Part shown: one piece after another, positions 1-64,000 of the stretch
Numbering within the stretch: position 1 is the stretch's first letter
Layout of the letters: each line of letters opens with the position of its first letter
Virus record (IMG/VR): IMGVR_UViG_3300036863_000086
Span: 1 to 64,000 of that record
Length of the DNA: 64,000 nt
Source: a virus
Strand: one strand, 5' to 3'
Made by a program: the position numbers and the translations under genes
The notes under the pieces: model-generated
What the model was told of the DNA's origin: nothing
Database searches by the model: none
What the model saw: only the letters and a program-made list of their open reading frames with translations

Positions 1-1
1 C

Positions 2-58
2 TGGCCTAAACTTGAAGTCAAGACCATCAAAGCATTCTCCACTGAGGAGTCAACATGA
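2..58 (+). CDS. C-terminal end of an upstream gene (partial)
   Basis: An open frame enters from the left edge and stops at TGA 56-58, which overlaps the ATG of the next gene in an ATGA junction. This junction is repeated at many gene boundaries in the window, which is the main reason to believe it. The 18 visible residues end in FSTEEST; function cannot be judged. Confidence 0.45.
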   Translation, partial: WPKLEVKTIKAFSTEEST

Positions 59-933
59 CGAACGATAGCGCCATAAAGGCCCAAGATGTAGACGGCAACG
101 AATTGGCGGTCGAATGGATTCTTGTTGACCTAGACACGGCGCAGGAGCTATTAAAGAGCGCAAATCAAGACAGGAACCGTGCCGAAGACAAAACCAGGGT
201 GGAAGTGTACAGCGGCGGCATGCTTCGCAATGAATGGTCCTGGTTGGGAATGCTGATTTTCGACCTCAACAACCAGCGAATTGACGGGTATCACCGCCTC
301 ACTGCGTTTGTCCGAGCAGCAACGGATAAGCCAGAATTAACATTGCAAGCGCTGATTGTGCGTGGATTGCCAGAGCGCGCAATCAAGTATATCGATGTTG
401 GTAAAACACGAACTCTCAAGGACTGGTTGGAAATACGCGGTGAGCCCAAGGCAGTCGCCGGGACGCTAGGAGCTGCCTTAACAACGCTTTGGGCACTCAA
501 ATCAACCGTCGAGCAGAATGGTAACTTCCGTTCACTGCGCCCGACAAGAGACCAAACCGATCATCTGCTGGATGAAAACCCGGAAATTCGCGATAGTATT
601 TTGGTCGCGAAGAGCATCCGAAAGCGCGTTCCACTTATGCCAGGGCCAGGAGCAGCACTACATTACTACCTGGGGACACTCGACAGGCATAGGACAAACG
701 AATTCTTTGATCAATTGGCAAACGGCGTCGAAGACGATGCAGCACCATCTGAAGTTCTTGCACAGTATCTTCAAAAACTTCGTGGTAAGAAAACCACGAG
801 AGAAGAGGTCTGCGCATCTGTCATCAACGCCTGGAATCTTGCTGTCCGTGGTGTAGACGGAACCAAGAGAAGCATTGAGTGGTCGGCCACAGGCGGGAAG
901 CCATTCCCAAAGCCAACACTTCCACAACAATAA
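55..933 (+). CDS. ParB/sulfiredoxin-fold-like protein
   Basis: A 292-residue protein. Near residues 75-90 it carries RIDGYHRLTAF, the G-x-H-R type motif of ParB/Srx-fold domains that bind or cleave DNA or hydrolyse nucleotides. The C-terminal half is helical with no recognised domain. A GAGGAG ribosome site lies just before ATG 55. It begins the left early block just upstream of the polymerase. ParB-like proteins are common in phage early regions; whether this one binds DNA, cuts it or acts as a CTPase cannot be told from sequence. Confidence 0.6.
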   Translation: MTNDSAIKAQDVDGNELAVEWILVDLDTAQELLKSANQDRNRAEDKTRVEVYSGGMLRNEWSWLGMLIFDLNNQRIDGYHRLTAFVRAATDKPELTLQALIVRGLPERAIKYIDVGKTRTLKDWLEIRGEPKAVAGTLGAALTTLWALKSTVEQNGNFRSLRPTRDQTDHLLDENPEIRDSILVAKSIRKRVPLMPGPGAALHYYLGTLDRHRTNEFFDQLANGVEDDAAPSEVLAQYLQKLRGKKTTREEVCASVINAWNLAVRGVDGTKRSIEWSATGGKPFPKPTLPQQ

Positions 934-956
934 GGCCAAATCGCGGGGGCATTGTG

Positions 957-1439
957 ATGGCAGTGCCCCCGCGCCTTAAGGAAAATGAAGGAGAAAGCTC
1001 ATTGGGAATAAGCAACCAAGATAGGGAAGCAGTGACCCAGCGAGTTAATGAATTGATCGTTCAGATCGAGTCCGTAAAATCATTTGCTGAGTCCATCCGT
1101 TCTTCTATTGCACAACTTCCACAACACCGAGCAGCTCATCAACCAAACGATTCTCCAAGACAGGAGAAAGGCAACGGCAACGTAAGAAACGAAGCACGAG
1201 GAAAAAAGTTCAAGTTCGAACTTACAAGCGCACCACGGTATGGACTTGCCCGCAAGGCAACACAATCATGTATTTATTGTGAAACAACCGGAGATGCCAC
1301 GCAAATCGTCCAAGGGACGCAATGCGTGTTCATTGACGTTAGGAAAATAATTGGTGATTGGGATTTCGTAGGTGCTGCCTGCGAAGAGCACCATGACGAT
1401 CTAGCAAAGATATTCGCAAGCTCAGAACGATTCATTTAA
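957..1439 (+). CDS. Hypothetical protein with Cys/His cluster
   Basis: 160 residues from ATG 957. An in-frame start at 879 would overlap the previous gene by 55 bases, so the later start is preferred. The N-terminal third has an amphipathic helix, the middle is basic and Gln/Asn rich, and the C-terminus has CIYC, a further Cys and CEEHH, which could bind zinc. No family recognised. It sits between the ParB-like gene and the polymerase. Confidence 0.5.
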   Translation: MAVPPRLKENEGESSLGISNQDREAVTQRVNELIVQIESVKSFAESIRSSIAQLPQHRAAHQPNDSPRQEKGNGNVRNEARGKKFKFELTSAPRYGLARKATQSCIYCETTGDATQIVQGTQCVFIDVRKIIGDWDFVGAACEEHHDDLAKIFASSERFI

Positions 1440-1518
1440 ATGACAACGTACTGACTTACTATACACGGCCCACGAGCCCACGATAGTAAATCTGTAGGTT
1501 GCCATTGAAGGGACAACC

Positions 1519-3804
1519 ATGCAGAAGGCTCCCGGCGCGCAATGTGACGAGTGTCCATTGCGCGCCGAACCTTTCGTAGGAACATACGGCCCACTAGACG
1601 CCAAAATCGCTGCAATTGGCGAAGGCCCTGGGCTCCAAGAAGTCGTGTACAAAAAGCCATTCGTCGGAAATTCTGGTAAGCTACTGAAATCAGTCCTGAA
1701 GCACGCTGGGATCGATCCAGAAAAAGAGGTATGGTACACGAATGTCGTCCTCTGCCGACCGCCCGACAATGCAACCCCAACAAAAGAGGCGATTTATTGT
1801 TGCTCGGGGCGGCTTGAAAACGAACTGCAACAAAGGGCACCAGAGAAAATTCTCGCTCTGGGTGGCACTGCCGCAAAAGCGCTGCTTAACACTTCGACTG
1901 GAATCATGGCGCTCCGGCCTGGCCCACCAAGACCGCTGGCTGCGCACAACTGTGAAATTATCCCGACAGTTCACCCGGCAGCATGCCTTCGGAGTGGAGA
2001 CTACTTTCCATTTCTTGTTACCGACATCGGCAAAATCAATTTCGAACCATCAAGCTGGACGCCACCTCGATACCTCGTACCCCACTCGGAAAGGACGGCT
2101 TTATTCGCCATCCGATGGCTCAGCAAATTCAACGAACTCTCAGTAGACATCGAGGTAGCAGTTGAGAAAGACCTGGCATTCGAACACCCATCCAAATACA
2201 GCATTCTCTGCATTGGGATCGCTCCATCAGAGTCTGCTGCGATTGTTCTTCCGAGCAGCGTTCTTTGGTTTCAAACTGTTATTCAAGCTCTTCGAGGGCT
2301 CCTCAAGAAATCGAAGATAATTGCGCAGAACGGGAAGTTCGATATCCCTGGTCTCTCAAGGATCGGGGATTTTGAACTTTACGCAGATACTATGTTAATG
2401 CACTACGCTTCGGATGAGCGTGGTGGAATCCACGGCTTGAAAGTGATGGCTCGTGAGTATCTCGGAGCACCCGACTACAGTGCAAGAATTAAACAATACA
2501 CAAAAGGTTTGGACGGTTTCGCGGGTATACCGCGTGACCTCCTGCATGAATATAATGCCTACGATGCCACACTCACGTTCGGACTATACAGAATTTTTGA
2601 ACGGCAACTACATCATTCAGGTCTGTCCAGTCTGCATGCATTCTTGGTTCAAGCAAGCAATGCCCTAATCCAAGTAGAAACCGAGGGGGTGCTTGTCAAT
2701 GAGGACTATCTGCAAGAACTTGATCGGGACTATCAGGATCGACTTTCGTCACAGGAGAGCGCACTTCAGAAATGGGTACAGAACCCTCGGTCCACTCTTC
2801 AAGTTCGATCCGCTCTCGCTGAACTTGGAGTTGAAACGGCATCAACAGATGTGTCCCATTTGCAGGCTATACACGCATCCATGGGACAATACGAGGGTTC
2901 ACCCGAAGCAGCAGCAGTCAGCGAATTTGTTTCGGCTTTATTAAAATATCGAAAGGACCAGAAGGTACATGGAACCTACATCAAGGGCATCGCCAAAAGG
3001 CTCTACAACGGACGTTGCTATCCTACGTATCTTCTACATGGAACTACCACAGGGCGCCTCTCGTGTAGAAATCCAAACCTTCAGAACATTCCGCGCGGAT
3101 CGGCGATACGCAGACTTTTTGTTGCAAGTCCTGAAAATAGTCTGGTTCAAGCCGATTATAAGCAGGGAGAGCTGCGAGTCATTGCTTGCCTTAGTCGGGA
3201 GCAGTTTCTCGCTGATATTTTCAACGAAAAGCGTGACCTACTCAGCGAAATTGCTCGACGATTCTATGGTCCTAACTTTACAAAAGAGCAGCGAGTAAGA
3301 GCAAAGAACCTCGCGTACGGAAGCTGCTACGGGGCAGAGCCTCTTCGGCTCACAGCATATGAGGGCGTTACCCTTCAAGAAGCTGCTAAGTTTCAATATG
3401 AATTCTTTGAATTCATGCCAAACGTACGACGTTGGCAAGTTGATACACGAGAGCAAGTCTTGAAAGGCAACGACCTCATCACGGCATTCGGGCGCCACCG
3501 ACGGTACACGCTGATCACGAGAGAGAATAAAAAGGATATACTGAATGAATGCCTTGCTTTTGTCCCGCAGAGTACGCTTAGTGATATCTGTTTGTCTAGT
3601 CTTATCCGTCTGGTACATGAGGGGTTTCACCCCCGCATTACTGTCCATGATAGTATTGTGGTTGAGTGCCACAATAGCCAGGTTGCACATACAAGTGAAG
3701 CTCTTTCGCAGATTCTCCCGCAAGTAGCCAAAGAAACTTTCGACGACTATGTTCCATTCCCTGTCGACGTAAAAGCTGGAAGGAGTTGGGGTGACCTTGA
3801 GTGA
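1519..3804 (+). CDS. Uracil-DNA glycosylase (family 4-like) / DNA polymerase I fusion
   Basis: 761 residues in three parts. Residues 1-180 resemble family 4 uracil-DNA glycosylase: a CDEC pair, VVLCRPPDN and a later CC that could complete a 4Fe-4S site, GEGPG near the active site, and HPAAC as the second motif. Residues 210-385 look like a DEDD 3'-5' exonuclease (LSVDIE, AQNGKFDIPGL, YNAYDA). The rest is a family A polymerase: ADYKQGELRVIA (motif A), RVRAKNLAYGSCYG (motif B), VHDSIVVE (motif C). Likely the phage replicative polymerase with built-in uracil recognition. A GAAGGGACA site precedes ATG 1519. Confidence 0.9.
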   Translation: MQKAPGAQCDECPLRAEPFVGTYGPLDAKIAAIGEGPGLQEVVYKKPFVGNSGKLLKSVLKHAGIDPEKEVWYTNVVLCRPPDNATPTKEAIYCCSGRLENELQQRAPEKILALGGTAAKALLNTSTGIMALRPGPPRPLAAHNCEIIPTVHPAACLRSGDYFPFLVTDIGKINFEPSSWTPPRYLVPHSERTALFAIRWLSKFNELSVDIEVAVEKDLAFEHPSKYSILCIGIAPSESAAIVLPSSVLWFQTVIQALRGLLKKSKIIAQNGKFDIPGLSRIGDFELYADTMLMHYASDERGGIHGLKVMAREYLGAPDYSARIKQYTKGLDGFAGIPRDLLHEYNAYDATLTFGLYRIFERQLHHSGLSSLHAFLVQASNALIQVETEGVLVNEDYLQELDRDYQDRLSSQESALQKWVQNPRSTLQVRSALAELGVETASTDVSHLQAIHASMGQYEGSPEAAAVSEFVSALLKYRKDQKVHGTYIKGIAKRLYNGRCYPTYLLHGTTTGRLSCRNPNLQNIPRGSAIRRLFVASPENSLVQADYKQGELRVIACLSREQFLADIFNEKRDLLSEIARRFYGPNFTKEQRVRAKNLAYGSCYGAEPLRLTAYEGVTLQEAAKFQYEFFEFMPNVRRWQVDTREQVLKGNDLITAFGRHRRYTLITRENKKDILNECLAFVPQSTLSDICLSSLIRLVHEGFHPRITVHDSIVVECHNSQVAHTSEALSQILPQVAKETFDDYVPFPVDVKAGRSWGDLE

Positions 3805-4144
3805 CAACGACGCCACGACAGAGTTCCCGCACAATGACAAGACAGAAGTCATCCCACCAGTCGAGGCAATCACGGAAGAAAGCCTAGAACGAATCAGAAG
3901 CTCAGAAGGCTACAAGTACGCACACACCATCGCTGACGACACCGAGATTGTCTTCAAAGGCCGTGCCAGAGAAGACCCTGTGGTCGTAGTGTTTCATGAA
4001 ATTCAAAAAGCAATCACTTCAGCGGACAGGCTCTTCCCACAGGACTTCCCGCATGAGCACCAAATTCATGTGCTCTCGGCGCTCATGATCGCGCGTGCTG
4101 AGATCAGAAACTTTCTGGAACAACAGCACGAAGAGGAAGAATGA
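3791..4144 (+). CDS. Hypothetical acidic protein
   Basis: 117 residues from GTG 3791, which overlaps the end of the polymerase gene by 14 bases and has AGGAG five bases upstream. The sequence is acidic, with a disordered N-terminus and a helical C-terminus ending in a run of glutamates. No known domain. Tight coupling to the polymerase suggests a replication or nucleotide-related accessory role, which is inference. Confidence 0.6.
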   Translation: MTLSDNDATTEFPHNDKTEVIPPVEAITEESLERIRSSEGYKYAHTIADDTEIVFKGRAREDPVVVVFHEIQKAITSADRLFPQDFPHEHQIHVLSALMIARAEIRNFLEQQHEEEE

Positions 4145-4419
4145 GTCGACTTCGAATTCTCCAAGATATTAACCGAGAACGACAGCGGCAGATCGAGCTT
4201 GGAAAATCCGATAATCATCCTGATATCTGGTGGTTTCCAATTCTCAGTTATCAGCTCGGCTTGATCTCTCAACTGATTTCGCAATCCGTCCTCGTACAAG
4301 AGAGCCTAGCAACAATTCCTGGCGGCGACGACGTTGAGATCGACCACGACGCCCTTCGCGTAGGACTTATTCGTCTCTGCGCTGTTGCAATAGCATGGGT
4401 AGAACAGATCGATGAGTGA
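4141..4419 (+). CDS. MazG-like fold protein with degenerate active site
   Basis: 92 residues, ATGA overlap with the gene before. ERQRQI, then HPDIWWFPIL and the C-terminal CAVAIAWVEQID match the plan of small MazG-like pyrophosphohydrolases common in actinophages (ERxRQ, HPD, AAVAVAWLE). In active enzymes the first helix carries an EExGE acidic metal site; here the same place reads SYQLGLIS, with no acids. The fold assignment is by pattern only. If right, catalysis is probably lost and the protein may bind nucleotides or act structurally. Confidence 0.5.
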   Translation: MSRLRILQDINRERQRQIELGKSDNHPDIWWFPILSYQLGLISQLISQSVLVQESLATIPGGDDVEIDHDALRVGLIRLCAVAIAWVEQIDE

Positions 4420-4579
4420 CCGGCATCCGACGTGGATGGTTATCGTCCCACAGTGGCACTCGGTCACAACTGGAAAAATAGTTCTCACAAAGAGAATCTT
4501 CAGTAGCCTCAACAACGCACAACGATACATTGCGCACCTCGGACTCGACGACGAATATATACTTGTCGGACTCGATTAA
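4412..4579 (+). CDS. Small hypothetical protein (55 aa)
   Basis: ATG 4412 lies inside the end of the MazG-like gene (8-base overlap) and the frame runs to TAA 4577-4579. Composition (VIVPQWHS, NNAQRYIAHLGL, YILVGLD) looks like a real small globular protein. Its end is followed within 15 bases by the start of the HNH gene, fitting a compact operon. Confidence 0.5.
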   Translation: MSDRHPTWMVIVPQWHSVTTGKIVLTKRIFSSLNNAQRYIAHLGLDDEYILVGLD

Positions 4580-4592
4580 ACGAGGTGCGCAA

Positions 4593-4961
4593 GTGGGAAA
4601 TCGGCCAGGGCTCCCAGAAGGGACGATTAGGGAATGGAACGGGTATAGCACTATCAAGCAAAACGGTGGATGGCGCTATACTCATCACGTGATCGCCGAG
4701 GAACAGATCCTGCATCGGCCACTGAATCATAACGAGCTGGTGTGCTTTCGGGATAATGATCGAACAAACCTCAACCCGTCGAACTTAGAGATAAAGATCA
4801 AGCGTCCAAACCGCATCATGAAGAAGCGTCTTCGACTTCGGCAGCAGATCCGCGAAGCTAAACTAAAACTTGAGAATCTCGAAGCCGAACTTCGGACAAT
4901 CGACGCAATCACCGATCAGTCTCGTAAAGTGCCAACTCAAAGTGCAGAAGTGACTGAGTAG
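4593..4961 (+). CDS. HNH-type endonuclease
   Basis: 122 residues from GTG 4593, with GAGG eight bases upstream. A longer TTG start at 4530 exists but overlaps the previous gene. Central region: THHVIAEEQILHRPL, then FRDNDRTNLNPSNLEI, the HH, N and N-P-x-N-L elements of HNH nucleases seen in phages. The C-terminus is a long charged coiled coil. It could be a free-standing homing nuclease or a recombination/packaging helper; here it sits just before the RuvC-like gene. Confidence 0.7.
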   Translation: MGNRPGLPEGTIREWNGYSTIKQNGGWRYTHHVIAEEQILHRPLNHNELVCFRDNDRTNLNPSNLEIKIKRPNRIMKKRLRLRQQIREAKLKLENLEAELRTIDAITDQSRKVPTQSAEVTE

Positions 4962-4974
4962 ATCCTAGTAAGAG

Positions 4975-5070
4975 ATGCCATCCAAGGGGCAAGCCGTACC
5001 CAGCAAGCTCGACGAAGCGACGACTCGACGATATCCGGTCCCAGCCAGACGGAGGGCATATGGTAATTGA
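4975..5070 (+). CDS. Possible 31-aa basic peptide
   Basis: An ATG-to-TGA frame fills the gap before the RuvC-like gene, and its TGA overlaps that gene's TTG start (TTGA). The product is short and Arg/Lys rich. The upstream ribosome site is weak. It may be a translational coupler or chance. Confidence 0.3.
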   Translation: MPSKGQAVPSKLDEATTRRYPVPARRRAYGN

Positions 5071-5555
5071 ATCAATTTGTGCGACATCGGCCGAAACAAG
5101 CGAGTGACCAAACAAGTGAAATTTCACAACGTTTGATCCTTGGAATCGATCCTGGTAACACCTGCGGTATTGCAGCACGAGAGCCCATGGGCTGGTGGAC
5201 AATCGGGCAAGTGACAACACTAAGTGCCCTGTGGGACGTGTTACAGCGGACAACGCCTGAGATCATTGTTTGCGAACGATTTACCCCACAGCCTAGGCAA
5301 AAGATTGTCGCTACCGCGATAGAATTCATTGGCGTCGCAAAGTTATACAGCGAGCTAAACGACGTGCCCTTTGAACCGCAGACGCCGTCACAAGCAAAAA
5401 ATTTTGTAGGAGACAGGTTGCTTCGTCATAGCGATCTTTGGATCAAAGGAATGCAACACGGCCGAGACGCCATCCGCCACGTGCTTTATTACCAGATAAA
5501 GCACGGCGAAAGTTCCTATATTGAACACCTCAAACCTCAAGGTGAAACCCATTGA
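5067..5555 (+). CDS. RuvC-like Holliday-junction resolvase
   Basis: 162 residues with an RNase H-fold arrangement typical of phage RuvC: LILGIDPGNTCGIA (first catalytic Asp, GIDPG), IIVCERF (catalytic Glu) and HGRDAIRHVLYY (C-terminal Asp/His). It should resolve four-way or branched DNA during replication, recombination or before packaging. Start TTG 5067 follows a strong GGAGGG at 5051-5056; an ATG at 5060 is in another frame and stops after 15 codons. Confidence 0.8.
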   Translation: MNQFVRHRPKQASDQTSEISQRLILGIDPGNTCGIAAREPMGWWTIGQVTTLSALWDVLQRTTPEIIVCERFTPQPRQKIVATAIEFIGVAKLYSELNDVPFEPQTPSQAKNFVGDRLLRHSDLWIKGMQHGRDAIRHVLYYQIKHGESSYIEHLKPQGETH

Positions 5556-5788
5556 AAGCAATTGTTCGCTGTATTAGCCGCAACGAGTTTATTGAAGAGA
5601 GCGGCAAGGTTAAGCGCACCATCGAGCTTGTCGTGCTCACTGATGCACAAATCGAGATCATCAACGATGAGTCGTTGGAGAACTCGCATTTCGAGCACGA
5701 CTACGACGCACGCTTTCATGTTCTGTGTGACCCGTCACAGTTCGCGTCTGTTGAGCTGACCAAGACATACTCGCTGATTATCGAATGA
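5552..5788 (+). CDS. Hypothetical protein (78 aa)
   Basis: TTG 5552 overlaps the stop of the resolvase gene (TTGA) with AAGGTG upstream, so translation is likely coupled. The product is a small acidic alpha/beta protein beginning MKAIVRCISRNEF. No family recognised. It is the last protein of the left operon before the tRNA-Thr pair. Confidence 0.5.
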   Translation: MKAIVRCISRNEFIEESGKVKRTIELVVLTDAQIEIINDESLENSHFEHDYDARFHVLCDPSQFASVELTKTYSLIIE

Positions 5789-5850
5789 ACTTCACCGTGG
5801 TTCACGTCGCCTGGCCACCAGCCAGTGCTGAACGGTTTGCCGTAAAATAT

Positions 5851-5913
5851 GTTCGGGCCTCGCCCTGAAGGGACACCACACATGACGGCCATGTGGAAGG
5901 GCAAGGCCCGAAC
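5851..5913 (+). ncRNA. Nested stem-loop just upstream of tRNA-Thr
   Basis: GTTCGGGCCT at 5851-5860 pairs perfectly with 5904-5913; after a C.A mismatch GCCCT pairs with AGGGC (5899-5903). Inside, CACATG (5879-5884) pairs with CATGTG (5890-5895) around a 5-base loop. A tiny frame (ATG 5882, 15 codons, preceded by GAAGGG) runs through it and ends at the tRNA 5' end. Could be a processing signal, attenuator or terminator-like element. Confidence 0.5.
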
Positions 5914-5919
5914 TCATAC

Positions 5920-5992
5920 GCCCGCATAGCTCAGTCGGCAGAGCCCAACTATGGTAAAGTTGAGGTCGTCGGTTCGATTCCGACTGCGGGCT
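5920..5992 (+). tRNA. tRNA-Thr (anticodon GGT)
   Basis: 73 nt. A 7-bp acceptor (GCCCGCA/TGCGGGC), D arm GCTC/GAGC, anticodon stem CAACT/AGTTG with loop ATGGTAA, and T arm GTCGG/CCGAC around TTCGATT. CCA is not encoded. All arms pair normally. Confidence 0.93.
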
Positions 5993-5996
5993 CAAA

Positions 5997-6194
5997 ATGA
6001 AAACTAACAAATGCTGGTGCTGCAATCGCCCTGACCATATCATTGACTACGATAAATATAACATACGAGTGTTTCTCTGTAAGCAATGTAACGTTGCTTG
6101 GGCACAGCCATCGCCCTTGGCATTCAGCGACCAACTCATTAATGAGTTACTAACATTAAATGCAATTTATACGCTTGATCGTATGCCGGCGTAG
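5997..6194 (+). CDS. Small zinc-ribbon protein
   Basis: 65 residues squeezed between two tRNA genes; its last codons overlap the 5' end of the second tRNA. Two Cys pairs (CWCC, CKQC) about 20 residues apart form a plausible zinc ribbon. The start has no clear ribosome site because the first tRNA ends only four bases earlier, so translation may depend on RNA processing. Confidence 0.5.
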   Translation: MKTNKCWCCNRPDHIIDYDKYNIRVFLCKQCNVAWAQPSPLAFSDQLINELLTLNAIYTLDRMPA

Positions 6195-6259
6195 CACAAT
6201 CTGGTTACTGCCACCGCCTTGTAAGCGGAAGATTCCCAGTTCGAATCTGGGCGCCGGCT
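6185..6259 (+). tRNA. tRNA-Thr (anticodon TGT)
   Basis: 75 nt. Acceptor GCCGGCG/CGCCGGC, anticodon loop CTTGTAA, T arm CCCAG/CTGGG around TTCGAAT. The D stem and the top of the anticodon stem each have one mismatch. Together with the GGT tRNA it covers ACC/ACT and ACA codons. Confidence 0.88.
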
Positions 6260-6481
6260 CTATTTCTTTGCTGGTACAAGCGGCGTGCCATCATTCGCCT
6301 TGGGGTTATTTACTGGTGTGGTAAAGAACCTGTGGACAACAGCGCTAGAGACAACCAGAACGCCAGTTGCAATTTCTGCTGACGTTGTTGGCGAAAGGTC
6401 AAACCCAAAGCGAGTAGCAAGCCCAGTCACAAGAACGAGCACCAGTTGTGTAAGAACTGGGTTATTCTTTACTGTGTTCAT
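6260..6481 (-). CDS. Small membrane protein, holin-like
   Basis: 73 residues with two hydrophobic stretches (around residues 8-25 and 37-50) and a short polar, lysine-ending tail. This matches small phage holins by size and topology only. It is the last gene of the late operon and abuts tRNA-Thr(TGT) tail to tail. A second holin-like gene lies at 36491. Confidence 0.45.
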   Translation of the reverse strand: MNTVKNNPVLTQLVLVLVTGLATRFGFDLSPTTSAEIATGVLVVSSAVVHRFFTTPVNNPKANDGTPLVPAKK

Positions 6482-6490
6482 TCTAGCCTC

Positions 6491-6829
6491 CTAGACCATA
6501 TACACAACTGCGTTGTTGCTCTCGACAAGTGCAATGTTGAGCGAGTCACCAGTGCCATCCAGCTTATAAATGTCCGCAAGGTACCGACCATACTTCTCGG
6601 TCTTGTCCTTGTATGTACGAATACGAACGGTGTTCGCAAGTGTGTTTGCTGCAAGCCAGTCAATCGTGAATTGCTTTGCGACCTTTCCTGCATCGGTTGA
6701 TAGCTCTGGGCTGTTGATTCCATACAGACGCAGGATCGTTTTGAAGTGAACGCGCATGCCGAGGTCAACGTCGGCATGCACCGTGTCACCGTCGATAACT
6801 GCGGTGACAATTGCTTGATACTCATACAT
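6491..6829 (-). CDS. Staphylococcal-nuclease-like (SNase) protein
   Basis: 112 residues following the thermonuclease plan: AIVTAVIDGDTVHADVDLG at the N-terminus (Asp-rich metal site), LRLYGINSPE (Arg and Glu of the active site) and KYGRYLADIY. It is shorter than secreted thermonucleases and has no signal peptide. AAGGG lies six bases before ATG. At the end of the late operon it could degrade host DNA or process ends; the role is inferred. Confidence 0.8.
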   Translation of the reverse strand: MYEYQAIVTAVIDGDTVHADVDLGMRVHFKTILRLYGINSPELSTDAGKVAKQFTIDWLAANTLANTVRIRTYKDKTEKYGRYLADIYKLDGTGDSLNIALVESNNAVVYMV

Positions 6830-6838
6830 GGCAAGCCC

Positions 6839-9163
6839 TTAACTTGGTTGATGTAATTGTCCAAGGTGTTGACCACCAGCGCTAGTACCACTCGACTTGA
6901 GCGCGACGGTCCAGCCAATGCCCAAATAACTCTGCTGATCGGCAGTAGCGACTTGTGTTCCATATGTGCCAATGGCATGCTGAGTTCCATCATCAGTTAC
7001 CGCACCAGAAACGCGGCCGTCTGTGCCAGTACCAAAGCTGCTTGCACGAATAGTATCGCCGGCTGGTGGCGTCCATGAAGCTGTTGCAGCAGTGCCAGGA
7101 TTTGTACGATCAAAGAATGCAGAGACAATGACATCATTAGCGGCAGTTGTCGTAACGTTCGGACTCGTCACGGTTGCTGAATTACTTGTCTTTGTCGAAG
7201 AGTCAAAGATATCGACAATAGCAGGATCGATACCAGAATATGCAACAAGATCAATTGACCCGTGTCCATTAACATCGGTATTCAAATTGACCACTGAGCC
7301 TGGATCTCCAGATGCAGCAGCTTTCTTATAAAGGCGACTTGCAAGCTCACCAGCGCCAGAAGAAAGTAGCCGTGGCGTAAGCGCAATCCATCCTGCTGGA
7401 GCAGTCAATACTGGAGAAACCTGTGCAGGCCCAAGCCATGTATTTCTATCGACCGCTGCGTGAACGATAAAAAGATCAAACGTCTGCGCACTGGTAGCCG
7501 TGATACCAAAAATATAGTTCACTCCAGCGCCAGCGGTCTGTGCAAATGAGGTTGAAGTACCAGAGTCAGTAAGTGTCAATCCATCGAGGTTTGCACCAGA
7601 GTAAAGTCTAACGTCAACGACGTTATTCGTTCCGTCCCAAAGCGTTTTGAACTCCACACGGTGCCAAACGTTTGCTGCTGGCACGCCGCCACCAAGCGTT
7701 AATCTTGTTGCACCACCAGAAACATCACGAACAATAATGTTCCCTGTAGTATCAATGCCTACCCCAAACGTATTCCCGGTTGTTGGGTTTTGCTGAAAGA
7801 TCCTAGTAATTTGCGTCGGCAGTGCGGTTCGATAGAAATAGAACCGACCGTAGTACGGTTGATTTGCAACCTGCGTGCCAAAGCTACTGGTCCAGCTCGT
7901 GCTTGACGATGTCCCTGCTGTCACAGCGTAATGAATGGCTGAGGTTCCGAGATGCGACTGTGCTGTTGAATACGTCGGCGGCTGTGAAACACTCACAGAG
8001 TCCCATGGATTTGAACCAACGGTATTTGAGTTTGCGACAGTAACAGTTGCAGCGTTGGTGCCTTCTCCAGCATTCTTGAGCCCAGTTCGCGTACTCGTGT
8101 GCCACAACAGCATGCCGTCACCAGCTTGTATCGCACTGGGGACCGTGATGGACTGAGCCGCTGAATTGTTAAATCCCTTCGACGTTCCAGCACGAAACAA
8201 TCCCGTCCCCACAGGGGCCGGAACGTCAGACATATCTGGGTTGTAAAACGCATCGGCTGCGAGCGCCTTGTATGCAGTGAGAGCGCTTGCCGAGGTATTG
8301 ATACACTCACCAGTACCAGCGGTTGAACCGAACCACGCAATACCCTTGATTTGCGGGTATGTTGATTTCAGTAACGTCTGCACACGGCTGATATATGTTG
8401 CCTTATTCGTATTAGTACTAACATCTACCTTGCCCCATTCGCCCCAGATCATCGGCATATCGTGGCGGCCAGGTTTCGTGTTTAGCATCCAATCGAGCAT
8501 TGGATACTTCGTGGTGATCACATAGTCTGCTGTATCAGTACTCGACGCATTTCCGTACGGGTCATAGCCGATCCAGTCGATGTAGGCGTCACCAGGGTAC
8601 AGCGTATTCATTCGGCCAATCGTAGTGGTATATCCACTCGGCTTGAATACCCACACCACATTAGTTGCACCTTGTGCCACAAAAACGTCATGCACGTGCC
8701 GCGCAGCAGATGCATACTCAGCGTCGGTGCCATAGGTGCCACCCTGGGCCGTCGAGCTGGCGTTCATCTCATTGTGGAAAACCATTAAGAACTTCTTGCC
8801 AAAGTCACGCATATTCTGCGCAGTAGGAATAACATACGTATTGTCATAGGTTCCTGCTGCAATATCGGCCCATTTGAATTGTGTTGTTGTGCCATAAATT
8901 CTTGGTACCCAATGGATCATTAAGATTCGGCCTTCATTTGCTAAGACTATCTCATCGGCGTTCGGGAACGTGCCAGTGAAATCATTCCAGTCATGGTAAG
9001 AAACGACGTAATTAAGAATGCTATTAGTGCTTGCGGTTCGGCCAACTTGCGTCTCATGATTGCGCAGTCGAGTCAGAAACGACGTGGAGGTATCACAGGT
9101 ATTACCAGGGTAGTATCCGAATAGACACCCAGAGCTTGGAACGAGCTTGTCTGATAGTGTCAT
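6839..9163 (-). CDS. Tail protein with GH26-like glycoside hydrolase domain
   Basis: 774 residues. Roughly residues 15-300 look like a GH26 (beta-mannanase type) TIM barrel: MVFHNEMN contains the expected acid/base Glu and MIWGEWG the nucleophile Glu. The remainder contains beta-rich domains, including a region around residues 400-570 resembling laminin-G/concanavalin-like carbohydrate binding. Likely a virion-borne enzyme that cuts host surface polysaccharide during adsorption. ATGA overlap with the preceding gene. Confidence 0.75.
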   Translation of the reverse strand: MTLSDKLVPSSGCLFGYYPGNTCDTSTSFLTRLRNHETQVGRTASTNSILNYVVSYHDWNDFTGTFPNADEIVLANEGRILMIHWVPRIYGTTTQFKWADIAAGTYDNTYVIPTAQNMRDFGKKFLMVFHNEMNASSTAQGGTYGTDAEYASAARHVHDVFVAQGATNVVWVFKPSGYTTTIGRMNTLYPGDAYIDWIGYDPYGNASSTDTADYVITTKYPMLDWMLNTKPGRHDMPMIWGEWGKVDVSTNTNKATYISRVQTLLKSTYPQIKGIAWFGSTAGTGECINTSASALTAYKALAADAFYNPDMSDVPAPVGTGLFRAGTSKGFNNSAAQSITVPSAIQAGDGMLLWHTSTRTGLKNAGEGTNAATVTVANSNTVGSNPWDSVSVSQPPTYSTAQSHLGTSAIHYAVTAGTSSSTSWTSSFGTQVANQPYYGRFYFYRTALPTQITRIFQQNPTTGNTFGVGIDTTGNIIVRDVSGGATRLTLGGGVPAANVWHRVEFKTLWDGTNNVVDVRLYSGANLDGLTLTDSGTSTSFAQTAGAGVNYIFGITATSAQTFDLFIVHAAVDRNTWLGPAQVSPVLTAPAGWIALTPRLLSSGAGELASRLYKKAAASGDPGSVVNLNTDVNGHGSIDLVAYSGIDPAIVDIFDSSTKTSNSATVTSPNVTTTAANDVIVSAFFDRTNPGTAATASWTPPAGDTIRASSFGTGTDGRVSGAVTDDGTQHAIGTYGTQVATADQQSYLGIGWTVALKSSGTSAGGQHLGQLHQPS

Positions 9164-9342
9164 CCGACGATCTCACTTCCTTGGTTCGGATCACGAAATG
9201 TATCGTCTGTGCGCACCAGAGTAATGCTAGCCAGAAGCGTATCCAAAATCGCCTCACGGTCATTACGGCTCGCTTCAAAACCACCAAGCTGCGAGAACTG
9301 TCGAAGCAGCCGCACGAAGTCCGTTTCAGTCATGGCAGCCAT
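9160..9342 (-). CDS. Small hypothetical protein in tail operon
   Basis: 60 residues, mostly helical. It is coupled on both sides: ATG overlaps the upstream stop in a TAATG junction and its stop overlaps the GH26 gene start. No recognised family. Context suggests a minor tail or assembly component. Confidence 0.55.
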   Translation of the reverse strand: MAAMTETDFVRLLRQFSQLGGFEASRNDREAILDTLLASITLVRTDDTFRDPNQGSEIVG

Positions 9343-10043
9343 TACGGAACCTTGTCTTCCAATTCAACAATAACCGAAAGCTGCGCGCCACTTGATCCTT
9401 GGTCAATATTCATCGAGAGCAGGTCATCAGCAATAAGGTCAAGCGTTGAAAACGTCGTGACATTCGTGTTGATCGCCTGGCCAACAGTAATTGTTGGTTT
9501 GCTGCTGCTAATCATTGTCACGCCATTTTTACGCAGGTCAACCTGTATGGACAGTCCAGTTGATCCAACCGTGCCAAGACAACAGCGGATGCCAATCAGC
9601 GTTGCTGAGCGCTTGACACGATACTTATATGTTCCGACCGTTGGGCTTGAAACCGTATCAAACGTAAAGTTCGCTTCTCGAAATCTGCCTGGCATACCGT
9701 GGTCGTGATCGAGCCCCGAAACTTGTGGCCCAATGCCTATTATTGGAGAACGACTATATGTGCTGTTCGTGACAACTGTTATCCCAATTGATGGGCCATC
9801 TAACCAGGCACTACCACCAGCGGTCGTCGTCCCTTTGAGGAATTTGCCAATTGTTGCAGTTTGCGGCTGCCCGTCGAGGTCGTAGCCGACTTTATCTTCA
9901 AGTCCAACAGTTGCTTGCGACGTGCGATCATGAACATTCGAGTGATCAGCGTTTGGATCGGTATTCCCACCAAGCGGTTTCCCTGTAACGTCAGGGATAA
10001 TGTCCCTTTCTTGTGGATAACTTGTCTGGCCTAATGTGGCCAT
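9342..10043 (-). CDS. Minor tail/structural protein
   Basis: 233 residues. The N-terminus is polar with GKFLKGTTTAGGSAWLDGPS, a pattern typical of phage tail fibre or baseplate proteins, and a beta-rich C-terminal half (KYRVKRSATLIGIRCC, IQVDLRKNGV) resembles small carbohydrate-binding or fibre-head domains. Position between other tail genes supports a structural role. Confidence 0.5.
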   Translation of the reverse strand: MATLGQTSYPQERDIIPDVTGKPLGGNTDPNADHSNVHDRTSQATVGLEDKVGYDLDGQPQTATIGKFLKGTTTAGGSAWLDGPSIGITVVTNSTYSRSPIIGIGPQVSGLDHDHGMPGRFREANFTFDTVSSPTVGTYKYRVKRSATLIGIRCCLGTVGSTGLSIQVDLRKNGVTMISSSKPTITVGQAINTNVTTFSTLDLIADDLLSMNIDQGSSGAQLSVIVELEDKVP

Positions 10044-10052
10044 GGCACCCTC

Positions 10053-10301
10053 CTACGCCGGCGCAATTTGCGTGACCGTGCCAGCTCCACCACGGAACCA
10101 CAGGGCGCCGCCCTGGACGTAAAGAAACCCGCCTCCGGTTGTCGGCGAGCTACCAGGAACTTCAATTGCTTCGCCGATGTGCGCAACGCCGGTTGTCGCC
10201 GCGCCGGTACCACCCTTTTCAATATTTTTCAATCGCCTCTGGATATCCCAGGCCCATGCGCGGAAATCGTGGTACTGATCAAGTGGGCTATTAATACTCA
10301 T
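10053..10301 (-). CDS. Small minor tail protein
   Basis: 82 residues. The C-terminal GGALWFRGGAGTVTQIAPA is a recurring ending of minor tail proteins in actinophages (recognised from memory). The N-terminus has an amphipathic helix that may trimerise. Its start overlaps the end of the upstream gene in an ATGA junction. Confidence 0.6.
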   Translation of the reverse strand: MSINSPLDQYHDFRAWAWDIQRRLKNIEKGGTGAATTGVAHIGEAIEVPGSSPTTGGGFLYVQGGALWFRGGAGTVTQIAPA

Positions 10302-11845
10302 ACCAACTCACCTCCCTCAACATAAATGTTCACGGATTCTTCGTCATTGGTACCGACTGTTAGCTGATAACCAGTCGTCCTGAGAACTTTATCAAACTGG
10401 TCATACCCATTATCGATTCGAATTCGCGCACTGTCCCCAGGACTAAACGTTCCAATGAATGGAAGGTCACGGCCCTTCATCGTGAGCGTCGGGATCGTCG
10501 AAGACGCTTTACGCAAATTCAAATCTTTTCTCGCCTGAGTCTCGACCTGTGTACCACTTTTCGCATTTTTTGTTTCAACTTCGCCTTCCATAAGACCATA
10601 CTTAGTCATCGATTGCGCGTCGGAAACAACGCGGACAATCATCGCTTCGCCGTCGCCTGGCCCAAGACCGGCGTCGTTGTTAACAATCGTTGACGCAGCC
10701 CGTGGTAAGCTATAATCAGTGAGATTTGACTTGTACTCAAGAACTGTCGGAATAGTGTTCCCCCGTCGTGGGACGTACGTACGAAACTGGCGCGTCGTGG
10801 CGTCAATACTATAGTCAAATCCTGTCACGACATTATTCGCCAAGTTCTGAATTTCATTAAGTAGATTTGGGCGCTCCCAAAAGTTGTACGTCACAGTAAA
10901 CCCGAGTGCTGGACCATTCGTATGCTTATCAATAATGTGAAGATTGCCGAATGACTTCGCCTGTGACATTGTGATGAGTGTTCCAGCAATCGCTGGCCCA
11001 TTGGATGTAGTAGGAAACGTCATCGTCTTATCAATTCGACGAAAGTTAAAATAAGAAAGCAAGCCGTTGGCCGTCAGGTGAATAACCTTCTCAGAGGCAT
11101 TGCCACTGATTTGCCACAGGGGGCCAGCAAAGATCAGTGAGCCCTTACGCCACAACCACAGCTCATGAACACCTTCTTCAACCGTCAAACGGGAGACATT
11201 TGGATGAAAAACTGGAAGATCAACTCGTAGCTCTCCAGCATCATTCAACATGTCTTCCATTTGAATGTTGAAGTATGGAAGCTGTGCAACACGCTTTCCA
11301 AACTTTGTTCTTGTTTCAAGCACATAGACTGCCGACTGGCCAAATGGCGCACTTGTAACGAGCGTGATTTGCGTTGGAGGAGGCGGTGGCGGCGGAGCTG
11401 GGACGAATTCACCGTCGTAACCAATTGTTCCGTCATACGACGTATTGTGATCGTCATAGGAAAGTCCAGTAATAACATCAGAAGGTACAGAGGCGACCAG
11501 TCCATTAATAGTAATCTGTGCAGTAACGGCGAAAACAGTTGCACTGTTAATTGCCGCAAATGTACCAGGAAGACCATCAATTGTAATCTGAGCTGTAACA
11601 GCTACAACAGGCGTATCAGCTATTGCTTCGAGTGCATCAATCGAGATAACGGCAACAGCAGCGAGGACTGTCGCGTCACCTGCTGCAAGACCATCAATGG
11701 TAATGAGGCCAACATCAGCAGCGACCGGCGTATCTGTAACTGCGATTTGGCCATCAATAGTGATTTGGGCAACGGCAGCGTTAACAGTGGCGTCACCAGC
11801 AGATTGACGCCCTAGAAGATCGTTAACATGCTGCCAACCTGGCAC
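10298..11845 (-). CDS. Large minor tail protein, Gp37-like (baseplate hub region)
   Basis: 515 residues. Residues 15-125 carry about five degenerate repeats of 23-26 residues with the core ITIDGL (some ISIDAL or ITINGL), then a run of eight prolines near residue 150. The rest, including FNIQMEDMLNDAGELRVDLP and ELWLWRKGSLIFAGPLW, resembles siphovirus ReqiPepy6 Gp37-like tail proteins found downstream of Dit proteins. The repeats look like an added stalk or spacer. Confidence 0.6.
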   Translation of the reverse strand: MPGWQHVNDLLGRQSAGDATVNAAVAQITIDGQIAVTDTPVAADVGLITIDGLAAGDATVLAAVAVISIDALEAIADTPVVAVTAQITIDGLPGTFAAINSATVFAVTAQITINGLVASVPSDVITGLSYDDHNTSYDGTIGYDGEFVPAPPPPPPPTQITLVTSAPFGQSAVYVLETRTKFGKRVAQLPYFNIQMEDMLNDAGELRVDLPVFHPNVSRLTVEEGVHELWLWRKGSLIFAGPLWQISGNASEKVIHLTANGLLSYFNFRRIDKTMTFPTTSNGPAIAGTLITMSQAKSFGNLHIIDKHTNGPALGFTVTYNFWERPNLLNEIQNLANNVVTGFDYSIDATTRQFRTYVPRRGNTIPTVLEYKSNLTDYSLPRAASTIVNNDAGLGPGDGEAMIVRVVSDAQSMTKYGLMEGEVETKNAKSGTQVETQARKDLNLRKASSTIPTLTMKGRDLPFIGTFSPGDSARIRIDNGYDQFDKVLRTTGYQLTVGTNDEESVNIYVEGGELV

Positions 11846-12466
11846 TTACGAAAGCACCTTTCCTTTTGGAACACACATTGAAGCACTTTGCTTTTCCCTA
11901 TACTCAGGATTAGCCCAATCTTGTAGTCGGCGCCGGCTAAGCTTTTCATTCCTCTGGCTCCATGCATCACTACTACGATCCGCAACTAATCCAGCTTCGC
12001 TGAGTGTGCGTGACCTGATATTGTGCTTTCGCATAAACCTGCGAACAGCAGCGGGACTGACGCCGACCAACTCCGCAATCGCCATCTGCGTCTTATTTTC
12101 AACTAGATAGAGCCTGCGGACTTCCTCGGCCCCCAGTTTCTCCAAAGCACCAAAACCAGTTACTATTCTTATGGCTTCTACGTGTGGTAGAAGCTCAATA
12201 AGTGCTTCCCGCTTTACTAAGCAATACGGTATCAGATTGTTAATGACATAAAGGAGATCCTCTCTACGTTCAATAAGCAAGTTATGCACAGGTTTGGAAT
12301 TGGTATTGACATTTTGTTTTGTACGAATTTTCCCACACCTCATAAACTGTTGCATGGCAATTAAACTATCCAAGTGAGTATTACTCCAGGATAATGACGC
12401 TTTTCTGGCATGCCAACCTACATGACCTTCGCCATCGAAATAACCAGCAACGTAGCTCCAGTTCAT
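11846..12466 (-). CDS. LAGLIDADG homing endonuclease
   Basis: 206 residues from ATG 12466, which has GAGG upstream and begins after the stop of the previous gene. Near the N-terminus VAGYFDGEGHVGW is the first LAGLIDADG helix with catalytic acid. The C-terminus has a resolvase-like HTH (AIAELVGVSPAAVRRFM) and a basic tail. Free-standing, inserted between two tail genes. Such proteins cut intron- or insert-free alleles and spread by repair. Confidence 0.85.
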   Translation of the reverse strand: MNWSYVAGYFDGEGHVGWHARKASLSWSNTHLDSLIAMQQFMRCGKIRTKQNVNTNSKPVHNLLIERREDLLYVINNLIPYCLVKREALIELLPHVEAIRIVTGFGALEKLGAEEVRRLYLVENKTQMAIAELVGVSPAAVRRFMRKHNIRSRTLSEAGLVADRSSDAWSQRNEKLSRRRLQDWANPEYREKQSASMCVPKGKVLS

Positions 12467-12473
12467 AATTACC

Positions 12474-12803
12474 TCACGATAAGATTTTCCAAGCATAACT
12501 GCGTCCCGTGCCGGACGTTTGCTTCAGCGTAAATTTGCACGAAATATCGCTGGGAACTGGCAGTGACTGCTTGATCATTGAGGACTGTGCGTTACGAATC
12601 ACCAATGGTGGATACATGAGTCGCTCAGCTCCAGCGGTCAACACGGTGTAGTACACACGAAGCTCAGTTTCATCGCCATCTGCCATGTTGGCGCAGTCAA
12701 CAAAAAGCGTGTACACCTTTGCGCCCGTCAAAGTTGCAAGGGTATGCTCGGTGCTAATTGTAGCGGCTTGCGTGCCAGATGCTTCCAGAACGACTGCTGA
12801 CAT
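12474..12803 (-). CDS. Hypothetical virion-associated protein
   Basis: 109 residues from ATG 12803, which follows a strong AGGAGGTGA. The frame stays open to a TTG at 12914 adjoining the upstream gene and would add 37 Tyr/Pro/Arg-rich residues, so a longer form is possible. The core is beta rich with a Cys-containing centre and resembles small tail-associated or decoration proteins in plan only. Confidence 0.55.
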   Translation of the reverse strand: MSAVVLEASGTQAATISTEHTLATLTGAKVYTLFVDCANMADGDETELRVYYTVLTAGAERLMYPPLVIRNAQSSMIKQSLPVPSDISCKFTLKQTSGTGRSYAWKILS

Positions 12804-12914
12804 CGGCTCACCTCCTAACGCGCTGTAGAATTTTGGAAAGCTCTTGGGATACGTGCGGCCATAATTTATTGGTACTGTGTACGCTCGCGGATATCGTAGG
12901 GGATATCGAGGCAA

Positions 12915-13730
12915 TCATCGTAGTCCTAAAATGGCAATGTCAACAATGCGCTCGACTGCATCAGTTGTCGTTGATGATGACCTTGCAGAAAGTCGCACAC
13001 CAGATGGGATGTTGAAAAAGAATGGTCCCCAAACCTGTGGCGTCACTTGGTCTTGGCCATTGCTCTTCAATTCTAAATCTGGAATAATGATTTTCTCAGA
13101 TGCCGCCGCGCCAACGGCAACGTCCACTGCGTAGTCAGCGACCAAACTTCTGTTGGTCGCATTGTTACCAAACATTACAATAACACCGCGATAGGCAGCG
13201 GTCGTTGAAGCAATAAGTTGTGCGTACGAGCCCTTTGTGTTGGCAACGGCTCCAGCATCAATAGCAGTTCCACCAGAGTTTGCAGTACTTGTGCCAAGTG
13301 AATCAATAATTTGAAATCCAAATTCACCAAACATCGATGCGGAAAGTGCATAACACGTGGCATAAAAGCTGACAAGCGTATCTGAACCTTGCATTCGTGC
13401 GGAGATCCGCTTGCCAGATGGAATCCATACTGGAATCCAGAAATGAAACGAGAGCCCGTTCCCTCCGCCATAGATATAGATATTTGGAATAATGATTGTT
13501 TCAGAGCCAGCAGCACCAACAGCAATATCAACGAGCATATCTTGAATATTCGAACTTGCACGGAAACAAAGAATGAGTACAGATGTCTCATACGTCGTTG
13601 ACGCGATGAGCTGTGTGTACGCAGTCTTTGTATTTGCCGTTGAGCTGGGGCCAATTTGGACGCCATGCGAACTCGATGGAGCTGGCCCACGCTCCATCGA
13701 TCCGTTTTCGAGTAATGCCCAGCTCGTCAT
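12915..13730 (-). CDS. Structural protein with tandem duplicated domain
   Basis: 271 residues made of two similar halves of about 115 residues. Each has NTKxxYxQLIAST, an aromatic beta stretch, VDIAVGAAxSExIIIP and IPSGxRxSAR. The halves are about 40 percent alike by eye. Likely a fibre or decoration protein arising by internal duplication. ATGA overlap with the next gene upstream. Confidence 0.55.
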   Translation of the reverse strand: MTSWALLENGSMERGPAPSSSHGVQIGPSSTANTKTAYTQLIASTTYETSVLILCFRASSNIQDMLVDIAVGAAGSETIIIPNIYIYGGGNGLSFHFWIPVWIPSGKRISARMQGSDTLVSFYATCYALSASMFGEFGFQIIDSLGTSTANSGGTAIDAGAVANTKGSYAQLIASTTAAYRGVIVMFGNNATNRSLVADYAVDVAVGAAASEKIIIPDLELKSNGQDQVTPQVWGPFFFNIPSGVRLSARSSSTTTDAVERIVDIAILGLR

Positions 13731-14167
13731 GAGAATGTCGCTTGGAAGAGTCCAGCGGTTGCCCAGGTAATCGTGAAGTTCCCACCAGTTGAGCTAACGT
13801 CAACGCCAAAGTCCTGCCACATAATGAGGCGACGAGCGGTATCAACACCACCAGATAGATTGTCATATACGACAGCAAACCTTGCAGTAATCGTTGATGC
13901 TGGCCAAACAGCATCGCCACCATCGAATGCCCAAATAAAGTTTGTTGTAGTAATCTGAACTGGGGTCGGCAGCACTATGCCACCAGCCACGTAGCCAGTT
14001 CCAGTAACTTCATTCGTCACGTCAGATTTGAATTCATGAGTGTTTTGATTCGGCACATACAATGATGTGCAAAGCATCACCTTCACTTCGTTAGCTACGT
14101 CAAGATCAACATCTTTCGCAAGCAAAGTCCTCAAAAAGTTTCTATAAACATGCGCTGTAACAGCCAA
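13727..14167 (-). CDS. Phage structural protein (common tail/head-associated family)
   Basis: 146 residues beginning MAVTAHVYRNFLRTLL and containing VKVMLCTSLYVPNQNTHEF and VTGTGYVAGG. This arrangement recurs in structural proteins of many phages (from memory). The gene at 34607 begins with a related plan, so the genome has two versions. Exact location in the virion is not evident. Confidence 0.6.
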   Translation of the reverse strand: MAVTAHVYRNFLRTLLAKDVDLDVANEVKVMLCTSLYVPNQNTHEFKSDVTNEVTGTGYVAGGIVLPTPVQITTTNFIWAFDGGDAVWPASTITARFAVVYDNLSGGVDTARRLIMWQDFGVDVSSTGGNFTITWATAGLFQATFS

Positions 14168-14178
14168 TGTTCACCTCC

Positions 14179-14670
14179 TCACGTGGCAACTGTAGCGCAA
14201 ATAGCCCACATATCAAACGAACTAAAAGAAGCTAATGGTATAAGCTCTGAGAACCATCCAGCGTCGTTATTCGTGCCGCCCCCAGGGCGGTCCCAAATAA
14301 CCTTCACGCTCTCATTTCCCTCATAGCCCCCTCCCAATACCTTCTTTCCAGCGGGACAGGTTGCACTAACAAGATACGACGCGCCAGGATGAAAGTCGGT
14401 AATAATGTGATTATTAACAACTTCATAGTTAGAAATACCTGGAGCGCCAGCAGGCCCCTGCGGGCCAGTCTGATTCCAATTCAACGCTGCAAAGCCGCTA
14501 GGGCACGTTGCAGCAGAGTCGATTGCAATTAGCGAGCCTTGCGCTGGATTGGTGGTTTTATAGCAACCATGGATAACACCATCAGGCCCAGGAATCGATG
14601 CATACGCAATAGCTCCAACAGTAACCACAAACGCTGCAACAATTCCTATAATTAAAGCTTTCTTAAGCAT
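14179..14670 (-). CDS. Secreted collagen-like protein
   Basis: 163 residues. The N-terminus is a signal peptide or membrane anchor (KKALIIGIVAAFVVTVGA), then GPDGVIHGCYK, ALNWNQTGPQGPAGAPG (short collagen-like Gly-x-y run) and a C-terminal domain with paired cysteines (TCPAGKKVLGGGY). The plan is typical of secreted proteins of actinobacteria, which helps place the host. A signal peptide inside a virion operon is unusual; it may be a moron displayed by the infected cell. Confidence 0.65.
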   Translation of the reverse strand: MLKKALIIGIVAAFVVTVGAIAYASIPGPDGVIHGCYKTTNPAQGSLIAIDSAATCPSGFAALNWNQTGPQGPAGAPGISNYEVVNNHIITDFHPGASYLVSATCPAGKKVLGGGYEGNESVKVIWDRPGGGTNNDAGWFSELIPLASFSSFDMWAICATVAT

Positions 14671-14679
14671 GGCACTCCT

Positions 14680-15519
14680 TTAACCAAGAGCAAACCAACG
14701 CATAGTCATGGTCTGTGCGCTTGCAACGGTGTTACGGAATCGAAATGTTGTTGACGTATAGCTATCAGTGCCAGCGACACCGCCAGGCCCACCACCAATG
14801 CCCTGCCCTGACCATAGCGCATGGACATAAACAGGCGTGAAACCAGCACCATGCGTGACAGTCTGGTAACCGCCTGAGTCAGTGGTGAACGTTTGTGGGC
14901 CGCCAAAGTGGAATCGCAGGGTAAAGTCACCGGATTGGCTCCCAGCCAAATATTTGCTAAACGAACCGTCATTGTCGACAATTCCACCACGACGCATTGG
15001 TGCAATCGTTGGCTTGAGACTTGTGATATTGGCGTTGACAATCGTTGTCACAGCAGCGCCAACAAAGACTCGTGCAAGTTTGAGTGTCGAAATTGGCGGC
15101 GTTGGGTCAACCGGCGAGCTAGAAGGCGTACCAGTCACGACTTCCAATGCCCACAGATTGCTACCACTTGAGTCGTAGATATTGTCATAGGCGTGTGCAA
15201 CAACGAGGTCGTTTCGACCAAGTGTTGCATGAGCAGCAGCAATTCCCTTGTTCACTGTGGCGTCGTTGTAACAACGATACATTCCTTGGGTAGCAGGCGT
15301 CGTGTCGCCACGAACATACGCAACACCAGAGGCGACATTGACGGTCATGTTCGGCGTGCCATTTTGCGTCACGTTCATATCCGTGCTTGTGACAACGCCA
15401 CCGTCTGTTGCAGTACCCTCCAATCCATTGGAGTCACGCATAAAGTCGTGCCAGAACGCACGATCAGCAGTTGCGTTATAGCTGAGCGCGTCGAGAAACT
15501 GTGGCGATTGCTCTGCCAT
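14680..15519 (-). CDS. Minor tail / baseplate protein
   Basis: 279 residues. NATADRAFWHDFMRDSNGLEG at the start and NVASGVAYVRGD with TTIVNANITS in the middle match minor tail proteins in phages of Gram-positive bacteria. The Gly-rich C-terminal domain may be a receptor-binding or fibre-tip fold. Lies directly after the Dit-like gene. Confidence 0.65.
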   Translation of the reverse strand: MAEQSPQFLDALSYNATADRAFWHDFMRDSNGLEGTATDGGVVTSTDMNVTQNGTPNMTVNVASGVAYVRGDTTPATQGMYRCYNDATVNKGIAAAHATLGRNDLVVAHAYDNIYDSSGSNLWALEVVTGTPSSSPVDPTPPISTLKLARVFVGAAVTTIVNANITSLKPTIAPMRRGGIVDNDGSFSKYLAGSQSGDFTLRFHFGGPQTFTTDSGGYQTVTHGAGFTPVYVHALWSGQGIGGGPGGVAGTDSYTSTTFRFRNTVASAQTMTMRWFALG

Positions 15520-15527
15520 GTCACCTC

Positions 15528-16382
15528 CTAACTATACGCATTGCGAAACAGCACTGTGACTTGTCCACCAGATGTAAAGTTTTGCGCAGTGAACACGAAA
15601 TCGTTGGCGCCAGCAGCGAGCTTGATAAAGTCAACACCCTGCAAAATGTCAATACGATCAGCGCCATTAAATTTCACAGTTCGCAATGCGGTATCAATGA
15701 CGAGCTGATCAGTTGATCCAAGTACAATGTTAAACCGCATTGTTGTGCTCAGTGTGACATTCTGCAAAATCGGAGTGGTCGCTGGGCCATCGATGAGAAT
15801 GGTTGGGAACGAATACGTATTGCCTTGGTTGGTAACGGTAAGCGTTCCTCCAGTAGAAACTGTGCCATAAGCGTGTGGATAAATCTTCGGATATGACCGC
15901 CCACCAATCGTCGAAGGCAACCCCACAGGACCGATTTTCAATGCTGATGAATCATAAATTCTCGGGTCTTCACAAAGCATCTGTGCCTGAAACGAAACAT
16001 AGCCAGCGTTAAAATCAGCGTTCAGTGGATAACGAACGCCAAGTGGATAGCCAAAGACTACACGCTGTGGTCGACCTCGTGGGCGAAAATACAGTGGAAG
16101 CGCAGTTGTGCTTGGTTGCCAATTCGCTTTGAGTGCATCGATCGTTGTAAATGGATCGCTGGGGTCAAAACGAATAAAGCCACTAATAGCAACTGATCGA
16201 GATTTCGTAAAGCCAGCGAACACATAGGAACCGTCGCTACCATCTCGGTCATTCTCAATGACGCGAAACTCGGGCATGTCAAGCCCGTCGACAGATTCAA
16301 TGTCGTACGTCAGGCCGCCGCCCATGAGCTGGCCAGTATCGCCAAGCTGAAACGTCCATTCATCCAAAGTTGGCGCGACCAT
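15528..16382 (-). CDS. Distal tail (Dit)-like protein
   Basis: 284 residues following the tape-measure gene, the normal place for Dit. Features include FQLGDTGQLMGGGLTYDIESV, VRYPLNADFNAGYVSFQAQM and EDPRIYD, found in the siphovirus-type tail component family, then a beta-rich C-terminal domain. It would form the hub joining tail tube and baseplate. Confidence 0.7.
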   Translation of the reverse strand: MVAPTLDEWTFQLGDTGQLMGGGLTYDIESVDGLDMPEFRVIENDRDGSDGSYVFAGFTKSRSVAISGFIRFDPSDPFTTIDALKANWQPSTTALPLYFRPRGRPQRVVFGYPLGVRYPLNADFNAGYVSFQAQMLCEDPRIYDSSALKIGPVGLPSTIGGRSYPKIYPHAYGTVSTGGTLTVTNQGNTYSFPTILIDGPATTPILQNVTLSTTMRFNIVLGSTDQLVIDTALRTVKFNGADRIDILQGVDFIKLAAGANDFVFTAQNFTSGGQVTVLFRNAYS

Positions 16383-16384
16383 GA

Positions 16385-19300
16385 TTAACCTCTATTAGCG
16401 ATTTCCCAACCCAGCCGCTGTGCGTGGTACACAGGATTGATCTCCTGCGTCTGAATGTTAAAAATTTGCGTGACGCCACTCTTGTCGGGCGGCAGCACGC
16501 GCTCTGGTTTTCCAGTACGATTCACGGCAATGGAAACGCCAGGTGGCAAGTAGCCGCCCCGGTCGTACCAGTTATGTGCAACCTCGTGCGCCCATGCGCC
16601 CGCAGGAGTGCCATACCGCCCACGGATATATTGAATCATCCAAGCAAGTTGCGCGAATGCGGCGGTCATGACATCGGAGCTAAACGCTGCCCTCGGAAGT
16701 TTCGATGCAGGAAGCGCTTGAGGAATGCCGTAAGCGCCGGAGCTTGGGTTGGTCGCATGAACGTTATAACCAGCTTCACGCATTTCTAGAAGATCAAATG
16801 GTCGCCACTGACTAATACCAAATGCCTGGACGATCATTTGATATGCTAGATCCTTGACTGACTTAAACTTCTGATTAATACCAAAGGCAATACCAACTCC
16901 CTGCGTGATACTGCCAAGTTTTTGCTCTGCCGCGCCTGCTATCGCAGAAATAAACTTGTGCGCAAGCCACGATATTAGTCGATGAACAACATCTCCGCCA
17001 GGAAGACGATGCAACGCGACATTAACTGCGGTCCCAATTGGGTCAGTAACTGCCCCAACAATGCCACCACTAGCAAACTGATTCGCGTTAATAGCTTCAA
17101 GTAGTTGTCGATGTCGTGATGTTGCCGCTGCGTTGACAACGAACTCTCCGTTCGAAAGCCAGGCGTTAATGAGGTCAGCTCGCGGCCCGCCTAGTCCTCG
17201 GACCATGCCGCCAGCAGCAACTCTCCTGCCAGAACCTGACGTTCCCCGTTGTGTGCCGCCGCCACCAAGAAGTGGAATCTCTGGAATGTTGAGGCCAACG
17301 CCAAGTTTTTTGGAGATACGGTCGAGCGTTCGGATAAACGGGTTCAAGACATGGCTAATAACCCAGTTCACTGGGCCTGAGAATATGCCCTTAATGCTAT
17401 TCCAAATAATTCGAAATGATTCAACTAGATTCTTCCAGATCGTCTTGAATGGTGTAAGCTGATTCTTAAAGAAGTCCATAATGAGCTTCCAGGCGCCCTT
17501 CACAAGACGAGAAATGGTACCCCAGCCTTGCTTAGCCAAAATCCTGAAAGACTCCCAAAGGTTCTTCCACAGCGTCTTAATAATGTCCCATTGAGATGTA
17601 AAGAATGTCTTGATCTGGCCCCAAACGAAGCGGAACGCGGTGTTGATCGCACGCCAAAACGCCATGCCAACGATCCTAAACGATTCCCAAAGGTTCTTCC
17701 AAAGCACGACAAACACAGCCCACTGGTCAAGGAAGAACCTCTTGATTTGTAGCCAGACGAATCTGAATGAAGTATTGATCGCACGCCAGAACGCCGCGCC
17801 GATGATCTTGAACGATTCCCACAGGTTCCTCCACAGCACCACGGCGACTGCCCACTGGGCCTTAAAGAAGTCTGCAATAATCTTCCAAACCAGTTTGAGC
17901 GTTGCAACGAAACTATGCCAAGCGGCCGTCAATTGCTTCCCGAAAACTGACCAAAGCGTCGTCCATGGGAGAAGCAGCAACGCGAGGAACACCGCGAACG
18001 CAATACGAATGATCTTCCAAACGGCTTTTAGAAATCCAAGAACCGCGTTCCAAGCATCGACAGTTGTCTTCTTTGCAAATTCCCAGCGGTCCTTCAAGAA
18101 GCTAACAATAGAGTTCCAAACGCCCTCGGCGATGTCCTGTGCCGAGTGCCAGAGGTCCGTAAAGAACTTCGCAACGTCATCCCAAATTCGAACGGCAAAC
18201 GTTGCGATATCGTTCCAGATGCGAATGAAGAATGTCTTGATATCGTTCCAGATGCGAATGACAAACGTCACGATGTCACGCCAGATTCGGACCATGAACG
18301 CCCAAATCGCTTTGTGATATTTAATGATCACAATTGTCAAGGCGATAATGGCAATAATGACGACAACAGTCAAACCAGCGACAATGGCAATCGCGCCAGC
18401 AAGCCCAGCGCCGATAGAACCAATAACGACCGCAATCGAGCCAACGAGCATCGCAAAGACACCAATGATCGTTAGCATGATCCCGCCGACAATAGCCATA
18501 ACCGACGCGAACAACAGGAAGTAGCCAATAAGCTTCTTCGTGTGTGGTGAGAGGTTCACAAACCACTGCACAACTTTGGTCAGTTGGGTAATAAATCTAG
18601 AAAGAATTGGAATCAGCTCGTTGCCAAGCTCAATCTTAAGAATTTGCCAGTTGTTCTTTAAGAGTTGCGACTTTGCAGCAAACGTTTGCGCCATTGTGGT
18701 ATAGGCTTTTTTCGTCGCTCCAGCAGAATTACCAACATCCCTGATGAATTGGTTAAGCTGCTTGGTGTGGTCAATCGCAAGGTCGAAGAATCGGCGTGCT
18801 TGAATCGTTCCTTGCGCCCCAAAGACGTCCTTGAACAGTCCAGCTCGCGCAGGCGCTTGCAGTTTCGCAAATGCCGGCGCCATTTCTGTGAGCAGTGTGT
18901 TGATTGGCCTCATCTTGCCGTGTGCATCGAGCAAGTTAATACTAAAGCCCTTGAGCCACTTTATCGTGTCTGGAGCTAGTTTTTGCCCAATAAACTTCGC
19001 TGCCTTAATGGCTTCCTTGCCGATATCTTTAAGTCCTTGCACAGTATCAGCTCTTCGGAACATATCGGAAAGTCGAGCAATACCAACGGCAGCCATCGCA
19101 ACAGATTGGCCGCGCCGTGTGAGGAACGCCATGGTGCCAGCAAGAAATTCGAAGCTCTGGCCAGTCGCACGCACCGATGGAATTGCACGGCCAAGGACGC
19201 CAGCAAACTGCTTGTATGTTCCGACACCCAACTGCACCATCTTGAACTGTACGTCGAAGATATGTGTCAAACTCGATAGTGGCAAGTCCCATGAGTTCAA

Positions 19301-19810
19301 AATAGCAATTGCAGTTCGACCAACACTAATGATGTCATCTTGGCCAGCAACAGCCGCGCGCGAGAATTGCAACAGAACTTTCGCGGAGTCCTTGACCTTA
19401 ATGTCAGTCGAAGAGAAGATGTCGAACAGCGCGGCGTTCAGCGACTCAATTGGAACAGGGATCACTTTGGCAACGTTGATGGAGATTTGTTCAAGCTGCT
19501 TGACAGATACCTGGCCATTGTGAACCTGTGTCGCAGCAAGCGCAGCGCTCTTCTCAAATTCCATCGAAGCATCGGCCAGCTTCTTGATACCAATAAGACC
19601 GCCGATACCAAGTGCAGTAATACCAATACCTGCGGTGGTAGCAATTCGTCCGACCTGTTCAAGCCGCTGCCCAACTGCGTAAAATTGCCTGTCAAGTCTT
19701 GTGGCATGCCTGCCTAGTCCGCCAAACTGCTTCCCAACGCCAATGAGCGTTTGAGAAGTCAGGTCTCGCGCACGAAGGATAATCCACAGGTCACGCGAAT
19801 TAAACGGCAT
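16385..19810 (-). CDS. Tail tape-measure protein
   Basis: 1141 residues from ATG 19810, which has GAGG five bases upstream and begins just after the frameshifted chaperone stop. The open frame extends to 19879 but overlaps that coding. N-terminal half: TP901-type core; residues 430-520 hold strong membrane-like helices; 530-830 is a series of Trp-rich repeats (KNLWESF...FWRAI). A lysozyme-like segment (ATNPSSGAYGIPQALPASKL, then AHEVAHNWYDRGG) near the C-terminus may locally open peptidoglycan. It sets tail length and probably guides DNA entry. Confidence 0.93.
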   Translation of the reverse strand: MPFNSRDLWIILRARDLTSQTLIGVGKQFGGLGRHATRLDRQFYAVGQRLEQVGRIATTAGIGITALGIGGLIGIKKLADASMEFEKSAALAATQVHNGQVSVKQLEQISINVAKVIPVPIESLNAALFDIFSSTDIKVKDSAKVLLQFSRAAVAGQDDIISVGRTAIAILNSWDLPLSSLTHIFDVQFKMVQLGVGTYKQFAGVLGRAIPSVRATGQSFEFLAGTMAFLTRRGQSVAMAAVGIARLSDMFRRADTVQGLKDIGKEAIKAAKFIGQKLAPDTIKWLKGFSINLLDAHGKMRPINTLLTEMAPAFAKLQAPARAGLFKDVFGAQGTIQARRFFDLAIDHTKQLNQFIRDVGNSAGATKKAYTTMAQTFAAKSQLLKNNWQILKIELGNELIPILSRFITQLTKVVQWFVNLSPHTKKLIGYFLLFASVMAIVGGIMLTIIGVFAMLVGSIAVVIGSIGAGLAGAIAIVAGLTVVVIIAIIALTIVIIKYHKAIWAFMVRIWRDIVTFVIRIWNDIKTFFIRIWNDIATFAVRIWDDVAKFFTDLWHSAQDIAEGVWNSIVSFLKDRWEFAKKTTVDAWNAVLGFLKAVWKIIRIAFAVFLALLLLPWTTLWSVFGKQLTAAWHSFVATLKLVWKIIADFFKAQWAVAVVLWRNLWESFKIIGAAFWRAINTSFRFVWLQIKRFFLDQWAVFVVLWKNLWESFRIVGMAFWRAINTAFRFVWGQIKTFFTSQWDIIKTLWKNLWESFRILAKQGWGTISRLVKGAWKLIMDFFKNQLTPFKTIWKNLVESFRIIWNSIKGIFSGPVNWVISHVLNPFIRTLDRISKKLGVGLNIPEIPLLGGGGTQRGTSGSGRRVAAGGMVRGLGGPRADLINAWLSNGEFVVNAAATSRHRQLLEAINANQFASGGIVGAVTDPIGTAVNVALHRLPGGDVVHRLISWLAHKFISAIAGAAEQKLGSITQGVGIAFGINQKFKSVKDLAYQMIVQAFGISQWRPFDLLEMREAGYNVHATNPSSGAYGIPQALPASKLPRAAFSSDVMTAAFAQLAWMIQYIRGRYGTPAGAWAHEVAHNWYDRGGYLPPGVSIAVNRTGKPERVLPPDKSGVTQIFNIQTQEINPVYHAQRLGWEIANRG

Positions 19811-19811
19811 G

Positions 19812-20431
19812 CTACCTCGACTGGCGCTTCGCCTTCGCTTCCATTTCAGCAGCTTCTTTTTCTTGGCGCTTCTGGTCAAGCTCGATAATTATTGCGAGTT
19901 GATTGACATATTTCCAGTCTTGATCGAGAAGCCCACCATCACGTGGAAGGCAGCGCATTGCTTGGCACATGCGCGTTAGCTTGACAGTTACAAGAACCTC
20001 ATCATCGAATTTCGATGTATCAGGTGCGCTCTTGACAATTAGCTGTTCTGCTTGGCGGAAAAATTTTCCTGCTCATCTTCCTGCCACTCATGCCGCTTGT
20101 TGATCAGCTCGCCAAGCTCATTGCCGACCTTCGGATGCAAGTCAGCAAGATCCTTGGGATTCGAAAAGTTATACTTACGGCCAGTCGCGTCTTCCAAGTT
20201 ATGGTCGATAATGCAATGCTCAAACTCAAACTTAGCAAGATCCTGGTTGTTCATCGTCAGGCTTGCCATGTTCTGCCTGCCACGCCCAGCCATTTCAAGT
20301 TGTACGGACATGACAATGTCCTGACGCTTCTGCCATTCACCAAAGGTCATGGTGCGCAGCTCGACGAATGCGCCAGGACAAGATTTCAGCTCAATGCGCT
20401 CGGTGTCCCGAGATGCTGATGCATTTGGCAT
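19812..20431 (-). CDS. Tail assembly chaperone GT (programmed -1 frameshift product)
   Basis: If ribosomes slip at 20060-20066, the -1 frame adds about 85 residues (KSAPDTSKFDDEVLVTVKLT, KRQEKEAAEMEAKAKRQSR) and ends at TAG 19812-19814, one base before the tape-measure ATG. The open -1 frame is exactly long enough to join the two genes. Conserved G/GT frameshifting in tailed phages makes this expected; the fusion itself is inferred. Confidence 0.8.
20039..20431 (-). CDS. Tail assembly chaperone G
   Basis: 130 residues, placed between tail tube and tape measure as in most siphoviruses. The product is charged and helical (FVELRTMTFGEWQKRQD). Near its end lies a slippery heptamer allowing a -1 shift into a frame that continues to the tape-measure gene, giving a GT-type longer protein. 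The short form is the standard-decoding product. Confidence 0.85.
   Translation of the reverse strand: MPNASASRDTERIELKSCPGAFVELRTMTFGEWQKRQDIVMSVQLEMAGRGRQNMASLTMNNQDLAKFEFEHCIIDHNLEDATGRKYNFSNPKDLADLHPKVGNELGELINKRHEWQEDEQENFSAKQNS
20060..20066 (-). promoter_or_regulatory. -1 ribosomal slippery heptamer AAATTTT
   Basis: On the minus strand the zero-frame codons read GAA AAT TTT TCC, so the sequence A-AAT-TTT fits X-XXY-YYZ with X=A and Y=T. Both codons can re-pair after a -1 slip. It lies eight codons before the zero-frame stop. Confidence 0.75.
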
Positions 20432-20458
20432 GTTAGCTCCCTTCTAGCCTGCCAAATT

Positions 20459-21784
20459 TTATGGGTACAAAACCTCTTGTGTTTTCACCACCACGTTGTA
20501 GGAAGTTCCTGATCCCTGACTGAACATGACCATAAGTTCTTGGCTTGCGCGAACAAGATCGCCCTGGCTGCCAAGGCTGACTTCGTAGGTGTCGCGCACG
20601 TTGCTTGGCATCACAAATGAGAATCCGTTGATTGTACTGGAGAATGGGAATGTCCTGGCCGCAGTAATCGTCGTGCTTGTTGCTGTCACACTCTTGAAGT
20701 TGTCGTACTCTGTGCGATCTGGGAAGTCACGCTCGAAGCTAAGTTTTGCATCGCGCTGGCCGAACTTAATGTACTGCGCGCCACGTCCTGTGTTCTTCAA
20801 ACGGAACTGCGGTTCAGCGTTGTCTTCCACAGAGAAGTCAAAACCGTCAACATCGAAAATCTGTGTCGCTGTAGGAATTTCAAAGCTCCACGTTCCAGCG
20901 CCATAGGGAACCGAGGTTGTCGAGTAGGTTGGCGTTGGCAAGGTCTGCACTGCCTCGTCACTACCAACAACTGAGGCTTTGAACATCAGTTGTCCATCAG
21001 TAACGGTAAACGACCAGGAGCCGGTCACACAACCAACGTACCCAAAGACCACGTTATTTCGAACCACCGTGATGCTGAGTGTTCGGCCAGAAGATCCTGT
21101 GGCAGTTGGCGTTCCAGTATAGACCAAGTTCGGCGCAGTTCCAGACTTCACAAGCGTCATACGGCCACACATTAGGAAGTACGGCACCACATCGTCAAGT
21201 GCCTCAATTTCGAGGTCGCCTTCAACGAAGGTGTTTCCTGCCACAGCACCAAAGATGTCAACGAGCTGGCGAAGACCGCGACGATAAACGGTTGCTTGCG
21301 TGGTCTTCATATTCTCGCTCTGGAGTGGGAAAAACTTCGTTGGTGCAGTATAGACATTCGGCGTGCTTGCAGTATTCGATGTTGGAAACGCGCCTGATGG
21401 GGTACCAGGAGTCGTGTCAATGTCGGTGGTCACGGCGCCAACTGTTTTATACAGCAGCTCAGTTCCCGAGGCACCGCCAGCCGCCGTTTTGTAAAGTTTG
21501 TAGCCAGTCGCGCCAACCACCGCAGTCCAAGTGACCGTGACGGTCGATGTCGAGCCGGTCGTAACAATTGACCGCTCGTAGAAGGTACCACCAGACGTGC
21601 CGCCGTTATCGGCAATACCATGCGATTCGCCATTCGCGTTAATTGCCGTGATGAGATACCGATAGGTACCAGCAGCAATGGTACCACCAGTGCTAGCAGT
21701 AGCAATTGTTGATTGCAGTGGTGGGCTAAGCTGCTCAACAGCAATGCCAACGATACCGCCGCCGCCAATGCCATACGTAACGAT
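20459..21784 (-). CDS. Major tail tube protein with inserted Ig/FN3-like domain
   Basis: About 441 residues. The N-terminus VTYGIGGGGIVGIA leads into an inserted beta-sandwich-like domain (residues 25-130, TYRYLITAINANGES, TWTAVVGATGYKLYK), then the tube core (TAPTKFFPLQSENMK, FEIPTATQIFDVDG). The codon with correct spacing from AGGAGG (21793-21798) is ATC at 21784, overlapping the HNH stop as TAATC where TAATG would be normal. The only standard start upstream, GTG 21793, overlaps the Shine-Dalgarno itself. Confidence 0.8.
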   Translation of the reverse strand: MVTYGIGGGGIVGIAVEQLSPPLQSTIATASTGGTIAAGTYRYLITAINANGESHGIADNGGTSGGTFYERSIVTTGSTSTVTVTWTAVVGATGYKLYKTAAGGASGTELLYKTVGAVTTDIDTTPGTPSGAFPTSNTASTPNVYTAPTKFFPLQSENMKTTQATVYRRGLRQLVDIFGAVAGNTFVEGDLEIEALDDVVPYFLMCGRMTLVKSGTAPNLVYTGTPTATGSSGRTLSITVVRNNVVFGYVGCVTGSWSFTVTDGQLMFKASVVGSDEAVQTLPTPTYSTTSVPYGAGTWSFEIPTATQIFDVDGFDFSVEDNAEPQFRLKNTGRGAQYIKFGQRDAKLSFERDFPDRTEYDNFKSVTATSTTITAARTFPFSSTINGFSFVMPSNVRDTYEVSLGSQGDLVRASQELMVMFSQGSGTSYNVVVKTQEVLYP

Positions 21785-22242
21785 TAGGACCACCTCCTAA
21801 CACGAGTCTTCTCAAATTCCTTTGAGGTGGCTGCCCGACACGTTTTGCATCCACGGCGCCCATCTGGACGCCAATATGTATTTGCATCGTCAAACGGATG
21901 CTCACGCTTGCATGACGTGTCGTTCCGCTTGTTAATCCAAGTACCAACGCCACGCTTGAGATTTTCTTCCCAAGTCACAGGCTCAAGATGGTCGGGGCGA
22001 ACACAAAGCCGATTTCGGCAAAGGTGATCGAGTTCCATGCCATTCGGAATCGGCCCAGTCCAAAGTTCATATGCATAACGATGGGCCATATATTTCGTAG
22101 CGGAGTTAACAGCAAAGCGCCCATAACCGCCACGAGCCTGCCCACCTCGCCATTCCCAGCATTCATTACCAGCAGTCGGAAACGGCACGTAGTTCATAAA
22201 CCGGCGATCAACATCAGTGTATCCGCCGGTGGCCATAGGCAT
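21784..22242 (-). CDS. Free-standing HNH homing endonuclease
   Basis: 152 residues. CWEWRGG, GYGRF, AHRYAYELWTGPI, ELDHLCRNRLCVRPDHLEPV form the HNH-3 type zinc-stabilised nuclease; a C-terminal CKREHPFD...CKTCRA supplies further zinc ligands. It sits exactly between two structural genes and touches the tail-tube start. Such nucleases are usually mobile and not needed for the virion. Confidence 0.9.
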   Translation of the reverse strand: MPMATGGYTDVDRRFMNYVPFPTAGNECWEWRGGQARGGYGRFAVNSATKYMAHRYAYELWTGPIPNGMELDHLCRNRLCVRPDHLEPVTWEENLKRGVGTWINKRNDTSCKREHPFDDANTYWRPDGRRGCKTCRAATSKEFEKTRVRRWS

Positions 22243-22515
22243 CTACTCTTTCACCTCCTTCGCTGGCTCGGTGGCGTCAGCCTTCGCTTTTGCCTTGAGC
22301 TTCGGAGCTTCAACTTTTTTCTCAGCAACCGTGATGAGCGAATCATGCTCGAACGCATCAAGCAGCGACCGTCCGTGGAATGCTTGGAATACGATCTGCG
22401 CATCATCACTGACATCAATTGACCCGCCGTTTTTCACAACGCCGAGCCCAGAGATTTCGACCTCCTCGCCGAGAGGGCGGCCTGGAAGATTCAGACTCAC
22501 AACCAAATCGGGCAC
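22243..22515 (-). CDS. Small head-tail region protein
   Basis: 90 residues from GTG 22515 with GAGGG upstream. The N-terminus is a small beta domain (LPGRPLGEEVEISGLGVV); the C-terminus is a Lys/Ala/Glu-rich disordered tail. Position just before the tail tube suggests a connector or tube-associated protein; no family recognised. Confidence 0.5.
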   Translation of the reverse strand: MPDLVVSLNLPGRPLGEEVEISGLGVVKNGGSIDVSDDAQIVFQAFHGRSLLDAFEHDSLITVAEKKVEAPKLKAKAKADATEPAKEVKE

Positions 22516-22531
22516 GTTCCCTCACCGCCCT

Positions 22532-22960
22532 TCATATCATTGCCTTCGACAAGCCTTCCCACGTCAGCCTATGCGCACGAAGTTTGGCTCCAGACCGACG
22601 AGCAACGCCTGGCTCCATTCGCGTCACATTGCCATGAATAATAATGCCGTTCAACGTTTTGTTTTGATGAATAGCATCACGTACCTGCTGCGCGTAAAGA
22701 TCGGAATCCTTCTTGAGCTGTGACTGATCGACGATCTGCGCGTAGTAGACCATGATGGCGATATTGAATCGGTGTTCAAGGTAGAAGTTTGAAACTGGGT
22801 TCTGAATGTCAGTGGGAGCTGCCTCGACTGTTGTACATGGTGTGAATGGAATCCGATCCTGGTCGCCGTAGTAGACTTCTTTAAGGTTCAACGACACGTC
22901 TGCCTTGAGCAGGTCGATAATCGCCTGGCAAACTTCGGATGGATCTTTTGTTAACGCCAT
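22532..22960 (-). CDS. Tail terminator / neck-like protein
   Basis: 142 residues. The arrangement (N-terminal helices, VYYGDQDRIPFTPCTTVEAA, FNIAIMVYYAQ, C-terminal RLTWEGLSK) and place between the gpG-like gene and the tail tube fit tail-terminator proteins. Overlaps the upstream gene by one base. Assigned mainly on position. Confidence 0.5.
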   Translation of the reverse strand: MALTKDPSEVCQAIIDLLKADVSLNLKEVYYGDQDRIPFTPCTTVEAAPTDIQNPVSNFYLEHRFNIAIMVYYAQIVDQSQLKKDSDLYAQQVRDAIHQNKTLNGIIIHGNVTRMEPGVARRSGAKLRAHRLTWEGLSKAMI

Positions 22961-23478
22961 CAGATCCCTGCGCTCCGTTTGTTCCAGTTCACAATAATAA
23001 TGCCTTCAACCCATGCAGAGAAAATCGCTTCAATCCGCACTTGATCGTCGCGTTGCATGACAGCAAACGGACGCGCGGGGAAGTCGACATTGAAGAAATC
23101 CCTGCCGCCCTGATGAAGCATTCCGTACCATGCTGCGTTTGGTAGATTTGAAATAGATGCCTCATGGCCAGTGATCGTCCATCGAGCACGATGGCTCATC
23201 GCACCGAACAGTTGGCCAGATTCGACAAGAATGTCGCTCCCAAAGAGCCCACCCATCGTGCCCTGGCGCTCGCGTCGTGCGATCGTTTCCTCAGAAAGCG
23301 GCTGCCACGGAGGCCGGCCGCCTTCTTCAAAATTCTGTAAAATTGATGGAATAAGAACTCGGTCAACTGCCTTCGTCAGTGGCACTCTAAAGGTTCGAAA
23401 GCCTGCCGCGAGTTTCGCAAGATCAAACTCAAGCACCGCAAGCGGTGGAACGTAGTCGATCTTGAACTCAGTTGGCAT
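22960..23478 (-). CDS. Virion morphogenesis protein, Mu gpG-like
   Basis: 172 residues with RPPWQPLSEETIARRERQG, then VESGQLFGAMS and PARPFAVM, the signature set of phage virion-morphogenesis/tail-completion proteins related to Mu gpG. Such proteins act at the head-tail joint. This agrees with the Mu-type portal and protease in the same operon. Confidence 0.75.
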   Translation of the reverse strand: MPTEFKIDYVPPLAVLEFDLAKLAAGFRTFRVPLTKAVDRVLIPSILQNFEEGGRPPWQPLSEETIARRERQGTMGGLFGSDILVESGQLFGAMSHRARWTITGHEASISNLPNAAWYGMLHQGGRDFFNVDFPARPFAVMQRDDQVRIEAIFSAWVEGIIIVNWNKRSAGI

Positions 23479-23490
23479 ACAGGCTCCGTT

Positions 23491-23910
23491 TCAGAATGTT
23501 CCTGTCAGAGTTTCTGTCACGCCGTTCGTCGTATCAGTGATGGTCACGTCAGAGAAGACAACTGTCATTGGCGGCGAGCAGGATGGCTGGAAGACTGCTG
23601 TCACCGACAGCTCGAAGTCAGCCTTGCCGTTCTGGACAGGAAAATCACCAGCAGCATTCAATGACTCTTTGTTTGCTGCCTGTGGGTGGTTGTCACCAGG
23701 ATTGATACAACTTGCAGTTGCGCTGAGAACAATGTGAACCTGCGCTTCGTCGCCAAGGCCAGCTTCTTTGCCACTTACTGTCAACGTATTATCTGAACGA
23801 GCAACGCTGAGCTGGTCATCAACAAAATGCGGACTTCCTGCCAATGCGGCAGTCGTCGAACCGATTACCATAACTGCTGCCAATGCAAGTGCTGTAAAGA
23901 AACGTTTCAC
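23491..23910 (-). CDS. Secreted protein of unknown function (moron-like)
   Basis: 139 residues with a clear signal peptide (KRFFTALALAAVMVIGS, cleavage near ALAGS) followed by a small beta-rich domain with two Cys (ASCINPGD, QPSCSPP). Signal peptides are not expected between connector genes. The protein is probably exported by the infected cell, perhaps altering its surface; function unknown. Confidence 0.6.
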   Translation of the reverse strand: MKRFFTALALAAVMVIGSTTAALAGSPHFVDDQLSVARSDNTLTVSGKEAGLGDEAQVHIVLSATASCINPGDNHPQAANKESLNAAGDFPVQNGKADFELSVTAVFQPSCSPPMTVVFSDVTITDTTNGVTETLTGTF

Positions 23911-23919
23911 AAACTCTCC

Positions 23920-24399
23920 CTAATAACGGTCGCCCATGCGGAACTTGATATCTTCCGAACCTGCACCAGCTCCAACAATAAAACCAAGCGCGTCGACAAT
24001 TGTATCGCTGCCAGTTAAATCGTTCGGATAGTATGCAGGGTCATTCGCTGTGATCGGCGTTGGATAATCAACAAGAACAATCGTGCCGTTCAGTAGCGCC
24101 GTAATAATGCTCTCTGCCCATACTTCGAGCTTGTTGGCGTATTTATTTCCAGCATCGTCCTCTTCGGAGTACAGCTTGTTGTAGCGGTTCGCTGCAACCT
24201 TCGCGGAAATAACTACGCGAACAAGATTCGGCGTCGTGGCGTTATCAACCCAAGTTGCGACATTGTAGATTTGGCCCAGTTTCGCCAGGACATATGTCGA
24301 GACGTTGAATTCCTCTGGCAGCGTATCAGTTGCAGGCAGCTCAAGTTTCCCGGCGTCAAGCCAGGATTGAACTTCCGCAATCGTGACATGCAGCGCCAC
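23920..24399 (-). CDS. Head-tail connector protein
   Basis: 159 residues, mostly helical at the N-terminus (VTIAEVQSWLDAGKLELP, VVISAKVAANRYNKLYSEE), which is the usual plan of head-completion connector proteins following the capsid gene. No catalytic motif. Assigned by fold plan and position. Confidence 0.5.
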   Translation of the reverse strand: MALHVTIAEVQSWLDAGKLELPATDTLPEEFNVSTYVLAKLGQIYNVATWVDNATTPNLVRVVISAKVAANRYNKLYSEEDDAGNKYANKLEVWAESIITALLNGTIVLVDYPTPITANDPAYYPNDLTGSDTIVDALGFIVGAGAGSEDIKFRMGDRY

Positions 24400-24402
24400 G
24401 AA

Positions 24403-24918
24403 TTATTCCTTTGTACCAGAGGTCTTCGCTCGAACTTGTGGTCCTGACTTTGGCTCAGCTTTTGGTGGTTCAGTTTTTGGTGGTTCTGCCTTCGGTGGTT
24501 CTGCCTTCGGTGGCTCAGTTTTTGGCGCAGCAGGTGTTTCAACCACAGGCTCTGGTTCGGTCTGCCCGACTTCCTGTGGCAGCAGCGCTGTCTGCGACTT
24601 GGGTGGTGCCGCATTCAGCGCCTTCTGCTGTGCTTCAAGAACGGCGCGCTGCGGGGATGACGCAAGTCGGACCTGCTGTTGCTGTGCTTCCACAGTTGCA
24701 GCTTCTTGAGCTGCTTGTGCTTCAGCAAGCGCAGTTTCTGCGCCATTTAGCGCATCCCAAACGTTCTTCGGAACCGCTGAGCCAATCTGGCGAAGAGTAA
24801 GAACCTCGTCATCGCTCATTTCAGATGGAAGCTCATCGCCTGACTCAAGCCAAAACTTACTCCCGTCCTTCGCTCCATAGCTAATGGGGAATCTGGCAAC
24901 AAACAGCTCCTTGGCCAT
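24403..24918 (-). CDS. Proline/lysine-repeat protein next to capsid gene
   Basis: 171 residues. The N-terminal 60 residues look folded, then a Gln/Ala-rich helix, then a tail with repeats of PPKAE/PPKTE (about five copies). Such tails are flexible. It lies between capsid and connector genes, so a decoration or connector role is possible; not recognised. Confidence 0.5.
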   Translation of the reverse strand: MAKELFVARFPISYGAKDGSKFWLESGDELPSEMSDDEVLTLRQIGSAVPKNVWDALNGAETALAEAQAAQEAATVEAQQQQVRLASSPQRAVLEAQQKALNAAPPKSQTALLPQEVGQTEPEPVVETPAAPKTEPPKAEPPKAEPPKTEPPKAEPKSGPQVRAKTSGTKE

Positions 24919-24935
24919 AGCCCAATCCCTTCTTA

Positions 24936-25919
24936 TTAGGCGACGGCAGCTTTGATCAGGTAACCAGCAATAATTTTTCCAGATGCGTCCTGTGCAGGGG
25001 TTTTCAAGTCATAGCGCCGAGAAACACGAATAATGTCTGACTTACGGTTATTCTCGCGCCAGCGGTCTGCAACCTGTGGTGTTCCACCGCCGTAGCCCCA
25101 GACAATTTCGTAGGCGAATGCCGGGATTTTCAGCCCAGGGTTTGGTGGCACCCAAGCAACCACAACGTCCTTACCCCACAGGTAGCCGAGAACTGGGGTT
25201 TGGCCCATTGCTGCGGTGTTCTGCCCTGCCATCGGGATGATGATGTTGGGAATTCCCAAAATCGAACCAATGATGTCAGGCGTCATCACGCCACGCTCGG
25301 AATACTTGATGCGCTCGATGAAGTCAGGGTGGTCTTCGAGAATCGAGATGACCTGATAGGGAACGACAGCGGTGTTTGGGTCAGAGAAAAGGTTCGAGTT
25401 AATCGCACGAATTGCCGTGCGGAAGTCAGAAATCGGGTTGGAGTTCACGTAGTCCGACCACTGGCTTGTACCAGACAGTGTGACCGTCATCGTTGTACCA
25501 GTTGTTGAATAGTTTGCCGCAGTCGTGACGAGGTTCTTCATGAGCACTTCGCGGCCCAAAAGGACTTTCTGGGTCACAAGGTAGGTGCCGTCCTCGTCTG
25601 GCGAGAATGGCGAATCGGCGTTGTCGCGCTCCTCGTCAGTCACGGCAATTTGCAGCGAGTGCTCGACCGCAAAGTAGCTGTCGGTCGAGACGACGTAACC
25701 GGGAATTTCGTTCGCCTCGGTGCCAGGCGCACGAACGTCGAGGTGGGTGGACCATGCTTCGCGGCCGAAGATGTAGTACTTGTTCGACTGCTTCTGGACG
25801 GTCACCTGTGGAAAGAGGCGGTTCCCAACGAATTCGTTGTTTGGGAAGCCGACTGAAATCTTGGTAAGCGCAACATCGATGTGGATGTTGCCGCCACCCC
25901 TTGGGTCATAAACGGCCAT
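24936..25919 (-). CDS. Major capsid protein
   Basis: 327 residues. The N-terminus DVALTKISVGFPNNEFVGN, central FRTAIRAINSNLF, and AFAYEIVWGYGGG with the C-terminal KSDIIRVSRRYDLK match HK97-fold capsid proteins of the type found with Mu-like protease/scaffold genes. It follows protease, scaffold and decoration genes in the classic order. Confidence 0.85.
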   Translation of the reverse strand: MAVYDPRGGGNIHIDVALTKISVGFPNNEFVGNRLFPQVTVQKQSNKYYIFGREAWSTHLDVRAPGTEANEIPGYVVSTDSYFAVEHSLQIAVTDEERDNADSPFSPDEDGTYLVTQKVLLGREVLMKNLVTTAANYSTTGTTMTVTLSGTSQWSDYVNSNPISDFRTAIRAINSNLFSDPNTAVVPYQVISILEDHPDFIERIKYSERGVMTPDIIGSILGIPNIIIPMAGQNTAAMGQTPVLGYLWGKDVVVAWVPPNPGLKIPAFAYEIVWGYGGGTPQVADRWRENNRKSDIIRVSRRYDLKTPAQDASGKIIAGYLIKAAVA

Positions 25920-25941
25920 TTAGTTGCTTTCGCCTCCTTCC

Positions 25942-26325
25942 TTAGATCGTTGCGCCAGGTGTCAGCAGCACGTCGATGATGTCGTTGACAACGCCACCAG
26001 AAACTGCAATGCCAACGACCTTGTCAAGCGCTGTGGTGGTTGTTATCACTTTGCCTGTAGCATCGACTTTGACCTTGTCACCGACAGCAACAGTTCCACC
26101 GCAAACCGCTTTGCTGATGCCAAGGATGCGAACATCCGCAACCTGCTTTGCGAGGTCAGCCGTTGCAACTGGCTGCTGAATAATGCCGATGGCAAGATCA
26201 GTCAGGCCAGTAACCGGTGTTACCTGCTCTGGCTGGCCAGCAACCTGCTTCACAGCTTGAAACTGTGTTGCCGCAGTTGTGACGACAGTAAAACCTTTGT
26301 CGAGCACATAGTTTGGCCCGGGCAA
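25942..26325 (-). CDS. Capsid decoration protein (DUF2190-like)
   Basis: 127 residues of small beta-barrel type with repeated Ala/Val/Thr strands and the element VAVGDKVKVDATGKV, typical of DUF2190-like head-stabilising proteins located immediately upstream of the capsid gene. Confidence 0.65.
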   Translation of the reverse strand: MPGPNYVLDKGFTVVTTAATQFQAVKQVAGQPEQVTPVTGLTDLAIGIIQQPVATADLAKQVADVRILGISKAVCGGTVAVGDKVKVDATGKVITTTTALDKVVGIAVSGGVVNDIIDVLLTPGATI

Positions 26326-26961
26326 TTACTTCACCTCGCCTTCAATGAACGTGGCGTTCCTGTAGGCGGTGTAAAGCGACGGGTTGTCGCGCGAAAGCTG
26401 CCGAACAGCATCGGCGTAGGAAAGCTGGTTTTCTGCCATCCGACGCTGCACACCAATGTTGAACTGCTGCACCGGGTCGTCAATGTGCTGCAACTCGAAA
26501 TCAGTGTCGGTACGGCCGCGCTCGCCAAGCTCGACGAGGCCCTTTTCCTTCACCTCAGCAAACAGCTTGATGATGTCATCAGCAAGCGGCTTCGGCGACT
26601 TAATGAGAAGCTGAAGCAGCTTTTCCTGAGCTGGCACCGGCAGTACATAGCCCTTGCCCTCGGAAAGTTGCTGCACCGCAGCATTTGCCTCGGACAGACG
26701 AAGCGATGCTTCGAGCTTGTCGTTGTGCTCACGAAGCGTCTTCACGACATCGTTCATCTTTTCGAGCTGCGCAGCCTCGTCCTGCTCGCGCAGGCCCTTA
26801 ATGACGGCGTCCAGCCCTTCAAGCGTTGGGTCGCCGCCATTATTGCCGTTGTTGCCATTGCCTGGCGGAGTAATTCGCTCCGACAGCTTCTGTGCAACGT
26901 CGTCTTCAGTCGCGTCGTCAGAAAGTCCAAAGGACTTCTTCAGAACGTCAACAAGCGACAT
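26326..26961 (-). CDS. Capsid scaffold-like protein
   Basis: 211 residues. A Gly/Asn-rich linker near residue 35 is followed by long charged helices (LEKMNDVVKTLREHNDKLEA), the plan of scaffolding proteins. Placed between protease and capsid. It should guide procapsid assembly and then be cleaved or leave. Confidence 0.65.
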   Translation of the reverse strand: MSLVDVLKKSFGLSDDATEDDVAQKLSERITPPGNGNNGNNGGDPTLEGLDAVIKGLREQDEAAQLEKMNDVVKTLREHNDKLEASLRLSEANAAVQQLSEGKGYVLPVPAQEKLLQLLIKSPKPLADDIIKLFAEVKEKGLVELGERGRTDTDFELQHIDDPVQQFNIGVQRRMAENQLSYADAVRQLSRDNPSLYTAYRNATFIEGEVK

Positions 26962-27600
26962 CTATTTCCTCCCCTCAAGTTGAGAAGTGAAAAGCCGGCC
27001 GATCCATTGCTCGTCCTTAGCGAGGCGTTCGACCAGCAGTTTGTGTTCCTCACGTAGCACTTTCACTTCGTCGCTGAGGGTTATAAGAGCGTCGTCTGGT
27101 TCATGATCTAAAGGTGCCACCAGTAGCGGCGTGATTTCTGCCATCGTGATCGGGAGGAGATCCTTCAGAAATGGACGGTTTGTGAGTGCTGCGCCAAAGA
27201 GCACGTCCTTATGCGTCTCACCTGTCCTTTCGTGGGTCCACTCATCCCGATATTCAGGCGAGAGATATTTGTACTCGCCATCTTTAACGGCTTTCTCGCC
27301 TTCTGGCGTGAACTCCACAGCAATCCACAGGCCATTAGAGCGTAGGTCAGCATCCTTGATCCAGCCCGCAGCCTTGCTGCCCTTGGCCGGGTCATTCTTG
27401 TGCTCGTAGTCAATATCCAGCTCAACGCCACGCACCTTACTCTTAATATTCTGGGCGAATTGGCGGAGCCGATCAAACGTAAAGTCGATCTTTCCCCACG
27501 TCGGATGGTTGTACGTGCCGACCGTCATCGCGTGCAACCAAGTTCGCCCGCCATCGGCGAGCTGAGTAGAAGAAAGATCGATAGTGTAGGAGAAATCCAC
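26962..27600 (-). CDS. Prohead protease, Mu gpI-like
   Basis: 212 residues. VELDIDYEHKND and YKYLSPEYRDEW followed by AALTNRPFL are characteristic of the phage I-like (Mu gpI) family, with a C-terminal coiled coil that may provide scaffold function. It should trim scaffold and capsid in the procapsid. Confidence 0.8.
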   Translation of the reverse strand: MDFSYTIDLSSTQLADGGRTWLHAMTVGTYNHPTWGKIDFTFDRLRQFAQNIKSKVRGVELDIDYEHKNDPAKGSKAAGWIKDADLRSNGLWIAVEFTPEGEKAVKDGEYKYLSPEYRDEWTHERTGETHKDVLFGAALTNRPFLKDLLPITMAEITPLLVAPLDHEPDDALITLSDEVKVLREEHKLLVERLAKDEQWIGRLFTSQLEGRK

Positions 27601-27672
27601 GCGCGAATTCCTTTCTGATTGACAGTGTGTCAGATTGCGCGTCGGCTTTGCAAGTTAGAGCTAATGATATAG

Positions 27673-28302
27673 CTAAACGCCAACCGAATGAATCACCCAG
27701 CCGTTTGGCGTCACGGTAATTAAGCTGTATGCCAATTCTGGTGCAGCGCCACCTCGGCCATCAACAATGAGTGGACCCCAAGGTGCGAACTGAACCGTAA
27801 AGCCATGATAATGACCAGCAAACATTGCATCCGCACGGTCTTTTAATGTTTCAACTAGCCAATCCGCGTCAGGGTTTTCGCCGCCTTCGACCATACCATG
27901 ACGGTTTTCATTGCCATCTGGTAGCACAATTGGACACGGAGGCATGTGAGCAAAGACGAATTCATATGGCGTTGTCTTTGGCACACCAAGATAGGACTTT
28001 CCCGTCTCTGTCAATCTGCCCGTAGAGTTATCTAACCCAATCAGCATCGTAAGCCCATCCGATGTCTGGTATTTCCACTCTCTCGCGCAGCCAATCGAGT
28101 CATACTCAGCATCGTGGTTGCCAGGAACGGGAAAAAACTTGTACCCAGAGGTAAGCACTCGTGAGCGAACTTGCTCATACGCTGGCATGAGATCGCCCAC
28201 CTGGACAACATAATCACAGGCAATAAGCGCGCTATCAAGGACGGCGGAGAGCCGTGCAGGATCTCCACCAGAAAGATCGCCAACTACGCCGATTTTTGTC
28301 AT
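27673..28302 (-). CDS. Calcineurin-like metallophosphoesterase
   Basis: 209 residues from ATG 28302, which just follows the upstream stop; the open frame extends further to 28485 without support. Metal-site motifs are present in order: GVVGDLSGGD, VVQVGDL, PVPGNHDAEYD, FAHMPPCP and GHYHGFTVQF. A predicted metal-dependent phosphoesterase or nuclease inside the late operon; substrate unknown. A 70-base gap separates it from the protease gene. Confidence 0.85.
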   Translation of the reverse strand: MTKIGVVGDLSGGDPARLSAVLDSALIACDYVVQVGDLMPAYEQVRSRVLTSGYKFFPVPGNHDAEYDSIGCAREWKYQTSDGLTMLIGLDNSTGRLTETGKSYLGVPKTTPYEFVFAHMPPCPIVLPDGNENRHGMVEGGENPDADWLVETLKDRADAMFAGHYHGFTVQFAPWGPLIVDGRGGAAPELAYSLITVTPNGWVIHSVGV

Positions 28303-28303
28303 T

Positions 28304-28636
28304 TCACACATTCTCCACAATGAAATCGCCGTGCTGCAATGTTTGCGGATGTGCTGCAATGACGGAATTGATCTTGTACCAATAGACGCCAGGATTTGCT
28401 GTCGCGGCAGTTGTGACCTGGACGGTAAACTTCCCATTTGGTGCATCGGTGATCGTCGCTGTGATCGTTGCCATCGCTGAGCCATCAGCGGTATTTTTCG
28501 TCGCCTTGACGTACATGGTCACGGCTGACCCAGTAAGATCGAAGGGACTTGTACTGCCATCTGGATTCCGCTTTTGCGCGGTAATCGTCAGGAGTGGCTC
28601 GTTCCCCTCTTGGACCTTTAGTGGTATAAGGCTCAC
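28304..28636 (-). CDS. BppU-N/Ig-like structural protein
   Basis: 110 residues with one beta-sandwich plan: LTITAQKRNPDG, TMYVKATKN, NPGVYWYKIN. Similar N-terminal domains occur in baseplate upper proteins that attach fibres. ATGA overlap with the upstream repeat protein. Confidence 0.5.
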   Translation of the reverse strand: MSLIPLKVQEGNEPLLTITAQKRNPDGSTSPFDLTGSAVTMYVKATKNTADGSAMATITATITDAPNGKFTVQVTTAATANPGVYWYKINSVIAAHPQTLQHGDFIVENV

Positions 28637-29835
28637 ACGCCCACTCCCGTCAAGAATTGCTCGGCTGAGATATCGGCAATATCGCCGTCTTCTGCAACAG
28701 TCGTGAAGTTGTACGATAGCATTGATGCCATGAAGCCGTTTTCAACAATCGCTGTGAACACGTTGGCAGAGACGTAAGTCGTGAGTCGAATCTCAATACC
28801 AGCAGCAACAACGATGGTGAAGACGGGAAGCCCAAAACCTTCTTCTGTACGAATCCCCGTCGCTGAAATCGTCTGTGCTGATGGAATCGAGACACTCGCA
28901 AAACCAAATCGTTCTTCGCTTCGAACGCCGGTGGGCGTGACGAACAGCGTCGATGTGTTGGCACCGAATGTTTCGCTGCTCGGAATTCCTGTCGGTGCAA
29001 TCGTAGCACTTGCTGACGTTGTCGTGGCACCAAAGCGTTCTGCCGATTGAATGCCAGTTGGATTAATCGCCACAACGACAGTCGCCGTGACAGAGTTGTT
29101 AACCTGTTCTGATGGAATTCCTGTTGGCGTAATGAAAAGTGTTGTAGTAGTTGCGCCCTCGCGCTCAGCAGATTGGATGCCAGTTGCTGCAATCGTCGCA
29201 GTTGAAGAAACTGTTACTGCACCAAACCGTTCTTCGCTTTGAATGCTTGCTGGATTAATTGCGGTAACGACTGTTGCAGTAATGGAGTTGTTGATTTGCT
29301 CCGATGGAATTCCGGTCGGCGCAATGAAGACCGTAGTCGTCGTCGCGCCAAACGTTTGTGCCGACTGGATGCCTGTTGCAGAAATCGTCGCTGTCGAACT
29401 AATTGCTGCTGCACCAGAGCGTTCTTCTGACTGAATTCCTGTCGGGTTGATTGCCGTAACGACAGTTGCGACAATCGTACCTTCGAGTTCCGCTGACTGA
29501 ATACCAGTCGTAGAAATTACTGACGTGACAGACGGTTCACCAGATCGTTCTGCTGATTGAATACCTGTCGTGAAAATCGTTGTCGTCGACGTAAGAACTG
29601 AAGCGCCAAGGCGTTCTTCAGACTGGATACCAGTCGCGGAGATTGCCTGGTTGAGCTGCGATGCACCAGATCGTTCCTCTGACAGAATACCAATCGCAGT
29701 AATGAAGACCGTCGAAGTTGTTACGCCAAGGCGCTCTTCGGATTGAATGCCTGTTGCGTTAACTGTCTGGTCAGCAGCAGCAGTAATAACCGGGACGAAC
29801 TCCCGGTAAACGTTTCCGCTGCCGCGTAGTGGCAT
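28633..29835 (-). CDS. Repeat protein with about 14 GIQSEERxG-type units
   Basis: 400 residues, nearly all built from units of about 21-22 residues with the core TGIQSxExxG (variants GIPSEQ, GIRTEE). This GIxSxExFG repeat is familiar from phage and actinobacterial surface proteins, probably a beta-structured fibre. The last 80 residues form a separate domain ending in the Glu/Asp-rich TTVAEDGDIADIS. Repeat number may vary between relatives. Confidence 0.55.
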   Translation of the reverse strand: MPLRGSGNVYREFVPVITAAADQTVNATGIQSEERLGVTTSTVFITAIGILSEERSGASQLNQAISATGIQSEERLGASVLTSTTTIFTTGIQSAERSGEPSVTSVISTTGIQSAELEGTIVATVVTAINPTGIQSEERSGAAAISSTATISATGIQSAQTFGATTTTVFIAPTGIPSEQINNSITATVVTAINPASIQSEERFGAVTVSSTATIAATGIQSAEREGATTTTLFITPTGIPSEQVNNSVTATVVVAINPTGIQSAERFGATTTSASATIAPTGIPSSETFGANTSTLFVTPTGVRSEERFGFASVSIPSAQTISATGIRTEEGFGLPVFTIVVAAGIEIRLTTYVSANVFTAIVENGFMASMLSYNFTTVAEDGDIADISAEQFLTGVGV

Positions 29836-29843
29836 TCGTTACC

Positions 29844-30353
29844 TCAAATAGACGGCTCAGCCCAAACGATCCAAGGGAGCACGTTAACGCCCGCTGGAGC
29901 CTTGCAGCGAATGCGTAATATCGTATTGACGGGCACTCTTGGTTGAATTCGCACCTCTGGAAACCACACACCATAACCAGATTGTGGATGCACGTGCTGT
30001 GAGTCCAACAGGCGAGCTGCTGTAATGGTACCCTCAACACTCGCATTGTAGCCAGTCGCACTCACGCCACCAACACAAAGACTTAGTGGCGCAAGTGGGT
30101 TTCCCCAATTATCGGGTGTCAACGACGTAACCGTTGCAGCAACGGTTCCGGTATCAATTAAATGTGCAATAACTGGCACACCAGTTCCTGATGTTCCATC
30201 AAATGAGACGCCCCAACCAAGTATTCGAATATCCATTGTCGTTGTTGGTGTTGCTACTTGTAACACCGTTTTTGTTGTTGCTGCGGTGAGCGCAACAACA
30301 ATCGGCTCGAATGGAGCTGCAACCGCACGAGGACTGGCAATATATTCAGACAC
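29844..30353 (-). CDS. Structural protein, unknown
   Basis: 169 residues of beta-rich composition (DIRILGWGVSFDGTSGTG, RIQPRVPVNTILRIRCKAP). It resembles small capsid fibre/decoration proteins in general plan. Located between the repeat protein and the GC-rich cassette. Confidence 0.5.
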   Translation of the reverse strand: MSEYIASPRAVAAPFEPIVVALTAATTKTVLQVATPTTTMDIRILGWGVSFDGTSGTGVPVIAHLIDTGTVAATVTSLTPDNWGNPLAPLSLCVGGVSATGYNASVEGTITAARLLDSQHVHPQSGYGVWFPEVRIQPRVPVNTILRIRCKAPAGVNVLPWIVWAEPSI

Positions 30354-30356
30354 AAA

Positions 30357-31259
30357 TCACCTCCCATACATTCCTGTCGTTGCTTGCACGACCGGCCGCA
30401 CTAATTGCTGCCGTCGTAACTGAGGTACTCCCAAACCAGTAGGTTGACTTGTAGTTTCCCGAATCCGCAGCACCGCGCCGACCCCGGTTTGTGTGGCGGC
30501 GGCGGTGGTGGCAGTCAGCACTGGCGCGGCCGAGGACGTTCCCGCTGTACACGCCATCGTGGCGACAATTCGGCGAGCACCAAACCCGCTACTGGTTGAA
30601 GCGTCCTCCTGTTCGGTCATCGTGCCGAAGGTGCAACCGGTGGCGGTGATCGCTTCGACCGAAAATGTGGAGGTAGGGCTAACGGAGCCGCCAGCCAGCC
30701 ACAGCAGCAAATCGTTGGCCTGAATACCCGGGTCGCTCCCACAAGTGACTGACCAGGCTGTATCTGCGATAACGTCCGAGCCGCTGGCAAACCCGGTAAC
30801 CACGGTAGAGCCCGAGGTGGCGCGTTGGACCCCGTGGATGTTGCCGTACACCATCGACGAGTTGGCCGGGTTAACCACGCTGACGGACGTGCCATTTTCC
30901 GAACCGTCCGCATCGGTGGTTTTCCGCCAAACGGAGAGCTTGACGGGGCCAGTGTCAATTCCGGCAGTGCCGGTGCCTCCCCACGCCTCAAACAGTTTCG
31001 TGAACCCGGTCGGGTCGGCAATTGTCGGCGGCTCACCAGTCCCGCTGGATGCTTTGCTGACAACGATCAAGATCGGGATGTCGCCGGCCAGCACACCGGA
31101 CGCCGGATAAGGAATTACAGCGGTGCTGGTGCTGGCAGTCGAGGTGCCCTTCCACACCCAGATAGGCGGTCCAACGGCGAGGATTGGACGAATAATTCGT
31201 GATCCACGAATGATCCGCCTGGCAGGTGGCTTAAGGACATTACGAATTGCCGCTGGCAT
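30357..31259 (-). CDS. Putative surface/tail protein in GC-rich cassette
   Basis: 300 residues; basic N-terminus, then a beta-rich body (LSVWRKTTDADGSENG, TAWSVTCGSDPGIQANDLL) seen in phage proteins of fibre or head-decoration type. The third base of codons is much more often G/C than in flanking genes, suggesting recent acquisition with its neighbours to 34588. Confidence 0.5.
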   Translation of the reverse strand: MPAAIRNVLKPPARRIIRGSRIIRPILAVGPPIWVWKGTSTASTSTAVIPYPASGVLAGDIPILIVVSKASSGTGEPPTIADPTGFTKLFEAWGGTGTAGIDTGPVKLSVWRKTTDADGSENGTSVSVVNPANSSMVYGNIHGVQRATSGSTVVTGFASGSDVIADTAWSVTCGSDPGIQANDLLLWLAGGSVSPTSTFSVEAITATGCTFGTMTEQEDASTSSGFGARRIVATMACTAGTSSAAPVLTATTAAATQTGVGAVLRIRETTSQPTGLGVPQLRRQQLVRPVVQATTGMYGR

Positions 31260-31278
31260 TTATGCGCCCCAATACCAC

Positions 31279-31728
31279 TTACGAGTCCCAGCTAAAATAC
31301 ACGTCGCAAATCTGGCCAGTACCGGTAATTGGGATCAGTCCAACCCCATTGGCGGTCCCCGATGGGATATACAGACCACGCCCACCGAACGTCCAAATAA
31401 CTCCTGATCCAATTGACGCACCAATGCTCGCGCGTCGCAATTCACCGGCGACTGCGGTTGGAGCGGTGCCGGTGTGGGTGTCGGCGGCGATACCCTTGGT
31501 GGTGACGTTAACTTCCTGCTCCTCATAACCCACGCCGGGGACGACCGCGCCAACAGTTCCCAAAGATGAGAACCGCTTGAGGGAAATCGCAAGTGCGAGC
31601 GCAGTGGTATTGAATACACCAACTTCAACAAGCCACAACGCACCGGTCGCCTGCGCGTACACCGACGCCATCGGCAGGGTGGCAGAACCTGCCCCGGCGG
31701 TGCGCCATGCGGCAGCGTAGCGTGCCAT
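31279..31728 (-). CDS. Hypothetical structural protein in GC-rich cassette
   Basis: 149 residues, beta rich (ALWLVEVGVFNTTA, YEEQEVNVTTKG, VIWTFGGRGLYIPSG), similar in plan to small fibre-head or decoration domains. Part of the GC-rich block. Confidence 0.45.
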   Translation of the reverse strand: MARYAAAWRTAGAGSATLPMASVYAQATGALWLVEVGVFNTTALALAISLKRFSSLGTVGAVVPGVGYEEQEVNVTTKGIAADTHTGTAPTAVAGELRRASIGASIGSGVIWTFGGRGLYIPSGTANGVGLIPITGTGQICDVYFSWDS

Positions 31729-31748
31729 CTATAAATTCACCTCCATCC

Positions 31749-32477
31749 CTAATTTATAGGGCGATAAACGAGACGCTCAGAAGTCACCTGGCGTCCAGCA
31801 ATAAGTACCTGCGGTGCGCCGGCGGTGGCGAGTTTGAATGCCACGGTCATTAGCGCCTTACTGCTCGCGTTCGTTAAAGTCGCGGCGGACTGGCCAGTCG
31901 CCCCAGCGGTCGCCTTCGTCGCCGTGACCATCCCGATCCCACCACCGTTCCCGGCGATTACCCAGTTGTCCATTTGCTCGACAATGTTGGAATACGTAGC
32001 ATTGGTGAGCGCGCCGAGGTTTGCGGTGGAAGCCACATCGGTACCAGTGGCGATGATCTCTAAAATCAGTGTGTCTGCAATGGTGGTGGTCACCCCCGGC
32101 CACGTCGCCGATGTGTCCGAGGTTGCTTCGACCGCGCTCGCGGCGACATCCCACGGGTTGGCGGTGGTCGGGCAGCCACGAATGGCAATCATCCGGCCGA
32201 TGTTATGGTCCCCTGAGTCGCCCAGCGACGGGGCGGTGAACACGCCGTCGTAGCGCGCCCAGATTACCCACAACCTCGTGTTGGTGCCCTCCTGAATTGG
32301 CGACCCAGTGATATGCGCCCACCCGCTTGGCAGCGTGTAGGCGCCGGGGGCGGTGACCCCCTCACATTCCGCAACGGTGACCAGAATGTCGCTGGCGACG
32401 ATGCTGGCCGGAAACGCAGGGGTGATCGCGGCGGTTCCCGACGCAACCGCGCCGACGTTCACAACGGTGGGGGGCAT
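31749..32477 (-). CDS. Hypothetical structural protein in GC-rich cassette
   Basis: 242 residues with the same overall design as the protein at 30357-31259 (AFPASIVASDILVTVAECEG, LWVIWARYDG, ADTLILEIIATGTD), suggesting paralogues. High third-position G+C. It overlaps the following large gene by one base. Confidence 0.45.
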   Translation of the reverse strand: MPPTVVNVGAVASGTAAITPAFPASIVASDILVTVAECEGVTAPGAYTLPSGWAHITGSPIQEGTNTRLWVIWARYDGVFTAPSLGDSGDHNIGRMIAIRGCPTTANPWDVAASAVEATSDTSATWPGVTTTIADTLILEIIATGTDVASTANLGALTNATYSNIVEQMDNWVIAGNGGGIGMVTATKATAGATGQSAATLTNASSKALMTVAFKLATAGAPQVLIAGRQVTSERLVYRPIN

Positions 32478-34588
32478 CAGGTATCCGCGACACCTTCAGG
32501 GTCAGAATAAATTGCCACATAGTTGGTGGTCGGCGCGTCGGCCGCGTCGAGGATCTGTGTATCGGTGCTGGCCTGCGGGACAGCCACATCGGTCGGGATG
32601 CCGGAAAGCTCGTAATGCAATGTCGCAGACTTCCCCTCGACCGTGGTGGTGGCCAGGCTGCGGGTCCCGAGCGTGTTGGGGTTGACGGCGGCAGTCACGG
32701 TCACGTCCCCAACGGTGCCCAACATCGGCTGTGTGGTGGCCTTGCGGACCGCGTATTCCAGGTACACCGCGTGGACGCCCATGTCGGGGGCCGCGTCGGT
32801 GGAGAAACCGACCCGGATCGCAGCGGCGCCCAGCTTGGCGACTGTCCACCCATTGGCGGATGGCCAGGTCGCGCACTGCCAGCGCGGCTCAGTGGAGGAG
32901 ACCGCTGTCGGGCTGGCCGCATCGTAGGAAACACTGGTGTCGACCAGGACCGTTTCAGCGGTCCCGTCAAAGCCACGAATTCCCAATGTGCCGGTGCCCG
33001 CCCCGGTGCCACCCCAGGCGGGCACCAACATCCGCACTCCGGTCACCACCTCGCCGGCGGCCACCGTCGGAGCGGCCATGGGGAACTCCATGTAATCGGA
33101 ACTGGCGGTGGCGGTTTGGACCACCCCATCGGCGCTGGCGGAGATGGTCGGGGGGACCTCATCCAACGCGTTGCGCGCGTTGGTGGCATTCCACGCGCCC
33201 AAGGTTCCGTTAGCAGTAAATACGCTGAAGTTACTGCTGGTGCCAAACACGGTGGGAGTGCCAGCCAAATCCACCGTGAGCAGCCGGATCTCATGGGGGC
33301 CGAGCGGGTAGGCGGAATAGTTTTGGGACAGCACCGCATCATCATAATCAGCCGTCATCGTTTGCGAGCCCGAGGCGCCAAGTTCCAGCATGACCATGGA
33401 AGTCGCAGACTGCCCTGTCAGGTCCGCGCCGGTCTGGTCGGTATAAGTGCCAGCGGCAGTTTCAAGCCGCCAGTCAACATGCCACGTCGAGGTAGTTGTC
33501 TTGGCGCGCAGGTCAACCCACACCCAGGTATTCGTAGCGGTAGTGCCAGGCTGCCAGGAAACGGTGCCAGTAGTGCCGCAGCGTGCTCCAAATTTGGCAT
33601 TGGTCGCGTCATACAGCAGCTCGGTAAGATGAGTGCCGGTGTTAGCAGTCAACGATGCGACCACGACCGTGCCGGTGGCGGAAACAATTCGGACGTTGAA
33701 TCCAGCCGCTGCGGCCTTGGTGTTCATGTTTCCCGTTCGGACATACCCAGCGGCGGCAGACTGCACCACTTGCAGCCCATAGACGGAGGTACGGGCAGAA
33801 CCAGCCTGAATAAAATAGCTGGTCCCCCAAGTCCCGCCGGTGGTGGCAAACGGCGCGCCCAGCAGAGATGAGGAGCCGGTGTGGGAGTTAATCCCGCCGT
33901 GGGTGCCCTGCTCGAATCCAGCGAGGATATGGAGCGGCGCGACGATCACGGAGTCGGCAGCGGCGTAGGCGATCGTAATCGCGTCAACGCTGGCCGGGCT
34001 GCCAGAGGTAGCAAATACCGCCGTGGTGTTGAACTGGCCGGTCTGACCGGTGACGAACCGTCTGGCCACCGCGAGCGTCCTCGCCGTGTTCGGGTCGCTT
34101 ATGTCGGCGACCTCGGCGAAGTTGTCGGTCCAGCCGCTCCACGACTGCACATCGCCGGCTGTAACCGTCGCGCTGACCACACCAAACACGACCGTATCCA
34201 GCGCGGCGGTTAGTGGGGTTGTCGGCAAGGTGGCTGTGTTGCCGTTCGAGACCAGACCAGTGGAACCGGCCGAGGCGTCCACGGCGACGGCAGGTTCAAT
34301 GTTGGTCATCTCGCAGACATACCAGGAAAACAGCGTGGCAGTTGCAGTCGTGAACGTCCAAGACGACTCGCCGGCAGTGACCTCGGACTTGTGCGAGGCG
34401 ATCACCGTGCCAACGGCGCGGTCGGTGACGAACCCGGCCGGGCCGACGGCCTCAAGCCCACCAGTGATGATGACCACCACGGTATTGCCAGCGGTGGTCC
34501 CTAACGGCAGGGTCACGCTGACGCTGGTGCTGGTCGTGGTCGTGAACCCGGTGTTCTCCTGGATCACGTTCACGTCGCTCAACGGCAT
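32477..34588 (-). CDS. Large modular surface protein in GC-rich cassette
   Basis: 703 residues. Residues 1-215 repeat the domain plan of the two preceding proteins (SVTLPLGTTAGNTVVVIITGG). Residues 220-420 look like a LamG/concanavalin-type sugar-binding fold (FNVRIVSATGTVVVASLTA, VWVDLRAKTTTSTWHVDWRL). The rest is beta rich. A candidate host-recognition or fibre protein; the role is inferred. Confidence 0.5.
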   Translation of the reverse strand: MPLSDVNVIQENTGFTTTTSTSVSVTLPLGTTAGNTVVVIITGGLEAVGPAGFVTDRAVGTVIASHKSEVTAGESSWTFTTATATLFSWYVCEMTNIEPAVAVDASAGSTGLVSNGNTATLPTTPLTAALDTVVFGVVSATVTAGDVQSWSGWTDNFAEVADISDPNTARTLAVARRFVTGQTGQFNTTAVFATSGSPASVDAITIAYAAADSVIVAPLHILAGFEQGTHGGINSHTGSSSLLGAPFATTGGTWGTSYFIQAGSARTSVYGLQVVQSAAAGYVRTGNMNTKAAAAGFNVRIVSATGTVVVASLTANTGTHLTELLYDATNAKFGARCGTTGTVSWQPGTTATNTWVWVDLRAKTTTSTWHVDWRLETAAGTYTDQTGADLTGQSATSMVMLELGASGSQTMTADYDDAVLSQNYSAYPLGPHEIRLLTVDLAGTPTVFGTSSNFSVFTANGTLGAWNATNARNALDEVPPTISASADGVVQTATASSDYMEFPMAAPTVAAGEVVTGVRMLVPAWGGTGAGTGTLGIRGFDGTAETVLVDTSVSYDAASPTAVSSTEPRWQCATWPSANGWTVAKLGAAAIRVGFSTDAAPDMGVHAVYLEYAVRKATTQPMLGTVGDVTVTAAVNPNTLGTRSLATTTVEGKSATLHYELSGIPTDVAVPQASTDTQILDAADAPTTNYVAIYSDPEGVADT

Positions 34589-34606
34589 GACTGCTCCTTT
34601 TGGTTG

Positions 34607-35485
34607 CTAAAGCTTAAAAATCCTGTTCGTACCAGAGTCAAATGCAATGACGATGTTGCCGCCGTTTGGCGTCACTGGAAGCCCAGAGCCAGCAAGTACA
34701 ATAAGTCCTTGATTACCGGCAGCAATTGCGCCAGGCAGTGCTGTGCAGGTAAGGTTGCGGTTTCCTGCTGTTCCAGCAACTGTTGATGCCGTAACGCCAT
34801 TCGAGAAAACAACTGTCTGTGACGACACAGTTGCCGGAAGTGGCTTGTCCACCCAAATGGTTGTTGCTGAAGATGCCGCATCGGCAGCAACAACACCAAG
34901 GAATTTTCCAGTAATCAATGCGACCAATTCCGAAGTTGATGCAACAGCGGTGTCACGAATAATCACGACAGCTTCCACAGAGGAGCCAGAAACAGCCGTA
35001 AACGTCACGTCGTCAGCATCCGCGACACCGGCTGCCTTCGTCTTGTTGGCAAGTGCTGGTGATAGCGCACCGACAATGCCACCATCAAGGTCATCCCAAA
35101 AGTCACCAACCGTGCCAGCAGTCTGCCCAAGATCGACGCAATAGCCAGTTGCACCGCCAACACCACTGCCAACGGAGTTCGTACCGTCATAATATCGCGT
35201 TAGCGAAAACACCGAACCCGATGCAGCAGTAATCTTCCACAGGCCATTTGCTGCGACGTTCGTCGTATGGTCGCTAATATACACGGTATCGCCAGTTGCA
35301 AATCCGTGTGCCACTGCGGTTGTTACGACAATTGGCGTTGCGTTTGTGGAGCTGGAAATTTGGCGAACGCCAACATCGCTCGTGCCTGTCAAGTGAACAA
35401 GCGCAGCCTTAAAGGTCTGCGCATCCCAGTCCAAGTCCGCACCAAGGAATTTCTCCCTGGCCAGCTCAAATAGAGCATTTACCAT
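34607..35485 (-). CDS. Structural protein with inserted beta domain
   Basis: 292 residues. The N-terminus (LFELAREKFLGADLDWDAQ, FKAALVHLTGTSD) shares its design with the 13727 protein, but a domain of about 100 residues (ATPIVVTTAVAHGFATGDT) is inserted before the C-terminal part. Base composition returns to the lower G+C of the bulk genome here. Confidence 0.5.
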   Translation of the reverse strand: MVNALFELAREKFLGADLDWDAQTFKAALVHLTGTSDVGVRQISSSTNATPIVVTTAVAHGFATGDTVYISDHTTNVAANGLWKITAASGSVFSLTRYYDGTNSVGSGVGGATGYCVDLGQTAGTVGDFWDDLDGGIVGALSPALANKTKAAGVADADDVTFTAVSGSSVEAVVIIRDTAVASTSELVALITGKFLGVVAADAASSATTIWVDKPLPATVSSQTVVFSNGVTASTVAGTAGNRNLTCTALPGAIAAGNQGLIVLAGSGLPVTPNGGNIVIAFDSGTNRIFKL

Positions 35486-35494
35486 TGATCCCCC

Positions 35495-35686
35495 TTACTT
35501 TTCCTTCGGATTGGCCTCACGGCCACGCTGCGTAATCCAGCCAAACCGTGAGGATGTTTCTCCCTTGTTTTCCTGTTGCAGCGTCGAGGAGGCTCGTGTG
35601 CCACCGCGCTCAACTTGGTCACGCATGCGTTCTTCTCGCGCTGGGTTATCATCCTTATGACCAAACAAATTACCAAAAAATCCCAA
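35495..35686 (-). CDS. Small hydrophilic protein
   Basis: 63 residues, basic/polar, starting MGFFGNLFGHKDD, which could be an amphipathic membrane-binding helix. No family. Lies between structural and lysis genes. Confidence 0.45.
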   Translation of the reverse strand: MGFFGNLFGHKDDNPAREERMRDQVERGGTRASSTLQQENKGETSSRFGWITQRGREANPKEK

Positions 35687-35697
35687 GTTAGTCCCTC

Positions 35698-35865
35698 CTA
35701 TCCATGACGGTTATTCCTCCAGCTTGGAAGTCCAAGCACAAAGCTGACGGCCATGCCAAGCGCCCAGAATCCAAGTCCAAGCGCCAGCATGTTCACGTTG
35801 CCAAGATGCCCACCGAGCGACCACACAAAGAAGATAATCGCAGCGACCAGAATGAAAATGTTCAC
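35698..35865 (-). CDS. Small two-helix membrane protein
   Basis: 55 residues from GTG 35865 with AGGAGG at ideal spacing. Two hydrophobic segments (FILVAAIIFFVWSLGG and MLALGLGFWALGMAVSFVLG) are joined by a short polar turn, with a basic C-terminus. Could be a lysis accessory protein next to the endolysin. Confidence 0.6.
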   Translation of the reverse strand: MNIFILVAAIIFFVWSLGGHLGNVNMLALGLGFWALGMAVSFVLGLPSWRNNRHG

Positions 35866-36299
35866 GGACTCCCTCCTGCCTGGAGTTTCTTTAACACATC
35901 GAGAATCTCCTGCGTATCAACCTTTCCATTGCCATTACCGTCGATGATCTTTTTGAGAATGTCATTCGTCTGCGCCTGCTGCCGCTTATGACATTTGCCA
36001 TCAGGGCGAATACAGTCGTCGATCTCAAAAATCGCCGCTCTGGCACTAGTACCCTGTGAGAGAAACTCATTATTTCTGCTTACCTGCTTGAAGAGCAATG
36101 TGCCAATAACGAGCCCACTAATAACAAGTACCACAATAATGCCTGTCAGCGTCGCTGCCATGCGCCGCAAAAGTCGAACCTGTTGAGACGCAATATCAAA
36201 GCGCTTAGCAAGTTCAGCAACAACGCTCGTTAGATCAGCAGCCTCCTCTCGGAGGTCCTTAACATCTTTTTGAGCCTGGGGATCTACCGGCATCATTCC
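35862..36299 (-). CDS. Membrane protein with coiled coil
   Basis: About 145 residues; the exact start is uncertain (two ATGs at 36299 and 36296, upstream TTG 36320). A coiled coil (LREEAADLTSVVAELAKRF) precedes a strong membrane helix (LTGIIVVLVISGLVIGTLLF), then an exported or cytosolic C-terminus with a calcium-loop-like DGNGNGKVDTQE. Possible spanin-like or holin-regulator role in the lysis region. Confidence 0.5.
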   Translation of the reverse strand, partial: GMMPVDPQAQKDVKDLREEAADLTSVVAELAKRFDIASQQVRLLRRMAATLTGIIVVLVISGLVIGTLLFKQVSRNNEFLSQGTSARAAIFEIDDCIRPDGKCHKRQQAQTNDILKKIIDGNGNGKVDTQEILDVLKKLQAGGSP

Positions 36300-36483
36300 C
36301 CCGTTCAATATGCCGTTCAATCATTGGCAAAATCTCATCTGCCGCCTGCTCAAAGCGAGTCGCAACCTCTTCCAATCTCCCAATCATCTTACCGATTTTT
36401 ACAAAATCATTCTCAGTCTTTTTTTCAACCTTGTCTGTAATACTCTCACGCTCACTTCCCCTACCCAAAAACGTGAAGCGCAT
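36259..36483 (-). CDS. Small coiled-coil protein
   Basis: 74 residues from ATG 36483. The ribosome site is poor and the end overlaps the next gene by about 40 bases, so it is tentative. The sequence is a single amphipathic helix (VKIGKMIGRLEEVATRFEQA). Confidence 0.35.
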   Translation of the reverse strand: MRFTFLGRGSERESITDKVEKKTENDFVKIGKMIGRLEEVATRFEQAADEILPMIERHIERGNDAGRSPGSKRC

Positions 36484-36490
36484 AACAGCA

Positions 36491-36814
36491 TCACAGCTTC
36501 CTATCGATGAGCGGAGCAAGTTGTTCGAGAATTTGCGTGCTTCTGACAAGTGCGGGAATTGCCTTTTCCACAAGTCCTGCCTGCAAGGAAGATATCTGCC
36601 CATCCTTTTGCTCGATGATCTTATCTTTCATGGCTAAACGAACTTCGAGACTTGCAACTTCCTTCTCAGTACGCACTTTGCCAATGATGAACATGATTAG
36701 CCAAATACCTGCGACCCCAATGTTCGTAAGCCAGGTGATAGGGTCATTTAGTGGCTCTGTTGCAGCAATAACAATAATTGTTGCTGTTGCTGCAATTGGC
36801 AAGGTAAACGTCAA
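36491..36814 (-). CDS. Holin-like protein
   Basis: 107 residues from TTG 36814, two bases after the endolysin stop. Two hydrophobic helices (LPIAATATIIVIAAT and WLTNIGVAGIWLIMFIIG) followed by a long charged helix (KDKIIEQKDGQISSLQAGL). Gene order endolysin then this protein, and the topology, fit a holin. A longer start at 36853 would overlap the endolysin. Confidence 0.6.
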   Translation of the reverse strand: MTFTLPIAATATIIVIAATEPLNDPITWLTNIGVAGIWLIMFIIGKVRTEKEVASLEVRLAMKDKIIEQKDGQISSLQAGLVEKAIPALVRSTQILEQLAPLIDRKL

Positions 36815-36815
36815 A

Positions 36816-37904
36816 TTACTGTGCCTTAAAGACAAGTCCCTGCAAAACTGCAAGGAAATCTGTTTTTAGCTGTTCATGGTCGATGGTCACATCAATAGGT
36901 ACGCCCTGATTCTCTAGCGCAGTCACAACCGCCTGCGCGAGAATTGCCGGGTCAGTTGTCGATGCAGTCAAAGCTGCCAAAATCTTTGACTCATCGTCAG
37001 ACAACGTACTTGTTAGGCCATTAATCTTTGCCTCAATGCTCTGTAGTCGGCTAGCAAGGATCGAGAACGCTCGAACATTATTACTCTGGCCAAACTGAAT
37101 GATGTCCATAGCGCCGCTGATACGAAACAGCTCACTAACACCAGCTTTAACCTGAGCCTTGACATTATCCAAGTCAGTTGTATCGAGTGGCATATCTCCT
37201 CCTACAGGCCACTGACCGTAATCAGCTTTAACCGATCGATCGATATCACACTGTATACCGTCGATTGTCACGTGAAACTTGCCGCTCGCACCATCTGGGA
37301 ACTGCTGAATGTGTGTTGCTGAATGCCATTGTTTGTCTGACCAGGCATACGTCTGCCAAAACCACTTTGCTACTCCATCACCAACTGCCCAATCAACGAC
37401 ATAATACGAGCCGTACACACCAACTCGATCTACTCCCAAAACGCTAACAGCACCCTGAAGGAAACTACGAGCCAGCTTATAAGTATCGAAAGTATTAAAG
37501 TCCACAGAGTCAGCACTAAAGTAAATCGGCCGATCGTCTGGTAACCCGCAGAGCTTTGCCATTGTAAGCGAGTTCCTAGCCGCTTCCACACCGCGTGAAT
37601 ACCCACTCGTCATCGCCGTCGCACTAGTTTCCCAATTTGTAAACATCTGAATGCCAGCATCGATGTACGCTTGGACCTCCTTTGGCCGTAAGCACTTTGT
37701 TGGCCATGTTGATGGATCAGTTAATGTAACTGGACTTGTCCATCTATCAGCAATGTAATGACTACAAAATTTCACTCCCGCCGCTACTAAGGCAGATGCC
37801 GAAGGCGGCGGTCGTGATGACTGGTCAATCCCAAACATAAACATTGCTCCATCATAGTTGAGGACAGTGTCGTCGTATATTATAGGAGCATCGTAAACAG
37901 TCAT
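36816..37904 (-). CDS. Endolysin with DUF1906 (GH25-like) domain
   Basis: 362 residues from ATG 37904 (ATGA overlap with the peptidase gene). Residues 20-240 match the DUF1906/Rv2525c-like glycoside-hydrolase-like fold: FMFGIDQSSRPPPSAS, HYIADRW, RPIYFSADSVDF, GVYGSYYVVDW, IQCDIDRSV. The C-terminal 120 residues are helical and may bind the wall or multimerise. A presumed murein-cleaving lysin. Confidence 0.75.
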   Translation of the reverse strand: MTVYDAPIIYDDTVLNYDGAMFMFGIDQSSRPPPSASALVAAGVKFCSHYIADRWTSPVTLTDPSTWPTKCLRPKEVQAYIDAGIQMFTNWETSATAMTSGYSRGVEAARNSLTMAKLCGLPDDRPIYFSADSVDFNTFDTYKLARSFLQGAVSVLGVDRVGVYGSYYVVDWAVGDGVAKWFWQTYAWSDKQWHSATHIQQFPDGASGKFHVTIDGIQCDIDRSVKADYGQWPVGGDMPLDTTDLDNVKAQVKAGVSELFRISGAMDIIQFGQSNNVRAFSILASRLQSIEAKINGLTSTLSDDESKILAALTASTTDPAILAQAVVTALENQGVPIDVTIDHEQLKTDFLAVLQGLVFKAQ

Positions 37905-38677
37905 CGGACAATAAACTGTTTGAGGTCGACACCAGTTAACTGCTCGTATGTCCGCATGCGCATACGGAAGTAGCCACTCTCGCCCCAACCCGTTCCCCAT
38001 GAGTTCGCAAAAACAATCGTCGATGAGTAGAAGTTAACCTCATCGACTTCGATCGCAAGTGCCTCAACTTCATGGCCACCAGCAATGCCAGAAGATTGCC
38101 ATTTCGGATCGGCGTCAATGTAGCTGTTTCGCTCTAGGTAAAAGAATGCGTTATACCAAGGCATGCCAACAAGCACTGGGCCATCTTGCAGAAGCCTCGC
38201 AAAGCCATGTGGCGTTCTCGCCCAACGATAGCCAGTAATTGTTTTGCGCGTCTTTAGTACCTTGCAAACGGCAAGGCCAGAACTACCAGTATCATCGGGC
38301 GGATAGTAGCCAGCATACGGATCTCGATTTGTTGCGTCTGAATAGAGCCGCACCGCAAAATCCTCAGTCAGCTCGTCAAGGCCAAACTGCCCAAGTGTAT
38401 TTTCGGCAAGCAGCTTTGTCGCAAATGGCTCCGTTCCTAATGTGCCAGTGCCCGCGTTACCAGTGCATGAGCCAAGATTGCCTTGATCGAGAATCGAAAC
38501 TTTGCGCTCCCAATGAATCGACTTCAACGGCTGTCCGAACATCGCTTCAGTGTCGTTCTCAACCATGTACGCAAGTGAGCGTGCATCGAGCCAAAGATTT
38601 CGACCAAGCCGACGTGTTGTTGTCTCAATGCCTCGATCGAAAATCTGGTAGAGCATTCCCTGACTGAGCAGCGACAT
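37901..38677 (-). CDS. Papain-like (C1A) cysteine peptidase
   Basis: 258 residues with the full papain set: ILDQGNLGSCTGNA (oxyanion Gln and catalytic Cys), GGHEVEALAI (catalytic His) and FANSWGTGWGESGYFRM (catalytic Asn). No signal peptide. Directly upstream of the endolysin, so a lysis-associated peptidase is likely, though a maturation role cannot be excluded. Confidence 0.8.
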   Translation of the reverse strand: MSLLSQGMLYQIFDRGIETTTRRLGRNLWLDARSLAYMVENDTEAMFGQPLKSIHWERKVSILDQGNLGSCTGNAGTGTLGTEPFATKLLAENTLGQFGLDELTEDFAVRLYSDATNRDPYAGYYPPDDTGSSGLAVCKVLKTRKTITGYRWARTPHGFARLLQDGPVLVGMPWYNAFFYLERNSYIDADPKWQSSGIAGGHEVEALAIEVDEVNFYSSTIVFANSWGTGWGESGYFRMRMRTYEQLTGVDLKQFIVR

Positions 38678-38687
38678 TCGCTATCCT

Positions 38688-40208
38688 TTATGCGCTGTTG
38701 TTCGTTGGTCCACCAACCCGCTTTCCGCCAGGTCCAATCGGCGGGCTTGGTGACTGTCGTGGCAAGCCAGGTTGCGCACCACTTGATTTTGTCGTTGCTG
38801 GAACGTTCGGCATTTGACCAGGCGTTTGCTGTTGCTGCATCTTCTGCGCTTCACGCTTCGCTTCCTCGACCCTGTCGGTCTTCTCATCTTTCGTCGGCAA
38901 GTCCATTTCATCACGGACCCAATCTTCCAGCTTGTCATCAGGATGGAGGACATTCGCACCAATGAAGTTGCGGATCGCAAAGCTCATCGTGCGCCAGTCA
39001 GTTGTTTCGCCAACGCGACGAACCTTGAGCTGCGGGTAGCCGTTCGCGGTATACGTGAAGTTGAAATCCACAAGCTGTGGAACGGCGTACTTGTTGATCG
39101 TGTCACGAACCACATCAGCAATGTAACGACTGCTCTTCAAGAAAAGGTCAGCATCCGTTTCGACATTCCCAGCCCTTTTATCGAGGAACTGGCCAAGAAT
39201 GTTCGACATAATCATCAAGTTGTGATGCTGAATCGAGACAATTGCATCAACTGGTTGTCCTTCCAGCTTTGCAAACGCAATATCCCACATTGGAGGCAGC
39301 ACAACGTGGGCCTTTTCGTTTACACGCAAGTTGCGACCAATCTCATCAGCGAGCCGTCGGTCAGTTTCGCTGAAGTTTGGCGGCAACTTGATGATCGGGA
39401 TGCCAATCCCATGCCGTTCCTTCTGAATGGCATCAATCTTGTAAAGGTTATCCTTGAAATACCAGTGCTTGTAGGCTGAGCGCAGCGCAGAAATGCCAGT
39501 AATGACACCAGCTTCCTTGTCGTTCGTAAAGACAAGGAGCTTGTCGATTGGAATGAACACCGAGTTTGTCTGCGTGAAGCTGTAGTCATACATCGTGACG
39601 CCACGTGGTCCGCCGTTTTCGTCCCACCACCACTGCGTCACATCGAGCGGGTGGCGCGGCGCAAGTTTTTTCCACACCACACGCTGTTCGCCGTCGACCA
39701 CTCGGTTGTCAAAGACCTTTTCAAACATAAAGTAGCCAAAGTCGAGCATCAACAGCGCTTGCGTAAGTAGGTCCATCCAAGAAATCGACATGTACTCCGT
39801 CAAGCACTTCCAAACGAAGTTTGCGATTTTCTCGTCGCGTGCAGAGCTTGACGCTGGCTGCACAAACCAGCGACCAGCAAGCACCGGAGTTTTCAGTAGG
39901 CGAAGGCTTGAGCGAATCGCAGCATCGCTGCGGCGCATCTCGTCAAATCGCCGAAGACCAGCTTGTCCTCGCAGCGCTGGGTTATACTCATCCCGAAGAA
40001 AATGGCCATACATCGTCGAGCCAGTTGACCCAAGTTCATAACCAGGGTCGGGTGGCGGTTCTTTGAACATACGCTGCTGCACAATAATGTAGCCGTCATT
40101 CGAAACAGAGATCGGCTCATATTGCTCGAACAATGCTTCGAGCGTTGTCGTCTCCACAGGAGACTGTGGAGTGCTTGGGCGAAACTCTTGCAGCGGTGTG
40201 CCCATCAA
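38688..40208 (-). CDS. Portal protein (Mu gp29-like, DUF935)
   Basis: 506 residues after the terminase. RRSDAAIRSSLRLLKTPVLA, FGYFMFEKVF and LAPRHPLDVTQWWW are characteristic of DUF935 portal proteins; a Gln/Pro-rich disordered tail ends the protein. It overlaps the terminase stop by four bases (ATGA). Confidence 0.88.
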   Translation of the reverse strand: MMGTPLQEFRPSTPQSPVETTTLEALFEQYEPISVSNDGYIIVQQRMFKEPPPDPGYELGSTGSTMYGHFLRDEYNPALRGQAGLRRFDEMRRSDAAIRSSLRLLKTPVLAGRWFVQPASSSARDEKIANFVWKCLTEYMSISWMDLLTQALLMLDFGYFMFEKVFDNRVVDGEQRVVWKKLAPRHPLDVTQWWWDENGGPRGVTMYDYSFTQTNSVFIPIDKLLVFTNDKEAGVITGISALRSAYKHWYFKDNLYKIDAIQKERHGIGIPIIKLPPNFSETDRRLADEIGRNLRVNEKAHVVLPPMWDIAFAKLEGQPVDAIVSIQHHNLMIMSNILGQFLDKRAGNVETDADLFLKSSRYIADVVRDTINKYAVPQLVDFNFTYTANGYPQLKVRRVGETTDWRTMSFAIRNFIGANVLHPDDKLEDWVRDEMDLPTKDEKTDRVEEAKREAQKMQQQQTPGQMPNVPATTKSSGAQPGLPRQSPSPPIGPGGKRVGGPTNNSA

Positions 40209-41653
40209 AACACTGGCTCCTTACTGAAATCGAAAATCGTTCCACCAGTGCTGCCAGTAAATATATCTGGGTCTTCACTCTTCGTATGACTCGGCGAAAG
40301 CAAGCTGTGGTAGCTGTTCACCGAAATGACCTCGTCGAGGTGACGCCCGCAGCCCAGGTCATAAAGGTGAACAAGCGCGTACCGCAGCGCATCCAATCCG
40401 TGGTCATCGCGCTTAAACGGTTTATCGGCAGGATCAGCACCAGAGCTTGGCATCGCCATCGACCGATAATTCGAGAATTCCTTGATGAGGTTCTTGCAGG
40501 AATGATCGATGAGCAGCTTTGGCCGAAGAATTGGCCTGCCATACTCATCGTAGAGCCCAGTATCAACCTTCGTGAGGAAACTCTTCACGCGGTCAATGCC
40601 TTGGCGAAGGTTCTTCTTGGCCTCTGGCAGTCCATACGTACCGATGAACCGTTGAGAAAGAACGTCCACAGCCTCCGGGTCGGCTGCATCACCAAAACCG
40701 ACATCAAGGTGGTAGCCGCGTGGCTGTGGACGCGCCTGGAGCACACTAATATGATCGTCAATGCTCAAGCCGGCAGCAAAATACTCACGCCAAACTCTGA
40801 TTTCATCCTGCGGCGTGACCTGAAACTCAATTGCAGCGAACGGATTCGACCAGCCAAAGTCGAAGGCGATGTAGCTTGGCAGCATTGGATCGAATTCAAC
40901 TTGCGCAACATGAGTCTCTTCTTCAAACTCCTGGTAAATTTTTCCGACAAACGCCGTGAACTCTGCTGCGTACTCCTGAAGGAACCACTCAGTTGCCGTG
41001 GTGTTCTCAACATCGACAATTTCTGGGTCGTTGCGACCTTCTGGGAACACAGCCGTATTAGACCAAGAGGGAAATCGCCAGCTTTCCCAATCAGGAAACG
41101 TTGGGTCTTGGCCCTGCTGCCACAGGCCATGGAACCAGTTGCTCGTTCCTTCTGGCGTGCTCACAAAGTCAGCAGTACCGCGCTTGTCGGAAAGCGCTGG
41201 CCGCAGGTATTTCTGCCAGATGTCAGCGCGCTGCTTGGCAGCTTCCGACATAATGACCCAATCGAGACCTTCACCAACGAGGCTGTCGGGGTGGTCAGCG
41301 GAGCGAACCTCAACTCTCGCCTGCCATGGCAGCTCGATATACATATTGCCCTGCTTAACGGCATAGCCACTCTTAATGCGCTTATCTTGGCCGAATTTCT
41401 GCGAGATGATGAGATCATCCCACAGGACGCGAAACTCCTTCTCCCCAAGGTCGTAGGTTGGACCGACAATCCAACCTCTCGTCCGTGGCGCGAGAAGTGT
41501 CGCTTCCTTATCACGCGCAGCCATGAGGCTCTTACCAAATCGGCGTCCGCAGCATGCAACGCGAAATCGAGCCGTCGAGCTGTGGTAGAGTTGCTGCGCA
41601 GGGTGTGGCTGATAGCCAAGTTCGGCAAAGAGCCTATTCCTTGAAATTGCCAC
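40205..41653 (-). CDS. Terminase large subunit
   Basis: 482 residues. ATPase motifs: CCGRRFGKS (Walker A) and GLDWVIMSEAA (Walker B). Nuclease motifs: AFDFGWSNP and, near the end, DHGLDALRYAL. It pumps and cuts DNA into the procapsid. It is the first large gene of the packaging set; no small terminase subunit is obvious nearby. Confidence 0.93.
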   Translation of the reverse strand: MAISRNRLFAELGYQPHPAQQLYHSSTARFRVACCGRRFGKSLMAARDKEATLLAPRTRGWIVGPTYDLGEKEFRVLWDDLIISQKFGQDKRIKSGYAVKQGNMYIELPWQARVEVRSADHPDSLVGEGLDWVIMSEAAKQRADIWQKYLRPALSDKRGTADFVSTPEGTSNWFHGLWQQGQDPTFPDWESWRFPSWSNTAVFPEGRNDPEIVDVENTTATEWFLQEYAAEFTAFVGKIYQEFEEETHVAQVEFDPMLPSYIAFDFGWSNPFAAIEFQVTPQDEIRVWREYFAAGLSIDDHISVLQARPQPRGYHLDVGFGDAADPEAVDVLSQRFIGTYGLPEAKKNLRQGIDRVKSFLTKVDTGLYDEYGRPILRPKLLIDHSCKNLIKEFSNYRSMAMPSSGADPADKPFKRDDHGLDALRYALVHLYDLGCGRHLDEVISVNSYHSLLSPSHTKSEDPDIFTGSTGGTIFDFSKEPVF

Positions 41654-41663
41654 ACTGACCTAC

Positions 41664-42074
41664 TTACTTTGGGGTCCACACGTTCACATCGCTGGCATTG
41701 ACCTTTTTCGCAATAGTGGTGAACGTTGACGCTCGTCGAATTCGTAGGTTCACGCTCGTCGCTTGTAACGAAACAACGGTTCCAGAGTTGTGTGCGAACT
41801 TCATTGCTGGAACAGTGAGGGAGAAGGGGCCAGCACCACCTACTGCGGAGACGACGCGCATTTCTGAGTTGACGCCGTCGCTGACAATTATTGTCTGGTT
41901 AACTGCTGCCGTCGCAACAGTACTAAGAGTTGTCGCCCCAACAATCGAAGCGCTTGAGAGTGTTGTTGACCCTGCGCCGTTGAGTGCCGTGACAACCGCT
42001 GGCCTCGGCTTTTGGCCAGTAGTCGCCAAATACGTGACGACGCGATTGACCTTGACGGGAAAGGGCCTCGACAT
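41664..42074 (-). CDS. Hypothetical beta-rich structural protein
   Basis: 136 residues with strand-rich composition (TTLSSASIVGATTLS, QTIIVSDGVNSEMRVVSAV). It lies upstream of the terminase. It resembles virion surface domains in composition only. Confidence 0.45.
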   Translation of the reverse strand: MSRPFPVKVNRVVTYLATTGQKPRPAVVTALNGAGSTTLSSASIVGATTLSTVATAAVNQTIIVSDGVNSEMRVVSAVGGAGPFSLTVPAMKFAHNSGTVVSLQATSVNLRIRRASTFTTIAKKVNASDVNVWTPK

Positions 42075-42082
42075 CAGGGCTC

Positions 42083-42319
42083 CTAGGCTTCTGCATTGAC
42101 AGGAAGCTCATGGCGAGCAATTGCTGCATTTGCCCACATCATCGCGTCTTCAAGACTGGTCACAGCGAGACTCTTCTCACGGCAATCACCAATTTCTTCG
42201 TTCAGCCATAGTGCGAATTCTAAAAGTTTTGCGCGCACGTGTTCATGGACTATCTTCTTTTGGTCATCTGGCACATGGTACTTAAACCGATTTTTCAAGT
42301 CGACAAGTTCCATCGCCAC
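42083..42319 (-). CDS. Acb2-family (DUF7681) anti-CBASS cyclic-nucleotide sponge homologue
   Basis: 78 residues. FKYHVPD near the start, then a helix-turn-helix ending CREKSLAVTSLEDAMMWANAAIARHE, closely follows the pattern of phage Acb2 proteins (FxYHxP, SREKSLAxTxLEExMMWANAAIAR). Acb2 hexamers soak up cyclic di- and trinucleotides made by CBASS and similar defences. The key aromatic near the N-terminus and the WANAAIAR helix are kept, so it is probably active. Confidence 0.75.
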   Translation of the reverse strand: MAMELVDLKNRFKYHVPDDQKKIVHEHVRAKLLEFALWLNEEIGDCREKSLAVTSLEDAMMWANAAIARHELPVNAEA

Positions 42320-42865
42320 TTACTCCGATGCAGAAATCTGCGCCCCATACCGCTTCAGCGCAGCACGAATACGACCCTTAATAGCTCCAAGCTGGCTGGA
42401 GCTGTACTTGCTGGCGTTTTTCGGCATGTTAATGTAGCTCCATGCCGAGCGGCAGTGGTCCTCGCTGTCAAGCGGATAGCGAGCTTTGCCATCCGACTGA
42501 TAGCCAGGATCGGCATACGTCACATTGCCATATGGCTTTTTCGGTGTTGACGATGAAAGCCACTTTGAATACGGGAAATCAGCCCAGCGCTGTGTACCCA
42601 GCTCATTTGCCATTTCGCTCATTTGTGCCTCCGGCACGTTCGCATACAATGCGCGAAGGTGTGCCACTGCTTCAGCTCGCGTGCCATGGCACTTCACCAC
42701 TGCGCCAACGGTTCCATCTGAATTTTTCTTATGCACACAGTTGCCGTTCAACATATATGGCATCTTGTTGTAATCACCCCAATTCCTTGGCGCCGCCTGG
42801 TTCTCCTGGCGGTTGCCAGAAATTGCGACAAGTGGTGCATTTCCAATGGGGTCCCAAACGGCCAT
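42320..42865 (-). CDS. DUF6582-domain protein
   Basis: 181 residues. The C-terminal YADPGYQSDGKARYPLDSED, SAWSYINMPKNASKYS and IKGRIRAALKRYG form the DUF6582 domain often seen at the end of actinophage protease or structural proteins; here it stands with an unrelated N-terminal half (CVHKKNSDGTVGAVVKCHGT). Function unknown; context suggests packaging or host takeover. Confidence 0.6.
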   Translation of the reverse strand: MAVWDPIGNAPLVAISGNRQENQAAPRNWGDYNKMPYMLNGNCVHKKNSDGTVGAVVKCHGTRAEAVAHLRALYANVPEAQMSEMANELGTQRWADFPYSKWLSSSTPKKPYGNVTYADPGYQSDGKARYPLDSEDHCRSAWSYINMPKNASKYSSSQLGAIKGRIRAALKRYGAQISASE

Positions 42866-43116
42866 TATTGCGCTCGCTTCTTCGCCTTCTTCTGTTCATC
42901 GAGCAATTCTACAACACGACGAGCAACTGCCTCAGAGTGATCATGGCAGCAATGATGTTGCTCGATTGGCGGGCTGTGACAGATATGTGTCTGCCATGCG
43001 AAGTAGTAGGAATTGCAGCGTGAGCAATAATAGGTCCAACCCGGGTAGGTCGACGTTGTTGCTCCAGTATTGACTGAACCAGTTGTGAATTCCCAGTTCC
43101 CATTAATGTCAGCCAT
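42865..43116 (-). CDS. Cys/His-rich small protein
   Basis: 83 residues from ATG 43116. CSRCNSYYFAWQTHICH then HHCCHDHS provides many potential zinc ligands; the C-terminus is a basic helix. Could be a zinc-binding adaptor; not recognised. Confidence 0.5.
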   Translation of the reverse strand: MADINGNWEFTTGSVNTGATTSTYPGWTYYCSRCNSYYFAWQTHICHSPPIEQHHCCHDHSEAVARRVVELLDEQKKAKKRAQ

Positions 43117-43118
43117 CA

Positions 43119-43682
43119 TTAACCCCACGGGAGCAAAATATTCGTTCCAGGCTTTGGCAGCATTCCAACAGCCAAGTTGGTCTTCACGGAGTTTGCCCCA
43201 CCAGATGGTCCCTGCCGTAGCGACGGAATGATCACATTAAACGACGCTCCAGTTGCAGCAGCCGGAGCTGTTGCTCCAGTCGGCGCCACGATGTTTTTGT
43301 CGTCATACGTTGTCGTCGTGGTTGAGCCGAGGAATTTATACGCATCCCCTGCCAAGCGCCCATACACGTTGTACTGCACTGCCCCAGTCACTGCGGTCAG
43401 CGTCAGCCGATTGAAGTTCGTGCCATCCAAAACAGCATTCCCAGTTGCGAATGCTGCATTTGCAGCAGATGCAATACTCTCACCGGTCGCATTCACCGCA
43501 GTATATTTGTAGGTATAGGTTGTGGTCCCTGCCGCACCCACAGATGCCACGGTCGGCGCCACTGGCGTTGCAAGCGCTGTTGCACCTGTAATTTTGGCCG
43601 GCAGCAACTGCCCGTCCACACTCCGATAGGTGGTATTCTGAAAACCACTCTCACCCTTCGCCCTGCGCATCTTTTGAGCCAT
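43119..43682 (-). CDS. FN3/Ig-like domain structural protein
   Basis: 187 residues with TTYTYKYTAVNATGESIAS and NRLTLTAVTGAVQYNVYGR, the same sandwich-type domain that is inserted in the tail-tube protein at 20459. Basic N-terminus. Perhaps a head-surface decoration protein. Confidence 0.5.
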   Translation of the reverse strand: MAQKMRRAKGESGFQNTTYRSVDGQLLPAKITGATALATPVAPTVASVGAAGTTTYTYKYTAVNATGESIASAANAAFATGNAVLDGTNFNRLTLTAVTGAVQYNVYGRLAGDAYKFLGSTTTTTYDDKNIVAPTGATAPAAATGASFNVIIPSLRQGPSGGANSVKTNLAVGMLPKPGTNILLPWG

Positions 43683-44023
43683 TACTTTCCCCCTTCCGGC
43701 TTGTAGGTGCTGTTGGTATTTGCGAAGTCGCTCACTTCAGTAATGAACTTGAGCAGTGGGTCGCCGCCCTTTGCCGATTCCATTTCATTGACCTTGTCAA
43801 TCACATACATCGCGTACTGACCGCGAACACGTTCGTTCGCGGCGTGCAGCGCAAGGTTAATCACGGAACGGCAAGCAGCAGGATACGCTTCGCGCAAATC
43901 CTTGTTACCCAATTCAATCAGTGTCTCTTCTGGCTTGAGGGTCCGTTCGACCTCCAAGTCAGCCAGCGCCACCACGCCGGACCAATCCACCGGGACTCGG
44001 TCGCTGAGCTTGTCCATCACCAC
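43682..44023 (-). CDS. Helical protein, first gene of the late operon
   Basis: 113 residues, almost all helical (TLIELGNKDLREAYPAACRS). It is promoter-proximal in the leftward late unit with GGGAGGG upstream. A small terminase-like role is possible from position and helicity but not supported by motifs. Confidence 0.45.
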   Translation of the reverse strand: MVMDKLSDRVPVDWSGVVALADLEVERTLKPEETLIELGNKDLREAYPAACRSVINLALHAANERVRGQYAMYVIDKVNEMESAKGGDPLLKFITEVSDFANTNSTYKPEGGK

Positions 44024-44148
44024 GGGGTTCCCTCCCTTCTATTTGTAAAGCGCAAAACTCGCTTCTACTCTTCAACTTCCAGAGCGTCCCACCTTCCCAG
44101 TTATACTGCCATACGTCGTGCGATCTGGCGAGTTACTGTTCCTTATAT
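44024..44148 (+). promoter_or_regulatory. Divergent intergenic region between late operon and array/Tas unit
   Basis: 125 bases without coding. Leftward late genes and rightward arrays diverge from here, so at least two promoters are expected. On the plus strand TTATATAG (around 44142) could be a -10 element; no convincing -35 pair was found on either strand. Confidence 0.35.
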
Positions 44149-44743
44149 AGCAAAGCCTGGCCGGAGATGAAATCCGTACACTGCGTGCGAGCCATCATAG
44201 AAGTGAAAACCATGGCACCGAGTGCGAGCCATTGGCTGTGTGAATTCCCATTTGCATCGTGCGAGCCATTTAGAACGTGAAATCCAAGCATATCGTGCGA
44301 GCCAAGATAATTGCGAAATCCATCCATCTCGTGCGAGCCAAGGTAATATGTGCAACCCAAATCATGCGTGCGAGTCATTGAGCGAATGCAACCCATCGCC
44401 TAGCGTACGAGCCATTGCTTACTGTGAAACCCAGGTGTAGCGTGCGAGCCAAGGTATGTATGAAACCCAAGCTAAAGGTGCGAGCCAGTATCGTTGGTGC
44501 AACCCCAAGTGTAGCGTGCGAGCCAAGGTAATGTGTGAAACCCAAGTGTAGCGTGCGTTAGCCGCAAGAACGATGAAATCCGTCCATCTCGTGCGAGCCA
44601 AACAGAGCGTGAAATCCAAGTTTACCGTGCGAGCCATTGGATCGTGTGAAGCCCTAAGCAATGGTGCGAGCCGTTATACCCGTGAAAACCAAATGGAGGT
44701 GCGAGTCAAAGATAAAGTGAAGCCCAGAATCAAGGTACGAGCC
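44149..44743 (+). repeat. TIGR array 1 (about 16 dual-spacer units)
   Basis: Unit of 36 nt: box A GTGCGAGCC (9), spacer A (9-10), box B GTGAAACCC or GTGAAATCC (9), spacer B (9). About 16 box A and 16 box B copies; variants GTACGAGCC, GTGCGAGTC, GTGCAACCC. It begins with a decayed box A (GCAAAGCC, 44150-44157) and ends with GTACGAGCC at 44735-44743, just before the tas ribosome site. Spacers differ but some recur (B: AAGTGTAGC twice, AGGTGTAGC once; A: AAGGTAATAT/AAGGTATGT/AAGGTAATGT). This matches TIGR arrays giving 36-nt guide RNAs. Confidence 0.88.
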
Positions 44744-44744
44744 A

Positions 44745-44758
44745 AACTCCAAGGAGTT
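44745..44758 (+). promoter_or_regulatory. Palindrome carrying the tas ribosome-binding site
   Basis: AACTCC-AA-GGAGTT. The right half contains the Shine-Dalgarno AAGGAG for GTG 44762, and the left half, directly abutting the last array box, can pair with it. Processing of the last guide could decide whether the site is free. Confidence 0.5.
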
Positions 44759-44761
44759 GCA

Positions 44762-45592
44762 GTGACGACAACAGAGCAAGGAATTGTCGTTCCAACGTTG
44801 CCAGAGATCGAAACGCTGGAGCGGAAAATTCGCACAACAGCAGCACAGCTTCCGCCAGAGGAAGCACGACTGCTGGTGCTGCTGTACTACCAATTGCAAG
44901 AACACCGGATCGCCACCGGTAACCAGGCAAAAAGCGGTGGTGACAACCCAATCCTGATGCACTATCACCAGCAGCTCTCTTCACTGGAACGCAGCCTACC
45001 GCCGCTGCTCGGCAAATGGGCACAGTCCCAAACTGCTGGACAGTGGTCCCTGTCACAGGTCGGCGTCGGTCCTGTTATGGCCGCAGGTCTGCTCGCGCAT
45101 ATCGACATTGTCAAATTCCCTTCGGTGTCACACCTGTGGTCATTCGCTGGCCAGAACCCACTTGCAAAATGGGGGAAAGGCCAGAAGCGGCCGTGGAACG
45201 CACAACTCAAGGTGCTGGTCTGGAAAATCGGCGACTCATTTGTCAAGCTCAACAAGCACCCTGACTGCTACTACGGTCATATCTACGCGAATCGCAAGGC
45301 GATCGAAGTCTCTCGCAATGAGCACGGTGCGTTTGCGGAGCAGGCAGCAGAGATTCTTGAGGTTCGTAAAATCAAGGACGAGCGGACGCTGTCCTTCTAC
45401 AAGGCCGGCAAGCTGCCACCGGGGCACATCGATATGCGCGCTCGGCGTTACGCTTCCAAGCGGTTCCTCTCACACTATTTCGTCGTTGCGTATGAGGCAG
45501 CGCACGGCGAGCCTGCTCCTCGTCCATATGTAGAAACAGTGCTCGGGCACACCGACATCGACGCACCGCCAAACTGGCCATTGACCAAGTAG
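44762..45592 (+). CDS. tasA: Tas protein, nuclease-less TasA type (Nop / Transposase_20-like)
   Basis: 276 residues from GTG 44762 (AAGGAG six bases upstream). Earlier in-frame starts would translate the array itself and are rejected. Residues 10-110 are helical, probably coiled coil. Residues 110-165 hold the helix-hairpin-helix signature LSQVGVGPVMAAGLLAHIDI, then HLWSFAGQNP, shared by IS110-type Transposase_20 and the Nop domain of box C/D RNP proteins. The C-terminus is basic and ends PPNWPLTK. No RuvC (DEDD) or HNH part is present. In TIGR-Tas systems such proteins bind 36-nt guides with two spacers and recognise DNA; here binding without cutting is predicted. Confidence 0.82.
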   Translation: MTTTEQGIVVPTLPEIETLERKIRTTAAQLPPEEARLLVLLYYQLQEHRIATGNQAKSGGDNPILMHYHQQLSSLERSLPPLLGKWAQSQTAGQWSLSQVGVGPVMAAGLLAHIDIVKFPSVSHLWSFAGQNPLAKWGKGQKRPWNAQLKVLVWKIGDSFVKLNKHPDCYYGHIYANRKAIEVSRNEHGAFAEQAAEILEVRKIKDERTLSFYKAGKLPPGHIDMRARRYASKRFLSHYFVVAYEAAHGEPAPRPYVETVLGHTDIDAPPNWPLTK

Positions 45593-45599
45593 CAATTAA

Positions 45600-46304
45600 T
45601 TACTTGCCAAATGGTGATCGTGAAACCCATATCCTTCGTGCGAGCCAAGAACGTAATGAAACCCAAATCGTAGGTGCGAGCCTCTATAAGGGTGAAACCC
45701 ATAATTCCTGTGCGAGCCATGTCGCGCTGAAACCCGAGCGGTATGTGCGAGCCCGTCTGATCGTGAAACCCATATCATGCGTGCGAGCCATAGCAGCTAT
45801 GAAACCCATGCCCTTTGTGCGAGCCTCTATGAGGGTGAAATCCGCAATCACTGTGCGAGCCACCAGCAAAGTGCAAATCCGTACTTCATGTGCGAGCTAC
45901 AGGTTTTAGTGCAACCCAATATAGTCGTGCGAGCCACTACAGAGGCGAAACCCATACTCCAGGTGCGAGCCATTGCAGTCATGAAACCCATGCCTCTTGT
46001 GCGAGCCACCGTGGTTCGGTGAAATCCGTACGTCGAGTGCAAGCCAAGACGTGTATGAAACCCTGATGTAGCGTGCGAGCCGGAACACAGGTGAAACCCT
46101 ATGGCTCAGTGCGAGCCATACTTTCTGTGAATCCCAATCCATGCGTGCGAGCCATTGTCTTCGTGAAGCCCAAGCATTCAGTGCGAGCCATCAACAGTAA
46201 TGAAACCCAAATTAGGCGTGCGAGTCCAAGCATAGGGTGAAGTCCGTAGCCTTGGTGCGAGCCAAATTCTCAGTGAAACCCATAATGTTCGTGCGTTTTC
46301 ACCC
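45600..46304 (+). repeat. TIGR array 2 (about 18 dual-spacer units)
   Basis: Same 36-nt design as array 1, 18 box A copies, starting eight bases after the tas stop with a decayed box A (TTACTTGCC) and ending with a decayed GTGCGTTTTC followed by ACCCAAAACA. Box B here is mostly GTGAAACCC or ATGAAACCC. Related spacers: A TCTATAAGG/TCTATGAGG; B ATGCCCTTT/ATGCCTCTT. Spacers most often begin with A. Confidence 0.88.
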
Positions 46305-46338
46305 AAAACATGCCCAAATTCGTCGAAACTAGGAGGAA

Positions 46339-46557
46339 ATGTCACTATTTGCTGACCTAACATACCTGCGTCGCAGCCGACATATTTTCGTCGACATGCG
46401 TGGCGGGACATCGCACACCTACTTCGGCGAGGTTTCCCAGGAGCGCGGGCTTCTTGTTATAACAACTCGAACAGGGTTCTTTGGGCTACGACGGCAAATT
46501 ACAAAAATCCCACACACCTCCATCGAATCCTGGTCCTACTGGACCACCCCGTATTGA
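46339..46557 (+). CDS. Small protein between arrays 2 and 3
   Basis: 72 residues; AGGAGG at perfect spacing before ATG 46339. Basic, beta-rich (RRSRHIFVDMRGG, RGLLVITTRTGFFGLRR). Not recognised. First of four genes that split the arrays. Confidence 0.55.
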   Translation: MSLFADLTYLRRSRHIFVDMRGGTSHTYFGEVSQERGLLVITTRTGFFGLRRQITKIPHTSIESWSYWTTPY

Positions 46558-46569
46558 GGAGGAGGAGAA

Positions 46570-46794
46570 GTGTTCGAAGGCCCAATCAAGAAATTGGAAA
46601 CAATACTCGACAAAACATCGAAAGAGATCAACGAGGGAAAATACTGGGAATATATCGTTGATACCATAGGGCGCCCAGAAGCTCTCCAACCACTCCTCAC
46701 CTCACGCGGTAAGGATCGTTGGGAACTTGTCAGCGCGGTCAACGACACACTGTTTTTCAAGCGCCCAATGCAAAAAGGGGCAAAGAATTCATGA
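46570..46794 (+). CDS. Small protein, DUF4177-like
   Basis: 74 residues from GTG 46570 with GGAGGAG upstream. KYWEYIVDTIGR and SRGKDRWELVSAVNDTLFFK resemble DUF4177-type small alpha/beta proteins, a family of unknown function. ATGA overlap with the next gene. Confidence 0.5.
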   Translation: MFEGPIKKLETILDKTSKEINEGKYWEYIVDTIGRPEALQPLLTSRGKDRWELVSAVNDTLFFKRPMQKGAKNS

Positions 46795-47036
46795 CCACAG
46801 GCACCATGAAGACGATGGATCAGTCTGGTGACACCGAAATCAAGTGGGACCGCAGCGATCCAGACTCAATTGCAATCGCTCGGGAAGCATTTAATGAGGC
46901 TACTCAGCGCCGTTCGGAAGGCGGCAAGGGCTATCTGGCGTATCGCGTTGAGCGTGGTGGTAAGGGTGCAGTCATTCGTGACTTCGATCCTGCCGCCGAG
47001 CGGATCATCCTTGCGCCGCCTATGGCCGGTGGTTAA
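46791..47036 (+). CDS. Conserved actinobacterial/phage hypothetical protein
   Basis: 81 residues from ATG 46791. IKWDRSDPDSIAIAREAF, KGYLAYRVERGGKG and FDPAAERIILAPPMAGG follow a pattern recurrent in actinobacteria and their phages (from memory). Function unknown; its partner gene follows. Confidence 0.6.
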   Translation: MTTGTMKTMDQSGDTEIKWDRSDPDSIAIAREAFNEATQRRSEGGKGYLAYRVERGGKGAVIRDFDPAAERIILAPPMAGG

Positions 47037-47049
47037 TTCAGAGGAATAT

Positions 47050-47610
47050 ATGCCGTACCGCGTCTATGCTTCCGAAGCGACAGCCACCACAATTAACATG
47101 AGCGCAACAACAAACACCACCACAGATCCTGGCAACTATTACATCTACTTCAATACCGGCTATCGATACCCGAGCGCCGAGGAACTACGTCGTCTGCAAC
47201 CACAAGCATACGAATTTGCCAACGCCACGCAACAGTACCGGCGTTGGCAACAGCAACAGACAGCGCATGAACGACAGGCAGCACGTGAACATGAGAAGGA
47301 AGCACAGGAAGCACAAAAGCGTGCAGAAGTGCTCCTGCTCTCCGTTCTCGACGCAAGGCAAGCTGAACAGTGGGCAACGACCCACGAAGTCGACGTGGTC
47401 GGCTCAGAAGGGCACAACTACCGTCTGACTCGCGCTCGTCAAGGTGGCGTATTCCGCCTTGGGTCACGAAACCGTCGTACGCATTCGCTGTGTATCCACC
47501 ACGACTACGCAATTCCTATTGAGGACCAAATCGCAGCGCAGAAGCTCCAGATCGAAACGGACGAAGCCGAATTCTGCCGTATCGCAAATGAGAGCCCAGT
47601 ACTCGCGTAA
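47050..47610 (+). CDS. Conserved hypothetical protein with coiled coil
   Basis: 186 residues from ATG 47050 (GAGGAA upstream). A coiled coil (QQTAHERQAAREHEKEAQEA) leads to EVDVVGSEGHNYRLTRARQ and LCIHHDYAIPIEDQIAAQKL, a C-terminal domain common in actinobacterial genomes and often paired with the preceding gene type. Function not known. Array 3 begins two bases after its stop. Confidence 0.6.
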   Translation: MPYRVYASEATATTINMSATTNTTTDPGNYYIYFNTGYRYPSAEELRRLQPQAYEFANATQQYRRWQQQQTAHERQAAREHEKEAQEAQKRAEVLLLSVLDARQAEQWATTHEVDVVGSEGHNYRLTRARQGGVFRLGSRNRRTHSLCIHHDYAIPIEDQIAAQKLQIETDEAEFCRIANESPVLA

Positions 47611-47611
47611 C

Positions 47612-49590
47612 AACTTAGCCATTGCTAGCGGTGAAGCCCATGCCTTTTGTGCGAGCCACTAGCCCATGTTAAGCACATACCGTGCGTGCGAGCTATAGGT
47701 AGCTGTGAAGCCCATGTCTTTTGTGCGAGCCACCATCCTAGTTAATAACAAAGTGTACGTGCGAGCCACCACGAGCGTCAAATCCCATAGGGGCCATGCG
47801 AGCCAATAATGCGTGTGAAATCCGTCGACAAAGTGCGAGCCAAGATACTTATGAAACCCGTACCATCTGTGCAAGCCTCTGAATGCGGTTGAAACCATAC
47901 CATCTGTGCGAGCCGTACCCTTAGTGAAATCCTCTTCGGCGGTGCGAGCCACACTCATTTGTGAAACCCCAGTACAACGTGCGAGCTACAAATGGTGTGA
48001 AACCCAAATTTCCCGTGCGAGCCACTCCCCGTTGTGCAAGCCCGAGATGTGAATGCGAGCCATTGAAACGGTAAAATCCAATTCCTTGGTGCGAGCCATT
48101 GAACCCGTAAAATCCGTATCTCTCGTGAAGTCCGGGTTGCATGTGCGAGCCACAAGTTCAGTGAAATCCATGTAGTACGTGCGAGCCACTCCCTGTTGTG
48201 CAACCCGGAGGTGCAGTGCGAGCCACGGCAATGCATGTAACCCAAATTTCCAGTGCGAGCCATATCGTTTGTGCAACCCAATAGAACCGTGCGAGCCATT
48301 GAATCTGAGAAACCCAATTCCTTGGTGCGAGCCATGTTCAGTGCGAAATCCAAGTGCAACGTGCGCGCCAGTCTGCGTGTGAAACCCATACCATGTGTGC
48401 GAGCCATTACAGTGAGTAAAATCCACTATCTTGGTGCGAGTCATTACAGTGAGTGAACCCCAATGGATCTGTGCGAGCCATTATTCCCGTGAAATCCAAT
48501 ATCTCAGTGCGGGCCAAGATGCTTGCGAAACCCATAAAGTCAGTGCGAGCCATTGCCGTCATGAAATCCATTGACTCAGTGCGAGCCATTACTTCCGTGA
48601 AATCCGTACGTAGCGTGCGAGCCATCCCAGTCGTGAAGTCCATAGTTGGTCTGCGAGTCAAGCTAAGCGTGCAACCCAACATGGCCGTGCGAGCCATTGT
48701 CGTCATGAAAACCAGGGTTAACGTGCGAGCCATTGAAACAGTGAAACCAGTCCTTAACGCGCATCCCATTACGTAAGCCAACAGCCGCGTGACATCCATA
48801 CTACTCGTGCGAGCCAGCTCCTAAGTGAAAACCGTACCCCTTGTGCGCACGCCTATAGTGAAACCCTGTTCGATGTGCGAGCCGTTGTTATGGTGAAATC
48901 CCTACCACATGTGCGAGCCAAAGCAATTGTGCAACCCAATGTCGGTCTGCGAGCCAAAAGCAAGGTGAAAACCGTGCCCTATAGTGCGAGCCATGTCTGA
49001 AATGAAATCCACAGGGGTCTGTGCGAGCCACAGGCAATGGTGCAAACCGAAGTCGAAGTGCGAGCCCCGCGCGACAGTGAAATCCATATAAGCGGTGCGA
49101 GCCGTACCATTAGTGAAATCCCATTCGTCCGATGCGAGCCATGCGATATGCGAAACCCATAGCAGGCATGCGAGCCAACGGCAGGGCGAAAACCGTACCC
49201 CATAGTGCGTGCATAAGCCATGTCTTCTCTGAAATCCAGGGATCTCGTGCGGGCCAAGGTGTGTGATGAAACCGACCCCAACGTGCGAGCCATTAGCAAG
49301 GTGAAACCCGTACTCCTGGTGCGAGCCATTACTTCCGTGAAATCCTCCGTCCTTGGTGCGAGCCATCGTCAAGGTGAACTCCATTCCAATTGTGCAAGCC
49401 ATTCAAGCAGTGAAAACCCACCCCAAGAGTGCGAGCCATATTGCGCGTGAAACCCGCCGCCCTTCGTGCGAGCCACATCGTCGGTGAAACCCAAGCATAT
49501 TGTGCGAGCCAACGAGCGTCTGCAATCCATATTGCGGGTGCGAGCCAGTCACAACGTTCAACCCGTGGGCATTGTGCGTCCATCAATCCA
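47612..49590 (+). repeat. TIGR array 3 (about 52 dual-spacer units)
   Basis: About 1.97 kb of 36-nt units, starting with a decayed box A (AACTTAGCC) and ending in a decayed GTGCGTCC followed by ATCAATCCAAAAACA, like the end of array 2. Box A is GTGCGAGCC in most units (also ATGCGAGCC, GTGCGGGCC, CTGCGAGCC); box B is more variable (GTGAAATCC, GTGCAACCC, GTAAAATCC, ATGAAATCC). A few positions are irregular (double box B near 48113-48132, decayed units near 48760-48785 and 48843-48852). Repeated spacers include A ATTACTTCC twice with different B partners and B AATTCCTTG twice. Confidence 0.88.
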
Positions 49591-49621
49591 AAAACAGCGT
49601 TCGAAAGGGCTACAAGTTAAA

Positions 49622-49981
49622 ATGGTTGACTCCACCGCCCAACACCTCCTTGCCACCGCCGTTGGCAAGCTCCCATCGTCCCAACTCTACCTCGAAGCCT
49701 TTCTCCTCGACCGTAAAGTTGTCGGTGACCAATACTCGCGCTCCCGCTGTCCCATCGCCAACTACCTTGCATCGGAACTCCGCATTTCTCCCCGAGAACG
49801 AGTTTGGGTTGGTTGGAGCACCGTTTGCATCGTCCGTCGCCGTCCCTTCCTCCCCGCAAAAACCATCGCGCTCGTGAACCTCACGCTCGGCCACAGGGTC
49901 TTCATCCGCAACTTTGATGGTGGTTTCTACCCGTCGCTCATTGCCACGTCCCGTACCGCGTACCCACGAATCCCACAGTAA
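49622..49981 (+). CDS. Hypothetical protein, paralogue of 50769 gene
   Basis: 119 residues from ATG 49622, just after array 3 (upstream in-frame codons are array sequence). RCPIANYLASELRI, then an LGHRVFIRNFDGGFYPSLI ending, matches the plan of the 50769 protein (CPVARWLQREL, FIQKFDLGDFPKL). This CPxAxxL...FxxxFDxGxxPxL type occurs in actinobacteria and phages; function unknown. Confidence 0.6.
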   Translation: MVDSTAQHLLATAVGKLPSSQLYLEAFLLDRKVVGDQYSRSRCPIANYLASELRISPRERVWVGWSTVCIVRRRPFLPAKTIALVNLTLGHRVFIRNFDGGFYPSLIATSRTAYPRIPQ

Positions 49982-49996
49982 CTAAACGAAGGAACC

Positions 49997-50734
49997 ATGG
50001 TCGTTGCTGCCAGAAATTGGGAGACGAATGCTGCCTTCTGGATTCGTATCATTCGAGAAAGGCTTGATCCCTACCGCACAGAACTGACTGATGATGCCGT
50101 GCTCAACGAGGTTGGTCCTGCCGAGGGACGGAGAATTCTCGATGCAGGCTGCGGTGAGGGATATATGTCGCGGCTGCTCGCACATCGAGGTGCCAGTGTT
50201 GTAGGAATCGATTCTTGCCAAGCATTGGTTCATGCAGCCCAAGATCACACCACAGAAGGTTTGAGTATTAGCTACGAGGTGGGCGACGTTGGAGCACTGC
50301 CACTAGCTAATACTCAATTCGATATTATCGTATGCAATCACCTCATCAACGACCTTCCCGATCCAGCTATCCCGTTCCAAGAGTTTGCTCGCGTCCTAAA
50401 ACCACGCGGGCGGCTTGTTATCCTTATGCTTCACCCGTGCTTCTCTATCCCCAGATCGACGGAACAGCGATCCAATGGAGGACTGATCAGTTCGGAGTAC
50501 TTTAGGGTGCGACGGATTGAAAAGCACTTCGAAATTGGCGGGGTTACATCGCCCACAACGGTCGTTGTATGGATAAGATCCATAGAGTCTTATAGTGAGC
50601 TGTTGTTCGGTGCCGGCTTCACTATAACTGGACTGCAAGAGCCACGCCCAACAGAGCAGTTACTGCAAGACCCTTGGTGGCGTGTGAGCTTCTCCCAACC
50701 TCGTTTTTTGTTGATAACTGCCAAGAGACGTTGA
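49997..50734 (+). CDS. Class I SAM-dependent methyltransferase
   Basis: 245 residues. RRILDAGCGEGYMSRLL is the SAM-binding motif I, followed by VVGIDSC (motif II acid), DVGALPLANTQFDIIVC (motifs III/IV) and RVLKPRGRLVI. The C-terminus resembles UbiE/Trm9-type methyltransferases acting on small molecules or tRNA. No DNA-methylase motif (DPPY or NPPF) is seen. Bracketed by two paralogous genes. Confidence 0.85.
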   Translation: MVVAARNWETNAAFWIRIIRERLDPYRTELTDDAVLNEVGPAEGRRILDAGCGEGYMSRLLAHRGASVVGIDSCQALVHAAQDHTTEGLSISYEVGDVGALPLANTQFDIIVCNHLINDLPDPAIPFQEFARVLKPRGRLVILMLHPCFSIPRSTEQRSNGGLISSEYFRVRRIEKHFEIGGVTSPTTVVVWIRSIESYSELLFGAGFTITGLQEPRPTEQLLQDPWWRVSFSQPRFLLITAKRR

Positions 50735-50768
50735 CCAGCCCTCGAACTTCGACCACAGGAGAACACTC

Positions 50769-51110
50769 GTGCTCCCGAATCAGGATCTTCTCGAAAAGAC
50801 CATCGGCCTTCTCCCAAAGGAGGGTGCCACCGAAATCGCCAAATTCCTTGAGGCCCAAGGAGTCAAAGGAATCAAAGAAAACGCCACCCAGTGCCCCGTC
50901 GCTCGATGGCTCCAACGCGAACTTGGCGTCGACACCGATGCGCGCGAAACAGTCATCGTCACAGGCCGCATCTCCGCAGCAGTCAACGGTCCCAAAGCAA
51001 TCAACATCGTTGACAGCGTCGCCACCCCACCGAGCGTCCAACACTTCATCCAGAAGTTCGACCTTGGGGACTTCCCCAAGCTGGAGCTTCCTAGGCCACC
51101 AAGCGAATGA
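50769..51110 (+). CDS. Hypothetical protein, paralogue of 49622 gene
   Basis: 113 residues from GTG 50769, AGGAG upstream. CPVARWLQRELGVD and SVQHFIQKFDLGDFPKLELP align with the 49622 protein. Unknown function. ATGA overlap with the next small gene. Confidence 0.6.
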   Translation: MLPNQDLLEKTIGLLPKEGATEIAKFLEAQGVKGIKENATQCPVARWLQRELGVDTDARETVIVTGRISAAVNGPKAINIVDSVATPPSVQHFIQKFDLGDFPKLELPRPPSE

Positions 51111-51220
51111 CCTTCTATCGCGTTCTCCCAGTTCCTACTCTCGCCCAGGTATCCCAGGACACTGACGAACGTCGGCCAGCAAAAAAGTTGACCGTTCAAG
51201 AACCTGCCAAACAGCAATAG
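51107..51220 (+). CDS. 37-aa peptide
   Basis: ATG 51107 overlaps the previous stop (ATGA); frame ends at TAG 51220. Polar, Lys/Gln rich at the end. Translationally coupled but otherwise unsupported. Confidence 0.35.
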   Translation: MTFYRVLPVPTLAQVSQDTDERRPAKKLTVQEPAKQQ

Positions 51221-51403
51221 GGAGAGCCCGTCCGTCACGTTTGCGCGATTTGACGGAATTTTCTAATATAGTTACTTTGAGCTATTTGACAGCTTTGCGA
51301 ACTTCGTCGAAAAAGAGAGTCTTGAAGGAATTGAGCTCTTTGGCCTGAATGTAGGACTCGAGGATCTTGCACACTTTGACAAGATTGCGAGATATCGAAG
51401 AAA

Positions 51404-51435
51404 TTGATTGGACGGTGTAGGTACACCATGATAGT
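51404..51435 (+). promoter_or_regulatory. Candidate promoter/operator of the small regulatory module
   Basis: TTGATT (51404-51409) and GATAGT (51430-51435) could be -35 and -10 elements with a long spacer; between them GGTGTA-GG-TACACC (51414-51427) is a perfect 6-bp palindrome, suitable for a dimeric repressor such as the RHH protein at 52035. Bases 51221-51403 hold no gene I can support. Confidence 0.4.
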
Positions 51436-51488
51436 CTGATCACAGCTCGGACCAGGCCGAGCGGTGCAACTCGGACAAGGAGGACGGC

Positions 51489-51638
51489 ATGCGCAAGACA
51501 GCCAAGGGCTTCATTGAGGCCATAAGGGACGAGACGGGCGTAGAGGACGGATGCCCCGTGTGCACCGGACACCTCGAAGACGACGAATGTGTGGATTGTG
51601 GTACGAACTTCGCAGATGAGGCGGAGATCGACTACTGA
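51489..51638 (+). CDS. 49-aa zinc-ribbon protein
   Basis: ATG 51489 with AAGGAGG six bases upstream. CPVC and CVDC pairs 14 residues apart form a compact zinc ribbon; the C-terminus is acidic. First gene of a set of short genes that share the same ribosome-site style. Confidence 0.55.
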   Translation: MRKTAKGFIEAIRDETGVEDGCPVCTGHLEDDECVDCGTNFADEAEIDY

Positions 51639-51653
51639 GACAAGGAGGATGGC

Positions 51654-51764
51654 ATGGACATGTTTCCCAAACTGCTTCACATGCTCGTGACGGTCGGGTC
51701 GGGCGGATGGCTCACTCTGACCGTGTGGGGCGAGTACGCCAGACTGTGGATCTCGGCTAGGTAG
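51654..51764 (+). CDS. 36-aa hydrophobic peptide
   Basis: ATG 51654 with AAGGAGG upstream. KLLHMLVTVGSGGWLTLTVW is hydrophobic enough for one membrane helix. Could be a toxin-like or membrane-anchoring peptide; no homology recognised. Confidence 0.45.
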   Translation: MDMFPKLLHMLVTVGSGGWLTLTVWGEYARLWISAR

Positions 51765-51770
51765 GACAAG

Positions 51771-51839
51771 GCGCCTATACCGGGCAGGCCGGGCAGGCCG
51801 GGCAGGCCGGGCAGAGGGTTCGATCCCCTCGATAGGCAC
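51771..51839 (+). pseudogene. tRNA-like remnant with 9-nt repeats in place of D and anticodon arms
   Basis: GCGCCTAT (51771-51778) pairs with ATAGGCAC (51832-51839) at 7 of 8 positions, and GAGGG-TTCGATC-CCCTC (51814-51830) is a perfect T arm. Between them, instead of D and anticodon arms, nearly four copies of CCGGGCAGG occur. Either a decayed tRNA expanded by slippage or a tRNA-derived site (for example an attachment site). Confidence 0.5.
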
Positions 51840-51848
51840 GAGCAGGAC

Positions 51849-51869
51849 CGCGACGGCCGACCCGTCGCG
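51849..51869. repeat. Stem-loop copy 1 of a repeated hairpin
   Basis: CGCGACGG and CCGTCGCG pair (8 bp) around loop CCGAC. The core GCGACGGCCGRCCCGTCGC recurs at 52471-52490, so the RHH operon is bracketed by two copies. Confidence 0.55.
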
Positions 51870-51890
51870 GAGTCGGACAAGGAGGTCGAA

Positions 51891-52028
51891 GTGGACAGTA
51901 TCGACAGGGAGGTCATTCGGCGCAGGAAGGCCAGGCGTGCCAAGCTGGCCAAGCGTGTCGAACGCACCATGCAGACCAAGCGGCCCAGAGGACGCGGAAG
52001 CGATTTCGCGGACTTCCTGAGGAAGTAG
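51891..52028 (+). CDS. 45-aa highly basic protein
   Basis: GTG 51891 with AAGGAGG upstream. Arg/Lys-rich (RRRKARRAKLAKRVERT), probably nucleic-acid binding. Six bases before the RHH gene, so co-transcribed. Confidence 0.5.
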   Translation: MDSIDREVIRRRKARRAKLAKRVERTMQTKRPRGRGSDFADFLRK

Positions 52029-52034
52029 GACATA

Positions 52035-52415
52035 ATGGCCAAGTCAGCTTTCGAGGACGCAATGGGCGCAACGGAAAAAGCGTACGCTCACCTCGTTGCG
52101 CCCAAGCGCCCCAAGGGTACCCCTCTTCGCAATATCCGCATCTCGGACGAGCTCTGGGCGGCGGCCGGGAAAGTGGCCAAAGCGACCGATCAGGACATAT
52201 CGAGCATGATCCGCGGACTGCTCGTCGAGTACATCGGGGAGTTCGAGGACGAAGAGGAGCTACGTCGTAACCTCGCCGAAACGGTCGAGATGATCGAGAT
52301 CGCCAAGCCGGACGAAGAGGTCGAGCCCGACGAGCGAGTCAAAGCGTGGAGAATCCGCCAAGCCGACTTTGACGCTAAGCTCCGCGAAGAGGCCAAACTG
52401 GCCAAGCGTCGCTAA
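52035..52415 (+). CDS. Ribbon-helix-helix DNA-binding protein
   Basis: 126 residues. LRNIRISDELWAAAGKVAKA and DISSMIRGLLVEYI form an RHH (MetJ/Arc) fold: short strand, two helices. The C-terminal half is an acidic then basic helix. Likely a repressor of its own module or a plasmid-like partition/regulatory protein. Ends at a strong terminator. Confidence 0.75.
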   Translation: MAKSAFEDAMGATEKAYAHLVAPKRPKGTPLRNIRISDELWAAAGKVAKATDQDISSMIRGLLVEYIGEFEDEEELRRNLAETVEMIEIAKPDEEVEPDERVKAWRIRQADFDAKLREEAKLAKRR

Positions 52416-52426
52416 CCTCCCAGATC

Positions 52427-52457
52427 GGAAAAAGCCCCTCCCGAGGGGGCTTTTTCC
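52427..52457 (+). terminator. Rho-independent terminator (bidirectional)
   Basis: GGAAAAAGCCCCTC pairs with GAGGGGGCTTTTTCC (one bulged G) and is followed by CTTTTTG. It closes the RHH operon; in the opposite direction it could stop the HTH gene. Confidence 0.85.
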
Positions 52458-52467
52458 TTTTTGTCCA

Positions 52468-52494
52468 TCTTGCGACGGCCGGCCCGTCGCAAGA
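52468..52494. repeat. Stem-loop copy 2 of the repeated hairpin
   Basis: TCTTGCGACGG and CCGTCGCAAGA form a perfect 11-bp stem with loop CCGGC; the core matches the hairpin at 51849. No T-run follows. Confidence 0.6.
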
Positions 52495-52506
52495 CCGGAT
52501 TGTCCG

Positions 52507-52965
52507 TTACGAGAGCTGATCGTGGTGTGTCTCGTATGGGCAGCTCGAGTCTTGTATGCAGTCTGTTCCTCTTGGGCAACATACGCCGTTTCGGCAACAT
52601 AGCTTGTCTCGGATACTTGCGCGGTATACACGCTCTCGTGCTGATATGTCTGATAACTTCACAATATCGTATGTGGAGAGATCGTACCAAAGGTTCAACC
52701 AGCGCTCTCTGCGCCACTTGCTCTCATTGCCTGGATGACGAAACTTTTCAGGTTCGTGCGTATCTTCCGCTAAGTTCGCATCGCGCAGCCAATCAGAAAA
52801 GACTATATAGTGCCATTTCTGAGGGCTGCTACGTTTGCTAGGATTGGGAAACATACCCCTTCTGCGCCAGTCTCGGAGGGTATAGTCGCTTATGCAAAGA
52901 GCGTCGCATATGTCATCAATTGTGAGGAATGTGTTGCCAACGCGCTCTGGCTCTTTTGCGAACAT
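52507..52965 (-). CDS. HTH (MerR/excisionase-like) DNA-binding protein
   Basis: 152 residues. TFLTIDDICDALCISDYTLRD then WRRRGMFPNPSKR is a winged HTH like MerR or phage Xis/AlpA proteins. The C-terminus is unusual: CCRNGVCCPRGTDC and SSCPYETHH supply seven Cys. It is the only leftward gene in the right arm and faces a large AT-rich region with paired repeats just upstream, suggesting autoregulation. Confidence 0.65.
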   Translation of the reverse strand: MFAKEPERVGNTFLTIDDICDALCISDYTLRDWRRRGMFPNPSKRSSPQKWHYIVFSDWLRDANLAEDTHEPEKFRHPGNESKWRRERWLNLWYDLSTYDIVKLSDISARERVYRASIRDKLCCRNGVCCPRGTDCIQDSSCPYETHHDQLS

Positions 52966-52989
52966 TCTGGCCGTTCCTCTCTATGAAGA

Positions 52990-53028
52990 TTAGACGATGA
53001 GAGCGCACTTTAGACGATTACCGCTCTC
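52990..53028. promoter_or_regulatory. Operator-like repeats upstream of the HTH gene
   Basis: TTAGACGAT occurs at 52990-52998 and 53010-53018, exactly 20 bp apart (same helical face). GAGAGCG (52999-53005) and CGCTCTC (53022-53028) are also inverted repeats. They lie 25-63 bp before the leftward ATG. Confidence 0.5.
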
Positions 53029-53029
53029 T

Positions 53030-53428
53030 GACAGTCTACCATAGGTTCGGCGGTTCGGTTGTTTGTGATGGGCCTGTTAACAACACGTATTATAACTGGT
53101 TTAGAACTACAACTACTACTTTACCACCTATAATATGCCCTGTACTATATATATACTAATAGTATAGTATAGTAGTATAGGTACATAATTGAGTAGAATA
53201 TTGGTCAGAACATGCCATTCGCGGAAAATAAAGGACACTCATATGCTCGTATCGGCATATTGGCTTGTCAAAGGCTTGTCAAAGTGTATGCACTTGCAGA
53301 AGACGCCATGACTGGTCACAGCAGGCCATATGTGGTCACCCGTCTCCCTATTGCCACTCATCACTGTCATTAGTTGACATGAGCGGTCAATTTTCGTCAA
53401 GACGCACCTTAGATCACATATGTCTGAA
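53030..53428. other. AT-rich gene-free control region
   Basis: About 400 bases with no supported gene. 53100-53190 is very AT rich with TATA-like runs (TATATATATACTAATAG, TAGTATAGTAGTATAGG); 53262-53283 is a tandem copy of GGCTTGTCAAA; CATATG occurs several times. It separates leftward and rightward genes and could hold promoters or an origin. No defined origin motif was found. Confidence 0.4.
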
Positions 53429-53442
53429 TAGACCCGTTGCGC

Positions 53443-53800
53443 TCTGAGCGCCAGCTCTGGGACAATGGACTCTCCGGGCGGAGTATGCCCGGAGCGGTCC
53501 TTTGAGAACTACAGAGCGAGCGAGACCGGCTCTCCCGAGGGTTCCCTTGGGGAGCTGGGCGACCACCAGTCCCTTTCAGGGGAGCAGGAGGCCGAGACCA
53601 TCCGGGGAAGAGTGCATCCCTGGCAGGCCCAGCACGACCGTCAACGACGGATCAGGGAACCGCCAGGACACGCCGGAGCCGAAAGTTTCGCGGCATGTCG
53701 GATCACGCGCCTGGATTTTCCGACCAGGGAATGCCGACCATGCGACAGGGTTTCGATTAGGTTTCTCGCTCGCAACGTTCATTGAGAACTAAATAGACGA
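53443..53800 (+). ncRNA. Structured leader with boxA-like motifs
   Basis: No credible gene. Stem-loops: CTCCGGGC/GCCCGGAG (53472-53494), CGGTC/GACCG around the first motif, CCGTC-AAC-GACGG near 53640, and a long stem GCATGTCGG/CCGACCATGC with inner CCTGG/CCAGG (about 53692-53752). CCTTTGAGAACT (53499-53510) and CATTGAGAACT (53780-53790) resemble the boxA antitermination/processing motif of actinobacterial rRNA leaders and spacers. Interpreted as the leader of the right early transcript. Confidence 0.5.
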
Positions 53801-54218
53801 GAAAAGAGTAGCCGGAGAAATTGGCTTTGTGGTTTGCGCTTGATGAATACGTCGCGCAAACAGAAATCGGAATCAGTTTGTAGTTCTCGGAATTCTGGAC
53901 AAAGCTAAAAGTACCCTTGAGTTTGAGGCAAAAGCGCGAGCGTAGTGAAAACTTTAAAAGACCGAATTGCGATGATGTTCCTTAGCTGATTGATGTTGTG
54001 AGTCTCAGCGAAAGATTGAAATAGGGAATGAGCGAGGGTTGTCTGCGCGAAGACCGTTCGAGAGTCAATGACGTGCAATTCGTCATTGCTAGCGCAGTAG
54101 GAATAACCCTACTGTGGCATAGGCCACGATAAACTGACAAAGGCTACTCGCCACGTTTCAATAAGCCAAAGCTACAGCCGATTCACAATAGGCCGTAAAA
54201 CTAGGCGAAAGTGGAAAT
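53801..54218 (+). ncRNA. Gene-free segment with several stem-loops
   Basis: About 420 bases without a supported gene. Hairpins: GTTTGCGC/GCGCAAAC (near 53835-53864), AATGACG/CGTCATT (54068-54088), AGTAGG/CCCTACT near 54098, GTGGC/GCCAC near 54115. GAGTAGCC (53807) could pair with GGCTACTC (54143) to close the segment. Could be a large structured RNA; GOLLD- or ROOL-type giant RNAs were considered but no specific match can be claimed. Confidence 0.35.
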
Positions 54219-54738
54219 GCACATAGGCGCGTATTGACTGGCCATTTCGAGCAGTGAAAACCAAAGCATCAATTACTTATGGTAATGGTGCAAAGCTCGA
54301 AAAAAGAAAAGAGAAACCGAAATGGCTGTTGAGATCAGGTACACGGACGACGAGGGCAACCTGCTGTTCACCACGCGGGACATGACTGTGGTGGAGAACT
54401 TCCAGAAGGCCGAGAAGAAGGTCGCGGCGCTGGCGGAGGCCGAGAAGATCCTGGCGCGGCGTGAGCGCCTGGTCAGGGAAGCGCTCGACACGCTGGCCAA
54501 GCTGCGGAAGGACGTCACCGAGGGCCTGCCGGACGGCGCGCGGGTTGCCAAGTCTGGCGACACCTACGCGATCACGTTCGAGCCGGAGGACAGCGCCAGC
54601 GCGCCGAGCGAGAACGGCGCGGCCAGCTAGAACGCCGAGATCGGCGACAACTTCATACCGGGCGGCCGGCCCCAGCACCACGTAACACCGTAGCAACCGC
54701 AACAAAGCGAAATGGCCAGCCAATTCGCGCCTATGTGC
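54219..54738. repeat. Inverted-repeat cassette 1
   Basis: Arms 54219-54249 and 54708-54738, 29 of 31 bases complementary. They bracket the single gene at 54322. Confidence 0.85.
54322..54630 (+). CDS. Coiled-coil hypothetical protein
   Basis: 102 residues; AAAGAGAAACC upstream is a weak ribosome site. EIRYTDDEGNLLFTTRD is a short beta hairpin, then a charged helix (KILARRERLVREALDTLAKL) and an Ala/Ser-rich tail. Not recognised. High third-position G+C compared with the late genes. Enclosed by cassette 1. Confidence 0.55.
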   Translation: MAVEIRYTDDEGNLLFTTRDMTVVENFQKAEKKVAALAEAEKILARRERLVREALDTLAKLRKDVTEGLPDGARVAKSGDTYAITFEPEDSASAPSENGAAS

Positions 54739-54782
54739 AAAGTACGCGAGTTTTTGAAACGTGGATACATGCTTCCTAAGCA

Positions 54783-54824
54783 GGAAAAGCGATTTTGCCG
54801 CGCAAGCGGCTTTTTTGCTTTTCC
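54783..54824 (+). terminator. Terminator-like stem-loop between cassettes 1 and 2
   Basis: GCCGC-GCAA-GCGGC (54797-54810) followed by TTTTTT, with an outer stem GGAAAAGC/GCTTTTCC (54783-54790 and 54817-54824). The outer stem makes it resemble a miniature of the neighbouring inverted repeats; the T-run makes a terminator more likely. Confidence 0.65.
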
Positions 54825-54903
54825 AAGGGAAAGCAGGGAATTGAGAGTTTCTCGCGTCCACTCCAACAAAAAACAACTCCAATTGGTAAGTGGAGTGATC
54901 CAG

Positions 54904-55080
54904 ATGCGAAAAACCCTGTCCGACCTGTTTCTGTGGGCTGGTTGGACACTGGCCGATAAGGCCAGCCCAACAGAAACTCCAGCTTCCATGGACTACAGGG
55001 AAATGCTGCCGTTGTCCGAGCGGCATTTCTACGTCCAGCCGGTCGGGTTCCAGCCAAGCAAAAAGCGGGTGTCGGCATGA
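54904..55080 (+). CDS. Small hypothetical protein (58 aa)
   Basis: ATG 54904, with GGAG nine bases upstream. The open frame further upstream is spacer and repeat arm. SDLFLWAGWTLADKA may be an amphipathic or membrane helix. ATGA overlap with the next gene. Confidence 0.5.
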   Translation: MRKTLSDLFLWAGWTLADKASPTETPASMDYREMLPLSERHFYVQPVGFQPSKKRVSA

Positions 55081-55295
55081 GACTCGCGGTTGCTGTGGTT
55101 GTGGTCGGTTGGTTGCTCGTGTTCGGCGCGATCGCGCTGCACACGGACTGGTCGGAAACGTCGGCTCCAGCAACGCCAACGTACGTCGTCCAGAACAACG
55201 AGGTCCAGACTCCTGTGGGAATGTGCCGAACGGAAGATTCCTGTTCGGTCGATTTCCACGGTGGTCAGTACACGATCCGGCAGGTGACGCCATGA
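55077..55295 (+). CDS. Small membrane-anchored protein
   Basis: 72 residues. LAVAVVVVGWLLVFGAIALH is an N-terminal signal anchor, then an extracytoplasmic domain with two Cys (MCRTEDSCSVDF) that could form a disulfide. ATGA overlaps on both sides. Unknown function at the host envelope. Confidence 0.6.
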   Translation: MRLAVAVVVVGWLLVFGAIALHTDWSETSAPATPTYVVQNNEVQTPVGMCRTEDSCSVDFHGGQYTIRQVTP

Positions 55296-55390
55296 CGCCG
55301 GAACAGCAGATTTTCGGGATTTACCTGATCCTGGTGATCGTGATACTCCAGCGGAAACTCTGGCATGACTTTGGCAAGCACGACACCTAG
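55292..55390 (+). CDS. 32-aa single-helix membrane peptide
   Basis: ATG 55292 overlaps the previous stop. IFGIYLILVIVILQRKLW is one membrane helix with a positive flank. Probably works with the gene before. Confidence 0.5.
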   Translation: MTPEQQIFGIYLILVIVILQRKLWHDFGKHDT

Positions 55391-55506
55391 AGAGACCAAC
55401 AACGTGAGGAACTTTCAATTCCCTGCTTTCCCACGCTTGGGAGCATGTTTTGGCGAGTCATTTCCAACCTCTGGAAGAAATTCCAGGGAAAAAAGGAAGT
55501 GACAAG

Positions 55507-55962
55507 ATGAAAGCCAAGTGGTTTTACGACGTGGAGGTCGTGACCAATGGTGCTGTTTCGTCGCACCAGACGTTCACCTCCGACTGCTTCGACGGGGAAA
55601 CAGACCCGATGGCGGAATTCATCGCGGACGTGGAACACTTCACGAGCGGGTCCAGCAAGCCAACGGAGGTTTTCGTCCAGTTCCACGAGCACGAGCCGTT
55701 TTCCGATGGCGAGGATGTCTGTGGTCAGTTTGAAACGGACGGGCACCCGACCTATTCGTGGAACATGGAAAACGACGTTTCCAAGGTTCCGCAGAAGGTT
55801 CATGTGGTCGACTGGACTGGCGAGGATTTCCCGCATGGCGAGGAATGGTCGCCAGGGTTCGCGCCGTACGTGTTTCGCTGGACGTTCGATGACGACGCGG
55901 ACGTGGGGTTTCCGTGGTTTCCGCCGTCCATGACGTTTCGGTGGGATCGGCGCCATGACTGA
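55507..55962 (+). CDS. Acidic hypothetical protein
   Basis: 151 residues from ATG 55507. Strongly acidic and aromatic (FHEHEPFSDGEDVCG, FDDDADVGFPWFPPS). The high Asp/Glu content could mimic DNA, but this is speculation. Overlaps the next gene. Confidence 0.55.
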   Translation: MKAKWFYDVEVVTNGAVSSHQTFTSDCFDGETDPMAEFIADVEHFTSGSSKPTEVFVQFHEHEPFSDGEDVCGQFETDGHPTYSWNMENDVSKVPQKVHVVDWTGEDFPHGEEWSPGFAPYVFRWTFDDDADVGFPWFPPSMTFRWDRRHD

Positions 55963-56137
55963 ACTTTCCACCAACCTGGAAACCGGCGAAACCTACAAAG
56001 CGAGGTTTCGGCGTCCTGATGGCGAGCTGGAAACGAAAGAATTCTCCGGCGCCGATTGGGATGCGTGCTGGAAGATGGCTGTTGACCATGCAGCCGCTTC
56101 GAACAGCAAACTCCAGATGTTCAAGATCCAGAAGTAA
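55955..56137 (+). CDS. Small hypothetical protein (60 aa)
   Basis: Starts inside the end of the previous gene. Short beta strands then a helix (YKARFRRPDGELETKEF, DWDACWKMAVDHA). Unrecognised; coupled translation likely. Confidence 0.5.
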   Translation: MTELSTNLETGETYKARFRRPDGELETKEFSGADWDACWKMAVDHAAASNSKLQMFKIQK

Positions 56138-56187
56138 CGACGACGGTAACGATGCGAAATGACCCGCCAAAACATGCTCTCAAGTTT

Positions 56188-56676
56188 GCTTGGAAGCCTC
56201 TTGAATGAGCTGCTGCGCGAAATTCCAAGAAGGAGAACGACATGGGAATTTCCGCAAGGATGATGCCCGACGTGTTTTCCGAGAACGGGAAAACCTACCA
56301 CGAGCACCTTGTTTCGGTGCATGCGAGCGAGCGGTCCAACTACGAAATCCGGTGTTCTTGTGGGCACTTGGGTTTCGTCGCGTCGGTGTCCGACGTGTTC
56401 GCGGCAAACTGCGCCCTTGACCACGTCAAGGAAATGCAGCCGGACTCCGGCTATCAGGAAGCCGTTCGATCTGCTGTAACCGAGTATCACGCCAGGAAAG
56501 ACTTCGAGCAGGACTTTTCGGAGAAGATGATCCTCCTGAACAGAGGACTCCACCCCTGCAAGAAAGTTGCAGATGGCCAGCACTATTTTTCGGTGGTGAC
56601 TGGCATCTGCCACGCCTGCGGCGCGCTGGAGAAGTAACTCCAAACGCGCAGTAACTCATTCATGAGGGTTCCAAGC
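56188..56676. repeat. Inverted-repeat cassette 4
   Basis: Arms 56188-56219 and 56645-56676, 28 of 32 complementary. Left arm begins nine bases after the right arm of cassette 3. Brackets one gene. Confidence 0.85.
56242..56637 (+). CDS. Zinc-binding hypothetical protein
   Basis: 131 residues; AAGGAG upstream of ATG 56242. CSCG and a C-terminal CHAC provide two Cys pairs that may bind zinc in separate N- and C-terminal parts. Sole gene of cassette 4. Confidence 0.55.
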   Translation: MGISARMMPDVFSENGKTYHEHLVSVHASERSNYEIRCSCGHLGFVASVSDVFAANCALDHVKEMQPDSGYQEAVRSAVTEYHARKDFEQDFSEKMILLNRGLHPCKKVADGQHYFSVVTGICHACGALEK

Positions 56677-56691
56677 GTTGCTTAGGAAGCT

Positions 56692-56961
56692 GTAGAAAGC
56701 TGGAAATGAGGGTTTCTCGCTCCAACTGGTAACGATGCAAAGGAATGCATGATGGCCGAGAACCCTGAGAACCCCAAGGATGGTTTGGCGTCGATTGTCG
56801 ACGTGAAGAACTTCTTCGAGTACGAGAACATCTCGAAGTTCCGCGCCGACTGGCAGAAGTTGTCCGACGTTGACAAGGTGCAGCTCCGGCTGGGCATCGG
56901 CGAGGGTACCCTGACCTACTGAGTTTTTCCACGCGAGGAACCTTCATTTCCAGCTTTCTAC
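56692..56961. repeat. Inverted-repeat cassette 5
   Basis: Arms 56692-56720 and 56933-56961, 27 of 29 complementary. Brackets one 56-codon gene. Confidence 0.85.
56752..56922 (+). CDS. Small hypothetical protein (56 aa)
   Basis: ATG 56752 with AAAGGA seven bases upstream (an ATG at 56749 is alternative). Pro/Asn-rich start then a helical part (VKNFFEYENISKFRADWQKL). The reading frame fills the space between the repeat arms, which supports it. Confidence 0.55.
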   Translation: MAENPENPKDGLASIVDVKNFFEYENISKFRADWQKLSDVDKVQLRLGIGEGTLTY

Positions 56962-56962
56962 T

Positions 56963-58537
56963 GCTCAAGTAGCAAGTTAACGGGATTGTCAGTGTGCGGG
57001 ATACATGCATTGGTTGGCTCCTCCACGAACAACGAACAACGAGGAGAACAGCCAATGGCAAACCTACTATTTCCCCGCAGCAAGCCTCCGTCATTTTCTC
57101 GTGCCAACCCAACCACGATGGACCTCGAAAGGATCATCGAAGAAATCGCGGACGATCCTTTCCAGATGGACACCGGCATGCGGATCATGATGAAGCGGAA
57201 GAAGGAGTTCAACAACGAGCTGGCCGCAAAACTGACCGGGATCGCGCTCAACCCCGTTTCCAAGGCGTACCTGGAAAACCGCCTCGACGATATCTGGTCC
57301 GCGTCGTCAGGGAGGATCGTCCTTGGCAATGCCGGAACCACGACCATGCCGGAAGTCATCATCGGCAGCGGTTTCCACGCTGCCGTGTACGCCGCGATCC
57401 GGGTCCAGGCGGGATTTCCCAAGCCATTCGTGCTCGAACGAGGAAAGCGCGCTGGCGGCGTGTTTGCCGTTCCTGGGCCAGCGTTCTTCCTGAATTCGCG
57501 GAACCGCCCAGGCGGAATCGGGCTGGCAGGAGATTCCGGCGCAAACCCAAACTACCTGCCCGGCGCACCGATCCAGACCGCGAACATCTCCAGCGGCGAC
57601 TACCAGACCAACGCGGACATGGCGCTCGTGATCCGGCTGACACTCGCCAAGTACGCGAACGTGCTCACGGAGTTTCCTGTCAGCGAAGTCGATTACTTCG
57701 CCGAGCGATACACACTCCTTTCGACAGGTGGTCGGAAACTCCAAGCGTCTCGAATCATCGACGCGCGCGGACTCGGCGACCCGCTCGGCAAGACCACGGC
57801 GAACGGAACAACCATCCTGACGTTTCCGCAGTTCATGGAAAGGATGGGCAGCGAAACCTGGCCGCTGCGGGATATTCGTCGTGCGGCAGTGCTCGGCAGC
57901 GGCGATGCTGCGCGGTGTTCGCTGGAAGCGTTGCTCGGAATTGGTCCACTTCCGGCAATGTCCATTCCTGCGCTCGACATGGTCGATCGGGTCGACGCCT
58001 ACGGGGAACTTCCCGACACGATGGAATCATGGTGCGACCGGGAACGTGGCCGGTACAACAAAATCGGCCGATTCCTCCGGCCGGATCGGTTCGGCATCAA
58101 GCGGTTGAACGTGTACGCGGATGGCGAGCGGCCGTCGCCAGTTTCCATCCCGAACGAAACGGTGCTGGTGAACGGCCGCAGCTACGACCTCGTCATTCTC
58201 GCAACCGGAAATCGTGAGGAGTCCGTTCCCGGCCTGGGAACGTCCAGCGACTTCGAACGCTACAACGTTAGCGACGTTGCAGTCGCCACGCGGAGTTACT
58301 ACTCCGGTGGCGACCTTTTCCGAGTTGGACCGCACGCGCGGCTCGGGTTTTCTCGGCTGGAGCGGAATGCCGGCGTCGCGGAAATCCCCAACAACGCGGT
58401 CTCGATGTTCCGGCTGGCCAGCAAAACCGCCACGCTCGCAGCAACACTTCCCGGCATCTGAATCACTACCGGGTAACTGGTGCCAGCCAATGCTTGCATC
58501 CTTCACAACGACAGTCCCGTTTACTTGCTACTTGAGC
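56963..58537. repeat. Inverted-repeat cassette 6 (59-bp arms)
   Basis: Arms 56963-57021 and 58479-58537, about 50 of 59 complementary, the longest in the series. Left arm starts one base after cassette 5; right arm ends where cassette 7 begins. Brackets the flavoprotein gene. Confidence 0.85.
57055..58461 (+). CDS. FAD/NAD(P)-binding oxidoreductase-like protein
   Basis: 468 residues from ATG 57055 (GAGGAG eight bases upstream). VIIGSGFHAAVYAAIRVQAG with a downstream Glu (FVLERGKRAGGVFA) is an FAD-type Rossmann motif; AAVLGSGDAARCSLEALLG is a second nucleotide-binding motif; YDLVILATGNREES is the ATG motif of two-dinucleotide-binding flavoproteins. The N-terminal 85 residues are a helical extension. 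Substrate unknown; a large metabolic-type enzyme is unusual among these small early genes. Confidence 0.75.
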   Translation: MANLLFPRSKPPSFSRANPTTMDLERIIEEIADDPFQMDTGMRIMMKRKKEFNNELAAKLTGIALNPVSKAYLENRLDDIWSASSGRIVLGNAGTTTMPEVIIGSGFHAAVYAAIRVQAGFPKPFVLERGKRAGGVFAVPGPAFFLNSRNRPGGIGLAGDSGANPNYLPGAPIQTANISSGDYQTNADMALVIRLTLAKYANVLTEFPVSEVDYFAERYTLLSTGGRKLQASRIIDARGLGDPLGKTTANGTTILTFPQFMERMGSETWPLRDIRRAAVLGSGDAARCSLEALLGIGPLPAMSIPALDMVDRVDAYGELPDTMESWCDRERGRYNKIGRFLRPDRFGIKRLNVYADGERPSPVSIPNETVLVNGRSYDLVILATGNREESVPGLGTSSDFERYNVSDVAVATRSYYSGGDLFRVGPHARLGFSRLERNAGVAEIPNNAVSMFRLASKTATLAATLPGI

Positions 58538-58676
58538 GCTGGACTTTTCAGATGGACCACAGAACAACGCGATATGTGCTGCGCTCTGCGTTTGAGGAAC
58601 GTCAAGGTTGGAGCAACCATAAAAGACACTCCACTTGCCAAGGTTCCCGTTCTGTGGTCCTTTTGAGAAGTCCAGC
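58538..58676 (+). ncRNA. Inverted-repeat cassette 7 (non-coding, putative structured RNA)
   Basis: Arms 58538-58564 and 58650-58676, 24 of 27 complementary, enclosing 85 bases with no credible gene but a small hairpin GGTT-GGAGC-AACC. A transcript would be a long stem with a structured head. Confidence 0.6.
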
Positions 58677-58740
58677 TTGTTGTTTGGCGTTTGAAAGTGG
58701 ATTGTTTCGTCCGATGGTAAGAACAACAAAGGATGGAACA

Positions 58741-58941
58741 ATGAGCGAGTACCAGCGAAAGATTTCGGTCGATGACCTGCATGTCGGGACGTTCGTGAAA
58801 GTGCGCGACAACTTCGGCGGCTTGTGGTCGGCGGAAGTCATCGGATTCACCAGGAACGGAACGATCGAGTTCATCGTTTCTGGTGACGACAAGGTTCGTC
58901 GTGGCACGCTGACCACGATTGCAGAAATCGTGCAGCCATGA
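58741..58941 (+). CDS. Small SH3-like/KOW-like protein
   Basis: 66 residues; AAAGGA upstream of ATG 58741. VDDLHVGTFVKVRDNFGGLW then VIGFTRNGTIEF looks like a small beta barrel. Function unknown. ATGA overlap with the next gene. Confidence 0.55.
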   Translation: MSEYQRKISVDDLHVGTFVKVRDNFGGLWSAEVIGFTRNGTIEFIVSGDDKVRRGTLTTIAEIVQP

Positions 58942-59180
58942 CCACCATGCTGCATCGTAGGGTCGCTATGCAGAGCGTAGCGATCAAGGCGATGTTTTCC
59001 AAGGCCGAGATGCTCGAACTTCCACGGCGCGCGTTACTGGCGATGTTGAACGAGAACCTTCCGCTCGTTGATCCGAGCGATAGCAAGAAAGTTCGACTCG
59101 CTCGGATCGCCACCATTCAGGATCGAGTGAACCTCGCGCGATACCGCGCTGGCCTGAAAAGGTGGGAGCAACCACGATGA
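58938..59180 (+). CDS. Helical protein, tandem paralogue A
   Basis: 80 residues. MFSKAEMLELPRRALLAMLN is shared with the next gene (MFSKAEIFELNRRELLALLN), as is a C-terminal LARYxAxxK segment. A tandem duplication of an unknown helical protein. ATG overlaps on both ends. Confidence 0.6.
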   Translation: MTTMLHRRVAMQSVAIKAMFSKAEMLELPRRALLAMLNENLPLVDPSDSKKVRLARIATIQDRVNLARYRAGLKRWEQPR

Positions 59181-59425
59181 TGCTCGTCGAAGAATTCCTC
59201 AAGTTGCTCGACGAGAAGATCGCCGAGCAGGACGTGAAGATTTTTTGGATGTTTTCCAAGGCCGAGATTTTCGAGCTGAATCGGCGTGAGCTGCTGGCGC
59301 TGTTGAACGAAAACGATCCAAAAGCGGAAGTCCAGGCTGTCCTGCAAGATCGGCTGGATGACGTGGCCGGCCGGGCGGATCTCGCGCGATATCTCGCCGA
59401 GCGAAAAGAAGCTGGTGCGGCATGA
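59177..59425 (+). CDS. Helical protein, tandem paralogue B
   Basis: 82 residues from ATG 59177, overlapping the previous stop. Extra N-terminal helix (VEEFLKLLDEKIAEQDVKI) before the shared MFSKAE core. Probably interacts with or diversified from paralogue A. Confidence 0.6.
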   Translation: MMLVEEFLKLLDEKIAEQDVKIFWMFSKAEIFELNRRELLALLNENDPKAEVQAVLQDRLDDVAGRADLARYLAERKEAGAA

Positions 59426-59487
59426 TGCTGCCAGTCGCAGTCATCAAGGAAATCGAGTCCACCTACGCACTGCTCTGGGCTGACTGA
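59422..59487 (+). CDS. 21-aa mini-ORF
   Basis: ATG overlaps the previous stop; TGA at 59485-59487 lies just before the right arm of cassette 8. Supported only by coupling and position. Confidence 0.3.
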   Translation: MMLPVAVIKEIESTYALLWAD

Positions 59488-59578
59488 ATCAACCTCGAAA
59501 CAATCCACTTCCACGCGCCAAACAACAATCCAAAAGTATGTTGGCGGGTTTTTCCATGTCTGGTAAGGGAAGTGCGAC

Positions 59579-60061
59579 ATGGAGTTTCGCAAGGGTCCAA
59601 CACTGGACGAATTCTGTGAAATCGTCCAGAAGATTTCCGACGAGCGCTACGACAGCAACGTGATCGTCGGCGACTCGGAAACACTGTCCAAGAACGGAAC
59701 AACCTTCCGGGCGACGTTGCGCGTCAAGGATTCCAAGAAATTCGGCGCGAGAACATCATCGCGCGGCCGGCACACGCCAGCGGCAAGCTGGGAAGCGTTC
59801 CGCGATGTTCTCCGCGAGGTGTTCGACCGCTGGCCGAACACCTACGTTTCTTCGATGCTCGTGTTCATGCTGGGACTGTACGATCCCTGCGAGCATCGCA
59901 AGGCGAGCGGCGAACCGTATCGGCGCCACAAGGAACGGCATCGCCGGCGCGGCTACAACGGAAAAGCACAATTCGAGGAAATGTACCCTGAGACGGCCGC
60001 CGTCAATTGGGGTTCCCAGATATATTGGGCATGCCTCCCTGATCTTTCCATCGAGCGGTGA
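59579..60061 (+). CDS. Hypothetical protein (160 aa)
   Basis: Beta strands in the first half (NGTTFRATLRVKDSKKFGA), then a helix (WEAFRDVLREVFDRWP), and a basic Arg/His-rich stretch (YRRHKERHRRRGYNG) that may bind nucleic acid. Not recognised. Sits with the next gene in cassette 9. Confidence 0.55.
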   Translation: MEFRKGPTLDEFCEIVQKISDERYDSNVIVGDSETLSKNGTTFRATLRVKDSKKFGARTSSRGRHTPAASWEAFRDVLREVFDRWPNTYVSSMLVFMLGLYDPCEHRKASGEPYRRHKERHRRRGYNGKAQFEEMYPETAAVNWGSQIYWACLPDLSIER

Positions 60062-60065
60062 CACG

Positions 60066-60398
60066 ATGCCGGCTATCGTGACCACAGTGAGGGAAATCCC
60101 AACCGCGCCGTACTACGTTCTATCCAACGACAGATTCATGAGCGGTTGGGGCCGGGCGCATACATCGGGCGCGTTTGGAAATCCGTATCCCGACAGAGGG
60201 GCGTTGACCAACACCATCATCCTGCCGTGCGAAAACTGGACGGAAGCGCTGATTGTCAAGGAAAACGCCGAACGTCGTACCGATCAGACGAGAGTTCGGA
60301 TCGTCGTGAACAAACCGCGACTCCGTTCTGAGCACGTCTATTCGCTCCTGACAAGACTAACCGCAGAGTGGTGGTTCCAGCCGGGGGCGTTCAAGTAA
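60066..60398 (+). CDS. Hypothetical protein (110 aa)
   Basis: ATG 60066, four bases after the previous stop. The centre (YVLSNDRFMSGWGRAHTSG) suggests a mixed alpha/beta fold. No family recognised. Ends five bases before the right repeat arm. Confidence 0.55.
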   Translation: MPAIVTTVREIPTAPYYVLSNDRFMSGWGRAHTSGAFGNPYPDRGALTNTIILPCENWTEALIVKENAERRTDQTRVRIVVNKPRLRSEHVYSLLTRLTAEWWFQPGAFK

Positions 60399-60442
60399 CC
60401 AACGAAAAACCCGCCAACTTACTTTTGGAAGATCCGAGTATC

Positions 60443-60637
60443 GTGCAATTAATTGGGAACAGTAACGGCGAGAATCACGATAGCTGAGAGCCCGTAAAAG
60501 GGAATATACCAATATCGTGATTAGGGCACGATCGCCCTGGGCCGGTCGGTTCAATCCGGCTGGATCGCAACCAAACAGCGGAAGAACAGAGCCAGCTTAA
60601 CCGCTGGCATCCGGTTACTGTTCCCAATTGATTGTAC
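60443..60637 (+). ncRNA. Inverted-repeat cassette 10 (non-coding, putative structured RNA)
   Basis: Arms 60443-60466 and 60614-60637, 22 of 24 complementary. The 147-base interior has no gene but stacks of hairpins: AATCACGATA/TATCGTGATT, GGGC/GCCC, GCCGG/CCGGC and GCCAGC/GCTGGC. Confidence 0.65.
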
Positions 60638-60649
60638 GACAAATTAGAA

Positions 60650-60749
60650 TTGAGATAGGGAACGCACCCGGACGGCATAACCCTGCTAGGTTTGCTAAGG
60701 GTCCGCCGTAGCAGCGGAAACGGGATATAGAGGGACCGCCCTATCTCAA
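60650..60749 (+). ncRNA. Cassette 11: putative structured RNA
   Basis: Perfect 11-bp terminal stem (TTGAGATAGGG/CCCTATCTCAA) enclosing 78 bases with an inner ACCCT/AGGGT stem. No coding potential. Confidence 0.55.
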
Positions 60750-60865
60750 AACCACGCGCCTAGCTGCAAAACGGCCTCGGGCCGGATCTGGTTCTCAGCG
60801 TGGGTTCTAGGGAAGCACGAATAGGAGCTGGTAATAAGGCTTCCCAGCTAACTTTCGCAGGATCT
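60750..60865. other. Spacer with a short hairpin
   Basis: No gene. GGGAAGC and GCTTCCC (near 60810-60845) can pair around 22 bases, another small stem between cassettes 11 and 12. Confidence 0.35.
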
Positions 60866-60947
60866 AAGGACCACAGGGATGCAGGTCTACAACCGCATTT
60901 CGACAAAACCCAAATGGTGAGGTTTCGTCGTTATCCCTGTGGTCCTT
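60866..60947 (+). ncRNA. Cassette 12: putative structured RNA
   Basis: Perfect 15-bp terminal stem (AAGGACCACAGGGAT and complement at 60933-60947); inside, CGACAAAACC pairs with GGTTTCGTCG (9 of 10). Only 52 bases between the arms. Confidence 0.6.
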
Positions 60948-60983
60948 TGATTCTACGACGAGACAACGAACAAGGGTAAACAG

Positions 60984-61196
60984 ATGGATTTCTACCCGAT
61001 TTGGGGAGAACGGCTTTATGAGTCGTCCGATGGACGATACCGGCTTTCCAGAGATTCTCATGGGCGCTGGTGGATTCTCCGCGTCCGGCAGTTCAACTCC
61101 GGTCCAAAGACGATGCTGGTTCCCTATTCGTTCCGAACGCTCGATAACGCAATCGAAGCGTTCGATGATGGAACCGTCAAAATTTGGGAACGATGA
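60984..61196 (+). CDS. Small hypothetical protein (70 aa)
   Basis: Trp/Tyr/Arg-rich beta protein (YRLSRDSHGRWWILRVRQF). Weak ribosome site AAGGG 12 bases upstream. Ends eight bases before tRNA-Arg. Confidence 0.55.
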   Translation: MDFYPIWGERLYESSDGRYRLSRDSHGRWWILRVRQFNSGPKTMLVPYSFRTLDNAIEAFDDGTVKIWER

Positions 61197-61203
61197 CTCT
61201 GCG

Positions 61204-61275
61204 GCGCCTGTACCTTAATGGAAAGAGGGATAGTTTCCTAAACTATTTGTGCAGGTTCGATTCCTGCCAGGCGCG
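61204..61275 (+). tRNA. tRNA-Arg (anticodon CCT)
   Basis: 72 nt; acceptor GCGCCTG/CAGGCGC, anticodon stem ATAGT/ACTAT with loop TTCCTAA, T arm GCAGG/CCTGC around TTCGATT. Reads AGG codons. Confidence 0.9.
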
Positions 61276-61276
61276 C

Positions 61277-61419
61277 AAGAAACTTGGGCTAGCCGCGTAC
61301 TCCACTACGGTAATGGGAGAGCTATACGAAAGTGCCCGGCAACCTGAAAGCGCCTTACGGTGTATCCACCTTACGGTGCATCCATGTCGACGCCGGTAAG
61401 CCTTCCGCCCAAGTTTCTT
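61277..61419 (+). ncRNA. Cassette 13: putative structured RNA between tRNAs
   Basis: A perfect 13-bp terminal stem (AAGAAACTTGGGC with 61407-61419) encloses 117 bases with no gene, including a repeated CCTTACGGTG..TCCA element (two copies about 20 bases apart). It fills the space between tRNA-Arg and tRNA-His. Confidence 0.6.
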
Positions 61420-61425
61420 TTTCAT

Positions 61426-61500
61426 GGCGAGAGTAGCTTAATTAGGTAAAGCGCTTGCTTGTGGCGCAAGTTATTGCCGGTTCAAATCCGGTCTCTCGCC
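61426..61500 (+). tRNA. tRNA-His (anticodon GTG)
   Basis: 75 nt including the extra 5' G(-1) that pairs with C73, a hallmark of tRNA-His. Acceptor GCGAGAG/CTCTCGC, anticodon stem CTTGC/GCAAG, loop TTGTGGC, T arm around TTCAAAT. Confidence 0.92.
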
Positions 61501-61504
61501 CCAA

Positions 61505-61582
61505 TGGTCGGTAGCTTAATTCACTCGGCAAAGCAGCGGTCTCCAAAACCGCGAGATGGGGGTTCGAGTCCCTTCCGACCAG
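61505..61582 (+). tRNA. tRNA-Trp (anticodon CCA)
   Basis: Acceptor TGGTCGG/CCGACCA, anticodon stem GCGGT/ACCGC, loop CTCCAAA, T loop TTCGAGT. U1-A72 is unusual but paired. Confidence 0.9.
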
Positions 61583-61586
61583 CTAC

Positions 61587-61661
61587 GGCGTGGTAGCTCA
61601 GTTTGGTTAGAGTGCTGCCCTGTCAAGGCAGAGGTCGCGGGTCCAAATCCCGTCCACGCCG
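61587..61661 (+). tRNA. tRNA-Asp (anticodon GTC)
   Basis: Acceptor GGCGTGG/CCACGCC, anticodon stem CTGCC/GGCAG, loop CTGTCAA, T loop TCCAAAT, discriminator G typical of tRNA-Asp. Confidence 0.93.
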
Positions 61662-61684
61662 CAATTGTGGGGAAAGGACAATCA

Positions 61685-61876
61685 GTGTCAAAGCTAAAAG
61701 TTACTGTAACTGGAATTCTAGATGTTCCAGAAGATCAGCTAGAACCGGCATACGAAGCATCCTCAATCCAAGAAGCCGCCAAAAACTTAGTCGCCTGGTA
61801 TAAAGATGGCTCAGCAGACCTTTTTGCTGACCTATCCGTGGTGGATGAGTTGAAGGTAACTGTCGAGCCGGTATAA
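61685..61876 (+). CDS. Small hypothetical protein (63 aa)
   Basis: GTG 61685 with AAAGGA seven bases upstream; upstream in-frame codons are tRNA sequence. Acidic beta-alpha protein (KVTVTGILDVPEDQLEPAYE). Embedded in the tRNA cluster. Confidence 0.55.
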   Translation: MSKLKVTVTGILDVPEDQLEPAYEASSIQEAAKNLVAWYKDGSADLFADLSVVDELKVTVEPV

Positions 61877-61878
61877 TT

Positions 61879-61975
61879 CGGAGTTGCCAGACCCGAGTCT
61901 CCATACCTGCGTACGAGGATTTCTGGAGATAAGCCGAAAACCTAAAGCGCTACGGGAAAGTAGGCATCTGGCACC
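61879..61975 (+). ncRNA. Putative three-way-junction RNA in tRNA cluster
   Basis: TGCCAGA (61885-61891) pairs with TCTGGCA (61967-61973); inside, TCTCCA/TGGAGA encloses CCT/AGG, and GCTAC/GTAGGC forms a third helix. Junction strands are purine rich (GATAAGCCGAAAACC). Not a tRNA; no known riboswitch or ribozyme could be matched with confidence. Confidence 0.5.
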
Positions 61976-61977
61976 AA

Positions 61978-62051
61978 GCGCCATTCTGCTAAACGGATGA
62001 GGCTACCACTCTCTCACGGTGGAGGTAGGAGTTCGAATCTCCTATGGCGCG
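61978..62051 (+). tRNA. tRNA-Glu (anticodon CTC)
   Basis: Acceptor GCGCCAT/ATGGCGC, anticodon stem CCACT/GGTGG, loop CTCTCAC, T arm AGGAG/CTCCT around TTCGAAT. Discriminator G. Confidence 0.85.
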
Positions 62052-62082
62052 CGAAATTGTTGGACTGGAAGGAAGTTGAACA

Positions 62083-62214
62083 ATGGATAAGATAGTGCAA
62101 ATCGAGATCGAATATGACGACGGCAGTACGGCTTTCTGGACAATCAAGGAAGACGACGAACGGCTGGCAAAAGTCGAGGAAATCCTCGGAACGCCAGATC
62201 AGCAGAATCTCTAG
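62083..62214 (+). CDS. Small acidic protein (43 aa)
   Basis: ATG 62083 with AAGGAAG upstream; ends six bases before the next tRNA. Begins VQIEIEYDDGSTAFW. No family. Confidence 0.5.
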   Translation: MDKIVQIEIEYDDGSTAFWTIKEDDERLAKVEEILGTPDQQNL

Positions 62215-62219
62215 CAACA

Positions 62220-62294
62220 TGCGCGGTTCGGCTAATGGTTTAGGCTATCAGACTTTCAATCTGATGATGCGGGTTCGAATCCCGTACTGCGCAC
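62220..62294 (+). tRNA. tRNA-Glu (anticodon TTC)
   Basis: Acceptor TGCGCGG/CTGCGCA (one G.U), anticodon stem TCAGA/TCTGA, loop CTTTCAA, T arm CGGG/CCCG around TTCGAAT. With the CTC tRNA both Glu codons are covered. Confidence 0.85.
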
Positions 62295-62296
62295 AA

Positions 62297-62389
62297 TGGG
62301 GCCGGACGACCGGATAAGCATAGGAACGAGCGCGCTAAAGTTTTGGGTCGGTTGGGCGCGAACGTGAGATCGTCATTCCTATCGCCCCA
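62297..62389 (+). ncRNA. Putative structured RNA after tRNA-Glu
   Basis: TGGGGC/GCCCCA (62297-62302, 62384-62389) and ATAGGAACGA/TCATTCCTAT (62320-62329, 62373-62382) stack as a long interrupted stem with an inner GCGC/GCGC. No gene. Confidence 0.45.
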
Positions 62390-62650
62390 GATTTTTGCTG
62401 AGAACACAGGCCCGCCGGGTACGCGCAACGCCAGTGTGGTTCAACGGTTGCATTCTGGAACGATGGACGTGGTTAGGGACCGACATCGTGCCGATTGGTC
62501 GCGTACTGCGCCCCCTTTACGGAAACTTCTAGATCCATATCCGCGCGGATTTAGAAAGTCCATGAAGGACCGAGCCTTATCATGGGAGGGTTAAATCGAG
62601 ATGGCGGCATAACTCCCTCCCACCCTTTTCGGAAACCCAAGGATAGCGAA
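62390..62650. other. Gene-free segment, content unclear
   Basis: No supported gene. A D-arm-like GTTCAACGGTTGCATTC near 62439 suggests tRNA ancestry but no anticodon or T arm could be fitted. Otherwise nothing seen. Confidence 0.3.
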
Positions 62651-62926
62651 GTGCAGATCATGTTTCACTACATGGATAAGCGACGGAACCACGAAATCGC
62701 CGACGCTCCATGGCGAAAGTTGGACTTCGTTCCCAACAACATGCTGCGCGATCTTGACCATTGGCACGATGCAGAAACATTTCCATTCTACGACCCGGAC
62801 CTAGATGCCAGAGACATCGCCGACGTGCCACATGGTCATTGGATCGCGCACAAGCACGGCAGATACCAAGAACACGCGCATTACGTTCTCTGCACGGAAG
62901 ACCATGAAAGTGAAGGAGCTAAATGA
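62651..62926 (+). CDS. His/Asp-rich hypothetical protein (91 aa)
   Basis: GTG 62651 has AAGGA eight bases upstream; ATG 62660 is an alternative. Rich in His, Asp and Trp (LDHWHDAETFPFYDPD, GHWIAHKHGRYQEHAHY), which might bind metal. ATGA overlap with the next mini-gene. Confidence 0.5.
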   Translation: MQIMFHYMDKRRNHEIADAPWRKLDFVPNNMLRDLDHWHDAETFPFYDPDLDARDIADVPHGHWIAHKHGRYQEHAHYVLCTEDHESEGAK

Positions 62927-62985
62927 ATTACGATCCGTACGATGACGACGAGCCAATTGACAGCGGCGACGAAGTTGGTCCATAG
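62923..62985 (+). CDS. 20-aa acidic peptide
   Basis: ATGA-coupled mini-ORF (MNYDPYDDDEP). Supported only by coupling. Confidence 0.3.
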   Translation: MNYDPYDDDEPIDSGDEVGP

Positions 62986-63014
62986 CCATCACGAAAGTTT
63001 TTAAAAGGTGAGTG

Positions 63015-63320
63015 ATGGCGACTGTTCGAATCAGCGAAAAGGATCTCCGAGATCCAAGATTCAAGCGCCTGCGAAACATGGTCAAAGAAGCAGGCGGGCT
63101 TGATGATGAGAATGACGAGGTTGTCGACAAGGAAGAATTTGGCGATCGACTTGTCCCACGAGAACTGACACTTTCGGAGCGCATCGAAAGCATTACGTTT
63201 GTGAAGCAATTCTCGGGCTACAGCAAAGAGCAAGTTGATGCGTTTCTCGATGATGTCGGTCGGCACGTCGAAAAGATGGAAAAAGAAATCCGTCGGCTTC
63301 GTCGGCGACTCGGAAGGTAA
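63015..63320 (+). CDS. Helical hypothetical protein (101 aa)
   Basis: ATG 63015 with AAAAGGTG upstream. Two helical parts; the C-terminus VEKMEKEIRRLRRRLGR is a basic coiled coil. LTLSERIESITFVKQFSG may be a compact helical domain. Function unknown. Confidence 0.55.
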   Translation: MATVRISEKDLRDPRFKRLRNMVKEAGGLDDENDEVVDKEEFGDRLVPRELTLSERIESITFVKQFSGYSKEQVDAFLDDVGRHVEKMEKEIRRLRRRLGR

Positions 63321-63325
63321 CAAAA

Positions 63326-63397
63326 CCGGGTGTCATTCAACGGTTAGGATCTCTGCCTTCCAAGCAGATGATGCGGGTTCGATTCCCGTCACCCGGT
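63326..63397 (+). tRNA. tRNA-Gly (anticodon TCC)
   Basis: Acceptor CCGGGTG/CACCCGG, anticodon stem TCTGC/GCAGA, loop CTTCCAA, T arm around TTCGATT. Reads GGA/GGG. Confidence 0.92.
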
Positions 63398-63430
63398 CTA
63401 CGTTTTTCCGTAACCGAAACGAGGGTAAGG

Positions 63431-63586
63431 ATGCTCAGGCTAAGTAAGAAACTCGGTACGTGGTTCGTGACCCCAAACGATTGCGAACTGTACGAACTTC
63501 CCATGGTCATCGACCGCGAGGAATTTGCCCTGGCGTTGGAACTTGGCGACCGTGCCAGCCAGGCGCTAAATCTGCGCTGGCAGTAG
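63431..63586 (+). CDS. Small hypothetical protein (51 aa)
   Basis: ATG 63431 preceded by GAGGGTAAGG. MLRLSKKLGTWFVTPNDCEL then a helix. It and the next gene start with the same TAAGGATGCTCAGG context, suggesting a copied translation start. Confidence 0.5.
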   Translation: MLRLSKKLGTWFVTPNDCELYELPMVIDREEFALALELGDRASQALNLRWQ

Positions 63587-63602
63587 AGAAAACGAGGTAA
63601 GG

Positions 63603-63761
63603 ATGCTCAGGCAATTTGAAGTTCTCGTGTCCAATTCTCTGTCCATGCGCCGTCGCTGGCGCAAAGTATGGGGATTCAATGCCGCCGATGCGCGGAACCA
63701 CTGCCCACTGCTCATTGGGTATGAGCGTACACTCGGCCCGGTCAGAGAAGTTGAAATCTGA
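63603..63761 (+). CDS. Small basic protein (52 aa)
   Basis: ATG 63603 in the context GAGGTAAGGATGCTCAGG. Basic and Trp-containing (SLSMRRRWRKVWGFN). Overlaps the next gene by one base (TGATG). Confidence 0.5.
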   Translation: MLRQFEVLVSNSLSMRRRWRKVWGFNAADARNHCPLLIGYERTLGPVREVEI

Positions 63762-63922
63762 TGCTAAGGTTCGCTGGTGTAGCGTTGCTGGTCATCGCGG
63801 TCCTCGACCTGCTTTTCACTAACGACCTTCACCACAATTTCACGCCGGATTGGATCGTCGGCGGTGCGGGGCTGGTCGCGCTAATTGTCGACCGACTCGC
63901 GCCACACGAAGATGGTGACTGA
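63761..63922 (+). CDS. Two-helix membrane protein (53 aa)
   Basis: FAGVALLVIAVLDLLF and IVGGAGLVALIVDRLA are membrane helices joined by a His-rich loop. Coupled to the gene before. Confidence 0.5.
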   Translation: MLRFAGVALLVIAVLDLLFTNDLHHNFTPDWIVGGAGLVALIVDRLAPHEDGD

Positions 63923-63938
63923 AAGGAACCGAAACCAA

Positions 63939-64000
63939 ATGCTGGAGTGCCAGGACAAGAACGTAAACTGCACTGGTGAAATCCATACCTACGACATCAC
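63939..64000 (+). CDS. Hypothetical protein, cut by window end
   Basis: ATG 63939 with AAAGGAACC upstream; 20 codons visible (MLECQDKNVNCTGEIHTYDI) with two Cys, open at the window edge. Confidence 0.45.
   Translation, partial: MLECQDKNVNCTGEIHTYDI

What the first reader, a model, noticed from the sequence alone, without database searches (positions are those of the whole stretch)
44149..49590. Giant phage-borne TIGR-Tas system: about 90 dual-spacer units of exactly 36 nt
Seen: three arrays in which two conserved 9-nt boxes (GTGCGAGCC and GTGAAACCC) alternate with two variable 9-nt spacers, 36 nt per unit, around a Nop/Transposase_20-like protein. Known: TIGR-Tas systems produce 36-nt guide RNAs with two short spacers and use Tas proteins with a Nop-like domain. 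The boxes share G-T-G-x-x-A-x-C-C, so each unit is a pseudo-dimer of 18-nt halves, like the C/D and C'/D' halves of guide snoRNAs. Inference: this is a large array set in a probable actinophage.
Basis: partly seen in the sequence, partly recalled or inferred. Interest (0 to 1): 0.95.

Follow-up and report, generated by a model that had tools for sequence, protein, structure and literature searches.

The report
Giant phage TIGR-Tas guide-RNA arrays
This phage carries an unusually large set (88 in the window, about 128 in its whole record) of two-part guide RNAs of the recently described TIGR-Tas kind beside a nuclease-free Tas protein, and some of the guides, here and in a sister phage, sit as small stem-closed or tRNA-flanked units that suggest how such guides might be cut out.

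Summary
Three arrays (16 + 19 + 53 = 88 units) of alternating edge (GTGCGAGCC) and loop (GTGAAACCC) repeats flank a 276-aa Nop-domain protein without a nuclease domain (TasA type). It matches solved TasR and TasH by sequence (E 1e-16, 1e-12) and fold (Z 16 and 19). "Exactly 36 nt" is only partly right: about half the units are 36 nt, a third 37. Independent support: all 12 viral contigs in which a DNA-pattern search found a true array also encode Tas, and the loop repeat shows compensatory G-C to U-A changes at the box C/D pair. So it is a TIGR-TasA system.
New or unusual: (1) size, about 128 units in 7 arrays, four of them 22-28 kb from the only tas gene found; (2) three of those (1, 6 and 2 units) are each closed by a perfect 11-12-bp stem; (3) a syntenic sister phage with different repeats has about 90 units scattered genome-wide, many 3-17 nt from tRNA genes, suggesting tRNA-processing enzymes could free them; (4) arrays evolve by half-unit duplication and recombination. 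No targets were found for 739 guides in 2.6 Mb of phage DNA. Processing, DNA binding and function are inferred, not shown.

The parts
44153..44743 (+). TIGR array 1, 16 units, begins with 5'-truncated edge (AAGCC), ends with a full edge 7 nt before the tas ribosome-binding site
44553..44563 (+). split edge repeat inside array 1 (GTGCG-TT-AGCC), looks like a join of two array segments
   Evidence: sequence
44751..44756 (+). AAGGAG, probable ribosome-binding site of tas; array 1 and tas look co-transcribed
   Evidence: sequence; several relatives show the same array-RBS-tas order
44762..45592 (+). tasA-type gene (276 aa, GTG start): Nop domain with coiled coil, no nuclease domain
45602..46295 (+). 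TIGR array 2, 19 units, ends in 3'-truncated edge GTGCG
46339..46557 (+). small ORF between arrays 2 and 3, no relative in the other TIGR phage records
46570..46794 (+). small ORF between arrays 2 and 3; one weak match, in G015, far from its tas
46791..47036 (+). small ORF between arrays 2 and 3 (internal ATG of a listed ORF)
   Evidence: its conservation was not validly tested, because the query was in the wrong frame
47050..47610 (+). small ORF between arrays 2 and 3 (186 aa); weak match in G013, about 4 kb from its tas
47617..49578 (+). TIGR array 3, 53 units, begins AGCC, ends GTGCG; several broken or split edges
48759..48779 (+). broken edge region inside array 3 (GCGCATCCC...AAGCC)
48843..48853 (+). 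split edge inside array 3 (GTGCG-CAC-GCC)
49205..49219 (+). split edge inside array 3 (GTGCG-TGCATA-AGCC)

Best explanation
A phage-encoded TIGR-TasA system. The arrays are transcribed; array 1 leads into the tasA gene. A host RNase, with TasA bound, cuts the long transcript in the middle of each edge repeat into roughly 36-nt tigRNAs (AGCC - spacer A - GUGAAACCC - spacer B - GUGCG). A TasA dimer holds each tigRNA in a figure-eight through the UG (box D) and CCA (box C) motifs of edge and loop, and pairs spacer A with one DNA strand and spacer B with the other at adjacent sites. Lacking a nuclease, it binds, opens and bends the target and most likely blocks transcription or replication there. 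The phage has about 128 such guides in seven arrays; three small arrays are closed by their own stems and act in trans as stand-alone box-C/D-like guide RNA genes. Shown: array anatomy, Tas identity, absence of a nuclease domain, box C/D pair covariation, stems, a single tas gene in the record. Inferred from the TIGR-Tas paper: processing, dual-strand pairing. Purely inferred: blocking function, action in trans, targets.
For: Sequence: E 1.2e-16 to TasR (9mty) and 1.5e-12 to TasH (21kl); as a 14-member profile 1e-60 and 2e-73 (that alignment includes the CGphi29 TasH itself). Fold: AF2 pLDDT 82.5, pTM 0.79; TasH Z 19.3, TasR Z 16.4, IS621 Z 12.2. Anatomy: UG...CCA in both repeats; 5'- and 3'-truncated edges at array ends as in Faure et al. 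2025, PMC12045711. A blind DNA search for the repeats returned 14 contigs: the 12 with true arrays all carry tas, the 2 without arrays do not. Covariation: box D base versus first box C base G-C 167, U-A 4, A-U 1, against 5 other combinations, in loops taken only by fixed spacing. Stems of 11-12 bp around the 1-, 6- and 2-unit arrays; 57 arrays of other phages have at most 8 bp and the other phages at most 6. One tas only.
Against: No RNA or binding data. No target found for 739 guides in 2.6 Mb of phage DNA or in the own genome; the host genome could not be tested. A third of the units are 37 nt and some edges are broken, so part of the array may be decaying. No convincing terminator at the array ends, which the published arrays usually have.
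Confidence: 0.93

Rival explanations
1. The protein is an IS110-family transposase (its only Pfam match) and the repeats are an unrelated tandem repeat.
For: Weak Transposase_20 match, 19.4 bits against a cut-off of 21.3; PHROG 4285 is labelled transposase.
Against: The model aligns to IS621 only from IS621 residue 125 on, so the DEDD catalytic domain is absent; TasR and TasH match far better; arrays with these repeats co-occur with this protein in 12 of 12 contigs.
Confidence: 0.01
2. The 36-nt repeats are coding (12-aa repeats of a surface protein).
For: 36 is a multiple of 3, and open frames run through parts of the arrays on both strands.
Against: 28 unit steps are 37 nt and break the frame; repeat columns are conserved at all codon positions and spacers vary at all positions; base-pair covariation at the RNA level.
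Confidence: 0.01
3. TIGR-TasA in which the guides bind RNA (for example host mRNA or rRNA) rather than DNA, as box C/D sRNAs do.
For: Box C/D-like, stem-closed single unit; tRNA-interleaved units in the sister phage; no DNA targets found.
Against: TasR cuts ssDNA and dsDNA but not RNA (PMC12045711); no linked methyltransferase: the MTase at 49997-50734 is not kept beside tas in relatives.
Confidence: 0.08
4. A decaying, inflated array: duplications without selection, most guides without function.
For: Near-duplicate spacers in excess (A-A 16 against 4.2, B-B 26 against 4.5 expected), irregular spacing, broken edges.
Against: 61 of 88 edges perfect over 5 kb; box C/D changes are mostly compensatory; the sister phage keeps a giant set of its own with different repeats.
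Confidence: 0.1

Closest known systems
TIGR-TasA with dual-repeat arrays (FpTIGR of Flavonifractor plautii; Faure et al. 2025, PMC12045711)
   Same: Solo Nop-domain protein, alternating edge and loop repeats with UG...CCA, 9-nt spacers, truncated edges at array ends, phage location.
   Different: About 128 units instead of mostly 5-15; seven arrays, four of them 22-28 kb from tas (the paper searched 5 kb around tas); a third of units 37 nt; no clear terminators.
TIGR stem-loop arrays (Peromyscus gut TasA locus, same paper)
   Same: Dual-spacer units closed by palindromic stems, box C/D-like.
   Different: There every unit has its own stem and the Tas belongs to other clades without dual-repeat arrays; here one phage with one TasA has ordinary dual-repeat arrays plus small arrays of 1, 2 or 6 units each closed by a single stem.
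TasR of Thermoproteota (9mty) and TasH of Salicola phage CGphi29 (9w04, 21kl)
   Same: Nop fold, coiled coil; closest solved relatives.
   Different: They carry RuvC or HNH nuclease domains; this protein has none.
IS110/IS621 bridge-RNA recombinases
   Same: Nop-like RNA-binding half (Z 12.2).
   Different: No DEDD catalytic domain, arrays instead of one bridge RNA.
Box C/D snoRNPs; dicistronic tRNA-snoRNA genes of plants (the latter from my own knowledge)
   Same: Two short guides between C and D boxes; terminal stem in the small arrays; tRNA-adjacent units in the sister phage.
   Different: No fibrillarin or L7Ae seen (not searched for specifically); DNA is the known target of the TIGR family.

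Membership tests
TIGR-Tas | Alternating two repeats of 8-12 nt with ~9-nt spacers in a long array | tested here: met
   88 units in window; column profile
TIGR-Tas | Edge and loop repeats both begin UG and end CCA | tested here: met
   GTGCGAGCCA and GTGAAAYCCA; pair covariation
TIGR-Tas | Array starts with 5'-truncated and ends with 3'-truncated edge | tested here: met
   AAGCC/AGCC starts of arrays 1 and 3, GTGCG ends of arrays 2 and 3; array 1 ends with a full edge and the start of array 2 is degenerate (TTGCC); relatives alike
TIGR-Tas | Adjacent Nop-domain Tas protein | tested here: met
   co-occurrence
TIGR-Tas | Array followed by a rho-independent terminator | tested here: inconclusive
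   Simple scan finds none at array ends
TIGR-Tas | Processing to 36-nt tigRNAs | not testable with these tools
   needs small-RNA sequencing
TIGR-Tas | Tandem-spacer binding of both DNA strands | not testable with these tools
   needs binding assays; target search in phage DNA negative
TasA subtype | Solo Nop domain without RuvC or HNH | tested here: met
   276 aa; alignment to TasR starts at TasR residue 112-119 and to TasH at about residue 52-66, after most of their nuclease domains
IS110 transposase | N-terminal DEDD catalytic domain | tested here: not met
   alignment to IS621 begins at IS621 residue 125, model residue 29
Box C/D snoRNP | Fibrillarin and L7Ae partners | not tested
   no dedicated search; the nearby methyltransferase matches Methyltransf_11

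The most novel reading that the evidence does not exclude
In this phage lineage tigRNAs are also encoded as small stand-alone genes far from tas: stem-closed arrays of 1-6 units, and in the sister phage units lying 3-17 nt from tRNA genes, often between two of them. These would be released by tRNA- and stem-processing enzymes (RNase P, RNase Z/E, RNase III) and loaded in trans on one TasA, making phage counterparts of box C/D sRNA genes and of tRNA-snoRNA transcripts.
Probability: 0.45. Interest if true: 0.85.

Novelty: new variant of a known kind. Interest (0 to 1): 0.72.

Why it matters
What TIGR systems do, how tigRNAs are matured and how arrays grow are open questions named in the discovery paper. 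This lineage offers handles on two of them. tRNA-flanked and stem-closed single units make a specific maturation hypothesis testable in E. coli. A clade of related phages with shared, reshuffled and chimeric units shows growth by half-unit duplication and recombination, with no adaptation gene in sight. It also shows that surveys limited to the neighbourhood of tas can miss a large part of the guides.

Tried and rejected
Own-genome targets in four geometries with gaps 0-4: same as shuffled pairings. 310 guides against 20 phage records, then 739 guides against 2.58 Mb of phage DNA with decoys: one exact match against 0 for decoys, 7 one-mismatch matches against 10; treated as chance. Scans of the genome collection for the array pattern and for an alignment of Tas proteins: no hit, so no named host. 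A pattern search of cellular genomes for a conserved guide was not possible for a virus record. Methyltransferase as a fibrillarin-like partner: dropped, not conserved beside tas. Stems as a general feature of TIGR arrays: not so, 57 arrays of other phages have at most 8 bp. tRNA adjacency as general: not so, seen only in the sister phage. A first search with the single Tas protein in viral contigs found nothing; the DNA pattern of the array was what worked.
Full report
WHAT IS THERE. The window is bases 1-64,000 of a 72,476-bp virus record. Between 44.1 and 49.6 kb on the + strand lie three arrays in which two repeats alternate about every 18 nt: edge GTGCGAGCC(A) and loop GTGAAAYCC(A). Exact edge matches are confined to this region: 61 here, none elsewhere in the window. 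A curated parse gives 16 + 19 + 53 = 88 units. Most spacers are 9 nt (64 of 88 for A, 69 of 88 for B), many are 10; 45 unit steps are 36 nt and 28 are 37, so 'exactly 36' holds for only about half. [quoted passage not shown] array 2 starts with a degenerate TTGCC), and arrays 2 and 3 end with the 3'-truncated edge GTGCG. Array 1 ends in a full edge directly before AAGGAG and the GTG start of the protein gene, an order also seen in several relatives. Some edges inside arrays 1 and 3 are split between GTGCG and (A)GCC by a few bases, which looks like joins of array segments.

THE PROTEIN. The 276-aa product has only a sub-threshold Transposase_20 match in Pfam. It matches PHROG 4285 (labelled transposase, E 3.5e-42) and, among solved structures, TasR (9mty, E 1.2e-16) and TasH (21kl, E 1.5e-12). 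An AlphaFold2 model from 12 family members (pLDDT 82.5, pTM 0.79) aligns best with TasH (Z 19.3), TasR (Z 16.4) and then IS621/IS110 (Z 12.2). The alignments start after the nuclease domains of those proteins, so this is the nuclease-free TasA type.

INDEPENDENT TEST OF THE LINK. A search of 2.9 million viral contigs for edge-spacer-loop, without using the protein, gave 14 contigs. The 12 that hold a real array all encode a Tas protein; the two chance matches do not. A stricter pattern gave 55 stretches; 44 of the 45 loci then examined hold arrays and 34 have tas in the stretch held. Units per such locus reach at most 28, against 88 in this window; the discovery paper gives 5-15 as usual.

RNA-LEVEL EVIDENCE. 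In the TasR structure Watson-Crick pairs join box D (UG) and box C (CCA). In 177 loops picked only because two edges lie exactly 36 nt apart, the second base of box D and the first of box C are G-C in 167, U-A in 4 and A-U in 1, with 5 other combinations. All four loops with A at the box C position have U at the box D position. Some of these loops may be related by duplication, so they are not four fully independent events.

BEYOND THE WINDOW. The record holds array 4 at about 67,212-68,366 (31 loops) and three small arrays: 1 unit at 68,719-68,782, 6 units at 68,852-69,101 and 2 units at 72,148-72,242. I count about 128 units in all. Only one tas gene is found in the record, so these arrays, 22-28 kb away, would have to be served in trans. 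The three small arrays are each enclosed by a perfect inverted repeat of 11-12 bp with unrelated sequences (GGCCAAGGAAA, GACCGTCGTGAC, GGAATACAGAG); in the last the arms touch the half-edges AGCC and GTGCG directly. RNA folding z-scores are -3.8, -3.3 and -2.5. The 57 arrays have at most 8 bp and those of the other phages at most 6. A stem that closes half-edge, guide, loop, guide, half-edge is the layout of a box C/D RNA. Three nt upstream of the single unit's stem is a tRNA-like element (7-bp acceptor, T-arm, apparently no D-arm; fold z -3.3) that ARAGORN and Rfam do not call.

SISTER PHAGE. The phage nearest by terminase (63% identity; record of 103,156 bp, here G021, loci L218-L223) is syntenic with this one. 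It lacks these repeats and has another TIGR system: edge CGGCGCCTA, loop CGAAAATCTA, mostly 37-nt period, and a divergent Tas (PHROG 4285 E 2.3e-23; TasR E 8e-6; hhalign 97.6%). With at most two loop mismatches 91 units are found on the + strand and none on the - strand; with three, 103 against 4. The latter form 36 clusters, 20 of them with a tRNA end within 40 nt, usually 3-17 nt (random placement: mean 1.8, maximum 8 in 2000 trials). 13 of 29 short inter-tRNA intervals hold units, including single units between two tRNAs in gaps of about 50 nt. The random-placement test ignores that tRNAs and units may cluster together for other reasons, but the few-nt linkers on both sides are direct sequence facts. 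The edge core GGCGCC is self-complementary, so a lone unit is closed by about 7 bp; that fold is not better than shuffles in two of three cases tested. One further single unit (23,916-23,974) has a 12-bp stem (z -4.9). I did not see tRNA adjacency in other TIGR contigs.

HOW ARRAYS CHANGE. Among this phage's guides, spacers with at most one mismatch are in excess within the same role (A-A 16 against 4.2 expected, B-B 26 against 4.5) but not across roles (A-B 13 against 8.8, within the shuffles), and the partner spacer is usually unrelated. In six contigs with Tas proteins about 45% identical to ours, whose DNA is mostly 82-97% identical to each other outside the most diverged pieces, units are shared, lost, reordered and point-mutated, and one unit in L197 joins spacer A of one unit to loop and spacer B of another. 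This fits duplication and recombination at half-unit level. It does not exclude selection by changing targets.

TARGETS. Searches with the published geometry (spacer A next to the reverse complement of spacer B, gap 0-2; orientation worked out from the described 3' overhangs) and its mirror, with shuffled pairings as decoys, show no excess in the own genome, in 20 TIGR phages, or in 2.58 Mb of phage DNA. The host is unknown and was not searched. Structural proteins hint at an actinobacterial host; this is weak.

MECHANISM. The best-supported account is a TIGR-TasA RNP that binds DNA at guide-matched sites and blocks rather than cuts. Identity is well supported; function is inference. The most useful new idea, that part of the guides are freed by tRNA-type or stem-type processing, rests on position and sequence alone.

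STATUS. The system is a member of a known family by every feature I could test apart from the terminator, which was inconclusive. Its size, trans-located arrays and stem-closed or tRNA-flanked units make it a new variant. Whether the supplementary tables of the discovery paper already list these contigs could not be checked. A full-text search of open papers for 'tigRNA' found five papers: that one, a review of it, two on other topics that mention it, and one unrelated.

Noticed in passing
window 1519-3804: Family A DNA polymerase fused at its N-terminus to a uracil-DNA-glycosylase-like domain (Pfam UDG, exo1, PolA).
   Followed up: no
window 56692-56961, 60451-60629, 60650-60749, 60866-60947, 61277-61419; record 65293-65439, 69113-69255: Long perfect inverted repeats (11-18 bp) around 50-230-nt loops in the tRNA-bearing part; 32 repeats of 11 bp or more in the record against 6.4 expected. 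Some loops share a stretch like AGGGTAATGAGAG. No Rfam match in the part searched: possible undescribed stem-closed RNAs.
   Followed up: partly
window 49997-50734: SAM-dependent methyltransferase (Methyltransf_11) downstream of array 3; not conserved beside tas in relatives.
   Followed up: partly
window 51746-51839: ARAGORN calls a tRNA-Arg here but Rfam does not; it overlaps a CCGGGCAGG tandem repeat, probably a false call.
   Followed up: no
window 37901-38677 and 36816-38000: Papain-family protease ORF overlapping in another frame the start of an Rv2525c-like lysin ORF.
   Followed up: no
L006, L012, L016: TasA proteins of these phages have a cysteine-rich, zinc-ribbon-like insertion in the Nop domain.
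   Followed up: no
G005 and G009 (L010, L015): tas frames reported with one in-frame stop (TAG, TGA).
   Followed up: no
PHROG 4285: This phage protein family, labelled transposase, matches the Tas proteins of both phages here and is probably a Tas family mislabelled.
   Followed up: partly
L224 (12-kb contig from the same sample as the sister phage): Carries several scattered single units of the GGCGCC type and no tRNA.
   Followed up: partly

What the first reader, a model, noticed from the sequence alone, without database searches (positions are those of the whole stretch)
44762..45592. Nuclease-less Tas protein: guide-directed binding without cutting
The 276-residue protein has a helical N-terminus and an HhH/Nop-like core, but I see neither the DEDD of a RuvC part nor an HNH motif. 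With some 90 guides this suggests a repressor-like or blocking role, or recruitment of a host or phage nuclease such as the RuvC-like protein at 5067.
Basis: partly seen in the sequence, partly recalled or inferred. Interest (0 to 1): 0.75.

Follow-up and report, generated by a model that had tools for sequence, protein, structure and literature searches.

The report
Phage TasA protein with guide arrays
This phage carries a nuclease-free member of the recently described TIGR-Tas family of RNA-guided DNA-binding proteins, together with an unusually large store of about 90 guides in the window; its targets are still unknown.

Summary
The protein at 44762-45592 (276 aa, GTG start behind AAGGAG) is a solo-Nop TIGR-Tas effector, the published class TasA. 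NCBIfam's TIGR-Tas model matches at 170.7 bits (cut-off 100). The AlphaFold2 model is all-helical and aligns to TasH from about residue 65 and to TasR from residue 112, so no nuclease part is left. Three dual-repeat array blocks flank it: 90 loop and 87 edge repeats, about 36 nt per unit. About 37 further units lie beyond the window in the same 72.5-kb record. Of 80 relatives kept, 72 carry such an array near tas (median 18 units, maximum 57). Non-cutting, guide-directed DNA binding was already proposed for TasA, so this is a new member of a known kind. Recruitment of the RuvC-like protein at 5067 has no support; it resembles ordinary actinophage resolvases. I found no excess of targets in the phage's own record, in 1.4 Mb of TasA-phage DNA, or for six guides in 90 genomes. 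In a sister clade TasA hardly changes (0-1 amino-acid differences) while most guides differ, which fits interference between mobile elements better than fixed gene regulation. Blocking is inferred, not shown.

The parts
44762..45592 (+). tasA: solo-Nop TIGR-Tas effector, 276 aa, GTG start
   Evidence: NCBIfam NF052498 170.7 bits against cut-off 100; PDB TasR 9mty E 1.2e-16 and TasH 21kl E 1.5e-12 by sequence; AF2 model matching TasH Z 19.1 and TasR Z 18.0
44751..44756 (+). ribosome-binding site AAGGAG, 5 nt before the GTG start
   Evidence: read directly from the sequence
44168..44744 (+). TIGR array block I, 16 edge (TGCGAGCCA) and 16 loop (TGAAACCCA) repeats, directly upstream of tasA
   Evidence: dynamic-programming parse
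45601..46295 (+). TIGR array block II, 19 edge and 19 loop repeats, ending in a truncated edge repeat GTGCG (46291-46295)
47617..49578 (+). TIGR array block III, 52 edge and 55 loop repeats, beginning with a truncated edge AGCCA (47617-47621) and ending with a truncated edge GTGCG (49574-49578)

Best explanation
This is a TIGR-TasA system of a tailed phage. The arrays are transcribed and cut in the middle of the edge repeats into ~36-nt tigRNAs (AGCCA-spacer A-GTGAAACCCA-spacer B-GTGCG). A TasA dimer binds one tigRNA; spacers A and B pair with opposite strands of adjacent ~8-9 bp halves of a DNA target, melting and sharply bending it. Having no nuclease domain, TasA cannot cut and instead blocks transcription or replication at the site. 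The most likely targets are competing mobile elements, not the phage's own genes. Shown here: protein family and fold, absence of a nuclease part, array anatomy, and (in sister clades) conserved TasA with fast guide turnover. Inferred from published TasR/TasH/TasA work: processing, dimerisation, two-strand pairing, bending. Inferred only: blocking as the effect, and competing elements as the targets.
For: Family: NF052498 TIGR_Tas_endo 170.7 bits against 100, and all 14 members of an alignment (this protein included) match it. Fold: Foldseek's ten matches with E<=0.001 are all TasH or TasR chains; VIA Z 19.1 over 221 residues to TasH 66-309 and Z 18.0 over 193 residues to TasR 112-322. Relatives in IMG/VR: 259 of 290 candidate stretches confirmed, best 80 kept; their ORFs are mostly 265-320 aa, and 72 of 80 have an array of at least 8 repeats within 1.5 kb. 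Guide turnover: L024 and L025 have no amino-acid difference in the compared TasA (14 synonymous changes) and 95.5% identical aligned backbone, yet share 5 of 12 units of the smaller array; L024 and L027 differ by 1 amino acid and share 2 of 25; L024 and L029 differ by none and share 5 of 24. No self-targets: 0 sites with 0 or 1 mismatch for 114 guides. TasA binding 36-nt tigRNA, and tandem-spacer DNA targeting by TasR/TasH, are published (PMC12045711, parts 1-5 of 12 read).
Against: No target was identified anywhere: none above chance in 1.41 Mb of TasA-phage DNA, and five of six guides of a Halomonas provirus match nothing in 90 genomes of its genus. The sixth matches 8 of 90, own genome included, with differing gaps. 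Guide turnover was measured in a sister clade, not in this phage, which has no close relative in hand (best near-full-length match 49% identity). One guide (GGAGTATC/AGCACGCG) is kept in all four L024-group arrays, which a fixed regulatory role could also produce. In the paper, TasR in E. coli reduced neither conjugation nor phage plaquing.
Confidence: 0.6

Rival explanations
1. TasA is a guide-directed regulator of the phage's own genes or of fixed host genes, a programmable repressor used in the infection cycle.
For: Non-cutting binding would suit repression. TasA is under purifying selection in relatives (dN/dS 0-0.27 in nine pairs). One guide is kept in all four L024-group arrays.
Against: No dual-spacer match with 0 or 1 mismatch in the phage's own 67,609 unmasked bases for 114 guides, and 2- and 3-mismatch counts at or below shuffled pairs. 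Most guides differ between phages with near-identical TasA, unlike a fixed regulon.
Confidence: 0.15
2. TasA recruits a separate nuclease, for example the RuvC-like protein at 5067, so targets are cut in trans.
For: The product at 5067 keeps RuvC-type acidic positions (IDPG, CERF, RDA; sequence, meaning of the motif recalled). In TasR a RuvC domain is fused to the same Nop core (PMC12045711).
Against: The resolvase-like gene lies about 40 kb away and is found in actinophages without a detected Tas. No nuclease recurs beside tas in 72 relatives beyond three RecE-like/YqaJ hits among 135 ORFs. The paper reports no clear protein associations for TasA apart from an occasional ParB-like partner.
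Confidence: 0.06
3. TasA helps a phage recombinase: RNA-guided bending of DNA marks integration or recombination sites (a suggestion made in the TIGR-Tas paper).
For: TasA is expected to bend DNA as TasR does (inference made in the paper). Replication and recombination genes are among the commonest neighbours of tas in relatives (RecE/YqaJ 3, primase/helicase types 2-3 each, of 135 ORFs).
Against: Only 1 of 135 flanking ORFs matches Phage_integrase. A store of ~125 fast-changing guides is not what a single attachment site needs. In this window I found only a weak excisionase-like match (52507-52965), but not all ORFs were scanned.
Confidence: 0.07
4. TasA with its guides works on RNA like a box C/D snoRNP and recruits a methyltransferase, such as the SAM methyltransferase encoded after array III (49997-50734).
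For: Nop-domain proteins of box C/D RNPs recruit the methyltransferase fibrillarin (established knowledge, also in the paper). A Methyltransf_11 protein (E 8.5e-23) follows the third array.
Against: The methyltransferase's best matches are UbiE/Methyltransf_11-type, not fibrillarin. No methyltransferase recurs among the listed neighbour families in relatives. TasR did not act on RNA substrates (paper).
Confidence: 0.03

Closest known systems
TIGR-TasA (solo-Nop Tas protein; Faure et al. 2025, PMC12045711)
   Same: Solo Nop protein beside dual-repeat arrays with 36-nt units, box D (TG) and box C (CCA) in both repeats, truncated edge repeats at array ends, phage-borne.
   Different: About 90 units in the window and about 125 in the record, against 'most often 5 to 15' in the paper; three small extra arrays beyond the window are clamped by inverted repeats.
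TIGR-TasH (e.g. Salicola phage CGphi29)
   Same: Homologous Nop core (Z 19.1 over 221 residues); similar GCGAGCC edge repeat.
   Different: TasH has an N-terminal HNH nuclease in the residues before ~65, which this protein lacks.
TIGR-TasR
   Same: Homologous Nop core (E 1.2e-16 by sequence, Z 18.0 by fold).
   Different: TasR has an N-terminal RuvC nuclease (residues before ~112 not matched here).
IS110-family RNA-guided recombinase (IS621, ISCro4)
   Same: Related RNA-binding core (Z 13.2-13.6).
   Different: NCBIfam IS110 model only 15.1 bits against cut-off 140; no N-terminal DEDD part.
[quoted passage not shown]
   Same: Work-alike: interfere with mobile elements by binding without cutting (comparison made in the TIGR-Tas paper).
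   Different: Unrelated protein and guide architecture; resemblance of proposed effect only.

Membership tests
TIGR-Tas | Tas-type Nop-domain protein | tested here: met
   NF052498 170.7 bits against 100; TasH/TasR best in PDB by sequence and fold
TIGR-Tas | adjacent array of two alternating short repeats with ~8-10 nt spacers, ~36 nt per unit | tested here: met
   90 loop and 87 edge repeats; 82 of 87 loop-to-loop distances are 35-38 nt
TIGR-Tas | matching box C/box D motifs in edge and loop repeats, truncated edges at array ends | tested here: met
   TG...CCA in both consensus repeats; AGCCA at the start and GTGCG at the end of array III, GTGCG at the end of array II
TIGR-Tas | array RNA processed to 36-nt tigRNAs bound by the protein | not testable with these tools
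   needs small-RNA sequencing of the complex
TIGR-Tas | spacers A and B pair with opposite strands of one DNA target | tested here: inconclusive
   no target above chance in the sequences searched
TasA subclass | Nop domain alone, no nuclease domain | tested here: met
   no nuclease family in Pfam at E<=1; all-helical model; alignments start after TasH/TasR nuclease parts
TasH | N-terminal HNH domain | tested here: not met
TasR | N-terminal RuvC domain | tested here: not met
IS110 recombinase | full-length IS110 family match | tested here: not met
   NF033542 15.1 bits against cut-off 140
TasA-TasParB operon | parB-like gene in operon with tasA | tested here: not met
   no ParB family in the ten nearby window ORFs scanned against Pfam at E<=0.01
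box C/D snoRNP Nop protein | Nop5/Nop56/58-type fold match | tested here: inconclusive
   no Nop5/Prp31 chain among the listed fold matches; absence is not evidence

The most novel reading that the evidence does not exclude
TasA arrays are phage-borne, nuclease-free interference arsenals that behave like a CRISPRi analogue: the effector is frozen by purifying selection while the guide store turns over quickly through gain, loss, block movement and re-pairing of spacer halves, so phages with the same TasA carry largely different guide sets against competing mobile elements. In this phage the store has grown to ~125 guides, and small sets sit in hairpin-clamped cassettes in a tRNA-rich region that bridge the two published array architectures.
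Probability: 0.4. Interest if true: 0.75.

Novelty: new member of a known kind. Interest (0 to 1): 0.42.

Why it matters
TasA is reported as the commonest TIGR effector, but its function and how its arrays grow are open questions (PMC12045711). This locus shows how large such a store can become. The sister-clade comparison (same TasA, different guides) gives a testable sign of an arms race and names groups of phages in which to look for targets. It also corrects a naming trap: NCBI's model calls this family an endonuclease, although members such as this one have no nuclease part.

Tried and rejected
Hidden nuclease: looked for by Pfam, AlphaFold2 and two structure comparisons; none found. VIA-align marks model residues outside 25-103 as barely tested across its rows, but the TasH/TasR rows span residues ~29-275.

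Self-targeting: 80-guide test (the array parts of the record's end were not masked there), then 114 guides with arrays masked. Geometry spacer A + reverse complement of B, gaps 0-2: 0, 0, 1, 13 sites at 0, 1, 2, 3 mismatches against shuffled-pair means 0, 0, 1.6, 18.5. The other geometry: 0, 0, 2, 17 against 0.1, 0.1, 2.1, 19. Single 8-mer counts were near column-shuffled expectation except spacer A on the top strand (138 against 107.7, sd 12.3), not followed up.

Cross-targeting among TasA phages: 2,403 distinct guides of both reading phases against 1.41 Mb; observed and shuffled counts are alike at nearly all gaps (e.g. 5, 3, 1 against 2.6, 1.2, 3.0 at the three gaps that fit the published rule; the largest departure is 9 against 3.0 at one gap of the other geometry).

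Halomonas NO4 provirus (L093): six of its seven guides against 90 genomes of the genus; five had no match. One GC-rich guide matched 8 of 90 genomes, own genome included, with gaps of 0, 1 and 2; the tool's reversed-pattern control gave 0. I read this as chance in GC-rich coding DNA, from an expectation of a few hits that I estimated by hand, so it stays unexplained in part.

A pair of near-identical guides of a Propionivibrio provirus: no match in three host genomes.

Guide kept in all four L024-group arrays, scanned over IMG/VR in both geometries: 13 and 24 contigs. In the second geometry 20 of 24 hits have gap 0 and several seem to encode an R-V-L-E-Y stretch (read by eye), so codon use explains them as well as targeting does.

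Which geometry is right was deduced from the paper's '8-nt 3' overhangs' and its C-5 rule; one sentence of the paper on the cut side conflicts with this, so both were tried.

Spacer families inside this array: near-identical spacers exceed a column shuffle (<=1 mismatch: A 16 pairs against 4.0, B 19 against 4.2), but halves A and B do not vary together (r = 0.026). The shuffle ignores neighbour-base bias, so part of the excess may be composition.

Array detection in relatives drops chains under 4 repeats and mis-parses some loci; L074 and L086 gave only chains away from tas, and L026, L048, L058, L064, L087, L092 gave none. In one search I left out 11 relatives with doubtful parses. Eight near-duplicate loci were skipped before the neighbour count.

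Two scans with the single protein found nothing. No match in PLSDB plasmids or PADLOC. The promoter/terminator scan found nothing above shuffles.

Full report
What is there. The open frame 44762-45592 on the + strand encodes 276 aa, begins with GTG behind AAGGAG (44751-44756), and is flanked on both sides by repeat arrays on the same strand. The window is positions 1-64000 of a 72,476-bp virus record.

Protein. NCBIfam model NF052498 'TIGR-Tas system RNA-guided endonuclease' matches residues 35-243 at 170.7 bits (cut-off 100); the IS110 model reaches only 15.1 of 140 bits. PHROG 4285 matches at 3.5e-42; Pfam gives only a weak Transposase_20 match. By sequence the best PDB chains are 9mty (E 1.2e-16, the TasR complex) and 21kl (E 1.5e-12, TasH). 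An AlphaFold2 model from an alignment of nine sequences has mean pLDDT 85.7 and pTM 0.80 and is helical. Foldseek's ten matches at E<=0.001 are all TasH or TasR. VIA-align gives Z 19.1 (rmsd 3.0, 221 residues) against TasH residues 66-309 and Z 18.0 (rmsd 2.1, 193 residues) against TasR 112-322; IS621/ISCro4 follow at Z 13.2-13.6. The protein is therefore the Nop part alone: TasA in the nomenclature of Faure et al. 2025 (PMC12045711; I read parts 1-5 of 12 and two sets of passages). The NCBI name 'endonuclease' does not fit this member.

Arrays. Three blocks hold 90 loop repeats (consensus TGAAACCCA) and 87 edge repeats (TGCGAGCCA), preceded by G in 148 of 177 cases; 82 of 87 loop-to-loop distances are 35-38 nt. 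Blocks II and III end in a truncated edge repeat GTGCG and block III begins with AGCCA, as the paper describes for TIGR arrays. The record continues beyond the window with 74 more repeats, so about 125 units in all. The paper gives 'most often 5 to 15'.

Relatives. A profile scan of IMG/VR confirmed 259 of 290 candidate stretches; the best 80 were kept, at 39-57% identity. Their ORFs are mostly 265-320 aa; longer calls mostly reflect start choice upstream. Seventy-two of 80 have a chain of at least 8 repeats within 1.5 kb of tas; median 18 units, maximum 57. Flanks were limited to 10 kb, so distant blocks are missed there, while this phage has a large block about 22 kb downstream of tasA. Eight loci in the genome collection carry relatives, among them Halomonas sp. 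NO4, Acidobacteriaceae KBS 96 and Ca. Propionivibrio aalborgensis.

Function, tests against targets. If TasA regulated its own phage, dual-spacer sites should exist in the record. For 114 clean guides and 67,609 unmasked bases there is no site with 0 or 1 mismatch in the geometry deduced from the paper, and none in excess with 2 or 3. Across 2,403 guides and 1.41 Mb of TasA-phage DNA the counts resemble shuffled pairs. Six of seven Halomonas provirus guides were searched in 90 genomes of the genus; five found nothing and one GC-rich guide matched 8 of 90 with mixed gaps. The targets remain unknown.

Function, evidence from turnover. In the sister group L024/L025/L027/L029 the aligned backbone is 92.7-96.7% identical. 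TasA differs by 0 or 1 amino acids against 14-18 synonymous changes in the three pairs measured, all with L024. Yet the arrays (47, 13, 26 and 25 units) share few units with both halves alike (<=1 mismatch each): L024-L025 5, L024-L027 2, L024-L029 5, L025-L027 1, L025-L029 2, L027-L029 10. Blocks move, and one half can be kept with a new partner. One guide is kept in all four. In six other pairs dN/dS is 0.04-0.27, and of 31 in-register, non-identical half-units 19 differ by only 1-2 of 8 bases, so point change also contributes. A conserved effector with a fast-changing guide store fits interference between mobile elements better than a fixed regulon. This inference is from sister clades; no close relative of the window phage was found.

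Partners. The RuvC-like protein at 5067 (162 aa) lies near the family A DNA polymerase; its relatives in 18 phage records belong to Arthrobacter and Microbacterium phages (15 rows listed, annotated RuvC or RuvC-like resolvase). No phage record is shared with the three that bear a Tas-like protein. Of 135 ORFs flanking tas in 72 relatives the commonest families are RecE/YqaJ (3) and primase/helicase types (2-3); one is an integrase, and no ParB is among the listed families (25 of 129 PHROG and 25 of 44 Pfam families shown). Ten nearby window ORFs show no ParB. TasA most likely acts alone.

Verdict. Blocking without cutting is the best explanation but is the paper's own suggestion and remains untested. 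In the library searched, TIGR-Tas or tigRNA terms led to one primary paper, with reviews and passing mentions besides (search listings; of these I read only PMC12045711). 2026 TasH structures are in the PDB copy, but these searches listed no paper on them.

Noticed in passing
L004 4719-4782, 4852-5101, 8135-8255 (record 68719-68782, 68852-69101, 72135-72255, beyond the window): Three small arrays of 1, about 6 and about 2 units are each enclosed by perfect 11-12 bp inverted repeats placed at or near the half edge repeats, a form between the two published array architectures. The four large blocks of the record show at most 6 bp; in 100 blocks of relatives 4 reach 9 bp or more against about 1.2 with shuffled flanks.
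   Followed up: partly
window 60400-62000 and L004 1297-1440, 4790-4845: A region rich in tRNA genes (13 in the whole record by Rfam) and long hairpins; two hairpin elements near 61285-61420 and L004 1297-1440 share motifs by eye (e.g. GCCCGG, CGGTAAGCCT). Rfam finds only tRNAs.
   Followed up: no
window 1519-3804: One protein joins a uracil-DNA-glycosylase superfamily domain, a 3'-5' exonuclease and a family A DNA polymerase.
   Followed up: no
window 49997-50734: A SAM-dependent methyltransferase (Methyltransf_11, E 8.5e-23) lies about 420 bp after array III.
   Followed up: partly
L095 9743-9960 (Ca. Propionivibrio aalborgensis): Two guides in one array share spacer B exactly and differ by one base in spacer A (GAAATAAC/GAAGTAAC with CACTGGTA), as if covering a variant of one target or freshly duplicated.
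   Followed up: partly
NCBIfam NF052498 (protein 44762-45592): The family is named 'RNA-guided endonuclease', but its 215-position profile covers the Nop part and matches nuclease-free TasA proteins (14 of 14 alignment members), so automatic annotation will mislabel them.
   Followed up: yes

Follow-up and report, generated by a model that had tools for sequence, protein, structure and literature searches.

A chain of gene cassettes in uncultured bacterial viruses, each bracketed by its own RNA stem and possibly expressed as closed-loop messages

The DNA stretch analyzed here (positions 1 to 64,000 of the IMG/VR record IMGVR_UViG_3300036863_000086; hereafter the window, 64 kb in full) comes from an uncultured bacterial virus and carries a row of small genes, each gene group being enclosed by a pair of long complementary arms (Table 1). 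A scan of the whole window for inverted repeats (8-nt seed, score at least 17, distance up to 3 kb) finds exactly 11 pairs, all within 54218–60958, and nothing else, while five first-order Markov shuffles give none. The arms are 26–59 nt long and 83–96% complementary. Most of the pairs lie back to back, the end of a right arm and the start of the next left arm being 55432/55436, 56184/56188, 56676/56688, 56965/56963 (a 3-nt overlap), 58537/58538, 58676/58677, 59528/59529 and 60429/60441. Arms of different cassettes are unrelated: within the window, own arms pair at 0.91 of positions and swapped arms at 0.41. The ORFs assigned to the window cassettes all lie on one strand, as do the best-matching orthologs compared in relatives.

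Table 1. Stems, ORFs and associated elements of the cassette chain (positions in the window).
Feature	Position	Strand	Remarks
Stem 1, 5′ arm	54218..54249	+	94% complementary to 54708–54739
Cassette 1 ORF	54322..54630	+	102 aa; no confident Pfam or PHROG match
Stem 1, 3′ arm	54708..54739	+	
Terminator-like hairpin plus T run	54797..54820	+	Hairpin 54797–54810; between cassettes 1 and 2; consensus match, number of such sites in the region is at chance level
Stem 2, 5′ arm	54827..54857	+	90% complementary to 55402–55432; the three departures are G.U
Cassette 2 ORF	55077..55295	+	72 aa; further short ORFs lie in this cassette
Stem 2, 3′ arm	55402..55432	+	
Stem 3, 5′ arm	55436..55464	+	93% complementary to 56156–56184
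Cassette 3 ORF a	55507..55962	+	151 aa
Cassette 3 ORF b	55955..56137	+	60 aa
Stem 3, 3′ arm	56156..56184	+	
Stem 4, 5′ arm	56188..56219	+	88% complementary to 56645–56676
Cassette 4 ORF	56242..56637	+	131 aa
Stem 4, 3′ arm	56645..56676	+	
Stem 5, 5′ arm	56688..56720	+	91% complementary to 56933–56965
Cassette 5 ORF	56749..56922	+	57 aa
Stem 5, 3′ arm	56933..56965	+	
Stem 6, 5′ arm	56963..57021	+	59 nt; 83% complementary to 58479–58537; inner end can also pair with the SD/start region of the cassette 6 gene (read from the sequence)
Cassette 6 ORF	57055..58461	+	468 aa; weak NAD(P)-binding Rossmann-like match only (below cut-off)
Stem 6, 3′ arm	58479..58537	+	
Stem 7, 5′ arm	58538..58565	+	89% complementary to 58649–58676; unit without an ORF, 83-nt loop
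Stem 7, 3′ arm	58649..58676	+	
Stem 8, 5′ arm	58677..58709	+	91% complementary to 59496–59528
Cassette 8 ORF a	58741..58941	+	66 aa
Cassette 8 ORF b	58938..59180	+	80 aa
Cassette 8 ORF c	59162..59425	+	87 aa; by eye similar to ORF b (shared MFSKAE)
Stem 8, 3′ arm	59496..59528	+	
Stem 9, 5′ arm	59529..59554	+	96% complementary to 60404–60429
Cassette 9 ORF a	59579..60061	+	160 aa
Cassette 9 ORF b	60066..60398	+	110 aa
Stem 9, 3′ arm	60404..60429	+	
Stem 10, 5′ arm	60441..60466	+	92% complementary to 60614–60639; unit without an ORF, 147-nt loop
Stem 10, 3′ arm	60614..60639	+	
Stem 11, 5′ arm	60855..60880	+	88% complementary to 60933–60958; unit without an ORF, 52-nt loop
Stem 11, 3′ arm	60933..60958	+	

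These data confirm an earlier note, made from the sequence alone, which described ten consecutive pairs with arms of 24–59 bp and 85–97% complementarity; all ten exist within a few bases of the places given there. However, some details required correction. The note missed the eleventh pair; cassettes 1 and 2 are not back to back but 87 nt apart, with the terminator-like hairpin between them; and three of the eleven units enclose no ORF. The claim that complementarity is kept by paired changes cannot be seen in one genome, but is confirmed in relatives, as shown below.

Among 10 cassette proteins searched against Pfam nothing scored above cut-off, and among 10 compared with PHROG only one weak match (E = 0.003, transcriptional regulator) was obtained. 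No direct relatives of two window cassette proteins, including the 468-aa protein of cassette 6, were found among viral contigs, and the 468-aa protein had none among phages either. Rfam searches detected only tRNAs in window positions 50000–64000 and in six relative loci.

Relatives found through the terminase show the same architecture, whereas the window DNA polymerase used as a query found no relative among viral contigs. Chains were identified in 9 of the 80 records recovered in this way, many of these records being partial, and further ones were found; in 2.19 Mb of the window plus related loci, shuffles give 0 chains of 3 or more. Among isolates, the nearest terminases are under 40% identical, and Arthrobacter phage Wollypog, read in two stretches, has no chain. 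A single scan of genome contigs for the host gave 5 loci (an UASB270 assembly, a SAR202 MAG fragment, a Planctomycetota MAG and two distant ones), none of which showed a chain. A cassette protein of one related record (G001; G and L numbers are our labels for records and loci) found only its own record.

We analyzed 143 stems in 18 phage records, with a median arm of 30 nt and the two arms lying a median 288 nt apart (range 35 to 1463 nt). This set leaves out duplicate loci of the same records and one locus (L211) bearing the same chain as L225; stems with gapped arms are missed, and a few short palindromes (for example in G032 and L190) are included. Outside a central motif, non-Watson–Crick pairs on the coding strand are G.U in 145 cases versus A.C in 41 (p = 8e-15), with G.U more frequent in 17 of the 18 records (none of either in G023), a bias which a DNA-only function does not predict. 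A strand-biased C-to-T mutation pressure could raise G.U somewhat, but the centre shows the opposite bias.

Comparison of 15 ortholog pairs revealed 244 unchanged stem positions, 102 changed on both sides and still paired, 8 changed on one side and still paired, and 6 broken. These pairs were limited to those where both stems have the central core described below and protein identity is at least 50%; they share stems and are not independent, and pairs without the core (for example G016 15125/L192 14379, 82% identical) were considered separately. Unconstrained RNA folding of 54188–60988 returns all 11 stems of the window; overall, unconstrained folding on the gene strand recovered 11/11, 11/11, 11/11 and 8/8 stems. 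Antisense folding also returns most stems, so folding alone does not tell the strand; the G.U test does.

Notably, a two-fold symmetric mismatch core lies at mid-stem, in which two non-canonical pairs flank exactly 2 bp. It is usually 5′-CNNA facing 5′-CNNA (C.A, two base pairs, A.C), or a U.U version of it, with about 14–15 bp on each side and the core centre mostly 13–17 nt from either end. The core is present in 71 of 143 stems against 5.7 expected (sd 2.3, max 16 in 2000 shuffles); of 82 stems with exactly two such pairs, 60 have this spacing. The order C.A..A.C was observed in 52 of 76 and the reversed order in 1. However, 72 of 143 stems lack the strict core, and the window itself has it in only 1 of 11, the central mismatch there being mostly a single U.U.

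Genes sit at near-fixed distances from their stems, with the start about 25 nt after the 5′ arm and the stop about 11 nt before the 3′ arm. The stop codon lies within 20 nt of the 3′ arm in 103 of 131 cassettes with an ORF, and the start lies 22–27 nt after the 5′ arm in 53 and 18–45 nt in 94. Start codons were chosen as the first ATG at least 8 nt inside the arm, which favours short leaders, although stop distances are free of that choice. Only one sigma-70-like match occurs in 53500–61200, fewer than in shuffles, in line with one transcript; the terminator-like hairpin between cassettes 1 and 2 speaks against this.

Taken together, complementarity, covariation and the G.U bias show that the chain is an RNA architecture, in which a long coding-strand transcript folds into a row of independent long-range stems of about 30 bp, one private stem closing each gene cassette. 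This supports the proposal of the earlier note that a transcript would form a row of closed loops, like the RNase III stems around rRNAs. Two bp is the stagger of an RNase III-type cut, and we infer, without transcript or RNA-end data, that the core marks the site where a dimeric RNase III-family enzyme, probably of the unidentified host, makes a staggered double cut. Each cassette would then be released as a short mRNA whose ends are zipped by the inner half-stem of about 15 bp, out of reach of 5′-end-dependent endonucleases and 3′ exonucleases. The start and stop codons sit just inside the stem, at distances that leave room for initiating and terminating ribosomes, so the loop could be translated while closed. 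Arms of different cassettes must stay different so that each arm finds its own partner, which would explain why in four of five ortholog comparisons they diverge faster than the genes while staying paired; in the remaining one the arms are better conserved than the interior. We assign this reading a probability of about 0.58.

No RNase III, dsRNA-binding domain or RNA ligase was detected in the phages. RNase III domains (PF00636 and PF14622) were found in 0 of 12 records, and the dsRNA-binding domain dsrm (PF00035), RtcB (PF01139) and RNA_ligase (PF09414) in 0 of 13, although several records are fragments; the enzyme must therefore be the host's or unrecognised. A precedent for a 4-nt core in a dsRNA-specific RNase III relative is Mini-III (MrnC), which cleaves at ACC^U (PMC4357697), but the core here is a mismatched CNNA/CNNA. 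In phage T7, RNase III sites such as R1.1 divide a polycistronic early RNA into messages, and 12 bp per half-site suffices (PMC8708148); however, T7 uses local hairpins between genes, not stems joining the two ends of each gene. Internal loops can also turn an RNase III double cut into a single-strand cut, as in T7 R1.1 (PMC8708148), so the mismatches could equally limit cutting.

The latter possibility underlies an alternative that we consider unlikely, namely that the stems are static. They would insulate neighbouring genes and protect the messages or circularise them by pairing, with the central mismatches breaking the helix into two runs of about 14 bp and so evading host RNase III. Consistently, the longest uninterrupted helix has a median of 14 and only 16 of 143 stems reach 20, and no phage dsRNA nuclease was found. 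However, this does not explain the fixed 2-bp spacing, the fixed orientation or the central placement of the core, as randomly placed mismatches would break the helix as well.

A less probable alternative, which could coexist with the main reading, is a completion switch: the inner end of the 5′ arm would mask the Shine-Dalgarno until the whole gene is transcribed and the 3′ arm takes the 5′ arm away. Over 99 cassettes with a usable SD, the SD is unpaired 0.43 with the 5′ arm free and 0.59 with the arm withheld (p = 1.5e-7), and arm–leader pairing is 7.5 bp versus 4.7 with shuffled arms (p = 2e-7). Nevertheless, withholding any 30 nt frees some downstream bases, the SD difference against shuffled arms is small (0.43 vs 0.49, p = 0.004), and no gain was seen in G001, L225, G023 or window cassettes 4, 5 and 6 (0.50 vs 0.51 for cassette 6).

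A DNA-level role, with the repeats as ends of mobile or invertible cassettes or as recombination sites, is very unlikely. The layout is cassette-like, and homologous genes occur in different positions and with different arms in different phages, although the large connected group of 21 proteins in that comparison is not one clean family. However, besides the strand bias, compensated changes and start and stop geometry, the arms are private to each cassette rather than shared by a recombinase (swapped arms 0.47 vs own 0.91), and no window cassette was seen inverted, albeit without a search for a recombinase gene nearby. The private arms also do not fit transposon or MITE terminal repeats, which share one terminal sequence, nor integron cassettes, expected to carry one attC-type hairpin site on one side with shared core sites. 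Quasi-palindrome correction by template switching during replication, which may also yield two-sided changes, is the least likely, since it would erase the conserved central mismatches, would not make G.U exceed A.C, and would have to act on arms a median 288 nt apart.

Other known systems resemble the chain in part. RNase III stems around 16S and 23S rRNA likewise probably close a long RNA segment that is freed by cutting, but here up to 11–13 stems per locus close mRNAs, each arm pair is private and fast evolving, and the stem has a two-fold symmetric mismatch core. In Staphylococcus aureus the 5′-UTR and 3′-UTR of icaR pair and RNase III can act on the duplex (PMC3868564); there pairing blocks the SD and lowers expression of one gene, while here the stem lies outside the SD and recurs for every gene in a chain. 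The start-associated and extended start-associated sequences of cluster K mycobacteriophages appear to be shared repeats upstream of genes, whereas here each gene has its own pair bracketing both ends. Archaeal bulge-helix-bulge processing, which probably requires two 3-nt bulges separated by a 4-bp helix, does not match a core of two 1x1 mismatches separated by 2 bp. In agreement with the earlier note, no described phage system of this kind was found in an open-access literature library, which is not proof of absence.

Bacterial and phage messages are normally thought of as linear RNAs with open ends. Here a family of phages appears to give every gene in a block its own closing stem, covarying across relatives and placed at near-constant distance from the start and stop codons, which raises the question of how pairs of arms diverge together so fast while staying private. 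It is possible, though somewhat less likely than not, that one transcript is diced into individually sealed messages that are translated as loops, with stem closure itself helping to expose the ribosome-binding site. If the core is a cut site, this is a natural dicing and end-sealing system for mRNA, and the core and arms would be a ready design rule for making stable messages from one transcript.

The window is part of a 72,476-base virus record (G000). A mechanical search revealed 11 long inverted-repeat pairs with arms of 26-59 nt, all of them confined to a single region with none elsewhere in the 64 kb, whereas shuffled sequences gave none. Nine of the pairs follow each other with gaps of 3, 3, 11, -3, 0, 0, 0 and 11 nt, while the first pair is set off by 87 nt that hold a terminator-like hairpin. 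Three units hold no ORF. In the window, own arms pair at 0.91 of positions and arms swapped between cassettes at 0.41. The positions of these and other features mentioned in the text are collected in the table.

Positions of the inverted-repeat chains and accompanying features in the window and in related loci (G and L numbers denote virus records and loci retrieved in the searches; L009 overlaps the window and extends beyond it)
Feature	Location	Strand	Remarks
Chain of 11 inverted-repeat pairs	window 54218-60958	+ (ORFs that fit the cassettes)	
Nine consecutive pairs	window 54827-60639		
Terminase gene	window 40205-41650	-	
Arrays of alternating 9-nt motifs	window ~44185-44680, 45620-46280, 47626-49550; L009 14246-16060 (contig about 67.2-69.1 kb)	+ (exact GTGCGAGCC copies in the window)	half-period 18, period 36-37
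RNA-like segments between tRNA genes	L009 8278-8420 (window 61277-61419); L009 12294-12440 (contig 65293-65439)		each closed by a 13-17 bp perfect stem
tRNA-like gene	window 61510-61576		within the tRNA cluster after the chain
Stem-closed units beyond the window	L009 16114-16256 (contig 69113-69255); L009 19136-19256 (contig 72135-72255)		the second encloses a copy of the alternating 9-nt motif
Repeated near-palindromes around TCGGACATGTCCGA	L084 1100-1400 and intergenic regions of relatives		
Chain with arms unlike the CGGACA type	L225 6753-7854 (reverse-complement coordinates)		
Chain with arms unlike the CGGACA type	L053 888-3670		

Apparently non-coding arrays consist of two alternating 9-nt motifs, GTGCGAGCC and GTGAAACCC(A), separated by variable spacers of ~9 nt. 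The window contains 61 exact copies of GTGCGAGCC, none of them on the minus strand, and L009 another 21, while at least 4 copies were found in no other retrieved locus. Two RNA-like segments between tRNA genes share, by eye, a core (GGTAATG..GAGAG, CGAAAG, GCCCGG, CCGGTAAGCC), with no Rfam match beyond tRNAs there. The tRNA-like gene was found by Rfam (36 bits) but missed by ARAGORN.

Close protein relatives of the cassettes were not found, and the cassette proteins are mostly without family; however, the terminase has many relatives in IMG/VR. Scanning them revealed the same kind of chain, with ~30-nt arms, mostly 200-900 nt apart, arranged end to end. Chains of three or more occur in 9 of the 80 records obtained with the terminase (L049, L051, L053, L068, L069, L072, L087, G001 and G018), many of the records being fragments or covered only in part, and in none of the shuffled versions of 2.19 Mb of sequence. 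A search with a cassette protein and a second terminase search added L162, L165, L167, L190, L192 and L225/L211. In the clade of L072 (terminase 76-86% identical), every listed record with at least 5 kb of sequence upstream of the terminase has a chain (L072, G018/L186, G016/L188, G036/L189, L049, L190, L192, L193, L204 and L218, the last bearing the same chain as G018). The chain runs opposite to the terminase in the window, in G001 and in those relatives. All relatives with chains are metagenomic.

To distinguish an RNA-level from a DNA-level role, 143 stems of 18 records were oriented on the strand that carries the cassette genes, the search itself having treated G.U and A.C alike as mismatches. 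Outside the central core described below there are 3877 Watson-Crick pairs, 145 G.U, 41 A.C and 76 others (G.U over A.C, p=8e-15). G.U exceeds A.C in 17 of the 18 records, the remaining one, G023, having two stems and neither type of pair; a DNA-level function would make the two equal. Orthologous cassettes, defined by protein matches, gave 15 comparisons in which both stems have the core: 244 pair positions were unchanged, 102 were changed on both sides and paired, 8 were changed on one side and paired, and 6 were broken. In four of five aligned cassettes the arms are far less alike than the interior (for example, 18/31 and 18/30 in the arms against 236/283), whereas in the fifth (G026 15485 / G036 15515) the arms are more alike than the interior (25/30 and 25/30 against 158/395). 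So arms and genes evolve separately, and the pairing is what is kept. Free-energy folding without constraints returned every stem of the window (11/11), L165 (11/11), G026 (11/11) and G018 (8/8) on the gene strand; the antisense strand returned 11, 11, 9 and 7, respectively, with weaker total energy each time.

Near the middle of the stem, two non-canonical pairs with exactly two base pairs between them are found in 71 of 143 stems, against an expectation of 5.7 when mismatch positions are shuffled inside each stem (sd 2.3, maximum 16 in 2000). Among 82 stems with exactly two non-canonical pairs, 60 have this spacing. In 52 of 76 stems with the motif anywhere, the pairs are C.A then A.C, that is 5'-CNNA-3' in both arms, and the reverse order occurs once; the commonest 5'-arm core is CUAA. 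The core centre lies mostly 13-17 nt from the outer end and 14-16 nt from the inner end. In the window and G001 the centre uses U.U instead (16 of 21 central non-canonical pairs), and only 1 of 11 window stems has the strict two-mismatch form. The CGGACA/TGTCCG letters of the near-palindromes around TCGGACATGTCCGA recur at the inner ends of arms and in gene leaders, but the chains of L225 and L053 have arms of quite different sequence, and of these L053 still has the symmetric core in 4 of 6 stems and L225 in 0 of 3. The two positions of the core are selected not to pair, in a symmetric frame whose inner distance equals the 2-nt stagger typical of RNase III-type cuts. An RNase III relative, Mini-III, can read a 4-nt core (ACC^U; PMC4357697). 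In addition, a 12-bp stem with one set of recognition boxes is stated to be enough for single-strand cleavage by E. coli RNase III, and forcing full pairing in T7 R1.1 to allow double-strand cleavage (PMC8708148).

The genes are placed at near-fixed distances from the stems. Of 131 cassettes with an ORF of 30 aa or more, the stop codon lies within 20 nt of the 3' arm in 103, typically about 11 nt before it; the chosen start codon lies 18-45 nt inside the 5' arm in 94 and 22-27 nt in 53, and the leaders inspected carry AAGGAG-like Shine-Dalgarno sequences. In relatives most cassettes hold one small gene, whereas window cassettes hold one to three. These distances are about what an initiating and a terminating ribosome would be expected to need, suggesting that the stem could stay closed during translation.

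The stems act at the RNA level, are private to each cassette and covary. In the absence of transcription data, we infer that they belong to one long transcript, as the region contains one sigma-70-like match, fewer than in shuffled sequences, although other promoter types are not covered by this analysis. We further infer that each stem folds and is cut at the core by a host RNase III-family enzyme, and that each mRNA survives with its ends zipped by the inner half-stem. The main alternative is that the stems are never cut and the mismatches exist to escape RNase III. Closing of the stem could also free the Shine-Dalgarno sequence, which is unpaired 0.43 with the 5' arm free and 0.59 with it withheld; arm-leader pairing exceeds that of shuffled arms (7.5 vs 4.7 bp), but the effect is moderate and absent in some records. 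Formation of circular RNA by a phage ligase is unlikely, as Pfam models detected no RNase III, dsRNA-binding domain, RtcB or RNA ligase in the phages themselves (0 of 12 or 0 of 13 records), while the controls gave a signal.

The arrangement works like rRNA processing stems and, in purpose, like the processing of T7 early mRNA, but neither has a private end-to-end stem for each gene in a row. The icaR mRNA of S. aureus pairs its two UTRs and meets RNase III (PMC3868564), with translation blocked and for one gene. Rfam has no matching family. Searches of open-access full texts, which did not cover subscription papers and preprints, found no such phage architecture. We regard the architecture as categorically new, and the inferred mechanism as a likely cousin of RNase III processing.
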